Source: Dysidea avara
Lineage: Eukaryota > Porifera > Demospongiae > Dictyoceratida > Dysideidae
Assembly: GCF_963678975.1 (NCBI RefSeq)
Contig: NC_089278.1
Span: forward strand, 10,195,479-10,259,478
DNA: 64,000 bases
Reading direction: 5' to 3'
In this document: piece by piece, positions 1 through 64,000 of the stretch
Layout: each line of letters begins with the position of its first letter
Position numbering within the stretch: the stretch's first letter is position 1
Translations under genes and position numbers: made by a program
The notes under the pieces: model-generated
Databases searched by the model: none
Told to the model about the DNA's origin: nothing
Seen by the model: only the letters and a program-made list of their open reading frames with translations

Positions 1-53
1 TAATAGGAAATAGGTCACCTTAAATTGAGTACTCGACATTGCTGTAAGCATAC

Positions 54-1885
54 CTTCTCTCCTCTGCTTTCAGCTTCATCCAGAGTGTCATAAATCCATT
101 TGATGTACTTGTGATAGTAAATGTTCTGGCCATTCAACATTGTATAAAAGTTCAAAGCATACCTGTATGTGTGTGTGCATGATAATCACCATTTGCTGAT
201 AATATAGTTACCCATAATCTGTGTTCAGAGAAACAAGACGTAGTTTGGAATTTAGCAAAGTTGTGTAGTAACCACCGATCCCAATAGTCTCTTGTTGTTC
301 AGATGAAACATCAAACCAGTCCTTCCATATTTCTGACATGTTGAATGTTAAATTCTAACAAAACCAATAAGGTCATTTCAATTAAGCTACACAATACACC
401 TACCATGTATAGATCTGCATAGTACTGGCTTTGTGGATAACTTTCTTCACCAAAATAAAGACATCTGTGTAACACTCACAGCACACAGACTAAACCTTAC
501 CATGGTTGCCAAACACTGGGTATATTGTAGTGTCAGGAAGTTGCTCAGAGAAGTAATCTACTAAGTACTCTGACGCCTGCAACTGTCCATTCCAAGTCTC
601 CATCCACACATCATGGGGAGGATTATCTCCTGAATTAAGATTGCAATCACCCACTCTCATAAATGATTGCTGAATTACTCATTGTAACTTTTACAATCTG
701 CACAAATACTCAACAAATTACCTATGTATAATATAATATCTGGCTGGGGCTCCATTGTTTTGATTTCACTGATCAACAAATCAACAGTGATCAAAGGAAT
801 ATCACAATTGTAGTCTCCGTATTTTCCAGCAAATCCCTAGAAACATGGATATTAATACAATAACATGGTTCATGTTTCCTGACTGACTGTTCCACTGAAT
901 TCTTCTCCTGCTCTACAACATATAAATAACCCACAATTAGTTGGAGTGCCCTACAAAAAAATGTAACACCTCTTGCTCAAACTTTCATGACATTCACCCA
1001 CAAATTTGGCAACCCACTTCTTTGTAAAGTCTGTCCACATGCAAGTCCGATATCTGTAGAATCTTCAAGAATGTATTGTTTGTACCATCTGAGGTAATTT
1101 TCTGGTGCTCATTTTTAACGACTGGTTTGTAACTACTCGAGCATGGCAATTGTGTGTGTTTGTCAAGAACATCAGGATCAGGCTGATCATGACTGCCGTC
1201 ATCTGGTAACATTTTATCAATCCATTTTTGTAGTACAATGAGATGGTCATCAGTTATATTGACACTATCATCAGAACACATGTGAACAGTAGCACAGACA
1301 GCAGTGGGATCGATCACTCGCTTGCTGAACACAAATTGTATCTGTAAGTAATTAACCTTATGTAAAACTCATAGCTAGAGAGGCCATACATACCACAGGT
1401 CCATAAGCTGCAACTAGCCCAGGGCATAGCACCTTTCCTTTCATTTCCATTCTGGATAGTATTAAGCTGCATGACTCTATTAAAACAGGCTCCAAATCTG
1501 CAAGAGTGGCTTTAGAGTCAGTCGCATCCTGAAGCAACTTCACTGTGCCCTTAAATGACGGGTGTCAAACCGTACAAATACCACGAATACTATCAATACA
1601 CACTACCATTGATATTTTCTAATACACCACTACTATTGAATAAGTAAAAGGTGTTGTATAAAGATGTACATAGTTAGTTTACTCATAAATATCTATGGTT
1701 TACTGGTCTTGCATCACAGGCTATAACCTCTATCATAACAAAGGAACAAAGAAACTTACCAGGCACATTTGACATTGATCAGCTGTGTACAGGTCTATTG
1801 GGGATACAGGTACAGGAATAACTGGTGAAATACTGGCCACAAGCACCAGCCACAGCGAGAACATTATACACGCGCATTTCATCAT
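54..1885 (-). CDS. SMPD1: Acid sphingomyelinase-like phosphodiesterase (5' part, runs off left edge)
   Basis: Secreted/lysosomal metallophosphoesterase that would cleave sphingomyelin to ceramide and phosphocholine. Nine exons on the minus strand: 1885-1760, 1542-1394, 1341-1018, 950-888, 836-722, 629-501, 444-404, 354-212, 162-54; phases agree at every junction, about 399 codons. The start gives a signal peptide (hydrophobic FSLWLVLVASISPVIPV). Six cysteines (QCQMC, SCS, LCPG, AVCA, HMC) form a saposin-B-like domain, which separates SMPD1 from SMPDL3 proteins. The calcineurin-like core follows: ISDLHVD, then NCGLFICCR, YIGDNPPHDVW and FGNHES, carrying the Asp/His and Asp and Asn-His metal ligands. 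RLVSLNTDYG and the WIYDTLDEAE helix come next. The final exons (remaining His ligands, C-terminal domain) lie left of position 54. It is divergent from the neighbouring dehydrogenase. The donor after exon 3 (GTGGGT) is weak; the rest are ordinary. Confidence 0.9.
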
Positions 1886-2063
1886 CCCGCACTAAATTTG
1901 ATTGTCACGTGCTCCGTAGAACCATCATAAGTGTACACTACGTAACACGGAGTGGTTCTGGAAGTCCGCGGAGAATTTACTACAAGTACCTCGCCCCTTC
2001 GCACCCCCTTAGTACCTCGTTTAGTACTCAACAGTCAGGTCCAAGGGTCAAGTCACAGGCAAG
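1886..2063. promoter_or_regulatory. Short bidirectional promoter with CACGTG E-box
   Basis: Only 178 bp separate the start codons of the sphingomyelinase (minus) and the first dehydrogenase (plus), so both must use this spacer or its edges as promoter. CACGTG lies at 1906-1911 in the context TTGTCACGTGCTC, close to the CLEAR/TFEB-type consensus GTCACGTGAC. No convincing TATA box is visible. Function is inferred from position only. Confidence 0.5.
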
Positions 2064-5000
2064 ATGTTACCTAAGGTTATGAAGGCTCTAGTGAAAGAAG
2101 AAGAGACCACTTCTTATCACTACAAGGAGGTTCCAGTGCCCACACCAGGGGAGGGAGATTTGTTGGTCAAAGTTAGGAAAGTTGCACTGTGTGGTTCTGA
2201 CATTAGCTTATACCAGTGGAATGAAGGTAACTACTAGTATACTCACAAGAGAAAAAAAAAAGAAAGTATACTTACATGGAACTAACATGCAGTCCTCTAT
2301 CCTTTTGTAGCTGTAAGGTTTCTTGTACTTGGTTGTTTTCTCTCCACAATGGAATGTTTTGTTGATTGTTGTGTGTAGAATTGTTGGGTGCTACTTTAAA
2401 TATGCTAATTGATTGATTGATCAAAGCTAATTGATTGATTGATCAAAGCCGTTCTTCCGTACTGAAGTACACAACATTACAAACACATACACAGCTACAC
2501 CATATGTACAAAACTACACACAACACCAACTATTATAACCATAGTAAAACTAACAGTTCAGGATGAGTCATGTAGGTACTTGAGCAGACCGTTACGAAAA
2601 TTAGTAATATCAAATAAACTAGATGGCAATGAATTGCACCACACTAGCCTGGTGCCGAAAGAAGTGCTGACTAATAATAGGAGAACGGGTCTGGTGACCC
2701 TGTGGCATTTGTACAACTGCCAATCGGCATGCAGCAATTTGTTAATAAGGATCCCTTGTTTAACTATAAAGAATGGGAGAAGTTAAAAATGTCATGCACA
2801 AACTTACAAAATCTTTTTGCCATTGTGCAATGGCTATCTATATGCATGTTATGTAGGTCACTAGATTTTGCTGCAACTAGTATTGGAAGGGTAGGACACA
2901 TCATTTGTACAAATGTATCTTCTGTTTTTGATATCTTCAGTTGCTAAAGTTGTGGCTAAAGTACCATTCACTCCTGGTCATGAGATGGTTGGTGAGGTAA
3001 GGTGTTATATAGTGTACAACACATCATTCATGGTCACTATAGATCGTAGCTGTTGGCTCTAATGTTCCTCCAGAATATGCCATTGGTAAAAGAGTGTGTG
3101 TGGAGAATCACTTCTACTGTGGAGAATGTTTCCAGTGCAAACATGGTGAGTTATTTGTATTTTGCTGTTGTTGTTGTGACCTCGTAATGTATCTGTTGTC
3201 AGATGAACGCCACATCTGTCAGAGACTGAACCAGTTTGGTCATGGAAAAGGAACCATTTATGGAGGTATAAACATCTGTGATTTCATAATTCACATCCTA
3301 ATCCTTAGTTCTTTCCTGCCCATTGTGTAACAAATTAAATCACTGTTATAACATTTACTTAGTGTACTTTTATGTACAGTGAAACCTGTGTGTTATGGAC
3401 ATCTTTTGAGACTGACTGAAAGCGTCCTGTTTTATGATTTTGTGTTATATGCTAATGGATACTTTGGGATAGTACTGAGCAATATGATAACATTTTAGTC
3501 AAACCACATTATCTGCTTTTGATACCGTCCAATATTTGACTACTGTAAATACCGTGGATTCTAAAATACAAACCTTATAAATGCTAAAATAATAAGCCTA
3601 TATGAAGAAGGGTACTTGTAGTACATGCGTATAAATGGATACATATCATGGCTTTCAATACAATTCTATCATTGTTTTAGTTGTTTTAGTCATACCGCAA
3701 TATCAAGCTGACGATACCATTCTGTTTATGAAATATTAAAACCGCTCAGCACTACTTTGTCCACTTGTCCAGATTACAAAGCTTGTGGCTCACTTTGAAG
3801 TGTCTACATTAACAGGTTCCACTATAATATTATAGAGGTGCCATCAAATTTGTTGATTTTTTCTTGCACCAAAATTTTCCTATTTACAATTTCATGGTAG
3901 TCACTGGTAGTAGAGTGTGTATATTATTGCAGGTTGCTCAGAGTATACCATCATACCAGCCAGGTATGCTTACTTGTTGCGTACTAACATTACTGATGGA
4001 CAAGCTGCTGTACTGGAACGTAAGAATTGTGTAAAGATTTTAATTATAGTGTGATTTGGGTTAGTTTAGCACTCAAATATTTCCCACATCATTTGCTATT
4101 CACACTTTAAAATCACTTTGAGTAATTTTCTAAATTCCAGTTATCCGGACTCACGATTATACGAATGACTGTTCTATTAGAGTATTTTGACACTGTATAT
4201 TCTGTTAGAGTTGTTGCTGTATATAAATGAATGGAATTCACTTATCCAGACAAATTCACTTATCTGAACACATTTGTAATTGAACTGGCATGCAGGTGTT
4301 CGGATAATGGAGAACCTGCTGTACCTGAAGCCCACAATACCTAGTATTCCCAAAATTATGCCAACAAACTCACCACATCCCTAGTGATGTTCCTCTGTTG
4401 AGAAATTGTATATACATTACCATTTTATCATTCTTTAATCAATTGATTTAAGTGTGTTGTATTTTAGCATTTGGCGTTGCTCATCAAGCATTGGAATCCA
4501 TCGATCCAAATGGAGAGAGCATCCTAATAATTGGTGATTGCTGATCATGGTAAAAATTGCTATACTTAATTATGTGTGCAGGCTGTGGACCAGTAGGTCT
4601 ACTGGCTACTGGTATTGCTAAGGCAATGGGTTCTACTAAAATGTTAGTGTTATAGTCATGCTAATGGATTGTGTGTGTTAGCTTTTTCATAGCATAGTTA
4701 CAGATATCATCAAAAGTAAACTTGAGACTGCTAAATTGATGGGTGCCACTGTTACGATTAATGGGACACAGGAAAATTTGAAGGAAGTCGGTGAGTGTAT
4801 GTGTGTGTGTGATGATGATGATGTCTGTGTGACTGAAGTAAAACAAGTGTGTAGTGTGATTGTAGATGTGTACGTATGTGTGTACGTATGTGTGTATGTG
4901 TGTGTTGTGTGTATGTGCATGCGTGTGTATGGCCCATGGTGCCAACTTACTAGTGGTGGGCCTGGCAATGCATCATTTGCTGGTGGTGTAGCTAATGGCT

Positions 5001-7098
5001 GCATCCCTGACCTTGACCATGTGGTAGAGACCAGGCAGGGTCAAGTTTCTCTTGTGTTATATTCAATGGTGCATACAGATTATGCACTACTGGAGAGCAA
5101 GGAGACTCAGGTCCCTGCTATAATTCAATTAGAATAGTTTAATGTTTTGTGAAGCCATATAAGTTTTCTATTTATCATGGCTGTGGTGCTATTATAATCA
5201 AGTGGGATATTGTGATGTTACTATGGCTTAGGCATGACAACTGGTGAAGATTGGCAGACAACTCTTTCACAACAGGTTATAAGTGTTACAAAATTAATTT
5301 GTGACCCAGTCTGGGAAAACCAGTCTTATCGCCTATTTAAAAGTATCAAGAAATGCTGGCTTTTAAAGTATTAAGTGTGTTGTAGCTCGCCAATGGCAGA
5401 AGCTATTGTACATGTATCAAATTTTCACATGTTTTATACCAATTTCTTACCTTCAACAGCATCCACAGTAGAAGTAGTAAACACTTAAGTTTCCCGATAG
5501 TTTTTAACTCGATGTTGACTCTACCAGAAGAGCTCCAAAAAGGGTGGGAGATGGGGGCCAGATGCGGGCAAGGGACAGTTTTAAAAAATAAGACCATAAT
5601 ATAATAAGACCAGATCCATCCAGTCAGGCGATAAGACCAGATCCAGTCACATTTAGTGAATGAGGCCTATTGTCCGTGGCCCATCCACCTTCCCTGTGAG
5701 TTTTCAGACTTTTCACTTATTTGACCTAAATAAATTGATCATAATTAAGTTATCTATCATCCTTTGGCTATGCGGGTGGATACTGGTTGGGGCAGGGATG
5801 AAGATCTTCAATTAGGAAGTCAAGAACGTGTATGCATTTGTACATGTGTGTGTGTAGTGCCAGATTTGGGGTCTATATAAATTGTAAATTATTGCATATT
5901 ACTTGTTACTTCAATTTAATGTGCTACAATTACTCCCAGAATAAAAGCAATGAGTTATATATTACACGTTACTCTGAGATCTAGGGTTGTAACTAGTAAT
6001 AATACACCTGAAATTCAACCTTACAAATACAAGCTACCAGATGTGCACATTTCTGACACGAGTGAGACACAAGTTTGTCAGGTATAGTTCAGCCACATGA
6101 GCATATTTTTATTATAGTATCTTGGCCTCAATAGCACTCCATCACAACAATACGCATTATTTTCAATTTCCAAATGTTACTCATTGTTCTGATCTGTCAT
6201 GTAATGCATTATATTACTAGTTACTGCAAAGTGATATTATTATGTAACATGTTGCATTTGTAATGTGTGTGTGTGTAGTGTGTGGATGTATGTAGCAGAT
6301 TTAAAGCATATCTTTGGGTGTGTTTTAGTGATGAGGGAGACTAATGGTGATGGTGTTGGGAGAATAGTGGATGCCAGTGGAGCAGCAAGTATAGTGAATA
6401 ATTGTTTCTCCATGTTAAGGTAGTTTGGGAATTTGTGCATGTCAAGGAATGTGTATTGAGTTGGCAGTATTTAATATTGCAATACTTATTTTAGAAAAGG
6501 TGGAAAGGTTGTTCTTATTGGACTGCTAAAGGTTGTGCAGTAATTGCTTTTCAACAGTTTGATATAAGATGCTGTAATTGTAGGCTCCACTACATGTGGA
6601 GAATCCACTACAGAACATTGTGTTCAAGTCCATTACACTAAAGACTGTCCATGGTAGGAAGATATTTCATTCTTGGGAAGAATCAGAGAGGCTAGTATCA
6701 GAGAACAGGTATGCATCAGCACTATGCGTATGTGGGAACAAGGGTGTTTAGATAATTAATAGGCACAGCCACAGATGCACAAACACACATACACTACACG
6801 CATATTTACTTTCAGTGGACCGCCACCCTTATTTTTGACCTTCATGTTTCAACTATTCTAATAGAATGCACATCATGTACAAAACACTCTAATTGAACAA
6901 TCATTTCACAGTGTTACATTTGTGTTTCAATAGGGTTAATATAGATCTACTAATATCTCATGATATTGTTATGAGCAAGTTTGAGGAGGTTGGTCGTACA
7001 AGTTGTGTATAAGGCCACAAGTACTAATATGTTCTTAGGCATTCAAGATATTGATGAATGGAGAAGGATGCAAGATTCTCCTGAGCCCTGATGAATGA
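2064..7098 (+). CDS. Zinc-dependent MDR dehydrogenase, L-threonine 3-dehydrogenase-like, copy 1
   Basis: NAD-dependent zinc alcohol-dehydrogenase family protein of 354 residues. Exons: 2064-2226, 2941-2996, 3043-3145, 3203-3265, 3933-4019, 4468-4533, 4582-4642, 4693-4790, 6329-6419, 6495-6531, 6584-6708, 6934-6988, 7039-7098. Catalytic zinc ligands are seen in ALCGSDI (Cys) and TPGHEMVGE (His-Glu). The structural-zinc cysteines follow in YCGECFQC and HICQ. The Rossmann loop is GCGPVGLLATG, and VTDIIKSKLETA has the acidic residue at the end of the second strand that favours NAD. LCGSDISLYQWNE, VDASGAAS and FKSITLKTVHGRKIF resemble bacterial/archaeal L-threonine dehydrogenase more than sorbitol dehydrogenase. 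The substrate is therefore inferred as threonine or a related amino or polyol alcohol. Exon 8 uses the acceptor ending at 4692, needed for frame. Tandem paralogue lies 1.4 kb downstream. Confidence 0.9.
5301..5650. repeat. MITE-like repeat in dehydrogenase-1 intron 8
   Basis: The ends are inverted: GTGACCCAGTCTGGGAAAAC at the left and a matching GGCGATAAGACCAG...CCAGTCAC at the right. The internal sequence recurs, diverged, at about 53190-53420 in IP3R intron 57. No coding capacity is seen. The surrounding intron also has a TG-rich stretch at 4800-4925. Confidence 0.5.
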
Positions 7099-8487
7099 CC
7101 TAACCCCAAGATTAGCAACATAATTTTCTTAATTTTTATGATATATTTTTAAAAATATATATTGTGCGTAGTGCCCAGCTTGCCAGTGTCTGCATGTACG
7201 TATGTAACCCTCTGAGTGCATGTTTGGAGGATATACTGCTAGTGGACTATAAGGAAGAATTACTGTTATTGAAAGCATCATAGTGGACAATGATCTTATA
7301 ATGTAGTAGATGGATGTGATCAAGTAATTAAATTAAATCTGACATTTATTATTACTCATACTTGATAGCTAGTGTAGCATACAGTGTATTGTCACATATA
7401 CTTGTGGGTGAAGATTTACCATCGTTTGATGATTCCTAAAAAATGGATATATATATATTAAATCTAAAGCTTTTCAAGTAGCTAAAGAGAAGCCCTTCAG
7501 AATGATAGCTGGCTGAAATATTTTAGTATTGGGGCTGGAAAATACTCTAATAGAGTGTTCAATTTTTTTAATAGAGCAGTCAAGTTATTACAGTACCTTG
7601 ATTAATAATAATCCAGCATCCTGAGCATCAGATTATAGAGGTTTCACTGTAACTTTCTGTACCTAATAACTTTACCTGCCCTTCTCCTTGTCTGTACATG
7701 TACTTTGTAATGCGGTTATATATACACTAAACCGGCAGCTTATATTATACAACTGTCATTGTAGTTAAGAAATTATTTTGTCAACTACCATATATACTTC
7801 AACTCCCCCCATCATAGTCAGCTACCTACATAAACAACTGCCCAATAGAAATCATGTGAGCCTAAGCACTCCCATGAAGCTGATGTTATTGTGTCTTTAC
7901 TACTGAAGGACCAAGACCCTTCTCACTTTGGAGTTATAATGTCAGGAAGGTAAACATTGCTAGCATTGTAGTAATTAACTGTGTCTCATGTTCAAAGATA
8001 TCACATTCATCTCATCTCAAAGCTGTATTATACAAGCTACTTCTGCAAAGGCACTATAATGGTGTTCCAGTCAAGCTATAGGAAAATGTCTAGCTATGAC
8101 TGGTCAAATAAAGTGATACAGTGGAATGGGATAGTTGATGATTTTTAATATTACCTCATGGCTTCCTGTTATCCCACTCTGAGAATGAGTGTGCAAACCA
8201 ATGACCATTCCATTTACCAAGGCTATAATCAAGAGTTAGATATTTGACTGAGAGTGAAATCCTCACAGTGACAACTTTAAAAAAAGCTGTAGCTATAAGG
8301 CAAACAGCCAATAATTTCATTCTGTTTTTTTTGGGTCATTAATTTCATCATTTCTTTTTCTTAACCACACACAGCGCCTTGCAGTACCCTAACGAGTAAG
8401 TTATCTGAAAGCACATGCGCGTGTTGGTTGAAGCCACACCTCTTCGTACACCTTTAAGGACCACACCTTTCTACACTAATGTTCTAA
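7099..8487. other. Intergenic spacer between the two dehydrogenase genes
   Basis: No exon-like reading frame was found on either strand. A diverged pair of the dispersed CTCTAATAGAG motif lies at 7542-7582 (reverse orientation). The 3' end of dehydrogenase 1 is AT-rich just after the stop. Confidence 0.5.
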
Positions 8488-8493
8488 CACGTG
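8488..8493. promoter_or_regulatory. CACGTG E-box upstream of dehydrogenase 2
   Basis: Palindromic E-box 18 bp before the start codon at 8512, comparable in position to the E-boxes before the other main genes here. Confidence 0.35.
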
Positions 8494-8511
8494 AGCAGAG
8501 GTATAATCGAG

Positions 8512-11500
8512 ATGTTACCTTCAACAATGAAAGCTTTAGTAAAGGAGCAAGAAGGACCTTCCTACCAATATAAAGACGTGCCGGTACCCAGTCCTGGTGA
8601 TGGAGATCTTTTAGTAAAGGTCAGAAAGGTAGCACTCTGTGGCTCAGACATTAACGTCTATAAGTGGAATGACAGTAAGTCGAAAAGCATTCAATTAATA
8701 CTAAATTCATAAGTGTTTTAGTTGCTAGAATTCTTGCTTCAGTCCCATTAACCCCCGGCCACGAGATGGTTGGAGAAGTAAGTTCGTGTGAAAGAACGAT
8801 AAATGCTCTAATAAAACGGTCACCATATTGTGGTGCTGCTGTACCATTAGGGTCTTGTATGATTTGAATTATTTCAGGTAGTAGCAGTTGGTCCTAATGT
8901 TCCTCCAGAATATGCCATTGGTAAAAGAGTGTGTGTGGAGAATCACTTCTACTGTGGAGAATGTTTCCAGTGTACACATGGTTGGTTGATAGTGATAGTT
9001 TTAGGTCACATGGACTTTATTAGTTTCTCATCCCTGCCAGCTGTGTCACTGTTTTCCTTACCACATCAAATATTGGTGGTTGAATGCAGCCGTTAATCAA
9101 CTTTTAAAGCTAGTGACTAGCTAGAGCAGGTTGCATACTGAGCTATTTAAGCCAGGAAAATTAGATCACCAGTTTACTACTTCCTCAGTTTTGTGTGGGC
9201 AGTCATTATTTCTTTATCAATTAAGCCATACTACTGAAAATTGCAGCAGCAGCATGCTATGTGTCACTTGCCAAAGGCTTTATGCTAACCATAGATACTA
9301 TAGAATTGGTACGGAGTCTATAGTATCTATGTGCTAACATTTTACCGCCTTTCAGGAGCAGAAAAATATGCTCTCTCAATTTGCTCTAAATGATGGCTAG
9401 TCTGAGGGCTAGTCTAACATTGTAACACTTGCTCACATGATCAATATGAATTTTGAGGCTGCAGGGTGGAAATTGATGAGAAACTGGGACTCATTGAGCC
9501 TTAATAAAATCTGTACATATCTGCATTGTGATTTTGAAATGAGAAGCTAATAATTAAATTTATGTGACCTTGTGTAATCTCACTTATTCTTTGTTCAGAC
9601 GAAAAACACATTTGTCAAAATCTTAACCAGTTCGGATATGGTAGAGGAACAATTCATGGAGGTACACATAGTATAAGGTTATATTAACTGCCTAATGATA
9701 TACATTTATATTAGGTTGCTCAGAATATACAATAATACCAGCTCGATATGCTTATCTACTCAAAAGTAACATCACTGATGCTCAGGCTTCTATTCTAGAA
9801 CGTAAGATAGTATTTTATAGCTGTATGAATGTACTTGTAGGGTTATATTGCCTGTGATGTTAGTGCTATAATTAAGACAAAATCTTCAGGGAATCAAAAC
9901 AATGATCTCTTATGTGTTAAATTACAGCAATTGGTGTAGCACATCAAGCTTTGGAAGAAATTGATCCTAATGGGGAGACAGTACTTGTAATGGGTACACA
10001 AAATAGTATAGTTATTTTGTTAGTTGTAATGACTCATTATTATAGGGTGTGGTCCAATTGGATTACTTTCAGTTGGTATTGCAAAGGCAATGGGAGCAAC
10101 AAAAGTGTAAGTACATTATTTGGAGGAGGGGGACCAAATGGGAAACAAAAAGTCCTGCATATATAGCCAGATGACTTTTTCTCCTTGGTGGTACTTATTT
10201 TTTAGAGACTGTAAAGGATTCTGATTATATGCATGATGACTGGCATGGGATAAGGACCTGAACAATAAAAGCATTAACCTGTCGAACAGCCAATCATGCA
10301 CAAAAGTATAACTATTCAAAAAAAACTGAAGTATCCAATAATGAAGAAGATTATTCACATTGTCTGCTTTAATATGGTCATGTGAAACCAATCAGCATTC
10401 AATACACTTCAGTATGAGTGTAATTCATCAGACCCTCAGACACTTATAATCTCTAATTGAAATCTCCACACTGTATGATAACTAATGCAACCTTATTGTA
10501 TATTGCAAATTTTTATTATTTAATTTTTTATACATTAAAATCTGTTTATACATCAGCACTGTTCTATAGCATTGCCTCAGATGTTGTTGCTAGCAAGTTG
10601 GAGACAGCTCAGATCATGGGTGCTGATGTTGTCATAGATAGCACAAAGGAAAATCTACAAGATACAGGTATAATGTCAAGGTGATGATGTATAATATATT
10701 TATTATAACTCAATAGTGATGAAGGAGACTAACTGTGATGGGATAGGATGTATTGTTGATGCCAGTGGAGCACCAAGTGCTGTGAACAATTGTTTTACCA
10801 TGTTACGGTAGTAGGAAGATCTGTTGTCTATGGTTGTGTGTTAAATATATTTTGTATAGAAAAGGAGGAAAGGTAGTGTTGATTGGTCTATTGAAGGTAG
10901 TTACTATATAGATAAAATTAGTAACTGTAATATATCAAATGCTGATAGGGAACACTACATGTGGAGAATCCACTACAGAACATTGTGTTCAAGTCCATTA
11001 CACTAAAGACTGTCCATGGTAGGAAGATATTTCATTCTTGGGAAGAATCAGAGAAAATGGTGTTTGAGAGAGCGTAAGGCTATTGTCTATAGCTACTTGT
11101 ATAATTATTGATGGGTGACTGCTTTATTAAGGTATTTCAACTTCACTGTTTGCAACCATGCTATTATTACAGCCCATGTCATATGCTGTGTTTGTCTATA
11201 ATGATTACAAGTGCAGCTATCAAAATAAATATTTTGGCATCTATATAATAAGTCTGAATAGAAATATGTTGATATTTATATATGCCTAAATGAGATTTCC
11301 TCAGATAACAACAATGAGAAGGATACCGGGGGCGGATCCAGGGTTTGGCAAGGGGGGGGGGGGGGGGGGGGGGGGCAGTAGTAAGTATATGGAGCAGGGG
11401 GTCTGGGGAGCTGTGCTATTGCATATGTTTTAGGAATGAAATTTTGATGTAGAGTAATTTTATGCATAAATATCTAAAATTCTATTGCTTTCCTAGCGAT

Positions 11501-14148
11501 CAAGAATTGTATAGGGATCATGAGTATTTCAGTTAGCTATAGCTATTATGGACTTAAATAGTGGCATACACAAGACCATGTGACTAAAATTGAGTCAGTT
11601 TATTTCAAAACTGAGTTGGTGTTAACCGAGGCTCTTTGCTTGGAATCGAGTCGGTTTTAACTTGAAAATTGAGTCGGTTTTCTTCAGAACCGAGTCGGTT
11701 TATTTTAATCGGTTTATTTTAGGATCACCGAGACTCAATTTGCAATCAAAACCAGTCGATATTATCACCATTGCCAGTGCATAATTTTGAAACAAATGGC
11801 ACACCATAAAATAGTTAAGCAAGTTTTAGAAATTCAACAACCAGTTTTGTGCATTCACACAATGTTTCTTATGGTGTAGTATTAGTGTCTCATTTACAAA
11901 ATGTCCATAGCAAGCTAAGTGTGTCTATGTGACCATGCATGGGATAGTACTGTAGATGCTACTTTAGCAACTGTGGAGAATTCTCTCAATAGTGGTGTGT
12001 GTCATGACTGTTCTATTAGAGTATTTGACTGACTGCTCTATTAGAGTATCTCGATCTTGTATGTTTTTGTTGTTTTTTTTGGGTGGGGGAGGGGGATCCA
12101 CCACTGAATACATAAAGACAAGGTGTAGCTGCCACAGAAATATGATTGGATTTTTTTTGGAACCCAAAAAGGCACATGTCACACATGTTTTTGCTTATAC
12201 GTTTGTTATTGTCGTGTATGTAAAATGTAGGTTGTACAATGCATTGTTTATAGCTTCTAGCCTTTCAACCAGATAGGCAAGCAGGCATGCAAACCAAAAA
12301 TCACATTCTGGAATTCTGTAATGATAAAACACTATCATACAGTATGATAGTACTGTATAGTAGGAAAATGAATGTGTGGGCGTGGCCCATGATCAAATAT
12401 CACCCAAAAACCTGCCTCGATTTTTCCTCACAATGACATGACAGTATTGGTTGAGTAAAATCAAGCCCAAAAGTGGCCTTCAGATTGATCTGAAACGTTT
12501 TTGTTAAGTTGCTACAGAATTTTTACTTTTTATTTGACAGAATTTTCTACTGCCTGCCTGATGCATTCAGTCAAGCATTACAGCTCCTATATGGATCAGC
12601 ATTGAAACCAGGTCACTACTGCTGACTCGGATAACCCAGCAATCCGGGTCAGACCCGGATTTGACCCAGATTAATTAAAGCCGAGGCATGCGATAAGAGC
12701 TATGTTTTGGGTAGTCTCAAGCGAGCAGGACTACGTTTTGAACGTTCGATTCATGTTGAGTAAACAAGCAGTTATGTGTGATAACTAAGCCGGTAAGTTT
12801 ATAATTTAAAAATCAGTCAGTGGGTTTGGTTCCACATAGCTACTGTGTGTTTACAGAGAGCAATTGGGTGTAGCTTTGTGCATACCTAGTATTACAATTT
12901 CCTGATATATTAAAGTGGGTACTTATCCTGCTGCAAGACTAGACTATATACAACTCATACAATTATCGATTAGTGGGCGTGGCTCCATGTAAACTTGCAT
13001 ACAGCAACGGACACAGTTTTGTGCTACAGACTGCACTTACTAACAAATGGGCGTATGTTTGTAACATGATAAGTGGGCGTGGCTCACAAAAGAGCTACGC
13101 GATTAACGTTTATAAGTTTCCACGTCATCAAACAAACAATTTTGTTTCTCACGTGATCCAATTCGTAAACTGGGTCGGACCCAGATGACCCAGAGAAAAT
13201 GTGACCCGGTTGACCCTGATGACCTGACCCAGATGACCTGACCCGGTTTCAACGCTGATATGGATGGGTGTTAAGACCTGTTTTCGGATTAATTTGCACT
13301 ACTATACAGTGTGTTTAGTGGTCATGAACTTGCAGAGAAAGTTCACAAACAAGTATAAGAAAAATTAGGAATTTTAAACTAGAGTAGGGACAAAGTAGTA
13401 CCATGATAAAAAGTACTGAAACAAGGGAGTAGTATATGTAATATCCAATTGCTGTAAAACAATAAGAAGCAAATATCCCTACTGTGTGTTTCCAGCACAG
13501 TAGGGATATTGCTTCTTATTGTTTTATAGCAATTGGACATTACACACACTACTCCAATCTAGCTTGTTTCAGTACTTTTTATCATGATACTACGTTGTCC
13601 CTACTCTAGTTTAAAATTCTTATACTTGTTATATTATGTTGACCTATATTTTCTTGTCACATAAATGTCAACTTTTAATGGCAGCAGTATGGAGATTCTA
13701 TTTTGGGGGACTCTAAAGACTTGTATAACTAAAGTATTAATTCAAGCTTTGAGATATATATTGATTGCTGTGTAATAAATATTTAACAGAGCAAATTTTT
13801 TTTACAGGATAAGTGTTGATCCTGTTATTACACATGACTTCCCTATGAGCCGATTTGAAGAGGTAAAAGAAATTTGATCAGCAGTATAAATAAATACAGA
13901 GAGGTTCAACCTGTTGACTTTCTATAGTCAACCAGGCTGACTTACAGGATTGTGATTAACCATGTCATCAGGCTCTATCCCTGACTGAATAAAAATGATC
14001 GTCTAGCAAAGCTATACTCAACTCTCCATACTTGTCAAAAAAATCATAAAGCATTTATATATACATGACATCTTTTCTTATTTTATAGGCATTTCATGTT
14101 CTAATGAGTGGAGAAGGAATCAAGATCATTATGACACCTGACAAATAA
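8512..14148 (+). CDS. Zinc-dependent MDR dehydrogenase, L-threonine 3-dehydrogenase-like, copy 2
   Basis: Tandem paralogue of the gene at 2064-7098; 354 residues. Exons: 8512-8674, 8722-8777, 8878-8980, 9599-9661, 9715-9801, 9928-9993, 10046-10106, 10570-10667, 10717-10807, 10860-10896, 10949-11073, 13808-13862, 14089-14148. Every exon has the same length and phase as in copy 1. Catalytic and structural zinc ligands (LCGSDIN, GHEMVGE, YCGECFQC, HICQ) and the GCGPIGLLSVG nucleotide loop are kept. The last exons (VITHDFPMSRFEEAFHVLMSG) match the threonine-dehydrogenase C-terminus. Exon 3 and exon 11 contain stretches identical to copy 1, unlike the other exons. Intron 11 (2.7 kb) is enlarged by a hAT-like element and a foldback element. 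The stop codon overlaps an AATAAA at 14144-14149. Protein should be active; the substrate is inferred from family resemblance. Confidence 0.9.
11328..12107. repeat. Candidate non-autonomous hAT-like element with poly-G tract
   Basis: GGGGGCGGATCCAGGG near 11330 and GGGATCCACCACTG near 12094 are roughly inverted, like the ends of the element at 16916-17200. It holds a poly-G run of about 25 (11351-11375), several GAGTCGGTTT repeats (11590-11715) and a tandem pair of the CTCTATTAGAG motif (12005-12054). No clear target-site duplication, so the boundaries are tentative. Confidence 0.35.
12597..13257. mobile_element. Non-autonomous hAT-type transposon, 661 bp, with perfect 8-bp TSD
   Basis: Terminal inverted repeats start CAGCATTGAAACC at the left and end GGTTTCAACGCTG at the right. 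They are flanked on both sides by the identical 8-bp ATATGGAT (12589-12596 and 13258-13265). CA-initiated TIRs plus an 8-bp duplication are hallmarks of hAT elements. Subterminal GACCCGG/GACCCAG motifs are repeated at both ends, which may be transposase-binding sites. The small open frame inside (12973-13188) has no recognisable domain. Sits in intron 11 of dehydrogenase 2. Confidence 0.8.
13348..13630. repeat. Foldback (hairpin) MITE, 283 bp
   Basis: Two arms of about 135 bp are inverted copies of each other around a short centre near 13490. The sequence runs AACAAGTATAAG... to ...CTTATACTTGTT with few mismatches. The arm motif GAAACAAGGGA links it to the hairpins at 25765-25933 and 60492-60645. 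No coding capacity. Confidence 0.75.
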
Positions 14149-17100
14149 AGTGACAACAATGTCATTATCATAAAATTTATAAAGAAAGTAAAGATTTATT
14201 TTAGGAGTCCAGAGGTGCTTAAATATAGACCCGAGAATTTTACATTGCATATGTGTATTATGTATGTATAGGTATATTTCTAAGCAGCAGGGTAGTTACT
14301 TCTTTTCTCAGTAAATGGACTAAAAAATTGGTCTACACATAATGTCTGCTTAAATGTTGCTAATAAAGCATAAGTACTGTACTGTGTCTTAGGCATTAAT
14401 TTGTACCCGTGCCTGATGTATGCATATGATTGCTATCCAAGAAATGCTGAGGCACTGTAAATACCACAAGTGCTATGACATAATCTGTGTACATCTCATA
14501 TTAATTCTTGCTATGGGACATAAGTTCATTTATCTTGTGGGATCAAGCAATGTTTCATTTATATCCGAACATGAAACAGTGATGGTTGGCTAAAACAAAG
14601 TCATGTAATTTCAGGTTTCATGCATCATTATACATTAAGTGAATGGTGTACAGAAAGTGGTTGTAATAATTATTGCTTTTAGAGTGCAATTAAATCTATC
14701 AATCTGTCTGTATTGTGGTGGTGATGTTTAATGTTTACACAAATTGGCCATTAAGTTGTTGCTGGTGAGGTTATCAAATTAAAACAGATTCAGGTACACT
14801 TCTAGTTGATGAAGTTTCTTGCAGCCGTTATGGAGCACCTTCTCAACTGTAGTGATCAAGGAGCAAACATGCCAGCATGGGGAAGGCTTCGACCTATTTA
14901 GAAAAAAAAGGTTTTTAATGATGACAATATAATGATTTCCACTAGCAAGCAACCCATAATGTCGCATGACAACTTAAAAAGGTATTTCTGAAGGTATCCA
15001 CACTAGTGGTGCCTAGCTGTTGAGCTTGGTGGTAGATCCAAGATGACCTGATGGTTATGAAGTTTTTACATAATATTTAAGCTGGTTGAGTTAACTATTT
15101 GGATGTGACTAATGGCCAAGGATAGGTATTGTAATCAACACAACACTCCATCCTGTAGGAATACACATCAGAAACCTGGATGGGAATATGGCTTCTGTTC
15201 TTTATCAAACCTGGCATCATGCAGCTGCTTGTGCAGTCTGTGTCTTAAGAACAGGGTGGCATCTGCATTGTAATAAGCCTTGCCAGGACAATTGACCTGA
15301 TGATGGTTATGAAGCTTTATCATTAACTAATCTTTAAGCTGGTTGGGTTAACTATTTGGATGTGACTAGTGGCTGAGGATAAGTATTGAAATGAGCAACA
15401 CAACTCCATCCTGCAGGAATACACATCAGAAACCTGGGTGGGAGTATGGCATCTGTTCTTGTCAAACCTGTACTACTATAAGAAAACAGGGTTGGATACT
15501 CTAGATATGGCATCTGCATTGCCATAAGCCTAGCCAGAACACTGTTGCGAGTACAACATCTATCAGCCACTTGAGATCTTTTAATGAAATCAGTTGTGGT
15601 TGGTAACCAGTGTGAACTGGAATCCATAGAGGTAAGGAAAGGTAGAACTCCTTGACTGCATCCACCACAGCCAATTTCTCACATTCTAAAGTGAAGTAGT
15701 TCCATTATGCCATTGTTAGTAACTGTTAACGGTGACGGAGTGACCAAGGCATCACAATTAAGTCCGGGTAGGTAACCAAGGATTGGTGGAGAAGTATGGC
15801 CTGCTGACATATATAGTAGTCCATCGAAAATTTTTGGCCTGTATGCATGCAACTAATGCTACGTATAGTTATGGATGTATTTTCTATGGTAGTTAAAAGA
15901 ATAAATAAGGCAATGTTATTTTAAGACACTTCATTAGCCTCTGGAAGGTGGCATGATACATCAATCAACCAAATCATGGCATAACAATAAACTTATGTGC
16001 CCATTTCTTGTAGAGAAAGCAGTTTTCTTATTTTCAAACTCCAAGGCAACCTGCCAAAAATGCTAAATCAAGGGTAGTGAAAATATCAGGTGATGCTGTT
16101 CCAGCTAGTAGTAGTTGTAGATTAAGTGATAGGGTATACCTGAAGATCTTGAAATGAGTGTCAATAATAACTCTGTAGTAAACTACATTACTACATATGC
16201 TTCGAAGTTTTAGACACAGCACATGCAATGTTGAATAAAGAGGTTAAGAAGAAGTGGCTTAATTCCAGTGCACACTGTAAAATAATGTGTGTTCTATCAG
16301 AGTAGTTGACAGTTCTATTAAAGTATGTAGATGCAGTGGCTGTAAGAAAAAACACGTGGCAATGTTGAGTCATTTAGGGTCACCTGATTTCCTCTTTCTG
16401 CTACATAGCAGTATTTGTCTGTTCAGAATGCTCCGTACTATATATAGTTACTGATAAAGTCTATTATGTTTGTAGCTTACAGTATGTGGTGCTCTGCTGG
16501 TTATTCCTCATGTCTATTTTTATAAGCCTGTACAAAGGTGGAATGCTTTTGCATAGCTATATTAAGCACATTATTTTTTAGTTATTCATTTAGATTCCTC
16601 ATTGTTATAATACAATATCATGGTGTGATGTGTGTAACTCAAGAAATCAGTATGCCATACCAGTATGTTTTTAACTGACAGGATATATAACAATAAGAAA
16701 TTCTTGTATAATTATAGCTCTGCATTTCCCTGATGGTTTTATAGCGGAATTTCCCACCTTATAATGTACTTTGTATCAAAATTATGTAGTTCCTTCCAGG
16801 GATTTAGATAACCCTCAGGAGCAATGAATTCAACAACTTTCCTTCATGTCTATATAGCTACAGTGGTTAGGGGTTTATGCAGCTAAACAGTTTTCCTTTT
16901 CATCTGTAATCATGCCAGGGGTGGATCCAGACTTTTTAAATGGGGGGTTCCACTCTGGAATTGCAACTTCAGCCTAGCTGTAAGTCGAAGACCAAAAAAG
17001 AAAACAACTACTTGCTGAGAATAGAGCTGCCCTACATCTCCCCACCAACCACATCTCCTTATTTATAACTATATACATAGCTTGCTACAATGCTCCTCAG

Positions 17101-17572
17101 AAGAATACTGTGACTGCTCTATTAGAGTATTTCGAATCAGAGGCTCTTCCAAAAGGGGGTTCCATGGAACCCTTTGAACCCCTCTGGATCCACCACTGCA
17201 CACTGCAAAGTGAATTTAGTGATAGATTTTTTCACTTAAATCAGAAGTTTTTGAGGGACCACTTTTCACTGTTACATTGTCTATTAAAAACCACAAAAAA
17301 CCTATATCCCTGAAAGTAGCAGGCTCCATTCTTTGTGTAACGTGTACATGGTATCAAATCCTCTCTACATCCTCAAACAGTACCTTATAGTGTTGTTTGA
17401 ATATTAAATATTTTGTGCCTAGTTCAAAAGTTTGAGTTATAAGCTGGACATATAATATGCTCCATTGTATTTGTAGGTCTGTGCATATCTATTCATTTTC
17501 ATCAAATATTTCAATCATAGAGAATATTATATATGTGAAGTTCAATATACAGAGGATAACATTTAACTAGAA
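14149..17572. other. Intergenic region with tandem duplication and repeat debris
   Basis: 15037-15229 and 15294-15475 are two diverged direct copies of a segment of roughly 200 bp (shared GGTTATGAAG, TTAACTATTTGGATGTGACT and ATACACATCAGAAACCTGG). A degenerate pair of the CTCTATTAGAG motif lies at 16291-16326, and one good copy at 17111-17135. No gene was recognised here. Confidence 0.55.
16916..17200. repeat. Candidate non-autonomous hAT-like element
   Basis: CAGGGGTGGATCCAGA at the left and TCTGGATCCACCACTG at the right are inverted copies, about 285 bp apart. This resembles hAT TIRs. Flanking 8-mers do not match well, so insertion type is unproven. The CTCTATTAGAG motif at 17111-17135 lies inside. 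Confidence 0.5.
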
Positions 17573-18058
17573 CTATGTTAAAGACTCTTCTATTGGTGTG
17601 CTGAATGTGGCATTTTTGCGAAATGGTGTGTCTTTTGTTGTTACATTGCTTAATCCCTGTTGATACACATATTATAATCTGTAGCTAAATGATACACATA
17701 ACATTTTCCTTACAGATAAATGTGTGCCAGCTTCAATTTCATTTGACCAAAATGTCACTGGCTGTTCAGTATAGATGTCATGGGCCTTTGAGTAAATAAT
17801 TACTATAACAAAACACTTACATTGAAATTGCTACTAACCTTGGTTGGAGGAATCACCCTTGGATCAAAATCTATAATAGTGAATTAATAGGATCTTGTGT
17901 GATAATGCTATTGCATGCTGTGTCATGGTTGTATAACTCATACCTTTACTGAAATCTCCTTTAAATGTTGTAGTGTAATCCATTGGTGGTGGTTTAGGTG
18001 TACATTCTTCTTTAACTTCAGCACTGTAATAAGTTGTGCTCAATTGTGTCATCTTATT
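17573..18058 (-). CDS. Small multi-exon gene, resembles ciliary microtubule-inner proteins
   Basis: Four phase-compatible exons read on the minus strand: 18058 (or ATG at 18052) to 17944, 17870-17839, 17785-17714, 17656-17573 with a TAG stop. The product is about 98-100 residues. It is rich in proline and aromatic residues: PPPMDYTTTFKGDF, DFDPRVIPPTK, YTEQPVTFWSNE and, at the end, TKDTPFRKNATFSTPIEE. These short aromatic/proline repeats and the PFRKNxxFSxPI tail remind me of axonemal CFAP/SPMIP-type proteins, but I cannot name the family. A further upstream coding exon is likely at 18265-18182 (GLLTANSHNAITETSTIHDS), spliced in phase if the GTTAGG donor is used. Another candidate lies at 20277-20217 (CRKKIYTCGTHGYIPSLDAE). 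The true start is therefore uncertain. Confidence 0.5.
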
Positions 18059-18472
18059 CTAACTATGCAATACCTCACTAGGTCATATAGTTGCTTTTGT
18101 AACTGTGTTTTTCTGGAGCCTGGAAATGACATATCAATAACTTTAGTTACTATACAGAGTACTTATACCTGTTGTCCTAACAGAAGATTGTTCTGGTGAC
18201 TTGAATGAATCATGAATCGTGCTAGTTTCTGTTATTGCATTGTGTGAATTAGCAGTCAAAAGACCCTGTGTTGGTAAACAAATTTAACAGGTCATGCACA
18301 TAAATAGTCATAAATGCAGTATTAACCACTGCTTTTGTGATTCAGTACAACAAAGAATGTCTGCTTATTTAAATATTAAACTGAAATGAATTAACGAATA
18401 TTTGATGCATTGCCATGCCAATTTACCACCTTTACACTTATCATATAGTTAATTATTAGTACATGGCATTAG

Positions 18473-18850
18473 CGGATGCCCCCCCCCCCCCTCACCTTGT
18501 GGAGGAGCAAAAAATAATACATATAAACTTAATTTAAGACCAAGATCATTAAAACTCATGAAAATATGCACATTTTACTAGCATTTATTACAAATTCACC
18601 TGAAATTAAAGTGTAAACTGGCTGTGAAATTGTCACCCAGCACCTTCGTGCGTACTAAGCGCCTCTAAAAAATTAACATGTTGCTTTTAAGACTTCACAA
18701 CCATCTGCAAAGGCTATAATGGCAAAAATCAACAGTGACACTACTAAGAGGTGATTATTTGCTGCTTCAAAAATGCTAGATTATCTGGCTCTCCCCAACC
18801 ACTAGCTTGTTTGTGCCCCTACCCTTGCCAGCTCCTGGATCCGCCTCTGC
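18473..18850. repeat. Candidate hAT-like MITE containing poly-C
   Basis: GCGGATGC at the left and GGATCCGCCTCTG at the right form a weak inverted pair, again with the GGATCC end type seen at 16916-17200. A poly-C run starts at 18480. No target duplication was resolved. Confidence 0.3.
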
Positions 18851-19409
18851 ATGGGGGAAAGTTTTGTAGCTGAATTGTGTTATCCACCTCAAATATGTTT
18901 ATGTACGGTAAGTGATAGCTATGCACAAACTTAACTCTGATTTAAAAGTATTCATATGCGAAAGCACAAGGCAATTAGGCCTTGTTTGTTTGGCATCTAT
19001 GGGTGTATGCACTCACTACCTAGTGGAAAGGCCAACTAAGGCCACCATAATTTTACTTCTTGCTTCCTGCATCAATTTTAGGTACAGCTGCACAAATTTT
19101 TAGTTATTGATTATAGTTCACGTAAATGCACTGCTTTATGATAAAGAATTAAGGTACTGAATGACTGACTGTTAAGGTAGATGCATTGGCTCTGTGCACA
19201 TAAACATAGCATGCAGAGAGTAGCTAGGCCCTTCAACTTTCATTTCACAGGATGCATAGACCTTGCAACTTTCAAAAAGCTGAAAAGCTGTCTTTCTGTC
19301 TGCCATTCTTTCTGCAACCGAGGCACATATTGACATGGGACTTCAGCAGCAAAATTAAACACTCATCACCAGTCAATTCATTGTGGATTGGTAGATCGCT
19401 ACACACTTT

Positions 19410-19475
19410 CGTTTGTTCCCTAGTCTTAGTGCATAGAATTGTTAACCCAATGGTCAAGGGTTTGATTCCTGCCTA
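19410..19475 (+). pseudogene. tRNA-like sequence (Asn-type anticodon loop), probably SINE relic
   Basis: A decayed A-box-like CTTAGTGCATAGAATTG is followed by GTTAACC (GTT anticodon context) and a B-box-like GGGTTTGATTCC at tRNA-like spacing. Acceptor and T stems pair poorly, so it is not an intact tRNA gene. Confidence 0.3.
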
Positions 19476-19663
19476 TGAAACCTTTTTCTTCTTCTCAGTG
19501 CCACCATTTCATGGCATAGTTTTTCATTGCACATATCAACATGATTCACCAGTGAAATGAAATGGCTACCCCGCAAGGTTCTACATGCTTTTCCTTGTCT
19601 GCCACAACACATTGAATGCCATGATGTAGAGAGACTTCTGCTGCATTCTATTGCTAACCACAG

Positions 19664-19765
19664 GACAAACAGTTCAGCTGATACAGTGTATATGTGCCTC
19701 CCTAAAGTTATTGCAGTTGCTGTAATGTAGGATGCTGGTTTGAATCCCGTGATGATGTATTGATA
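19664..19765 (+). pseudogene. tRNA-like sequence, possible SINE head
   Basis: TTCAGCTGATACAGTG resembles an A box, and CTGGTTTGAATCCCG a B box, spaced about 60 bp apart. No convincing cloverleaf. A tRNA-derived SINE fragment is the likeliest reading. Confidence 0.3.
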
Positions 19766-21459
19766 ATTAATTTAGTTCACATGCAGTTCTGCTGTTTAGT
19801 TAACTAATAGAAGGAAACTTTGGCAGGCAAAACTTTGGCAATTTGCTACAAATTTGCTAAAGTTTAACCCTCCAATTACTTGTAGCACCTGAGATCAGCA
19901 TCTTCATAGCTAAACAATTCACCAAAGTTTATTTCGCCAATTACAATTTAGCTGACTATTTGGCAAAGTTTACCCTGCCAAAGTTTCACTCTATGCAGTA
20001 TTACTTGCATGATAGGATTATTAAGGTTCATGTACAGAAATTTAAAAACGATATCACCATGCTTGCTTCACTTTAGGACATGATCTTTAATGCTTCCCAA
20101 CTTGAAGTATTGATATTTTGTGGTTATTGTGGAATGTCCTGCATATAGGGCAGGTAGCAATGCTAGTACTCTAATAAATAAAAAAGTCAAGTACAATGCG
20201 TATGTGCCGCAATCACCTCTGCATCTAGGGATGGGATATAACCATGAGTGCCACAGGTGTAAATCTTCTTGCGGCACCTATAAGGAACAGTAATAATGGA
20301 GAGAAGCCTGTATTGTGCATCAAATCAATTAGGGTTGTGCAGACATTGCCTTTCGTACTAATGGACTTGATTAGTCTTACATGGTTTCCTTTCTTTGCTG
20401 ATTACTGGATAGGGATGATTTTCCCAACCCAACAAAATTAATTGACTCATTCAGCTACTGTCTTTGTTATCACAGCATAATAGTGTTACAAACAGATATT
20501 GGTTTGGCATGCTTCAAATGTAACTTTAAAAAGCCTAGGGATCAATTTATATACTTATAGCTCTACTATACTAGTTAAAGCACCACCGCAAGTGCAATAT
20601 GGAAAAAATAGCACAAGGGTGTGGGCGAGAGAAACTGAACTACACATGGTACTCCAAATTTGACACTCGTTAAGAAAGTCGGTTGTAATTTTATGATGTC
20701 ATTCAGTTTGAGACTAATATAGCATGAGGCGAAGCCGAGTGCTGTATTCGGCTCAAGACCACACCAGAGTGTAGTTTTTTTCATATTGCACAAGTGTGGT
20801 GGTGCCTTAACTTTAAAGTGCTTTCTGGTCGTCTTTGGGGTGGAGCATAAATTTTGTAGATTCAAACTGCATCAGTTTTCAGCCATCAGACAATCAGTAA
20901 CTATCTATGTAGTACAAGTTTGGTCATAAAACAAACAGATAGCATCATTTTACTTACTTCTGGTGATGTGATCAACAGCGCATACACAGCGCTGAATGGA
21001 AATAATAGCACTCTTATATTCGTTTGATCTACGCCCACTCAGGTGCTTTAAATTAACTTATAGCATTTTACTCTAGACTTGCTTACAACTCATGAACTGA
21101 TATACTCAGTGAAATTTGTTATTTTACAGAACTCAAGTGTTAATCCTGCAATGGACCATGTTATGCCAAAGACACACTTTAACTAGTTACATGCAATTAC
21201 TTCCCCCTAATCCTTTTATCTATAATCATACCTTGTGCCCATTTATATGTACATCATTTGACAACGTGCCATCTGGTTTTCTGGTGCCTATTTCGAGGTT
21301 TGTGCACTGCCGCTATGTATTCACAATGTTGTAAAACACTTCTTTTTACTATTAAACATACCTCTTCAACCCAGTTCCCTAAAAGTGTTTTACTCTCGAG
21401 ATTGATGGCCATTTTTCGTTATGTTTACTTACGTTTCCACAGTAACACATACCTTTGGT

Positions 21460-21482
21460 CACGTGTCTTTACCGAGCACGTG
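21460..21482. promoter_or_regulatory. Paired CACGTG E-boxes upstream of IP3R start
   Basis: Two CACGTG hexamers at 21460-21465 and 21477-21482, 82-104 bp before the start codon at 21564, in the context GGTCACGTGTC and GAGCACGTGAACC. Same motif as before the other main genes. Confidence 0.45.
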
Positions 21483-21563
21483 AACCGAACTACATCCGCC
21501 CTCTTTTGGCGCAAGGATCCGCGTGGACAGTGAAGTTTCTGAACGCCTGCGGCTCCTGCTACG

Positions 21564-22070
21564 ATGGCTGTGCCGGAACAACAGCAGCAACAGTCGTTGC
21601 GTATTGGGGACGTAATATTCCTCCATTCGAAGGAAGGCAGAGGCTATGTGTTCTCGGAGTCTTCCAGGTCGGTTGAGCGGCAATTAGTCTCGCAGTTTTG
21701 TAGAGATGCATTGATCGTACAGAACCTGCATTTCTTAGTAGAAACAGTGAAGCATATCATGCTTATTCCTGCTGGATGATTGCTGAAATGTTTTTTTTTT
21801 CCTTCTGATTGTAGCTCGGAACATTTAACTTTATCGGTGCTTCCTGTGATATCTCCAGATGATCCGAACATCCCAGACTTGCGAAGTGGGTTTAAATTGC
21901 ATTACAATATTGAAATGTTAATCATTGATAAGTGCATTTTGACAATTTTATGGTTGTATGCATGCATTACATTGCAGCTCTGATTTTCTTGTAGTGGCTG
22001 CTTTTAAAGTGATAGCACCAAACAAGAACAAAGCACAAGAGAGACTTGCTAAGCTGAAGAGAAAGCAGCA
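21564..22070 (+). CDS. ITPR: IP3R exons 1-3 (suppressor domain start)
   Basis: Exons 21564-21667, 21815-21885, 21995-22070. Exon 3 must use the acceptor ending at 21994, because the earlier AG would run into a stop. It encodes AAFKVIAPNKNKAQERLAKL. It ends in phase 2 and joins exon 4 across a 9.7-kb intron to give KLKRKQHRDNKHGDG. A glutamine run (QQQQQ) follows the start, unusual for this family. Confidence 0.85.
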
Positions 22071-25000
22071 GTAAGTTCTGGAACTTGTGTATGCAGTAAT
22101 TGTGTACATAGACTCTATTTGGTGGTGTGCTATGTATACACCCACACATTCCAAGCAATAAGGGCAGTACTGTGTGGTAACTGTAATTACCTTTGGTCTG
22201 TTTATAGCTGTAAGGAAATTTATACTGGTAGACCGATGGTGCCAGTCATCCTTTCAACTATTATTTAGGTGAAGTGAGAATCATTCTGGTAATGAAGCTA
22301 TGCATGAGTGGTTAATTGGTAGCTATCTGTGTATAGTCTGCCAGAATATGCAGCTCTTTACTAGTTAATAGCCAATTTTCAACTTGATGAATAGTTTGTC
22401 ATCTACAGCAACAAAAACTATTTACTAAATATATTGTTGTGATTACAATAGAATTTGTAGAATTAGAATTCATTGCCTTGGCAGTTGAATTCAGCATGCT
22501 TACGATAGAATTAGGCATGCTTACGATAGAATTAGGCACTATTAGCTACATTAGAACATATCAAAACATATGTATGGGATTTGTCAAATCAAGCATTTTC
22601 AGGTTGTCAACATGAAGAGTTTTCAAAACACTGGGTTAAACCCTTAGAAGTTAAGAATTATGCATTTAATATCTTTTTTGAAACCTTAGCTTGGTAAAAC
22701 AGGCTGATCATAAAATTTCACCATTCCTTGTCATTCGTTGCCCAATGCAAAATACATGTATTTTACACTACATACAAAAACACTAATTTACAACCTTTAA
22801 CTCACAAAAGCTCTACAGCACACCATACAATAAAAGAAAGCCCTTGAATTTCTCTATCCGATGCCAACCGTACAAATTGGAAAATGTTGCCTTTGTGACA
22901 GTTATTTACTGCTGATGATGACATAATACGTGCTCCATACATTAGCCTATTGGGAAATTTAATTATCTCGACGGGAAAATCCCAATTTACAAGTTGTTAT
23001 CCTCAGCTAAATTTGGTATCATTCTACGCAGCGAAGGATGCTTAATAAGACTCCGACCGTACAAATTGTTAAACAGCTTAGTTACAGAGATATGTTGAAA
23101 AACACATGTTTTTACAGGCATTATGAACATGTAATTTTTTTTACGTGATACAATGCTCCTTTTTAGCTTCCCCTTCACTACACACAAAGAACTTGCACAT
23201 ATATTGAATCACCTTTCATCAAGGAATCTGATAAACCGAACTTCATGTCTATCAACCAGAGTACGCGGAAGTTATGGCACCTTGTTTAGAAGACAGTGTT
23301 ATGTTATATGAAACGGGCATAACCCATTCAGAAAACTGCTTTGATACATGTTCACCTTTTTGTATTTGGCGGGGCTCAGGTAAATGGTACTGACTATAAC
23401 AAACTTTTTTTAGCCATTTACTGCTATTGATCATTACTAAATTTGTCTACAGCAAGCTTGATGCTTGATAAGGATTCCTACCAGTAGTGTCGTTCATATA
23501 GACATTATGCTTGAATTTACACTTCTGTAATGGAACAAATGAACATTATAAAATCTAAGCCAGAAACTAGGCTGAAAACACACAGTTACTTTATACTCAG
23601 TCTTGAATAGACTTATTGCTTATTTATTTATTGTTACTGGGAAGACGGCAATTGTCGATGCGCCCAGGGGGCGATCAACACCCCAAAGAAATCACACATA
23701 CACATAAAATATACAGCAAACAATTAGATAGACAATAAGTAATTAGTGAATGCATCTATGCTTATATCGAGCCATAAGCCTAAAAAGCAAGGAAATAATT
23801 TTGAACAGGCCATACTAATGGTGCTACTGCATGGTGTAAGCAGACACGGTCTGGTGAGTTACTTGTTAAATGATAACACTACTCAATTCTCATTGGCCAG
23901 TCAATATTTTGGCTGGATCACACTACCAGACCCAAGAAAAAGTTGTTCATTGTCACTAGATGGTGTTTGCGCTTTACGGGCCAGGCTGTGCACAAGATTA
24001 ATTATGAAGCATGAGTTTGCATGAGCTACTGGTACACTTGTTACAAACACATAACTAAGTCTTGTAGCAGTGTAAGTAGGCTTAGTTTCCATTTCCAAAG
24101 TGTATAAAACTCTCTTTCATGGTGATTTGTTAATTGTAGTGTTACAGCCAAATAAGCTAGCAATGGCATAATAATACTATTCTACTATATCAGACAAAAG
24201 TTGAGAGGATTGTAAGTTTGAAAACACCCTCATAATACCTTCATGGCATCTTGGCAGTATTGGTTAAGTATAATAAAGCCCAAAAATGGGGGTTACTATT
24301 CAGTGGACTGGACTACTGGACTGGAACACTGGACTGGACTGACATATTTTTGGTTTTTATACATTCTGAGGTTGGTTTTATTGAGTCTTGCTAGTAAGAA
24401 CCCTTTGGGTACCTGCAGCCCACTTCTAAACACTGAAGACAAACAGTGGAATATGCGAAAACTGTCTCTTAATAATTTCGCTACTGTTCATTATGCCACT
24501 ATACAACACTTATTCCTTACCTGGTGTGTAGTAATGCTGCAGGCAGTGCGGGGAACTGAATATGACAGCAATAGTTAACCAGCGATCAACTAACCAGTAG
24601 ACAATCTTTCAAGATAGCCTTGAGGAGCAAGCTAGTCTCGCCAGCATGGCCAGACCTCTCTAGTCAGTGCAGGGGCTTACCAATTAGAGATTTTTCAGCA
24701 TGGGCGCTTATAATCTTTATTTGATAAGCCCCTACACTGAAACAGTGAGACTAGTGAGAGCAAGACTAATGAGACTAGCTTGCTCCTCAAGCTTGCTCTA
24801 AGGATATATCTTGAAGGATAATGTCTACCGGCTAGTTGATTGCTGGTTAACTATTGCTGTCACATTCATTGGCAGAATTCCCTGCACTGCCTGCAGCATT
24901 ACTACACACCAGGTAAGGAATAAGTGTTGTATAGTAGCATAATGAACAGTAGCGAAATTATTAAGAGACAGTTTTCGCATATTCCACTGTTTGTCTTCAG

Positions 25001-28000
25001 TGTTTAGAAGTGGGCTGCAGGTGCCCAAAGAGTTCTTACTAGCAAGACTCCGTAAATCCAACCATAGAATGTGCAAAAACCAAAAATATGTCAGTCCAGT
25101 AGTCCAGTAGTCCAGTCCAGTGTTCCAGTCCAGTAGTCCAGTCCACTGAATAGTCACCCCCGCCCAAAAATGCCTTCAGTACAACTTGAAGCATTTTCAA
25201 TAGGTTGCTACAAAATTAAATAAATTAAATGTATATGTGACCTTCTGAGCAAAAACCCAGACTTAATTGTTTGTTTTATGACTTTTTTGTTGTCTAGAGG
25301 GAAAAACTAATGGACTGTTAAAGTTCCAGCAGGCACTCGTTTAATCGATCATAATTATCTCTCGAGTGCAATGAGGGTACAGAGTTGGGACTTGTGCCTT
25401 TCTATTCACCATGAACTGGGGCATTCATCAAAGTATAGTTTTCGACTTAAATACACCCATGCTATCAAGCAAAACGGCTGTTCAAGCTTGGCGACAATAA
25501 AGTTTTGTTTTACTGCAACGTAAACAAACACACGTAACGTACGTTTGCTCCATGATACAGAAACGAAACAAAGATACTCTTACTCTCCACGAAGAGGCGA
25601 ATCCACTGCTATATTAGATTATTTGATTCAAGTCTTCTTTCGCTGTTTACTAAAGCGATTAAAACGCTGCGTAAAATTATTTATGTAGCACGCTTTTTAA
25701 CCCAATGTATAAACAGAATTATGCAAACAGTCGGATTTTCGCTCAGCAGGTCACATATAAGTAGAAGCAAAAATTAGTGATTTTAAATTGGAAAAGGGAT
25801 CAAAGAAAAAAGTAGTGAAACAAGGGAATAGCTAATTGAGTTGCGTGGTTTGTAGACTGAAGTTTAGGGATTTAATGTCCACTAGTATATCTGCAAGGTG
25901 TAGGCAACCTTCCTTGTTTCACTACTTTTTAGCTACCGTATAGCAGGAAATTTTTGAAAGGTTAAATTTTCGAAAAACAATGCTTGACAGCAAGTTCAAA
26001 AAAATATTTTCAAAACTAGGCTTCAATAATTAGCTAGTAAGGATTCATGAAGTCACACAAAGCTGTAGCTAAGTGGCAGGGCCGCCCACAGGGGGGGGCA
26101 ACTGGGGCATTTTGCCCCGGGCCCCAGCCTGAAAGGGGCCCCAGGAGGCCCCATGAAAGGCCCCCTGAATACCTGTTTAAAAGATCGATATACTCTAATA
26201 GAACAGTCAGATCTAAATACTCTAATAGAGCAGTCACAGTATTCTTCAGTGGAGCAGTGTAGCAAGCTTATAGATAAGGAGATATTGGATATGGTTGGTG
26301 ATGGGTAGTTATTGTCATTGTCAGTAGGTTGTGACTTTTTTTTTTTTTGGTCTTCAACTTACAGCTTGGGTGAAGGGCCCGACTTTAACTCTTTGCCCTG
26401 GGCCCCTTAATTTCTCTGGGCGGCCCTGCTAAGTGGTTGTGTTGATTACCTAGTAACTAACACTAATTAGCTAATGTGCTATACTCATTTGGTTATTTGG
26501 CCATGGTGAGAATGATGGTGGACAGTGGCAGTGCAACATATTGGACAACGGCAGTACCCTATACAACATATTCATTGGAGTCTGTTGTTCGAGGACACCA
26601 TGTCTACAAAGAGATATGGAACAGTTTCATTGGCGAAGAACTGTCATGCCAAAGAGAAGATGGTAATATACATGTTATGTATGCTGTAGAAGGTAATATA
26701 CACGATATGTATGCTGTCTCAGTGATCAAAGAGTTATGTGGGCGAGAAGCTGTTGTAGGTCATCTCCCAAGACAAATTTCAACAGTTTGTCACTTGTTTT
26801 TGAGAAAAGGTGTCATAATAGCTTGCCACGTTACTAATAGTCGCCAGTATTCTGCTGATCTTCCTCAAGGTGGGTTGGAGGTTCCCTGTAACTGACCAAA
26901 GATAAGAAGTTGCTTGATAAAACTAGCTAGTCACCGATTCTACTCCAGCTGTGAATCCAGTTGCAGTTTCTGGAGCCCCAGCATCTTCATCAGAATTCTT
27001 CACCGGCTGCAGTGCCCCCATTTCCCTTGTTGAAGAGGTAAACGAGGGACAAGAAGAGCCGAATCATGATCCCCTGTGGATGTACATTGGAAAATGTGCA
27101 TTACTAAATTCTGACAAAGAGTGTTTGTTGACTTACAGCCACTCGCTCAATGACAAGCATACAAATGCTACTCATGCTCTTAAAGAGACAGTTCAGCAAT
27201 GCAGTTGGCCTACAATCCACTTTGTTACAATATAAAGTATTGCCAGTAAAGATGACAACGGGATTGCAGATCGTTCATTGCAATGGATGTCACTGGGTTA
27301 CTGTCTACAAGGAAGACAAGGACACCAGCATAGTAAAAGTATTTGATTCTGTGTATGCTTATTGAATCAGCTCAATGTTTCAACAGTGATCAAGAATATT
27401 TTCTGTTCCGCAGACTCTAGACCATTAAGGATAGAGCTTTTTAACCCACAAAGGCAAATAGCTAACTCCAATAATTATGGTCTCTTTGCAGTGGCAGTGG
27501 CTACAGCCATTTTACATGGCCAGGATCCATGTACTAGGAGGAAGAAATGAGGCTCCACCTTTGCAAATGTTTTGATAAACAGTCTCTAACAATGTTTCCC
27601 TGCATGTAATTAGCATGTAATATAGTATTCTGTGTGACACACTCATACTCTATACAGTAGTTAGCTACTTCTAATTATCACAGTCAAACAAATGTAGCTT
27701 TATTTTGTTAATGTACAGGTTTAAATTTAAAGTAAACCAGCTTTCCGGAAGCCATTTCTAGCTATTTCAGGGTGTGAATGTAAATAACCAAATAAGTTAA
27801 TTAACCAAATCGCTCCCACAGGCTTCACCACAGAGAGGGAGAGATGACAGCTTGCACTTTATTGCATTCATGAAGCTGTGAACAAACTTCACCAGCATAC
27901 CAATTGTGAAATTGGCGCCTTAGGAATTCTTTTACAGATTTGTTGACACTGACATCCAGTGGTTGTAGTCTATCGGTACAGTTAGCTGGCACCAAAGTGA

Positions 28001-31000
28001 TAAGGATATTGTTGTCTTTAAGGACTTCAAGTACTGTGGGAGTGTATTGGGCCTTGAACTGATCAAATATCACCAGACAACTCTGGTCATCTGGTAGCTT
28101 GAGATCTTGCCTCTTCTACTTTACATACGGCAACAGAATCTCATCAATATATTGCAGAGTGGTCAACTCATTGGCCCAGTGATTTTCTGTAAAGGTTACA
28201 TTCCAGCCTGCAGGAAACTTAACAGTAGGAAGAGATCTTCTTGTGGTTCCTTTGTGAATGATTTGTGGTGGCAGAAAATCGCCAGACATGGTGATACTTA
28301 AAACTGCAGTAATTTGCCTCTTATCATCTATGCCTGCAATTGCCACTCTTTTGCTTCCTTCTGCCTCCATAGTCCAGTTACTAACAGGAACGTAATGGAT
28401 TCTAGTATGGTCCCAATTTATAACCAAGTCATCTGGAATCTCCTCAAGCTCCATGATTGCCTTCACGTCATTGACAAAATGTGTCTTATTTTCTTCAAAA
28501 TTTACATTTGATATTTTTGCCTTGATGTGGCTTTCCTTTTTACAAAATTCATCCGTATCATCAGAGACTTTGCCCAGTACTTGGTATTCAGAATGGGACC
28601 ACCGCTTTTTGCCGGTATAGATTGCTATCCTTGTTACAGACAATACCTTCTGCTGTAGCCATCACTATAGCTGTGTTTATCACCACGCCATTCACTCGTA
28701 ACTGCCGCTGAGAAGTCAAGAATGTCTCCACATGTTTGTCCAGTTCTTTACCCAGCAGTAAAGGACGTCCCCGCTTCTTCTTTGGCAACGCAGTAACCTC
28801 TGCACTTTCACCTGGTCCACGCTTTTTGTTTAGTGCATCTAGATACTTCACCTTCCAACCATGCATAGTACTGGGAGAAAGTTTCCGTTTTTGATCAGTT
28901 TGCTTTTCCAGATTCCATCTTAGAAAAGTGACATATCGCTGATGTAATTCCACTTCAACTCGCTATCTTGGCAATCTCTGCTCTTTCTGTATCACCAAAT
29001 ACCTGGTATATTCCATGAGTATTGGAAGACTGTGCCTCATCGTCATCGCAAGTAGGTGCTGTGCATCCCTTAGTTGTTAAGAGATGCTCATGTACAAAAG
29101 AATTTACTGCTTCGATTGCTGAACTAGGCTTTGACGTCAACAAAGGTCCGTCAGACTTTGGTAGAATTGCTTCCACCGCTTCTTCCTTCGTAGGTTCCTT
29201 GCTCGTTATATTACTTCCATAATGCAGTCTGCTTTGACATTTTCACCTCGACTTATCACCTCGACTTATGAATTTTCACCACGAATTATTGACACTTGTA
29301 TTTCTATAACTATGAAAAAATATTTTCAAAAACGCATTCACGTTTTCGAATTTTTTGAAAATTTCCTGCTATATGGTATTCCCTTGTTTCACTACTTTAT
29401 TTTCGTGTAAAATTCCTAATTTTTAACTTCTACTTGTTTGTTTACTTTTTGTAGCATAATTATGACAAATGAACCAGCATTAAAAACAGGAATGCCATAA
29501 ATGTAATTTGCATCAGAACATGCATCCCGACAATCAATTACGGAAAGGAAGGTGGCCATTATGCTTTGTTTTCAACTATGCTCCGCCCTTTACACAGCGT
29601 TGCAAACAAAGAATAGTACAAGAAGCGTCTCTGCAATCAATCCCAGTTGCTATGGAAATATGGGTGATAAGCATAACACAGCCACAGGAAAGTCTCATCA
29701 CGTTATCACGAATTGACACCTTGTGTTGTCAGTGAAAAGAACTGAAACACAAAGGAGGACAAAAGCAAGTCCATGGTATGTGTGTTGTATGCACTATGGT
29801 TGACGAAAAGGCATACGTTAGGGTCTAGCAGTGAAGAAATCAGGCCCATAGCCTTATCTGTTGTTGAGTTATGCTTGGCTGGAGGCATCAGTTTGTCAGT
29901 CAACATAAAATTCTGTTAATTAGAAAAATTTTAAAATAGCTACCATAGAAACGTTTTGGAAGAGTTTGGGGGTTGGTCTGAAGGCATTTTCAACCTTGAC
30001 TGTGCCTAACCAATGCTGCCAAGCTGTCACAAAGGGAAATTGAGGCTGGTTTTAGGGTGATATTTTTGGCTGGAAAAGCCCAGTTCTTCATGATCCCTAA
30101 TATACAGTACTAGCGTACTGTATTATATATATTCAGTGGAAATTCTACTGACTAACTGACTACCTGACTGACTGATGCCTTTAGACAAGCATAACTTGAT
30201 AATGGATAAGACTATGGGTTTGATTTTTTCATTGTTTGATGTCGCTTCAACCTGACAGATGCCTTTTGGCATACTGCAGTATGTACAATGCATGCTTCAT
30301 GGACCTACCTGTGTCCTCTTTTGTGTCCCATTTGTCACACTTGATCATGAGTAGCAAGCTAATCTCACATGGTGCCAGTCTTCCATTTCAACACGGGCTG
30401 AGATTTTTCAGCGAGGGCACTTATAATCTAATTGATATGCCCCTGCAATGAAATATAGGTCTGGCCATATCAGCTTCTCAAACTTGCTCTAAGAATATAT
30501 CAACTTTTGATCACTATGCTAGCCATCGCTTTACTATACACCAGGGTAAGTGCTGTCAGTATATTGGCTTAACAAATAATGTGTAGCGAACATAATCATT
30601 AAGACAGTTTTTGCATGTTCCAATGTTTGTATTCAGTGGACTGCAGGTTCTCAAAGGGACCTTATGTAGTGAGACTCAGTAAATCCAATCACAGAATGTG
30701 TAAAAAAAAAGTCAGTCCAGCATCATATCATTCATTCTCACTTTAATGGTGGTGTTTTAGAGGAGATATTTAGCACTGTAAAAATGATTGTGTAGTGTTA
30801 AACGACTTCCTTTCCAAACAACATAGCAGATTTTGCGTACGTTATCCCAGCCAGACATGAGGATCAATATGCACTCATGACATATCAAGCAAAGGTGTAT
30901 CAACAAGAGTAGGACCATTGTCAAGAGCACAATAGATGGATGACAATTCCAAGATCCATGAGAACCATGTCTGAGGAACAAACAATTGGAAACTCCAGTG

Positions 31001-34000
31001 ACAGGTGATCAACCTGAGCATATAAACCTGTGTAGAGCGATGGTTCCGTGGTACGAGACATGATGAGGGAGCAGCCCAGAACTTATAGATTGAGGGACAG
31101 TAAGACCACGGAATATTACCATCATCAGAAACAAGGAAACCCTTGAAGTGTATAGTACTGTCCATATTATATCCTTGGCTGATTGTCTTAGAACATTTTC
31201 ACACATTCATCACCATGCAGCTAGCTGAACACTCTGTTTCATGGAAAGGAAGTGGTTCAATGCAGCACTAGATGGCATCAGATATTCTCCTTTCCTATAT
31301 TATAAACTGTTGATCAGCTGCTTCAATTTGTGACCATTGAAATACTTCACTACGACAACTAAAGCTATACCTTGTCATTGTGTGGTTTTCTCAACTACAA
31401 TATAGTTCTCTTTGGTTTATTAACTACTCAAAACCCATTTACTTATATACTGTGGTATACATCTAGTTGACATTTATTTCCAATTTAACAATATAAAGTT
31501 ATGTTCTTGATTACAAACATTTGAGTATAACACGTGGATGTAAGTAGCCACACATATTAAGGGTGTCAGTGTCTGAGAGTATCATATCTACTGCATCTGA
31601 TCATTTGATAGTTGCATGATGAGAATTGTACAATGCATGCTTGCCACGTACTGCAGAAACAGAGAGTGTGACTTCTGGGTTGGTTTGGTCACACCACTGC
31701 TATGTTTATTAGTTGCTGCATTATCAAATTTTATTTATCTATAGTCGTGACAACAAGCATGGTGATGGTATGGTGATACAGACTGCTGAGGTTATTATCT
31801 AGCATTACTATTGTATATGTGATGCTTGATGCATTATTCAGAAAAATGCTAAAATTGAGTTGAAAAATAATGAGTTAGAACAGGAACGTCAAAAGGGAAC
31901 ACCAGTTTTATATGGATCTGTCATTCAGGTAACCTCCAATATGGTTTTAATAGTCATCGTTATTCTGTCCTTTTGTATAGCTTTTACACATATACAGCAA
32001 CAAGTATGTTACTATTAGTACAGTACAGACATCAAAGACAGAGAACACTAACATGCAGGTATGTGATGACTAGTAACCCAACACAGTGATCAGTGAGGGT
32101 AACACACATTATCTACAAACATGTCCAGCTTAGTGTGCTGCCAGCAGAATGACCTCAGTAGGTCTAATGAGCGTGTGTGCATGTGTTTTAGCCAGCACCT
32201 TAGTGTAGTGTTCTAGGCTTTGTGAATCACTTGCTGCACATTTTGTAATGATTACCATTACTATCATTATAAAGAGCAGGCTTTTGTCTAGGTAGTGTCC
32301 TGTTAGCTTTGATTATATACGCTGCCATCATAACCGACTTTGCTTGAGCTATTGAGTAGCACAATGGTTGATTCTATCATTTTCACGCACAGTGTACATA
32401 CCTCCAAAAAGCAATCACTGTTAATGTCTTATCTTTGTTTTGTTTTTCTTTACAGATGTATCTTCTTTCTCATGACTCTGAGAATTGCTTGTTTAGAATA
32501 TTGCCTCGTTACAAAGTTAGATCAGTTGGGGATGAGGTAATGTTTTAGCAAGGCTAAATTTTGTATGCCAGTACTAACTTTTTGCAGGTTCGAATGGAAG
32601 ACCAGGTAACCTTCTCAAGTGAAAAAACGGAAGGACAGTACATTCATACAAGTGGTAGAGTATTTCGTCAAGTTGGAATTTCCCTACATGAAAATTGGTT
32701 AGATCATCAAGAAAAAAATGTAAATATTATGTATTAGGAACGACATTCCCATATAGCCATGAGGTCAATGCTTCAGCAACAGAATCAGGATACACTGTCA
32801 AGTCCCATTATCGTTCAATGCCCAATGAAGAAAATTCTATTAAGGTGATGACTACTTTGTGCATGCTGTTTGGTTATGTGTTCACTTGTAGGGTGGTAGT
32901 ATTGTCCGTCTGTTCCATCGTGAGCTAGAATCCTATTTGGTGGCAGAAGGATCATTTGCAAATGAGAAGGATGAGGTGGTCATAGAAGAAGGTACGTATC
33001 TGTATAACATGTTTACACTAAATAGAATGATGTAATTTAGTGCATTTACGGAAACGGAAATCTGAGCATGGAAAGTTGAAAGCTTCATCAACCTCTGCAA
33101 TTACTTACTGGCAAATTGAAAAGGATAAGGAACCTTTGAGTGGTAGGGTATTTGCAATATATATTGTAAATGTTTCTGTAAAGTAAACCCCTAATTGTAA
33201 AAAAAAAATACTCATCTTAGAAATGGCTGTATTAAAAGTGAAGTGAAATTGGCAAATCAAGGATGATGCATTGCGAATAGTGGATCAAATTTTATTACTA
33301 GTATTGTTTTATTATGACAACATTACCATCACTATACCATCACTATACCATCACTATAACTATGGCTTATACACATTATTGAGGTGGTGGTCAAGTAGTT
33401 ATAACTGATTTTTAAGCTGTATGTCTCTTTGTTCATGGAGCTCAGAGGAACAGCTAAGAAAAAGGATGCCTAAGCATATACTGCAGCATGAAGGAGACTT
33501 TTCTCTTTGATAAGATGGTTTTAAAATGTCATTTGCACAAATGAATGCAAAGTGATAACCACTCCTCATTTTGATAAACAGTGATTCTTAGCTGTCTTCA
33601 TATTCCTGTGTATTCCTTAATGGCACTAAAGCACACACACACACACTGTAAGCTTGGAAAATCAACTCTACTAAACTGCCTACCTACAGTGTGATGAAAA
33701 CCATTATTAATTAACCCTCTCACCGCCACAACCACCGTATGGCGGTTTCGATATATAAATGCCCATAGCATCACATTCTAAGCACTCTGTAACTTCAGAT
33801 GAGCATTTTAGTAGCTCCTGTGCTTATCCTGTTGTGGTCACACTCTTAAGTGAGCAGGAACATGGATAACCGGTCTCTCGCGCACTATTGCACGGTTAGA
33901 TGATGCAATCACGTACTTTCGGAGTGTCGATAACAAGCATTGTAGACGATTCTTCGAAATGATCAAGGTATTACCAGGAGCTTATGAGCCACCAAAGGCG

Positions 34001-37000
34001 ATGAAGGAGCAGAAACGTACACTGCCTGCCGGGTGCTATCACAATCCAAATTGTTTGCCGATTAGTTTCCTTATAAGGAAACTAAAATCTTGTTATTGGA
34101 AGTCGTATACGGAATTGTGTGTGACGAATTATCAAGGGCGGTAGTATCCCGAGCTCAGCCATATATAGCAGGCCGTGTTCATTGTCCAGGAGGCCTAAGT
34201 ACATGACTGAACCGTCACCAAAGCGTGTACGCTTTGACAATGAGGGAACACCAAGGCGTCACAGAAGAAGTACAGGGAGACGACTGGCAGTGACCCATGG
34301 CGACGGTGAAGCTTAGCCTAGCCTTTCTTTTCTTCAGCTGGGTCTTCCTCTTTTTGGACGGTGGCGAATTGGTCTTCACTTCCACCTCAACTACAGCAGC
34401 CGGGGCATTCATTACTGCACGTGGAATGACGCATGCCAATTACATAATATTCGCGCGTGTCATATCCAATTTATTTCAAATGATGTGACGTAATTTGGAT
34501 TGTGATGGCACCGAGTTTCATGCTCCATAAGCTCCTGGCACTACTAATGAAGAGAAACAATAAGGAGAAGGATTATATAGGTTGGAGTGGCGTGTTGCTA
34601 CTTCTTTACGCCTCGAAACAGTTACCTCATGTCTGTTTGTGCATGTGTACTTGCTCAAATGCTGGAAAACCAGACTTGGTGATCATCGCTTCAACTGTAA
34701 ACAGATTAGTGATGTTTATCGTGTTATTATAAACAGTCCTAGCCTGTAAAGTAGTGAAATTTCACGTTTGGTTTCACTTAGGCCAATTTTTGCACTTTGA
34801 AGTTATATAATGGCTTTGTGGTTGCTCTTGTGTAAACAGCAACTCAATAATTGAATTCCTTGTTCTATAGCGAGTAAATTGATATATAGTTTTATAGGAT
34901 TATATGGTATGGTATGTGTAAGTTATAGCATTTTAGAAGCAGTAGATTAGAAGCCTCTACAAATTTGGCAGTGAGGGGGTTGATTAATCCATCCATGACT
35001 GGCATTCAAAAATTTGGCCTATTACAATGGGAAGTTGTGGGAAAAGTGGTTGAACATGTACTCAATTGTGCAAGTTGTATAGTCAATGCAAACGTTACAT
35101 GGCATGTTTGACGCAGCCTTCTGTGGGAGTTTCTATTTTACAAGTGCATGTATCCTACATATGTGAAACTCCCTCACAAGTATCAACCGACTGCCAGGGA
35201 CTATGCTAACTTATGGGATGCCTGTATAGCTAATCTGTGCATGCATATTTTCTTTTAGGTTTCTAATAGCCATTGGCTTGACAACTAAACTGATCAAAAG
35301 CTATCATTGCTTGTCTCATTGTTGCAATAAACTGTGCCCAAATTTATGGAATACTATTTTGTGGTGATATCATGTATGGAGATATTGATGTAATTTTCAC
35401 ACAAAGTCGAATGCGCATTGAAGCCGGATCAAACGATTTCACACCCGAGCCAGATTGACCACAATGCACATTTAATCCAGCTTCAAGTCAATCCACCTCG
35501 ACAGGTGAATTGGCCGGACTTAATGCGCATTAGCACAATTAGCAAGGGGGTACGATATCTTGTGCAAAGCATGGCTATTGCACCAAGACTAAAGCGATGC
35601 CATACTTAGTGTTATACTCATACAGTAACCATGAGTTAAGTGTTGATGGAATAGCGTACCCTTATGAAATCATCGTGCCTGGTACAGGTTTCCTCCTAAG
35701 AATTAACCAGCTTCTTGGCACCCAACATTTTGTAAGCGTACTAACAATATTCCTTGTTGTGAATACTTTTCTGACTCCAAGGAATACGAAGAAGGTAGTA
35801 CAATAACTAACGCCATTTAAATTTTTGTTACCTAATCTGGTAATTAATTAACGTGCTATGAAAGCAAATTGAATTCAGTTGCTGCACACGTAGTGTGAAA
35901 TGGATTGATGTGCATTCGATCCACTGACTACAGCTGGATTCGCATTCAATATGCATTAAATGTGAAAAGGCCTAAAACTAGAAGACAGCATTACTAACCA
36001 TTCAATTTTATTTGCAGAATGCACACTTTCATTGCTGATCTTGCATCTATTACCTGCCTATTCCCTATAACAACAATGCAAGTGGGTAGTTTAAAACTAC
36101 TACCAGTTTTCAAATCATTTATAAATCTGGAAATTCTTGATGAATGAATGTAAATCCAGGCTAAAACATTACAGCTAAATATTAGTCTTGTTACTACATC
36201 TCTAGTAGTGTTTGAAAACAGATAATCGTCTTAGCTTCATGAATTCTTGGCCTGCACTAGGGCTATAAGCAGTTGAATTTGTATCATTGGTGGTTACCTC
36301 TTCCATCAGTGTCTGCTTTTTATTTTTTCACACACTAACACTAAAAAACACATTTAGTACACTTATTTGGTCTGTATCTGATTTGTAAACACTCTGGTCC
36401 AGGTTGCTAAAAATCAGATACAGACTTTATGGGTGCGTTATAATCACTGCACATATGTTTACCGTTGCACTATGAACCTGACCAATATAGGTCAAGTGGT
36501 CAGTTGGGGAGAGCGTTGCAGAATCAAACACTTACCAACGAGATTGTATCTGGCAATTGTCAAAGAAGAAAATGGCTATACAGTATGTAGCAACCTGTAT
36601 CGCTGTGTTATGTATGTGTGTAAATTAATACAGGTGACATTGAAAAGACGGGGGCTGGATAAAACTGATCTTGATACAGTGTTTAGGTTATTTCCTGTTA
36701 TTGAAGTCAGTAATCAGTTTTATTTATTTTGTTTGACAAATACATGTCTAAATAGGAAGACACAGGAATCCAGTTTGACTCTTATGCTAGGATTAGTCAC
36801 CCTCACACTAAAACTTGGCTGGTAGCTAGAAAAGGTACAACTTTGTACAGTTAGTACAGGAAAATGATTAAGTTATGATTCAGGAGAACGTTACACACGT
36901 CAAGCATTTGACCCTAATGCTCCAGGACTAGCTAGCTTACAGTGGGATTCAGCTGAACTAGTACAAATTGGTGTCCAAGACCAAATGAGTTATGATGATG

Positions 37001-40000
37001 CTTTTACAATAGAACAGGTCGATAAACAAGATTAATAGATTGCTTAATATTAATTGTATATCCTAAAAGGTTGACGATAGTTTGATACAGAAATTTACCT
37101 ATGTTGCTGGAGTTGTCCCTGTCTTTCAAGCATACATTAAAGAGGTTAGAAATAATTCCCATACTGGATGTAGTACTGAGTGGGATGCTATAGAAAAGTT
37201 TACAAACTGATAAAATTGGAGTTAAAAAGTCATCTGCAATGCGTAAAGTATGTTATTGTTGATCAGCAATAAATTAATTAATCATTTGCTGTGTAATTAG
37301 GCCCTTGGTGAATTAGCAGATTTCATGAAATATGCACACCCACGCATGAAGGATCATCAAAAGCTGTTAAGAAATTTAATGATTATTGAACTGATTGTAC
37401 GAATCCTGGAAGGGTATGATCCTAAAGCATCTGATGCTCGGTATGTGTGTGTATCTGCTTTTAAATTTCTTTCTGTTAAAATATTTTTACATTTAGTAAC
37501 CATCAGTCAGTCTGTCAGGCATGCTACAAAGTGATAGAGGTGTACTTGCTAGGACAAAGTCGGTATGTGCTATAGGTTAGTATGTAGCAGTGTTTAGCAG
37601 CTTAATATGTACAGCAAGAATGAAAACTATCTTGCACGGTTTATCAGTTTCTTTGAGCAGCAAATAGGAATGGGCCTTAATGCTGAACAAATGTTAACAG
37701 AATTGGTTAGAGACAACAGGTAAGTAGCTGTAGTTATTTAGTTGTACATAGTTGAACACTGGTGTGTTAGCTTGATTGTATCAAAATTTGATGAAAAGGA
37801 AGTGGATGCTATTATCAAAAAACTGATTGACAGCAAGGTACAGACTAGAACAATTTAAATTAGTATCCAATTACATAACACTAGGATCATCGCTTTTTTG
37901 ACTACCTTGGTGTCTTGTGTGTTTGTAATGATCGTCCCATTCCTGAAAATCAAGGTACGTAAATATATTTTTGTGGATATTTTATAATTTTGGTGTTGCA
38001 GACATGATTATTAAAAAGCTAGTTCTGCGTTATGGAGAGGTACCAGTTCCTTTGTTTCTATACCTGTATGTATAGTAATGTATTGACAAATGTTAGGAAT
38101 TGTTTTACCTAACTGAAGTTCGTGATGTCCAAGGTCGTCTATATGGTGCTGATCCCAAAAGAGAGATACAGTATTATCCACCCAAGTCTCAAAGATGGTA
38201 CTCACTTGCTGAGATTGCTGCCAAAGTATACTTGTAATTGTTCATGCATGTCAGTATTCATGTACATAATCATACACACAGGGTAAACCCACGAACACAC
38301 CTGAGTATCAATTTTTGGTGGCTCAGTTGGATCTGTTTGGAAAACTATGCAAAGTATGTGTGTGTGTTGTAAATTAGTCATGTTATGTGTTTATTGTTAC
38401 AGGGAAACAACACTGAAGCAGTTAGAATCATAGATAAGGTACATCACTCTGGTTTTCATGGTACTGTAAATAACTCATAGGAGCCAGTTCCCACTTGGTT
38501 ACCCAAACCACAGAATATGGTAGTAGAGAATATGTCTTAATGCTAAGAGAATGAAATTTGTCTAACTGTAATAGTGATTACACACTTGACTGTATAATTA
38601 TTCCTGCTTGGAGATGAAGCAAACACTAAGGGGTCCAGTTGTCACAGGAAGGCTTCGATGTTGGTTTGTGTATTGTCAAACCACGTACTGCATGCATTGG
38701 TCTGACTATTGAGCACACAGGCTCCAAGCCTTTTTGTGCTTACTATTTTTGCTCATGGTACTTTTAGCATGTGTCTTGTGATACGTTAATTTTTGGTAGA
38801 GCAAACTAACTATCCCATGTGTTGTGTTGTAGTTGACTACGTTTTGGGTCTCCATGATGCGAGGAAGAGGGCTAAAGCCTCTGAAGAAATTCCTTGTGAT
38901 GCAAAGGATTTCTGGATATGGGCCATGCCACTAACTCCAGAACTCCTTGGCTCATTATGAACTCCTGGCCCGTTGGGAGTATCACTAGATCCTCCCTCGC
39001 TGGTAAAATACTGGGGTAATCCTCTTCCTAGAATTGTTGGGTACCATGATTGCGATGCCCACAAGGGGGTGATTATCCCCACTCTTGCCATCTGTCTCTT
39101 TATCTGGCTCAGGCAACGTGCTATTAAGACCCCGGGGGGTTGGTAAATCCCCTCATCTGAGCCCAATCTTGGTTGAAAGCATCTGTTGCAACCGCTTCCG
39201 GATCTGGTCTCCAACTGTAGAAGTTGGGTAGTTGCTTTGTCAGTGGGGATCAAACAAGTCTATCTACAGGAGGCCAATCTGCCGTTGTATTCAATTGAGG
39301 ATCTGGGGATTTAGCATCCAGTTGCAGTGATCCTTCGTTGAGCGTGACTCCCGATCTGCTGTTATGTTGTCCTTCCCTGGCAGGTGTTCTGCCACCAGAA
39401 GATGTCCCTCTGAATGCACCAGTCCCATATCTTCAGTGAAAGCTGACAAAGTATCTTGGAGTGCATTCCCCCTAATTTGTTATTGTATGTCACTGCTGTG
39501 ACATTGTCCAACTTCATCTGAATTGTGATCCCACTGCTATGCTTGGCAAAGCACTGTAGTGTTAGAAAACGCAGCTAGTAGTTCTAGATAGATTGTATGG
39601 CGAATGGCTTCCTCTGGGGACCATTTCCTACCTGTCTGGTGGTGGCCTTGTCAGGCTCTCCATCCCATGTTGGAGGCGTCTGACTCTATGGTCATTGATG
39701 GTGGCACCTGGGGCAGGAGGGGAGACTGCAGTTGGACTTTCCTGTCCAGAGCATGCCACCACTTCAGATCGTTCTGGGCCTCCATGTTTAAGATCAGGCT
39801 GGTGCTGAATTTCATTGCCATGTCCTTGGTCTCCATGGAGTGCCAAGACACCGAGTTGGTTGAGAACTGTAGTGAAGGGGAGCTTGCCTTACAGCTCGTG
39901 TCAATGCTGAGGCCTTCCCAACAAACCTTGCTATGTCCCTCACTGTAATACTCTGTTGGTAAAGGGGGTGTTGAGCTAGCTGCTTTATTTTCCTCAGCTT

Positions 40001-43000
40001 CTCGGCTGGGAAGATCAGCTGGAGTCTGACTGTGTCTACCTGAAAACCCAAAAACTCCAGTTTCTGGTCTGGAGTCAGTTTTGACTTCTGATTCACGACC
40101 AGCCCCAGAGCCTTGAGCAGCTGGTAAATCAGTGGAGACAGCTGAACCAGCTCCTCTTTCGACTGGTGTAGCAGTAGAATATCGTCCAGGTATATGACTA
40201 GACGAATATCCACGTGCCTTAGTGCTCCCACGACTGGTTTCATTACTTTGGAGAAAACCCACAGGGCTGATGTCAACCTGAATGGGAGGCACTGAAACTG
40301 GTAGGTTTTGAGTTCCCATTGGAACTGGAGGAGGTGTTAATTGGCACTCTACCTGGATTGGTATCTGAAGGTGAACATCCTTCAGATCCAACTTTATCAT
40401 CTAATCCTCTGGTTGGATGAGGTTGGGAAGGATATGTAGTCCCTCCATTTTGAAATGTCCATGCTTCACAAACATGTTGAATGCCTTCAGGTTTATCACC
40501 AGCCTCTGTCCCCCCTCCTTCTTTGCTACTTGGAGGATCTGTAACACAAAGCCTTCCTGGGAAGGGGTGGTCCCTACCACTGCACCCTTGGCCAATAATT
40601 CTCTGATCTCCTTGGAGATTATTTCCCTTTGCTCTATAGAGCAGTTTATTGCTGGCATAGGCCTCAGCTGCCATGGTGTTTGATAGTTGGTATACCCTTA
40701 TGGCTTGCAGGACCCATCAGTCTTGCATTACTTTCTCCCAGGGGCTGGTGATGGTTAAGTACATCTGACTCATCAACACTACCAGGTGATGCTTTGTAGA
40801 AGCCACCTGTGCTGACAATGGGGTATAGGGTTTACAATTGTATTTAAAATTGTAACGTGTGGTGTTGACACAATCAAAGTTCTAGTCAAGACCTCCCTCG
40901 TGTGGTCTTTGTTCCTGCTTTCTTCTTTGTAGTGTAATTGTAAGGCATTTTAATTTTAATAGTTACAGTTATTGTTATTGTGGGGTTCCAAAAATTAAAT
41001 TAGTTATAGTTATTAATTGTTAACAATAAGTCAACCTATAAAGTTGTTGTTATTGTTGCGTACTATTGTTATTTGTTACTGTTATTGTTTTTTGTATTAT
41101 GTATCCTTGGCATGCAAGAATTAGTTTGTAAAACGTAATCTCTAATAAGTACTGTAGGGTCAATTACTTCAGTGTTAATAGTAATCTAATCCAAACAGCT
41201 AAGCTGTAAAAAAAAGAGTGCGGCCCTCAAAAAGGCTATGGTGAAAAAAGATGTGAAATCCAAGGTGGCGGCCAAGAAATGGCTGTGATGGTAGGTTAAT
41301 GGTAAAAATTTTAATAACAACAATTCAGGTGAATTTTGGTGCCGCTTGGTCTTGGCACAAAATTCACCTGAATTGTCGTTATTAAAATTTTTACCATTAA
41401 CCTATCATCACAGCCATTTCTTGGCCGCCACCTTGGATTTCACATCTTTTTTCACCATAGCCTTTTTGAGGGCCGCACTCTTTTTTTTACAGCGTAGCTG
41501 TTTTGGATTAGATTTCACTTCTTTTTGTATTTGTATACCCCAAATAGGCCAGCTTTGGGGCTTTTTAAACCTATCTTTTTTTTCTTTTCCACTGGAAGAA
41601 GAAAAGGTGAAGCAGATGAATACTTTAAATATTTCTGATTTTATCAATAAATGTACAAATTATATATATATAATACATATATTTATTACAGAACTCTACA
41701 TGGTGCATGGTTTCTTTGTAACTGAACACTCTACAAGCCAGTACGAGGTGAGTCCTTCTAGCTGATCTCTCTACAGGGTGAATTATTGTAGCTGAACTAT
41801 CTACAAGGTGACTTCTTCTAGCTGATCTCTCTACAGAATGATTTGTTTGTAGCTGAACTCTCTACAAGGTAACTTCTTCTAGCTGATGTCTCTACAGGGT
41901 TACTACTTAGTAGCTGAACTCTCTACATGGCGACTTCTTCTAGCTGACCTTTCTACAGGATAATTTGTTTGTAGCTGAACTCTCTACAGGTGATTTGTTT
42001 GCAGCTGAACTCTCTACATGATGGTTTCTTTGTAGCTGAACTCTGTACAGGGTAATTTCTTTTAGCTGATCCCTCTACAGGGCGATTTGTTTGTAGCTGA
42101 ACTCTCTACATGGTGGTTTCTTTGTAGCTGAACTCTCTACAAGGTGACTTCTTCTAGCTGAACTACGTAGTTGAACTCCCTACAAGGTAACTTCTTCTAG
42201 CTGATCTCTCTACAGGGTGAATTGTTTGTAGCTTATCTCTATACAGGCTACTAGTTTCTAGCTGATCTTTTGAATTCTTTTCAGGGTGACTACTTTATTA
42301 GGGTGACTGCTCTATTAGAGTATCTCGATCTCGCACTTGCTACACCAAGTTTGATTTTGTGTTATAACTCTGTGGCTTTAAGTCTAATTCTTCTACACCA
42401 TTGAAGATACTTTCTAAGGTGATTACTCCATCTGTACAGCGAATTTCAAAGTATTGCCCTAAGCGATTTTTCTGGTGGGCATGGGAAGTAGTTGTATTTT
42501 TATTAGTTAATCTCGATTGCATAATTGTTACACACTGTTGGTTTTTTCGTTGTATCTTCCTGGTTTTTAGCTCGATTTCTTTCAAACCACAAAAGGTTTG
42601 AGGTTCAATAGTTAACCTATTCACCCACCGATTTTCAGCTTCTTCACGTCAGCGGTTTACCCTGTAGGCGTGACAACATATCGGTGTTATTTTTCGTGAA
42701 TAATCGCTAATATCTGTTTGCCTGTTTATCATATTCCAGCCAAACTTGGTACAGAGATGTGCCTTTATACCCCCCTTCTGTGAGCCAAATTTCAAGGCTA
42801 TTGGATATTGCGTTCGCGTTTTATAGCGGTTTTTGTAAGTGTGCGAAAAGAGGAAGAAAAATAAGAAGAGGAAGAAGAAAAAAAACGAAGGAACTAAGCC
42901 AATTTTTGAAGTCGCATATCTCGGAACGCTTGAAGCGATTTCGCTCAAATTTGGAATGTGGAGTACTGAAGTTGGAGGGAGTGTCCACAGCAAAAATCGT

Positions 43001-46000
43001 CTTGTTTCATCAAGGCAGCACAGAGCTACGGAGGTGCGAAAATTACATTTTCTTTCTTCCTGTCAATATACTCATGGGTGTTGCGCGCTGGCTTCTTGGG
43101 CTGCACGACATGCTACCGTGTGTCTTGATATTCCTCATTAAACTCTGCTCTGCATGGCTTCAGATTCTTAAGCTGCAGGTGCATATACGTACACTTTCAT
43201 CTAAGGTGAGATGTGCATGTTCATAGAGTGGCATTGTTTTCTGATAGATTTTTTCTGTGTTCAGTGCATGCAAGGTTCTATAAATGTGACAATTTGGTCA
43301 CCATTTATATAGGAGATATTTTTAATGTTTTACATTGATTTTAATGACGAGAGAAGCTGTTTGTCATGAATTGCAATGCACAAAGGACTGTTACAGGTCT
43401 TGTGCAGCTTTTGTGTAGAAGGCTGAATTTGAACTTAAGTATACCATATGATCTTTATTTATGATCTGGAATTCTGTTGTAAATATGTCAAAAGCGAGTT
43501 GTTATAAATTCACTGCCAGTGCAATAATTTCCCTACGTTACAAAAAAAATTTTAGAATTCTTGTTATTGCTATCAATTGGTGTGTTAGATTAAAATATTA
43601 GTTATTGTTAACAATAATTTTTAAGTTGCTACAAAAACTATTTTTGATATAGTTATTGTTTAATGATTACAACACTACTTCTTTGGCTTGCTTGCAGGGC
43701 CACAGGGTTTTGGTTTGCCACCCTGGCAGCCCCAGTTGTTTCGTTGAGGGTGGCTTTTTGAAAACCCTTATGTTTCCCTTTGTCTCCCAGGGGGTTCACA
43801 ACTTTCTTCAGGGCAGCCGCCGCTTCTATCCTTGCCTTGGCCTTTTCTCCAAGTCCTCTCCAAACAAAAGGGGCTGAGATTCTTTAAAATCCTCGTCCTT
43901 CATCAGTGTCTGCAGCTGGGGGTTCAGATATTGCATAATTGCTTTCCTTCTCTGGGATGAGTGATGTTGGGCAGCGTCTCCTAGCAATTGAATGGCCAAC
44001 TGTATCGTGGGAATGGCTTCCTTGAGGGTAAAGGATTCATCATCTGTGTTCTCCAATAGAGCTGTAAGCAGAGCAATGGCCTCCATGTACATCTCTTGGG
44101 TTCGGAAGGCCAACTTGTTGTCCTTAATGGTGGTATTGGGGAGGGTTGCCGCCACTACCGGAGATATCTTGGGACAGGTTGTCCACTTAAATCAGGCTCG
44201 CCGTAATTGGTGATCCGGGCCTTCCTGCCTTTATAGTCCAGGCGGGAGTCAAAGGTGGCCTCCAAGAAGACCTTGCCTCCCTCAGAAAGTGGAAATCGGG
44301 TGGTATGGGAGTCATTGCTTCCAGCCTCCTCGATGTTTTCCCCATCCGAGAGATTGTCATCACGATGTTTCTCTTGCTGCCACCATCATGGCAGCATTTC
44401 TGGGGTAGGTTCTTCCGCCATCCTTCTCCTTCAGTACATTAATGTCATTCGTCAAGGTATTAACTTTGGCGAGCAATTCCTGTAGTAGTCTCTCAGTAGA
44501 GTTGTCGCCAGGGTTTGACATTGTTTGATGAGTACCGAGTAGAAACGAATTGCTGTCACAGCAAATAAAAAGTCGGGTTAGAGGAGACACGTGGAAGTTT
44601 ATATAGTCCTGATACCAGAAGATGACATCACTTTTTTGTGAACTCTTTAAATTGCTGTGATAGTGCTTAGTTATGTTCATTACATGCTGATTTTGAGACA
44701 GAGCCTTCCGAAATGTAATTGTATTCGAGAGACAAGAAACTGTTCGATAAGGTTCATTCATTAATTTGAGGTGGGCTTCATTACTTTGTTGTGGGTAGGC
44801 ATTACTCAATGGATTGGTAACAAGATTAGTAACTTCGTTATTTGTAGTAATAAAATTACTTAATATTAGATTCGTTACAGTAACTTTATTACTTAGGTAA
44901 CACGTTACATTTGCAAGTAAAGTAACTTGAGTTATATTACTAGCTTTTATAGCATATTTCGTTATATTACTTAGTTACCACAAAAGTAATAATATTATGT
45001 AACTCATTACATAAGTAACATGTTACCCTCGAACATTGATGGGGAGTGACAGCTGTCTGTTTTGCATTGTGTGTAGGAGTTAAATTATTTGACTTTTGAT
45101 GAAGCACTTACTGGTGCCAAAGATGATATGCTCCACCCATCCCTTCGCTCCAAATATGTAGAGCTGATAGTTGGTATGTATTGCCAAATGTTTGTGCAAT
45201 GATTTTCATCCAGTTATATCACAACAGTGTTGTATGTTGACGTTGGAAATAATAGAGCACTTCTGGACAACCTTCCACTGTCTTTTGTAGGTTGACATTT
45301 ACCTAGTACACCTCTTGTTTAACATTTGTGTATGTAGATATACAAGAAAATAGTAGCCGATCCTTATAAATCAGCTGCAGCAAATCCTGAAAAAGCTTTA
45401 ACTGGAGTGAAAAATGAATATTTTCCAAAACTCAAGGACTGGATACTGCAATATGTTACAAACATCACGGTTGTGAAATTATTAGTGTATATCAATCAAT
45501 GTAGTGATGGTGTTTTTTTTTGTAGTCTGTTATTGCATCATCAGTTGAGGTGAACAACCTTAATGCTGAAGTAAGCCATTAAGTTCAATTTACAAAATGG
45601 ATGCATTTCAATAATGTATAGATATTGGATCTTTTGTACTTGCTGGTCAAATATGGATATTATGCTGCCATTGATGATATCAATGCTCTGATAGTTCCAC
45701 TAGTGTCAATGTTAAATGGTATGAATGACAAGCTGTTTCCAGATGTCACTCCAGATGCAAATGAACAGTTCACAATGGTAAGACTTACAGTTTCTTTAAT
45801 TTTCTGTTAATATTTTATTGTAATAAAGGAAGGAAGATTTGAAGACAATTATACAAACAGAGCAATCTTTAAAATGAAAGTTAAGGCACTGAAAGTGATG
45901 GACTTGTTTTTTAATTTTCGTTTTTATTTAAGATTACAGGTTAGAGTCGTGTTTCATAGAGAATGTAATAATCACTGCTTCTCTCTTAGCATTTTATATA

Positions 46001-49000
46001 TGACTACAAACTACTGAAAGGAGATGTTGATCCTAATGAAATAATTGAACAAGAATCAGATAACGAAGAAGAAGAACAGGCAACAACAGAGAAGCATTCA
46101 AGAAGATTTGGACGGTTTCTTCCAACTCCTGCTCCACTACAGCAGTTAACAAGTGGGATAACACAACAAGTTACCAATGTCACTCACCAAGTAACAAACG
46201 TGACACAACAAGTGACACATCAAGTATCGAATGTAACACAACAAGTGACACAATTAACATCCGATTTGATTCAAAGAGGGTCACATGTACGTGCTTATTG
46301 GATAATACTTAGTTTTAGTTCATATTGTCTTGTGTTCATAGGGTGGTGCTGAACAGTATCCGCAACCTCCTGATGAGCTTAAAGCCTTTCAGAGACCTGC
46401 TCATAAGCTTAAAGTTCACAACGATGATAGGTATTATGCAGTGTAAACTTCATTACCTCAATGTTGTGTGCAGATTGATGAGTCTTGCTGCACATCGACT
46501 GAAGCAAATATTTTCACTGAGTTGGTACAAGTGTGATGGGTCTGTTGAGAATGGACAATGGTTTCATCATATCTTGATAGTCAGTAGTTATCACTAGTTT
46601 TAGTAACACAAAACATAATTCCTTTACAGGACTTGTCCAAATATAAAGATGACGAGTTACTGCACGAATCTCTTCATTTTCTGGGAAGGTTTTATTCTGC
46701 TGAAGAAAATTTATTTGAGAAAGCTATTCAGACCCAGGTACATATTAGTATTACATTAATATTTAATATTTAGCCGCTTTTATTTTCAGCTATTGATAAC
46801 TTCTGAATCAGAAACTGTGTACAGTAAAATATCCAGTTTACTTCCTACACTTCGTCACCTTGCAGTAATTGATGTAGATGAAACACAGTGCCAGGAATTG
46901 GTTGATATACTAGAGGAACTGACTTCGTATGTTGTAGTTTACATGTTCAACTTATTTTATAACTTTAATAGATTATGTCACTTGGAAGGAGATGAAAATG
47001 AACCACACAAACAAAACCAGACAATATTGTATAACACAGGTTAGCTATTAGCTGCTATGGTCTTCAACGTTGATGACAAAATTCAACTACATAGGAGTGT
47101 TTGCAGATGTGTTGAACCTGATTTTTCGGGATAAATCGACTCGACAGATCAGTAGTGATGGAAAAGTTGAAATTGCAACCCAGGTTGACTCTTCTGACAT
47201 GAAGCAGAGGGAAGAAATCTTGTCAAAGTGTTTACAGTTTCTGAGGCTGCTAGCTAAGTAATGTGTAGCAATCCAATGACACATAATGTGATCATAATTT
47301 TAATAGAAACAATCTAACTGTTCAAGAACGGTTGTTTGATCGTATGGATGATCTACTAGAACTTGATGTTGCTATTCCAGACATGGCTGAAGTGCTTACT
47401 GAGGTTGATACTTACTATAATATTAATGTTTAAGTGCTTTCTTTACATTGTCACTATAGATTTTCACTGGTGGACAGGAAATATGTCTTAAATTAAAAGA
47501 GCAACAAGTAGAGCATTTGTTTTATTTGATTGCATATGGTGGTGATGTAGGCCGTGCTGAATTGTTGGGGACATTACAAGCAGCCGTAAAGGTACATATG
47601 TGACCTGATTTTACAAAGCCAATCCAAATATCCCAGCAAGCTGATATGTGATTTGGATCGGTTTTCCAAAATCCAGTCACATATAGTGAATCATGCAAAT
47701 ATGTCCATGAAGCAATTTTTGATAGGTTGAACATTTGGACCTTCCCCTGAAACGTAATCAAGCTTACATAATGAAGTACTTTGGTAAGATGAGAGATAAG
47801 TTTTGCAATGAATTGCTAGGTCTAGAAGAAGAGAAAGTTAAAAGAAGGTGATTGAAATTACTATGCATGAGTTATTTGTGCATAAAAAGTGTTGGATGTT
47901 GTGTGTGTCATTGTTATGGATAGGGAGCAATTGCTAGTAAATGCAATAGATGAGGATCCAAATTTGAAGATGTTGTTAAAACTGATTGACCTTCTTGCTT
48001 CTTGTTCTGAAGGAGAAAATCTGTTCATAGAGTCCATCTGTCAGAATATAATGAGCGTCAATGAGCTACTGAAAGTATTTGATGAATAATATTGTATGTT
48101 TTGTACGTAGCTACATACTTTGTTTCTATGCAGATCCTTTCATTCCGTGATCTTAGTCCACCTCGAAAGAGACCATTTGTACGCTTCTTGCTGTGGGTAT
48201 ACATGAACACTGGAGGTGACAAGATACAGACTGGCTCTATTATACTATTCCACGATGGGTACTTAATTTTTTTCTCTACATTATGTATCAACTTGTTTTT
48301 GTTGTAGGCAAGTCTGGGCCTTTTTGGAGCACATCAGGATACTATTGGATGGAATTGTCAGAGCATTAAAAGGCCTGCCTGATAGTGAAGCAGTAGCAGC
48401 TAGGTCAAGTCTCACTGCTCGATCTGTAAAACTCAAACGTAGAAGAGATGGCCAATTAGGAACTAGGAAGAGAGTTGGCACCATGTCTGCAGTAACGAAT
48501 GTTCCTTTTGTAACAAGTAAAGAGGGTGAATTAGTGCCAGGTCTTCTTATTTATTTAATGGAAGGAATTGTCCCTATGCTCAAGGTAGTGGAATAGCACT
48601 TCTGAAATAATATCATGTACATTATATGTTTAGGTCTTTTATGCTGAATATTTTCGTCCTTTCGACACATCCACTGAAACTACTGGTGATTCAGATGAAA
48701 GAATATCTTCTGATAGAGAAATTCAGGTTTCTGCTGAAATTGCCAGTGCACTATTGGTGAGTACGTGATATATATACCACACCTGTGGTTGAGATCAAAA
48801 GCGCCGTGCTGTGGTATATAACTGATAGTATATAACTGATATATTACGGCAAACTGTGGTATATTATATAGTTATACAACGGCCACGAGTGCACGTTGTA
48901 TAACTGTTATGTACCACTCACCTAATAGGTGAGAGTCTCACAAGACAGCTGTAACACTTATAAAGGCCAGGTTTCTAACATCGATTGTGGGTAACCAAGC

Positions 49001-52000
49001 CGGACGTTGCAATGACGTTCCCCCTGCAGTACTGCAGCAACCTAAGATATTGAAAGCTAGTACGCTATGGGTTATATCACTAACCTGCATTCGCTGTTCG
49101 ACTCTCATTATGTAGTGCTCAACATGCCAGCGTGATCACTCAATCGCCATATAGACTAAGCGCCAGACTAATCGCCATAGTGATTCCCTCGAGCGAAAAA
49201 AAGTAGCTAAATAGACGTTTTAAGTAAACAAAACCCAACTACTAAACGATACTAGTCTAATTCTTACTATTCACACTGGCTAAACTCGAATCTGGTGGCA
49301 TGACAAAACTGGTTACCACAATCGAACGTAAAGGTTAGTATTATTTAGAATATATTTGTTTTATTGAGTCATTGTCGAAGTGGACTACAGTTTAATCTGG
49401 GCTAAGATGGCACCAGACTAGTAAGGTGTATAAGTACGTTTATATATATGTAGACTAGAGTTGTGGCCACCCGTGTTGGCTTTTTCGATCGCCATTGGCT
49501 GCTTGTAAACATTATACGTATTGGTGACGTTATGGCCCACAATCGACCTTTACATGTCAGGCTATAAAAGAATTCGAGTGATCTGTGAAGTGTTCTTCCA
49601 CCTATTAGGTGAGGTGTCGTAGTGGTCTTCGCCACCAGCACTTGTGCTATGCTGCATAAAACCGCAGCCAGTGCAATATCTGTATATTGCACTGCGGTCG
49701 GTGCATTATAACTTATAATGCACTCGTTGTGGTCTAAAAAACCGCAACCAGTGCGTTATAAGTTATAATGCACTCGCTGCGGTCTGCAGCAGTGCAATAT
49801 ACAAATTATGGCACTGGCGGTGCCTTTGAACTGCCCACGCAGAGTGGTACATAACTGATATACCACACTTTGTGGCTACGCTTACCATATATAGTGTAAC
49901 TTCACACATTCTGTAAAATCCTTATCTAAACGGTAAACAAGTCTCTAACAACAAGCGCCTAAATCAACCAACAATTATTCACCTCAGCTACTGGAACGAT
50001 TTTTGATGAACTCTTGTCTCCTTTGTGGATAACTCACTAATCGCGACTAGGTGAGCGTGGCACTGCTAATAGTCTAAAATCTCTGATCCATCAAGAATTT
50101 CTACTGATTTTGATCTCCAGGAGGTACTGTTTTACTATAAATTGCTATCAGGAGCTTATGAGCCGCCAAATGCGGTTAAGGAGCATGAAACTGAATTCCA
50201 TGACTATCCAAATTACGTCACTGTGTTTGTTTTACATCATGTGCAAATGGTGCTCCAGCCACACGAAGTAGAGATGAGTTTTCCACCATTGAAGAATAGA
50301 AAGACCTTGAGGAAGACTCAGCCAACTTTACCATCGCCATGTGTCACTAGTGGTCGTGCACAATTTCATATACAACTTCAAATAATGAAATTTTACTTTC
50401 CTTATATGGAAACTAATTGGCGATTGATTTGGATTGTGATGGCACCTGTCAAGCAGTGTAAGTTTCATGCTCCTTTGCCACCTCTGGCGGCTCATAAGCT
50501 CCTGTTGCTATCTATAATCGTTTCATCTACTGGGGTATAGAATGTAACAGTTATAACACGATTACTCAGGATATGACTAAATATACGCACTCTCACTTGA
50601 GTGCTGCATGCTCTCGTGAATCGTTCATATATTTTAGTCATATCCTTGTAAGCATGTTATAACTATAAAATATATGTTGGTTATAATGTCATTGTCATTT
50701 TAGTACTTGGCTGATTGTATCAAGAACTTTCTGAGCTCACAGGAACAGTGGGATCTGCTGCGTACAACCATTCTTACTATTCTTAACCATGGCTGTTTTG
50801 AGGAAGGAATGATTAATGTTGATCCTGCGGTATGTGCTGTGTATCAATTGTATCTCTTGATCCATGTGCTCATATTCGATGTATCTGGGACCGTAAGCAT
50901 AGCTACGTACCTAATTTGTTTATTAACATCTTTACAAAACATATTACACATTTAAAAAGGTGTTTTGGTTTCCACAGTTGAAGTGCTATGAGCTACATGT
51001 AGGTACACTATGCAGAAAAAGAAAAAAAGTAGGAAGACCTGGTGGTTGCCACAATTATGGAAGATTAATTGTATTTATAAACTATTTTCCTTTATAGAGC
51101 TATGAATTGCTGTGTTTTTGTGTGCTTGCACAAAAGAAATATCAGTGTTACATGCAGTGAATCTCACAAAATGCAATTCTTTATTATGTGTGGTATCCAT
51201 TGAATAGGTACGAGCAAGGTTTGAAAATAGTGTCACATACAATGTGACTAGTAAGAATCCATCTGTTGAGGTATGTAACTGTAAGATAAGTAAAAGATTA
51301 ATATTCAAATATGTATTTACATTTAGAGATACGAAGACGTCTATCAACGGGAAAGATCACTAAATGATGAGTTCAACAATTTTGTTAGAAATTATGAGTT
51401 GGCTTACTGGGGCCCTAACACTGCACAACGTCAGATTGGATCACCATACAAAATTGGTAAATACATTTGATACAATAGTAGATTATGTTTAGTTTTGTAC
51501 AGATTACAGTGAATTCGAAGACAAATTGCTAGACAACAAAGGTGACGAGTGGCTTCCTTTAGGACCATCTTTCCAGCAACATGTTACTCTTTATGTTGAG
51601 TAAGAAATAGCCTTTGTTTAGGACATAAGATATATGTTATTGTTACAGTCGTGGTGTGTCTGAAAGTAAAGTTCAACCAGAAGCTAAAAGAATAGTCGAT
51701 TGCCTTGAGTAAGATGAACTGTGACATAAGTGTGACAGTAGTTAAAGTGTATTCTTTAGATCATCATATAACAATTTGGCTGACATCGATGATGAGAAAG
51801 AACGACAAAAACAAGACAGAAATGATATCAGATATTTATATGTACTTCGAACTATCATTCATAATGAGATCATGTTTGTTGATCCTGACCTCAGGGAAGA
51901 AGGACAAGATCCTGTTTTGTTTAGAAAGTGAATTAGCTTTTTTAACATGTGTTGTGCTTATGGTGTGTGCAGGTTATCTGAAAGAGTGGTGTCAGTTCAA

Positions 52001-55000
52001 AATCAAATTCAATCACTTGGGAGTACTGTTGAAAGAGTATGTTTTCACTGTCAATGGAAACTGGTTGTTTACGATTATTATTTTTAGATTGTAAAATTGC
52101 TCTCTCATCCTAATGAAAAAATTGCTGCAGAAGTTTTAGCTTTCTTATCAATCCTGCTGTACACTGGTAATAAAACTGTTCAGGTTTGTCTTTTATATAA
52201 CAAAAGTATCAATGACTAAGTTTAATAAATACAGAAAGGGTTTAGCTATCTGATGCACACAAGAGAAGAAAAGCTTTTTGTTAGTATGCAACAGCGTTTA
52301 CAACAAGCTGCCATAAATGACCGTGAAAGAAGGACACTTCTAGCCCAGCTTGAATCACGTGAGGAGGCACAAAAAGTTTTGGTGAGTGATTTATTTACTT
52401 ACATGGGCAATGTTTTGCATCATGTGTTTACAGAGGGACACATTTGTCACTCATTCTGCTCGTGGTGGGGGAACCATTCGACCAACTGCCCAGGTATATA
52501 TATATATATATATATATATATGCTTTGTGTTGTGTACTGTGTTAAAATATGTCATTGTTTCCTTTAGGAAGCATTAAGTCTTGGTGGTGATATAGGCATG
52601 TCTGAGAGCACAGAGATTCTAGATCAGGTTGGAGGTTCAAGAAAGCCTTCTACGTGGGAAGATACGATGGATGTAGCTAATAAAAAGTTACTTGTATCGG
52701 TATGAGTTAATGAATATATTGTGTCTGCAATGGCTATTGTACACTCAAGAAGGACCATTTGTTTGTGGTACCTGGTGATCACTGCTTATATGTAGTACTG
52801 GATTGTCAAATTGTCATGATGTACTAGCAGTACTTTTAGTCATTGCATCGAACCTCAATGACCTACAATAAAAAAAACCTTTCAATATCTACGCATACCT
52901 TGTTAAACACCACAGTAGTCTAGTGTCAAAAATTGATGTGGGTACTTAAGGACAGTATTTTATAGTATAGGGAGCTCTTAAGTGTGGCAACTTTTTAGAA
53001 CAGTAGTACTGTGTAGTAGGGATCATGAAGGTTTGCACCTTCTCACAAATCAACTTCATAATACTTTCATGGCACTTTTTAGCAACATCGATTAGTATTA
53101 TCAAGTTAAAAATGCATTTAGGGCAACTCACAACGTTTCCAAAATGTTGCCACAGTTTTTTTGACTGATTTGCGATGTACATGGTATATGTGGTAAACCG
53201 GTCTATCGCCTGTTTAAATGTATTGAGAAATGCAGGTTTTAAATAATTAGTGTGTTGTAGCTTGCCAATGGTTGAAGTTACATGTACCTAATTTTCACAC
53301 ATTTTATACCAATTTCTTACCTCCCAGAGCATAAGTAGCCAGCACCTAAGTTTCCATCCCTTTTAGATAGTTTTTAATTCGAGGTTGACTGTATCAGGCG
53401 CTAGCTCCAATAGGGATGGTGGGAGGGGGGTGAAGGGGAGGTCAAGAGGTTATTGACAAAATGAAAGAGGAATGTGTAGGCATGAAGTAAGCCAAAATTA
53501 TGGATCATTTAGGTTTCAATTGTTTTTGGAGGGGGTGGTTGCCTCAAACCTGGGATTGATAATTGGAGTCTTAAGCTCCAAGAGAGCATGAAGGTGGCGT
53601 TTGCCTACCTCTTCCGGGGGTGTGGCTTTATTGGAATCTAAGGGAGGCTTCATGGGTTGTGACTCAGGAATGTTGTCGAAGTTAAGGTCCATCAATAAAT
53701 CTTCCTCCAATGTTATGTCATTGATATTGAATAATTGCTCTCTCATCCTGCTTTGGGAGTGAAAGTTTAATGACACTTTTAAGAAAAAAAGACAATTTCA
53801 ACACTATGCTTTACAGCTACATACAACCATCCCCAAGCTGGCCAGAGCTCCATTAAGGCCCTAGACCACTTGCTTTGTGGGAAAATCCCTACTTTGGCAT
53901 TGAACAAAATAATTTGTCATGAGATGCCAATGTAGGGATTTTCCCACAGAACTAGGTTGTAATGCCATCATTCATCTATTGTCTCACTAGTTTTTTATCG
54001 TTTGGATCCCTACTTCATTTTTAAATTAATAGTGATACTAGCAACTAGTAACAATAGTAGAAAGCAAAGTACAGCAAGTAGCTGCCTGAAGGCAAGGACA
54101 CACATACTATTGTCAAGACTCAGGAGCTACCATTTGAATATCAAGTGTACTGAATCCACTGTACTGTTTAGACAGCTGTCATGGTAGATAAACAAAAAAA
54201 CCATTTCTGGTTTAACTGCATTGCAATACAAACTAAAATCTTTTATTACATTTAGTATGTTGCACATTGTATTAGGACGATTCAAGGTAGTATTTAATGT
54301 GCCAACTTCATGAGAATCCATACTATTGTGGTAACCTAATAAATGACTAATAATCTTGGCAGGGTGAAGCCTATGAAATGCAGCAGCTGTCCCCTGTACA
54401 TACTTCTGCTCCTCCTACAAGTGGTCGTAGTGGCCGTCTGACTATCACTGATCCTAATTATAGTGGTAAGAAGAGGAAAAAGCGAGCAGACCGAATGAGT
54501 GTGTCTGAGGTAATAATTATAAAGTTACATACAACTATTGATTGCAGTTTATTTATTAGCTGTTAGCAGAAGCTGGATTAGCAGAGAATGAAATTCAGCT
54601 GCAGAAACTACAAGAAGAATATGTATGTTGTTTGCTACTACCATTAAAAGTATTATGTTCTCTGAGATTATTCTAACTGTATAGCCAAGCTAGATTTAAT
54701 ACTAGTACTGTTTGTTGTGTCAAATGGATGCTATATATGAAACCATTTTTTATTCAGGACAAGAAAAGCACTGGTGAAGTTACAAAGAAATCCAGTTCAC
54801 TCCAATTCAAGGATACATCCTATATTGAACTAGCACTTAGAGTTCTTGGTTTACTCTGTGATGGTCAATATCGGCCAATGCAAAACTACCTTCGAGAGCA
54901 ACCAGATAACATAAAAACTATCAATCTTGTATCCGAAATCTGCATTTTTCTATCATCATTTTATGTTGATGTCACAAAGGATAATATTGTGCTTATTACG

Positions 55001-56962
55001 CAAGTCCTTAAGACTATGATTGAGATGAGTGTGGTATGTTTCAGTCGTATTGTTGATGTTTGTGAAGTGAAGTGAAGTGACATCTTTTGAATGGGGTTAG
55101 GTTTTCTATCTTGCTATTAAGCACTTGAGTGTTTAGTAGCTAATCATTGTAGCCAGAGAATTTTGTGAGGCTTAGGGTATTTTGCAAAGTGGCTTACTCA
55201 AAGACTATAGCTCTACATCATGTGGTGTCCAGTTTTTCAGTTCATTTTGAAAGCCTTTCCTCAAAGTAATTTGTGTATACATAGCATGAGTGTTTATTTG
55301 TTTAGTGTTGTTATGTATGTTCCATTGCCTTGTGGAAAATGTTATGTGGCTAGAATTAGGTCAAAAGTAGGCAATAGAGCTAGGTACAGTGGAAGGGTGG
55401 TGTGTATAGCCAGGAAAATATGATATAATCATTCTGTGTTTCTGTATAATTATGTGTGCACATATATTAAATCCATGGTGATTGTACCCGGGGGTGTGCA
55501 CTGCTCGAACCTGCCAAGTGCACATTGCCCAGGATATTACCACACCAATCAGCAGAATATTATTATGACCTTCTAGCGCATGTAGTAGTTGTAACATAGA
55601 CATGAGGGCTTTTCCTGATATGTATTCCCTCGGGCCGCATATGTAATAATATTTAGTGGCTGTGCAGCCCGAAGGCAGAGGGTATACGTATCAGGCAAAG
55701 TCTGAATGCCCCGTGTTACAGCTAATATGTAACACTTATCAGGCTGATAGCCTATATAGGGCGATTGATCACCCAAGCCAATATGAGTCCAGCCACTAGA
55801 TATATTATATATGCATACCTAAAATTTTTGATTATGGGTCAACAGCTAGTATGTTCTAGTTATGTTCGGTTACGATGAACAGACATATCCTAGAAATATC
55901 ACAGAGAATTTCGGTATGCGAGTTTAATGTTTTAATCAGTGCTATTGAATCGTTTATGGAAAAAGTACGGAGTTCACTAAAGGCCTAGATTGGTAAGCTT
56001 GCTTGTAGAGTGGTTACTCCGTGCAGAGTGGTAGCTTCGTGATGGGGGCATGTCCATATTTGACAATGTGCGGAAACGATCGGTGAATAAGCTATAGGAC
56101 TAGTTCTCACCTTAGTCCAACGTTTTTCAACTCGTAGGATGGTGAGGATAACAAAATACCCTCCGTCTGAGTGGTTTTCATGGCGAAATCCAAGTCGTGC
56201 ATCCTAATCACGTGAGTATTAATTGATCTCCACAATCGATTCTATATAATCGCTGCCCAGTTGTAGCCCGGTCTACATTTCGTATGTAGCCCGGCTAGCT
56301 GAGCTACATAAGAATGTAGCCCAGCTAGCTGAGCTACATACGAATGTAGCCCAGCTAGCTGAGCTACATACGAATGTAGCCCAGGCAGCTCCTTTGATCC
56401 GAGGTGTGAAAGTTTTACATATAAAGATATTTGCTTCACAACTCGTAAAGATTATTCAGAGGTTTTGCAGAAGGCTATGTTCAAAGTCCATTTGAAAGTC
56501 ATAAATCAAATCATTATTAAACGGCAAAAATTAGCACCTGTATCTGTTACATTGCTGACAGTTGAATGCTGCATGTAACTAACTTTGTGTATGTGCAATT
56601 TCTTATTTCAATACATATTTTTATTGCTATGATTGTCTTTTTAGGGAAATTTTGCTAATCAACAAGTCCTGTTTAATCATCAAATTGTGGATACTATTAA
56701 TCGCATCATGCAAACTTCTGTAATTCAGCAGTGCTCCTTAACAGATGTATGTGAGACATCATATCACTGATAAACATTGTATGCTAATGCACTGTAGGTT
56801 CTTGAGTTAAAACAAGCAGCTATTGAGCTGCTAGAAGTTATGTGTGAGGAAACAGATCCAGGATCAGAAAGACTTGTAAAAAGCATATTTAAAGGAATTG
56901 ATGTTGAGGCTCTTCAACGTACTTTGGTTTATTTTTACAAACTTAGTCAAGATCAATCAATG
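21564..56962 (+). CDS. ITPR: Inositol 1,4,5-trisphosphate receptor (3'-incomplete; 62 exons read)
   Basis: Intracellular IP3-gated calcium-release channel of the ER. I read 62 consecutive phase-compatible exons, about 2,250 codons, covering the N-terminal suppressor domain through the modulatory region. The start MAVPEQQQQQSLRIGDVIFL matches the usual (HIGD) N-terminus, with GYVFSESS after it. FKVIAPNKNKAQERL corresponds to the suppressor-domain FKLCPMNRYSAQ. VVRLFH-like SIVRLFHRE marks the MIR region, then CRIKHLPTRLYLA and TWLVARKG. ALGELADFMKYAHP and CQACYKVIEVYLLGQSRKNENYLA mark the binding core and first RIH domain. LYHIHLVELLAVC-like MLLKLIDLLASCSEGENLF and RVLGLLCDGQYRPMQNYLR lie further down. 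The transmembrane pore and C-terminal tail are absent and must lie right of the window. The protein is clearly divergent from vertebrate IP3R1, including in the IP3-binding core. Four introns are enlarged by mobile elements. Confidence 0.9.
24291..25160. repeat. Large inverted repeat (foldback element), arms about 355-390 bp
   Basis: Left arm 24291-24645 and right arm 24771-25160 are inverted copies, including ACTGGACTGGA runs, CTGCAGCCCACTTCTAAAC and ACCTGGTGTGTAGTAATGC. The centre has further pairing GAGGAGCAAGCTAGTCTC / GAGACTAGCTTGCTCCTC. Open frames in the arms are mirror translations, not genes. A single diverged arm recurs at 30355-30720. Confidence 0.8.
25234..25757. mobile_element. 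TA-flanked MITE, 524 bp
   Basis: Ends TATGTGACCTTCTGAGC and GCTCAGCAGGTCACATA are inverted, flanked by TA on both sides (25232-25233, 25758-25759). This fits a Tc1/mariner-superfamily non-autonomous element. No internal coding sequence was found. Confidence 0.65.
25765..25933. repeat. Foldback MITE (GAAACAAGGGA family)
   Basis: The left arm contains AGTAGTGAAACAAGGGAA and the right arm CCTTCCTTGTTTCACTACT. The internal CACTAGTATATCTGCA also occurs in the hairpin at 60492-60645. It abuts the left end of the pogo-like element. A separate related arm (29379-29450) abuts the right end. Confidence 0.65.
26077..26428. mobile_element. Nested non-autonomous hAT element, 352 bp, perfect 8-bp TSD
   Basis: TIRs CAGGGCCGCCCA and TGGGCGGCCCTG are flanked by identical CTAAGTGG (26069-26076 and 26429-26436). 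It is very GC-rich at the ends (GGGCCCC runs), unlike its AT-rich surroundings. It contains a reverse-oriented tandem pair of the CTCTAATAGAG motif at 26187-26237. It is inserted in the pogo-like element, so it is younger than that. Confidence 0.8.
26503..27550 (+). pseudogene. HIRAN-like domain plus C48/ULP-like cysteine protease, decayed
   Basis: The first part (26503-26895) has a HIRAN-like pattern: VRGHHVYKEIW, GEELSCQRE, DMYAVSVIKE, VGHLPRQIS. The second part (26951-27550, three frames) looks like a C48-type protease core: NGCHWVTVYK with the catalytic His, VKVFDSVY with the Asp, and NNYGLFAVAVATAI where the catalytic Cys is expected. That position is Tyr (TAT), one base from TGT. There is a stop after the HIRAN part, a frameshift near 27180 and another near 27360. 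A 30-bp tandem duplication (GGTAATATACA..., 26664-26720) adds a repeat of ten residues. HIRAN domains bind DNA ends and C48 proteases remove SUMO/ubiquitin-like tags; here neither is likely to be active. Located inside the pogo-like element. Confidence 0.6.
27825..29176 (-). pseudogene. Pogo/Tigger-like DDE transposase, decayed
   Basis: Reads from 29176 downwards. The N-terminal part has KKKRGRPLLLG and VVINTAIVMATAEGIV, typical of the DNA-binding/linker part of Tigger/jerky-like transposases. The DDE core has the first Asp in LVINWDHTRIHYVP, the second in CLVIFDQFKAQYT and the third in RLQPLDVSVNKS. Frames shift near 28955 and around 28500-28640, where the protein continues in two other frames. 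An in-frame TAG lies near 28116 just before the second catalytic Asp. All three acidic residues are still readable, so decay is recent or moderate. A transposase would cut at TIRs of 25936-29376. Confidence 0.75.
30355..30720. repeat. Diverged half copy of the 24291-25160 inverted-repeat family
   Basis: Shares TTTTTCAGC...GGGCGCTTATAATCT-type centre sequence, CACCAGGGTAAG, AAGACAGTTTTTGCAT and CAGTCCAG with the larger element, with many changes. Only one arm is present. Confidence 0.5.
31745..33147 (+). CDS. ITPR: IP3R exons 4-11 (suppressor domain to first MIR repeat)
   Basis: Exons 31745-31790, 31842-31928, 31981-32058, 32456-32536, 32588-32697, 32757-32844, 32892-32991, 33041-33147. The reading LYGSVIQLLHIYSNKYVTI matches the conserved GTVIQYGN..QLLHLKSNKYLTV region. 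Exon 8 must end at 32697 and join exon 9 at 32757 over a 59-nt intron to give HENCHEVNAS; reading through meets a stop. GGSIVRLFHRELESYLVAEG and HLRKRKSEHGK lead into the binding core. Confidence 0.88.
33975..34537. mobile_element. MITE (CAGGAGCTTATGAGCC family), 563 bp
   Basis: CAGGAGCTTATGAGCCACC and, inverted, TTTCATGCTCCATAAGCTCCTG. Flanked by GTATTAC / GCACTAC, two transitions apart, as for an aged 7-bp duplication. Lies in IP3R intron 11 (33148-about 36402), which otherwise shows a possible further repeat at 35390-35970 and (CA)n at 33634-33645. Confidence 0.6.
36403..38438 (+). CDS. ITPR: IP3R exons 12-26 (MIR, IP3-binding core, first RIH)
   Basis: Exons: 12 ends at 36582 with start at 36403, 36418 or 36424 (all in phase 0); then 36634-36705, 36756-36834, 36884-37017, 37070-37144, 37194-37247, 37301-37440, 37497-37562, 37615-37719, 37771-37837, 37885-37954, 38002-38039, 38097-38225, 38282-38353, 38403-38438. 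Exon 12 looks about 25 residues longer than in vertebrates before WGERCRIKHL. Exon 17 follows a 49-nt intron and encodes KSLQTDKIGVKKSSAMRK, aligning with the basic helix that holds IP3-binding residues in IP3R1. Exons 19-20 encode CYKVIEVYLLGQSRKNENYL. Exon 24 encodes the conserved ELFYLTEVRDVQGRLYG-type segment. Confidence 0.87.
39628..40680 (-). pseudogene. DIRS reverse transcriptase/RNase H fragment
   Basis: Open segments at 40658-40401, 40400-39651 and 40276-39812 overlap in different frames and together cover RT from the fingers to the YLDD palm motif and the RNase H junction. At least two frameshifts. Non-functional. Confidence 0.7.
41183..41513. repeat. Near-perfect long hairpin, 331 bp
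   Basis: Arms 41183-41325 and 41358-41513 are inverted copies with very few differences (TAATCTAATCCAAA..., AAAGAGTGCGGCCCTC, GGTGGCGGCCAAGAAATGGC), closing on a short loop around GCCGCTTGGTCTTGGC. Lysine-rich open frames in the arms are by-products. Confidence 0.8.
41690..42290. repeat. Minisatellite, about 30-33-bp units (TAGCTGAACTCTCTACA)
   Basis: About 18 imperfect units of GTAGCTGAACTCTCTACA plus a variable GGTGACTTCTTC / GGTGATTTGTTT half. Same array type recurs at 57094-57475. Confidence 0.85.
42295..43060. repeat. Unclassified dispersed repeat joined to the minisatellite, copy 1
   Basis: Begins with the CTCTATTAGAG motif (42303-42330). It continues GTTATAACTCTGTGGCTTT, CGATTTCTTTCAAACCAC, CCTGTAGGCGTGACA, CCAAACTTGGTAC and GTGTGCGAAAAGA. 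All of these recur in the same order at 57595-58330. Open frames inside are not conserved between copies. Confidence 0.7.
43826..44521 (-). pseudogene. DIRS gag-like gene, frameshifted
   Basis: Starts MSNPGDNSTERLLQELLAK (predicted coiled coil), continues through a middle segment with SEGGKVFLEATFDSRLDYKG, and after a frameshift near 44160 gives ISPVVAATLPNTTIKDNKLA and QRRKAIMQYLNPQLQTL. Typical of DIRS-type gag-like proteins. Confidence 0.6.
45077..48756 (+). CDS. ITPR: IP3R exons 27-46 (modulatory region)
   Basis: Exons 45077-45173, 45228-45286, 45338-45469, 45526-45570, 45622-45777, 45829-45939, 45990-46286, 46342-46430, 46474-46579, 46630-46737, 46790-46926, 46972-47039, 47095-47257, 47307-47403, 47460-47591, 47726-47847, 47924-48074, 48134-48258, 48308-48584, 48634-48756. 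Exon 39 must start at 47095 after a 55-nt intron; earlier AGs break the frame. Matches include HPSLRSKYVELIV, DLLYLLVKYGYYAAIDDI, MLLKLIDLLASCSEGENLF and GGDKIQTGSIILFHDGQVW. Exon 33 carries an acidic stretch and an unusual QQVTNVT repeat. Exon 45 has a basic patch (KLKRRRDGQLGTRKR). Confidence 0.88.
47594..47696. repeat. Short foldback in IP3R intron 41
   Basis: ATATGTGACCTGATTTT... pairs with ...AAAATCCAGTCACATAT, forming a hairpin of about 100 nt. The ends resemble those of the MITEs at 5301-5650 and 25234-25757. Confidence 0.6.
48770..49905. repeat. Hairpin-rich element in IP3R intron 46
   Basis: TGTGGTATATAACTGATA near 48820 pairs with TACATAACTGATATACCACA near 49850. Internal palindromes include GTGCAATATCTGTATATTGCAC, CATTATAACTTATAATG (twice) and CACCTAATAGGTG / CACCTATTAGGTG. 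No coding frame. Unclassified; a non-autonomous DNA element is the likeliest class. Confidence 0.55.
50149..50504. mobile_element. MITE (CAGGAGCTTATGAGCC family), 356 bp, 7-bp TSD
   Basis: TIRs of about 45 bp: CAGGAGCTTATGAGCCGCCA and the inverted TGGCGGCTCATAAGCTCCTG. Identical TTGCTAT flanks both sides (50142-50148, 50505-50511). Same family as 33975-34537; a solo end occurs at 62999-63065. Confidence 0.7.
50704..52699 (+). CDS. ITPR: IP3R exons 47-57 (modulatory region, continued)
   Basis: Exons 50704-50829, 51208-51270, 51327-51456, 51503-51599, 51649-51708, 51760-51927, 51973-52036, 52088-52183, 52235-52381, 52434-52493, 52568-52699. All phases agree. Segments: FLSSQEQWDLLRTTILTILN; YLYVLRTIIHNEIMFVDPDL; LLSHPNEKIAAEVLAFLSIL. 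The KGFSYLMHTREEKLFVSM part matches the conserved QHSFFCRLTEDKKSEKFF region, followed by a coiled coil (QRLQQAAINDRERRTLLAQL). The intron at 52494 begins with a (TA)n microsatellite (52496-52521). Intron 57 (52700-54362) holds a copy of the 5301-5650 repeat and the repeat near 53016-53110. Confidence 0.87.
54363..56962 (+). CDS. ITPR: IP3R exons 58-62 (second RIH-associated region)
   Basis: Exons 54363-54509, 54560-54622, 54758-55033, 56645-56746, 56798-56962. Exon 58 is a serine/basic linker (GKKRKKRADRMS, a possible regulatory or nuclear-type basic patch). Exon 60 gives IELALRVLGLLCDGQYRPMQ and TINLVSEICIFLSSFYVD, equivalent to RFLQLLCENHNRDLQNFL and VCETLQFLD in IP3R1. Exons 61-62 give NHQIVDTINRIMQ and AAIELLEVMCEETDPGSERL (the KLLLAIMESRHDSENAERI region). 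The next donor is GTAAGG at 56963. Remaining exons (pore, tail) are not in the window. Confidence 0.88.
55034..56644 (+). other. IP3R intron 60 with palindromic sequence and a 30-bp tandem repeat
   Basis: 56300-56390 has three 30-bp units (GAATGTAGCCCAGCTAGCTG + AGCTACATAC), each itself palindromic around AGCTAGCT. 55490-55800 has short inverted copies (TATGTATTCCCTCGG / CCGAAGGCAGAGGGTATACGTA). No exon is seen. Confidence 0.6.
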
Positions 56963-57093
56963 GTAAGGAGATTAATAACCATCTGTCAATATCATTCAGT
57001 GGCCCTAAAATGGTCATGCAATTTGAGGGGGCCTGAAGTTAAATTGTATATAGTGAGATGGATGAATGTAATTCTTGTATTTCCTTTTAATTG

Positions 57094-57475
57094 TAGCCAA
57101 ACTCTCTTACTACTGTATGACTTGTTTGTAGCTGAACTCTCTATAGGTAACTTATTTCTAACTGATTTCTCTATAATACAAGATACATGTGCTGAACTCT
57201 CTACAGGGTGGCTTATTTGTAATGGAATCTCCACAGGGTGATTGGTTGTTAAATTTTCTATACTGTGACTTTTTGTGGCTAAATTCTCTACTGGATGATT
57301 TGTTTGTAGCTGAACTCTCTACAGGTAACTTGTTTGTAGCTGAACTCTCTACTGGATGACTTGTTTGTAGCTGAACTCTCTACAGGTAACTTGTTTGTAG
57401 CTGAACTCTCCATCAGGCAACATGCATCCAGTTTATCTACAGTTTATCTACAGTTTATCTACAGTGTATATAGTT
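57094..57475. repeat. Minisatellite, second array (TAGCTGAACTCTCTACA)
   Basis: Imperfect units of TTGTTTGTAGCTGAACTCTC TACAGGTAAC type, the same family as 41690-42290, ending in a short GTTTATCTACA triplication. Confidence 0.85.
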
Positions 57476-57594
57476 AGTTGCTGGTAGCTATGAAGTCCTG
57501 TGATTTTTTCTTCAACAAAAAAACAGTATCAAATGAATAAAAATAACACAATGAAGTGACTATATAATTTTGTAAGTTGAACTGCATCGAAACT

Positions 57595-58330
57595 GAATGC
57601 TCTAATAGGGTGACTGTACTATTAAAGTATCTCGATTGCGTACTTGCTACACATAATTGGATCTCGCATTATAACTCAGTGGCTTTTACTCTGATTCTTC
57701 TATACTACTCCATATCTATGATGATTACTCCATCTACATACTGGTTTTCAGCTCACTCTTCTAAGTGGTTTACCTGGTAGGCATGAAAATTAATAATTTT
57801 TTATTCATGAAACTCGATCGCGTAATTGTGACACAGGTTGGATTTTGTGTTATATCTCAGTGGTCTTTATCTCGATTCCTTTCAAACCACTAAAAGGCAC
57901 TCCTACAATGGTTAGTCCGTCTACATAGCAATTATCAACTCATTCCTCCAAGGGATTTACCCTGTGGGCGTGACAGAATTTCAACCTTATTTTATGCAAA
58001 TAATCCTGTGAATGTTCATTGGATTCCTACCAAACTTGGTACTGAGATCCACTTTAATGAGCCCTCTAAGTGTGCCAATTTTGCAACCCGATTGGGGCAC
58101 GCATTCGTGTTTTATGGCAGATTTTGTAAAGTGTGCGAAAAGAAGTAGGAAACAAAACGAAGAAATTAAAACAAAATTTTGGTCGCTCATATCTCAGAAT
58201 GGGCTGGGGTGATTTTTTTCGAATTTGATATGTAAACTCCACTTTGATTTGTACAGCAAGTATAGGGAAAATAAATTACAGGCGCCTACTAAAACGGTTG
58301 TAACTTACCACCAAAGTGAGCTACAATTTT
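57595..58330. repeat. Unclassified dispersed repeat joined to the minisatellite, copy 2
   Basis: Same order of blocks as 42295-43060 (CTCTAATAG motif, TTATAACTCAGTGGCTTTTA, TTTCAAACCACTAAAAGG, CCTGTGGGCGTGACA, CCAAACTTGGTAC, GTGTGCGAAAAG). The TATAACTCAGTGG block is duplicated internally. Confidence 0.7.
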
Positions 58331-59649
58331 CACCATCGTGTTTGCCATGAACAGGGGAATCAATTACTGGGTAAGTTTTTCCTTTACTCACCCTTCTTCA
58401 CTGCATACAAAGGCAAAATCTGTGAAGAAAAATCAATCATGTACGATCACTTCGACTTGACGTAAGCAAACGCTCATAACTTCCATATCCTTGGGTCTAC
58501 TGCAACGCAACAAAGATTTTCTAACTCCTCTTGAGCAAGCGAATAAGATGATATCCAGGGTTTTATTATTGGTTCCTTCTTGCACTAAGAAAGAGACGTT
58601 CAAAAAATTTACGGACTTTTTTCAACAATACACAAGTATTTCACCCAATGTATTCAATGCTTTATACTGTAAATTTAGGCTTGCGTGATTGTGTCGGGGT
58701 TTTGCAGATCCGGTCATAAATAATGAATTGATGTATGTGAAAACTACAAGATCTATGAAGATGTGCTAACTGGATATTCAATCAGCGATGGATGAAAAGG
58801 TAAACTAACAGTAAAGGAGATTTTTGTGCTCGTGGTCGAAAATATGTGACATTTTCATTCAATGCTGATCAAATATGGCACATGTGTCAACCACTACACG
58901 ACCATGTGGATTCGCGTAGATACGGCAACTTTTCTCTGGTGTAAGAGCAAGTTAGTGTGTTATTTGAATATTTTACAGGTAGACACTGTAATAGCCAGAC
59001 TTTTGATTGGTGACCACACCCACTTAATGAGCAAAATTGATTGAAAGTCACTATAAAGTCACACCCTATCAAAGTTTTGTCCCACGTACCCCCATGCAGG
59101 TTAGGAGGTGATTTGACCCAACTCTAAGTATAATTCCTCCTACACTGATAGGTCTAATCTGTTCCTTACTCCATTTGAGTATCTTGATCCTTTGTTATAA
59201 GCATCACCTAAACCCACACACACAGAGCATAAATATAAAAATCCCCTTGTTATGTCCCAGCATGGGAATAGATTGGGGGGGGGGGGGATAGGTGCATTTT
59301 TGTGTAAGATTATAGTTTGTATTTGCTTAACAGAGTCATTCCAGGTGGCCGCTAGTCTTGTGTAGCCAGACTGTAGTTTGGGTGGATAGTGAGAGAAAGG
59401 TATACAGCCAGACCGTCATGCAGAGAAGGCGCAGTCTCCAGCTGGGAAGTTTGTGTGATAATGTATAGCTCACAACCTGAACGTATATCCACTGCCATGT
59501 ATCCATGCATCCTGATGGAGAGAACAAACACAACATACTTAAATGTGCCCTTAAGCTGAATTGCTGTGTAGTTATGGACCTATGCTTTCTATCTGTATTT
59601 ACCTATATACTGCTATTAATGCAGCTTAAATTGCTATTAAGTATTATAC

Positions 59650-60050
59650 TGTATATTAGGGATCATGGTGGTTTGGGTCTTTCAGGCCAAAAAAAAATCA
59701 CAAAAAACCAACTTCACAATACCATCCTAGAGCCTTGGCAGTATTGGTTAGGTATAACCAAACCTAAAAGTGCCTTCAGTACAACCTTAAATGCCTCCAA
59801 TAGATTGTTACAATTTTTTTTAATTATTCAATGGAATTTTCTACTGACTGACTGCCTGCCTGCTTGATACCTTCAGGCAAGTGTAACTTGATAATGGCTA
59901 AGGCTACAGGTTTGAGTTTTTCACTGTTCAACGTCACTTTGTCCCGAGACGTACCTTTTGGTATACCGCAGCATGTACAATGCACGCATCTTGGACTTAC
60001 CTTTGTTTTTCATTTCTTTTTGCTGACTGCCCGAGGTGTCAATTCACAGT
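59650..60050. repeat. Dispersed repeat (TTGGCAGTATTGGTTA family)
   Basis: Related to sequence at 12440-12580, 24240-24290, 53016-53110 and, in similar order, 30100-30350 (ACTGACTGACTGCCTGCC, TAACTTGATAATGG, ATGTACAATGCA). Non-coding. Confidence 0.5.
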
Positions 60051-60491
60051 AGCGTGATGCATGGCTTCCTTACATTAGTAAATGGAAATTGTTTGTATTT
60101 TCTGTGGTGACTGGATGATTGTAGAGGCACTTCTGATAGTGTTCTTCATTTGTTATGCTGTGTAACAGGCTGAAAATAGGTGAAAGCAAAGCACTACGAC
60201 CACTTCACTTTTGAGTCAGTAATTGATAGTTGGGGGTATGCAGACCATCCATATTTTTCTTGGTGACTGGGTTGATTGCAGAAGCACTTCTACTGTTCTT
60301 CGTTTGTAGTGCTGTGTAACAGGCTGAACATAACTGAAAGCAAAGTGTAGTGACCACTTCACTTTCGAGTCAATAATCAATAGCTGGGGCATGCCTTCAG
60401 ATGAAAACATTAACTCTGGCGCCATCCTTTTCTTTGATGTAGTATGCACGAGTTTACCAGTCATAATTATGTTACAACAAAGTAAACAAAC

Positions 60492-60645
60492 AAAAAGTAG
60501 GGATTTTAAGTTCGATTGAGAATCATAGAAAAAAGAGTAGGGAAACAAGGGAGGTCAGTAAGAGAGATTAAATGTTCACTAGTATATCTGCAGGTGTAGC
60601 CGACCTCCCTTGTTTCCCTACATTTTTCCTAATTGAACTTAATTT
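60492..60645. repeat. Foldback MITE (GAAACAAGGGA family)
   Basis: AGTAGGGAAACAAGGGAGGT pairs with ACCTCCCTTGTTTCCCTAC about 80 bp away. The internal CACTAGTATATCTGCA is shared with 25765-25933. Confidence 0.75.
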
Positions 60646-61252
60646 TCTGTATACCTGTATTATTGTGTCCACTATATTGAATTCTGGTAATGCATTTTTA
60701 TTGTTTGACTCTGAAGGCACTGGTATCTTTCGCAATGATCAGCCACAACCGCTTCTTCTCCAAAGTTTGTCTTACATGGCATCACATAATCCTTTCAGGA
60801 CACATGGCCCAGGTGTAAAAGTATAAATATAACTCAGAGATAACAGTTGCATGTTACTGACAGTTGAAATACTTCCCAAATCTAACTGTGGACTACTTTT
60901 GACCATGTCTTAATCTGCTAAATCTAGTGTTCTGATCCAGCACACCCCAGTATCATGTGAGAAGGATCACATGATACAAACTGTGTACAGATCCATAAAT
61001 ATCCAAAGCTTTACAGAGTTTATTTAGTGCCTCTTGAAAGTTTAAGTTCATTGCTTAGGCATGAGATTGAATACCTTGGGTGTGAGAGGGTGAGATTGCA
61101 TCTTAAATTCTGATAATCCTCATGACCATTGACAGATACAAGGGAGCAATCATTCTTATATAGCAGTTCCTCAGAATACTGATAGCTAATGTATCATTCA
61201 TATTTATATTCCGTAACTGTGTTACATACTTTACACGTTTATCTTTCCCCTC

Positions 61253-61401
<149 letters not shown>

Positions 61402-61479
61402 CCATAAAGGTCACGTGCTATTCATACAGCTGTATGAAGATGCTTAAGATATCAACTCGGCAGTTTTGCACTTGTGAAC

Positions 61480-61990
61480 AGCTAGTCCTCCTTTGCTATG
61501 GAACCATCAGTGACACAATGGACATTTAATAGCTTCTTGTTGTTCTTCTACTGGCAGTGGTCTTTGTGCCAGACACTTGTGTCATTTCAGATTGCTAGGC
61601 CAGTTAAATGATCTTTCACATATAGAACAATGCACTCTATTGTCCAAAGCTGAAGTTGGTACAGTACATGTTCTGAAATATTACAGTTAATTGAATTATA
61701 TTCATGACAGCAATGTACAGCAAGACCACCCTTATTCCTAAACCACCTTCCACGAGCAGTACACTATAGTGCACCTGTTAGTGGCTTAGTGCACTGGCTT
61801 CAGTACATTTATGTCTTGCTTTGTCTTGTTTCCTACAGAAAGTCCTGCTGCACACCGTACACTGCACTGTTGGTAAAACTGCTCTAGATAGATGCTGACT
61901 GTTGCACATCATTTCATTGTATAGGTTGTCCCACTGATCTCTGTGAAGTGCTGAGGTATACCAAGTATCCAATAGTTTAGGCATCTTAAG
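61480..61990 (-). pseudogene. LINE C-terminal fragment with C2H2-type zinc fingers, decayed
   Basis: From 61984 down: LLDTWYTSALHRDQWDNLYN then VQCTVCSRTFCRKQDKARHK, followed by VHCSICERSFNWPSNLK and IKCPLCH with in-frame stops between. A tryptophan-rich segment followed by CxxC...HxxxxC fingers is typical for the C-terminus of some non-LTR retrotransposon ORF2 proteins. Same strand as the RT piece at 63180-64000; possibly the same insertion, separated by about 1 kb. Confidence 0.55.
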
Positions 61991-62998
61991 GTCTGCCTTC
62001 TAGTGTTGTTTTAGTAATGCATTTAGTTATAGTTTACCATCATTGATATATTTTAGTTATAGTTTTAGTTTAAGATGTTAGATTTTTATAGTTTAAGTTA
62101 AAGTTTTTAGTTTTAGTTACCATCTTCAATACATTTTAGCTATAGTTTTAGATCTTAGATTTCAACAGTTTTAGTTTCATTTCCCATACGGTACCATTCA
62201 TTACAAATACTGTAGTATTAAATATAATCATTTGGTCTTTTCTGGCCAAAACATCACTGTTGCCTTGTAGTTGATGACCAGGTAGATGCAATAGGGTAAA
62301 TGGGTTCCACAATGCAAAGTAGACAGGAAACGGTGAACATTATAATCAGGATAACTCTCAAAAGCATGCATCAGAAAAGAGTGCACAGATGGCTACATGG
62401 AAGTTGGAAAACGTTTGTCCCCGCCCAAACCCCACCCCTAGATCTAGGAGTCTACATTCAAAATATGTGTATATTGTGATGATATATAAGCAGTGCAAAT
62501 AATAATAATAAAACAAACAAAAATCATGAGCTAAATTAATAAATAAATAAAAGATACATGTCAGGCTGGGAGGGTTATGCACCCACATGCGAGTCTCATG
62601 GGGTGGACATTTGCCCCATTCCATGTCCATGAGTTGCCTCCAACTCAAAGTTGAGGCGTGATAGTGCAGGGTTTCATTAGGATTGGTAGGACGATGTTAG
62701 AAATTCCTGTGGCTTCAAATATAGGAGAATTGTAGAACCCTGCACAACTTACCAAAACAACCACCATCACTAGACAGTGGTGGACAAGTGCCACATGGCA
62801 AAAAAGTGTTTGTGTTATTGTATTGAGTAGTGTGTGATAATTGTGAATAATCGATTATTGTGAAAAGTCATTATTGTTATCAAGAAAATTTTCATTATCG
62901 CGTTATTGTGATAACAGGAAATTTCCAGATATTTCTGTAAACTACATGTGGCCAACCTGAAATAAGACAATGTTACAATTCCAGGTATAATTCTAACC

Positions 62999-63065
62999 AG
63001 GAGCTTATGAGCCGTCAAAGGCGGCGAAGGAGCATGAAACTTACGCTGCCATCGAAATCCAAATT
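62999..63065. repeat. Solo end of the CAGGAGCTTATGAGCC MITE
   Basis: AGGAGCTTATGAGCCGTCAA and GGAGCATGAAACTTAC match the termini at 33975 and 50149. The opposite end is not seen nearby. Confidence 0.55.
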
Positions 63066-63179
63066 CATTAACAATTAGAATCACCCCACATCAGACGAGT
63101 TGTCTCAGAAGTAATATGCTGCTCCCACTGCTTATCCCAAGAATAGTTCTTCTAATACACTGATGGTGAAAATGGTTCA

Positions 63180-64000
63180 GATGAACAAGATGTCACTTGT
63201 ATGGTGTCCAACACTCCAATAGTACACTTAGTATATATACACACCTGATACAGAAGTCCTTTAGTTGTAACTGACAGCATTCTGTCTTGAAAAATTGCAT
63301 GGCATAGTGCACCAAATGCTCTGGATGCAGCAGCTATACGTTTTTCTACCTCTGTGTCCAGCTTCCCATCAGGGAACCATGATATACAAATTCAGACACA
63401 CACTCCACATTTCCTCCTGATTCTACTATTGGTTGTTTATCTTCCTCTGTTATACCATGCCCAGCCACCAAGAACTTGATTAACTAACTGACAATCCAAG
63501 ACCAGCTGCAGTAGAGTGATGCTCTATTGGCCTCTTCAGCTCCGGCACATGATGTGGCTAATAATGCCACATCATCAGCAAACTGACACTTGTCAATATC
63601 AAATTACTCTGCCCCACTGGTGGGTCTGCGGAAAGCTGTCAGTCCAACTTATACAACAATGTAGTGCCTACACTCTTTACATTCCTTATTCGTGAAAACC
63701 ATCTTTCAGTAATGGCACAAGAATAGAGATTAAATAATGTTGAGGCAATGGTGCATCCCTACCTCAAGCCATTGTTCACATTAACTCTCCATCAATCTAA
63801 TCTGAGCAGTCATGTTTTCATGAAACCACCTCACGATGTTAATCAGCACTTCCAGTACTCTAAGCTTCCCAAGCACCTTCCAAAGAGCCTCACCTTTCTT
63901 TAAATCCACGAATATGAAAAAATTGCTTTTCCCGATGTTCAACAGCTTTCTCTGAATCGTTTTCTCTGAAATTTGACTGATGGTGAATGTCATATCATTA
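63180..64000 (-). pseudogene. Non-LTR retrotransposon (LINE) reverse transcriptase fragment, off right edge
   Basis: From the right edge down: FFIFVDLKKGEALWKVLGKL (RT motif with the first Asp), VNNGLRQGCTIASTLFNLY, and CQFADDVALLATSCAG holding the FADD catalytic motif near 63570. VAGHGITEEDKQPIVESGG follows. Several frame changes and stops; not functional. The 5' part lies beyond position 64000. Confidence 0.75.

Follow-up and report, generated by a model that had tools for sequence, protein, structure and literature searches.

A dead copy of a two-gene pogo-superfamily transposon in the sponge Dysidea avara, with a converging gene for a HIRAN and C48 protease-like protein

Introduction

The pogo superfamily consists of IS630-Tc1-mariner transposons, among them the families Passer (DD35D) and Tigger (DD29-36D). 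In the accessible text of the sources cited, its elements are described as having one or two ORFs that encode the transposase, and the host genes POGK and POGZ are derived from such elements (PMC7386202, PMC9976928). A stretch of 64,000 nucleotides from the genome of Dysidea avara (NC_089278.1, positions 10,195,479 to 10,259,478; referred to below as the window) contains a pogo-like element in which the transposase gene faces a second gene, for a HIRAN and cysteine protease-like protein. This raises the question of whether such a gene is a regular component of a transposon lineage or was acquired by a single element by accident and, if the former, what its product might contribute.

Structure of the element

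The element is 3441 bp long and consists of two converging pseudogenes between short inverted ends flanked by TA. Its bounds coincide exactly with those given in a first-pass annotation made from the sequence. The features, in window coordinates, are:

25753..25930, no strand: older MITE-like repeat flanking the left end
25934..25935, no strand: left TA target-site duplication
25936..29376: the element
25936..25961, plus strand: left terminal inverted repeat (TIR); a 15-mer of this end is matched elsewhere in the genome
26077..26428, no strand: hAT-like MITE inserted later inside the element, with 8-bp duplications CTAAGTGG at 26069-26076 and 26429-26436
26515..27609, plus strand: accessory pseudogene for HIRAN plus C48 (Ulp1/SENP-like) protease, broken; start and stop set by comparison with relatives
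26569..26892, plus strand: HIRAN-like part, bounds approximate, with a 30-bp tandem duplication at 26658-26717
27263..27548, plus strand: C48-like protease part, in two frames (27132-27362 and 27347-27547), with Tyr for Cys as nucleophile
27727..29242, minus strand: DDE_1 (DD35D) pogo-type transposase pseudogene, broken; 5' bound approximate
29351..29376, minus strand: right TIR
29377..29378, no strand: right TA target-site duplication

The left and right ends agree at 18 of their 19 outermost bases and at 21 of 26 over the longer stretch, with TA on both sides, as had been claimed. Exact occurrences of the 15-mer ATAGCAGGAAATTTT in the window are confined to the two element ends, and with up to 2 mismatches it is found 5 times (0.33 expected); genome-wide there are 51 exact matches, compared with none for the reversed pattern. 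The MITE at 26077-26428 is a later insertion, and the C6 copy is uninterrupted at this site. A search with joined flanks detected no clean empty site among the repeats of the window, and Rfam and tRNA scans found nothing. Both genes carry stops and frame changes; the window copy is dead.

The minus-strand gene, first described as a DDE transposase pseudogene of Pogo/Tigger type, matches the Pfam DDE_1 model at 27825-28115 (E 5e-8; 33.2 bits, cut-off 22), and the corresponding gene of the C7 copy scores 50.8 bits. The second and third D residues are 35 residues apart in both copies, a spacing that fits Passer and also lies within the Tigger range (PMC7386202). A Tc5/CENP-B-type DNA-binding domain scored below threshold (HTH_Tnp_Tc5, 17.4 bits versus a cut-off of 22.2), and the transposase matched no chain among solved structures. 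TA duplications and short TIRs are present in the window copy and also in the C6, C7 and C2 copies, the ends of these three having been located by a script that demanded TA. In its DDE_1 domain, D spacing, TA duplications, TIRs of less than 30 bp and length of ∼3.2-3.4 kb, the element resembles Passer and Tigger transposons as presented in the accessible text on them, from which it differs in possessing the second, converging gene.

The accessory protein

The accessory protein begins with a HIRAN domain and ends with a cysteine protease domain of the Ulp1/SENP-type C48 family, the two being joined by a variable linker. Profile searches, which the first-pass annotation had proposed, recognized only DDE_1 in the window copy: its HIRAN part scored 13.7-14.8 bits, below the Pfam cut-off of 24.7, and Peptidase_C48 gave no Pfam match. 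Several relatives exceed the cut-offs and bear out the proposed domain content of the converging pseudogene, for HIRAN in L154 (29.2 bits), L176 (30.4), L181 (25.2) and L184 (37.0), with L183 below it at 20.6, and for Peptidase_C48 (cut-off 20.7) in L154 (22.9), L182 (28.4), L183 (30.3) and L184 (21.5). The C2 copy/L176 remained below the latter cut-off at 16.7 bits and L181 had no match to the Pfam C48 model; altogether C48 was matched in 6 of the 14 accessory proteins scanned, several of these proteins being shortened.

The catalytic His, Asp, Gln and Cys are kept in intact relatives, with the Gln placed 6 residues ahead of the catalytic Cys. The window copy has lost the Cys, and two close relatives have Cys where it has Tyr. 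SENP1 was the sole kind of solved chain matched by the protease part, with His, Asp, Gln and Cys aligned in order, although the similarity is weak (E 0.27). Among solved structures the HIRAN piece of the window matched one unrelated chain only (E 0.75), and the L154 protein and the L184 HIRAN frame matched none; a single-sequence fold of the HIRAN-like frame of the window was uninformative (mean pLDDT 30.3). The accessory protease is SUMO-protease-like and a putative isopeptidase.

By Pfam, the accessory protein shares the HIRAN domain with HLTF/Rad5, but the accessory proteins that were scanned yielded neither a RING nor a SWI/SNF motor domain and have C48 instead. Among animal DNA transposons, Ginger1 and some Mutator-like elements likewise carry an Ulp1-type protease domain, and the accessible text of one study proposes that it takes part in transposition (PMC2836005). 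As described there, the Ginger1 domain lies at the C-terminus of a transposase resembling Gypsy integrases, whereas here the protease, fused to HIRAN, is encoded by its own gene beside a DDE_1 transposase; the element would thus add a different transposase and a separate gene to the known settings of such proteases (PMC2836005).

A two-gene lineage in the Dysidea avara genome

Taken alone, the window offers a single broken copy with a sub-threshold HIRAN part and no C48 match, as would be expected if a one-gene pogo element had once captured either a HIRAN-protease gene of the host or some other mobile gene. The 550.8-Mb genome was searched with both genes and the best 150 matches were scored per query. 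A transposase match lay within 8 kb of 84 of the 150 best HIRAN matches listed, compared with a mean of 0.7 and a maximum of 5 in shuffles; this pairing is a minimum among the matches listed for both queries. In all 84 pairs the transposase is downstream and on the opposite strand, so that the genes converge. The observations named in the first-pass annotation as able to refute a lineage, among them copies of the element that lack the accessory gene, did not do so. Of the 66 transposase matches for which no partner was listed, four were fetched, and all four have the gene.

Inverted ends enclose both genes in four copies, the window copy and three others, one of which has both frames open. Gene order is retained in a degraded distant copy, and in a deletion derivative the 5' portions of the two genes survive between the inverted ends. 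For the L140/L146 copy no right end could be located. One HIRAN-protease copy, L149, counts against the pairing, as another 2.3 kb of sequence contained no transposase; this copy appears truncated. Between subfamilies the dN/dS of the accessory protein is 0.14-0.26 (three of ten pairs, with saturated dS, were left out), and the divergence of HIRAN is correlated with that of the transposase (r 0.91 for 25 loci, r 0.77 for 12 representatives).

Both genes travel together in a large and diverse clade with many near-identical open copies, and purifying selection has kept the accessory protein between the subfamilies compared. The gene pairing, the TIR-bounded copies, the purifying selection and the co-divergence establish a widespread two-gene pogo lineage, as first suspected, and refute chance capture, which we regard as extremely improbable. 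The four TIR-bounded copies, the convergent pairing, dN/dS and co-divergence likewise led to rejection of a nested second element. The anatomy of the element and its lineage assignment are held with very high confidence.

Scans of viral contigs, for which the TIR, the HIRAN and transposase pieces and the 14-row alignment A1 served as queries, revealed no relative; a scan of genome contigs gave apparent chance matches in prokaryotes, and tblastn against plasmids found nothing. No description of such an element was found in the open-access literature searched, Repbase and subscription papers being outside the scope of that search.

Proposed role of the accessory protein

The window copy is probably the remnant of a two-gene cut-and-paste transposon that worked in the following manner, although the mechanism taken by itself is tentative, its prospects falling a little below even. 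The transposase would leave 3'-OH ends; HIRAN, as in HLTF, would bind these ends or fork-like DNA and bring the protease to the cut complex; there the protease might free the transposase, or repair and chromatin proteins of the host, from SUMO or a related modifier, which could aid completion of transposition or protect the element from silencing. The analogy draws on HLTF, whose HIRAN domain binds 3'-OH ends and is required for clearing Cas9 post-cleavage complexes, according to the accessible text (PMC11237066). Against such a deSUMOylase-like activity at transposition ends stand the additional dependence of HLTF on its motor, missing from the accessory protein, the weak SENP1 matches, the detection of C48 in a minority of proteins and the reported preference of HIRAN for forks over plain ends (PMC4666394, accessible text). 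Passer transposases are active in cells as reported in the text available (PMC9976928), and therefore the accessory protein need not be required.

The accessory protein could instead be a self-limiting regulator that binds the ends, blocks the transposase and holds copy number low. The isolated HIRAN domain is dominant negative in the HLTF-Cas9 assay (PMC11237066, accessible text), and convergent genes might permit antisense control; a mere blocker, however, would not need the conserved protease motif, and multi-copy families often have long uninterrupted HIRAN-C48 frames, so that this reading is unlikely.

SUMO participates in the silencing of transposons in animals. In keeping with this, the protein may be an anti-silencing factor, in which HIRAN would direct it to transposon DNA that is broken or undergoing replication, while the protease would de-SUMOylate host repressors, with no part in cutting or joining. 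All the evidence on anatomy fits this equally well, as does the retention of the protease motif in intact copies, but a DNA-end module is an odd means of chromatin targeting, and the HIRAN-only genes described below have no protease for such a role; it is a possibility that we rate at appreciably less than even. A conserved protein that combines HIRAN, a DNA-end-binding-type module, with a modifier-removing protease would connect SUMO signalling with DNA transposition and the repair of ends, and would be a possible helper for gene-transfer tools.

HIRAN-only genes adjoin some other DDE_1 transposases in the same genome. At least five of the best 150 DDE_1 profile matches have a listed HIRAN match within 8 kb (four on the opposite strand, one on the same), and on this count the idea that HIRAN accompanies any DDE_1 gene was rejected. 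Returning to the proposal of a HIRAN-targeted protease at transposition ends, the HIRAN-only genes point to end binding as the earlier acquisition, with the protease joined to it later. HIRAN might then be a general pogo cofactor, of which several pogo clades encode their own, one large clade having fused it to a SENP-like protease to yield a deSUMOylase that would control repair or silencing at transposase-made 3' ends, a generalization that we consider rather doubtful.

Structure and termini of the window element

The TA-flanked inverted ends claimed in the first-pass annotation for the pogo-type element at 25936-29376 were borne out, with TA on both sides and 18 of the 19 outermost bases matching. 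Within the window, the 15-mer ATAGCAGGAAATTTT has exact matches only at the two element ends; the whole genome has 51 (0 for the reversed pattern). Within and around the element are the following features:

26515-27609, plus strand: accessory (HIRAN plus C48 protease) pseudogene, its bounds set by comparison with relatives
26077-26428 (26069-26436 with duplications): hAT-like MITE inserted later within the element, 8-bp duplication CTAAGTGG
13338-13620, 25753-25930, 29377-29675, 60000-60626: MITE-like repeats of one family (end motif AAAGTAGTGAAACAAGG), the element having inserted into one of them or next to it

The hAT-like MITE is regarded as a later insertion because its site is uninterrupted in a related copy, C6; a stretch related to this MITE is also found at 16967-17135. 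The MITE-like repeat adjoining the element is older and has relatives at 13.3-13.6 and 60.0-60.6 kb, among which no clean empty site of the element was found.

The N-terminal part of the accessory pseudogene scores 13.7-14.8 bits with the Pfam HIRAN model (cut-off 24.7) and its HIRAN-like part contains a 30-bp tandem duplication. A Pfam scan gave no match in the protease part, where the catalytic Cys of two close relatives is replaced by Tyr. Judged on the window copy alone, the HIRAN and C48 assignments would have stayed unproven.

Related copies in the genome

The stretch with an RIH_assoc domain at 54677-55075 suggests that the genome is an animal's, perhaps a sponge's. The 550.8-Mb assembly (108 contigs) was searched for other copies with both ends, and of the 51 TIR 15-mer matches 20 were examined as longer stretches and 8 as short loci. 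A script demanding TA on both sides detected three copies beyond the window whose inverted ends enclose both genes, as had been proposed, and one of these, C7, has both frames open. They are listed with a deletion derivative (L-numbers denote loci from the same genome, with coordinates counted within the locus):

C6, 3318 bp, ends matching at 15/16 bases: window's subfamily, both genes broken
C7, 3442 bp, ends 15/16: both frames open, HIRAN-C48 (362 aa from Met) and transposase (520-aa frame)
C2, 3160 bp, ends 14/16: HIRAN-C48 open (373 aa from Met), transposase broken
L128:997-1868, 872 bp, TA on both sides: deletion derivative with both TIRs, enclosing the 5' part of the HIRAN gene fused to the transposase gene's N-terminal portion

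C6 and the window element are 90.5% identical at the DNA level across 1687 aligned bases, and 84.6% identical across 1348. Many of the examined TIR loci carry short elements with ∼80 bases of common end sequence. At a degraded locus (L140 and L146), HIRAN- and protease-like stretches converge with a transposase (32-50% amino-acid identity); the ends of this copy were sought and not resolved. Its HIRAN gene has been split again by a MITE with the same TIRs, and a LINE reverse transcriptase-like frame, judged by eye, continues from the HIRAN part at L140:4038-5051.

Pairing of the accessory gene and transposase

The best 150 of 932 first-look candidates were scored for the HIRAN query and the best 150 of 844 for the transposase query. 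A transposase match lies within 8 kb of 84 of the 150 best HIRAN matches, the window's included, and in all 84 pairs it is downstream on the opposite strand (separation 1.5-2.7 kb in 80). In 1000 trials with random positions, taking the largest coordinate seen as each contig's extent, the mean was 0.7 pairs within 8 kb and the maximum 5. Within 20 kb, 87 of these HIRAN matches are paired, 85 convergently. In no fewer than 24 of the 84 pairs (rows judged by eye) both frames run without stops, for at least 360 and at least 468 aa, and several sets of listed pairs have identical scores within the set; because of these two observations, recent activity of the element family is suggested.

An opposite-strand transposase is present inside the 1.5-kb flank of 21 of the 30 best HIRAN loci (window's included), and for six others a listed match lies at a distance of 2.3-6.8 kb (27/30), leaving L149, L159 and L162. 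L149 has a left-end-like motif and a HIRAN-protease gene in pieces, with no transposase or right end within the stretch examined; another 2.3 kb also contained no transposase. Four of the 66 transposase matches lacking a listed HIRAN partner, picked for long frames, were examined and all four have a converging HIRAN-C48-like gene. The motif TAC[CT]GTA[TC] precedes the HIRAN match by no more than 700 bases in 29 of the 30 loci (chance-like at L159 and doubtful by eye at L175), and its reverse-complement control occurs at least once, anywhere upstream, in 9.

Domain composition

Pfam models recognized both accessory domains in some relatives. HIRAN exceeded its cut-off in L154 (29.2 bits), L176 (30.4), L181 (25.2) and L184 (37.0) and fell short in L183 (20.6), while Peptidase_C48 (cut-off 20.7) did so in L154 (22.9), L182 (28.4), L183 (30.3) and L184 (21.5), fell short in L176 (16.7) and had no match in L181. 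In a 14-protein alignment, HIRAN was matched in 12 and C48 in 6 at E up to 0.1; several rows end before the protease part. Comparison of the accessory-protein profile with solved structures returned SENP1 chains only (E 0.27), the alignment following the His, Asp, Gln and Cys residues, and L183 alone likewise returned only SENP1 (E 0.27-0.40). In L154, His lies 18 residues ahead of Asp and Gln 6 ahead of Cys. The DDE_1 domain was recognized in the C7 transposase (50.8 bits, cut-off 22), where HTH_Tnp_Tc5 scored 17.4 against a cut-off of 22.2.

Selection and co-inheritance

Ten pairs were compared for dN/dS, three of which were saturated. HIRAN-C48 values were 0.140 and 0.138 for one subfamily pair, compared twice (dS ∼1.1), 0.264 in another subfamily comparison (dS 0.43), and 0.26, 0.57, 0.94 and 1.27 in close copies. 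HIRAN and transposase distances are correlated, with r 0.91 across 25 loci and r 0.77 across 12 representatives (p 0.0001, 9999 permutations). Together, the dN/dS between subfamilies and the correlated distances indicate, at the sequence level, that the accessory gene is passed on with the transposase and that its function is maintained between subfamilies.

HIRAN genes beside other DDE_1 transposases

Among the top 150 DDE_1 profile matches genome-wide, at least five lie within 8 kb of one of the best 150 HIRAN matches listed, and HIRAN profile matches were seen by eye near a few more. Three such loci are:

L187:400-1882: HIRAN-like frame of 153 aa (18.5 bits, short of the cut-off) converging with a DDE_1 transposase
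L185:143-2224: HIRAN-only frame, 144 aa (34.3 bits), head to head with a transposase in which DDE_1, HTH_Tnp_Tc5 and CENP-B_N are all above cut-off
L186:1-1666: HIRAN-only frame, 153 aa (28.0 bits), head to head with a transposase

No TIRs were detected within the stretches examined. These loci are further two-gene variants of pogo type, lacking the protease.

Possible role of the accessory protein

The pogo superfamily and HIRAN are already known, as are Ulp1 domains of other DNA transposons; no description of a pogo lineage that encodes a HIRAN-C48 protein of its own was found in the open-access literature searched. HLTF HIRAN is described as binding 3'-OH ends of single strands (PMC4666394, PMC11237066), with fork-like DNA preferred in one study (PMC4666394), and as needed for HLTF-mediated clearance of Cas9 once cleavage has occurred (PMC11237066), and the Ulp1 and OTU domains of Ginger1 are suggested to aid transposition, perhaps via repair (PMC2836005). 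The data show anatomy, pairing, conservation and selection; beyond these, we infer a model in which a cut-and-paste transposase would leave 3' ends, where a HIRAN-linked SENP-like protease could remove SUMO from the transposase or from proteins located at the ends; this might permit repair, free the complex or prevent silencing. That the accessory protein is an anti-silencing factor, or a self-limiting regulator, are both live rivals.

Other features of the window

A nearly perfect long inverted repeat with two mirrored frames, 118 and 116 aa long, is located at 24222-25175, and a reverse transcriptase fragment (RVT_1, 43.2 bits) at 39812-40336 on the minus strand. The RIH_assoc domain of ryanodine/IP3 receptors detected at 54677-55075 (69.3 bits) represents a host gene.
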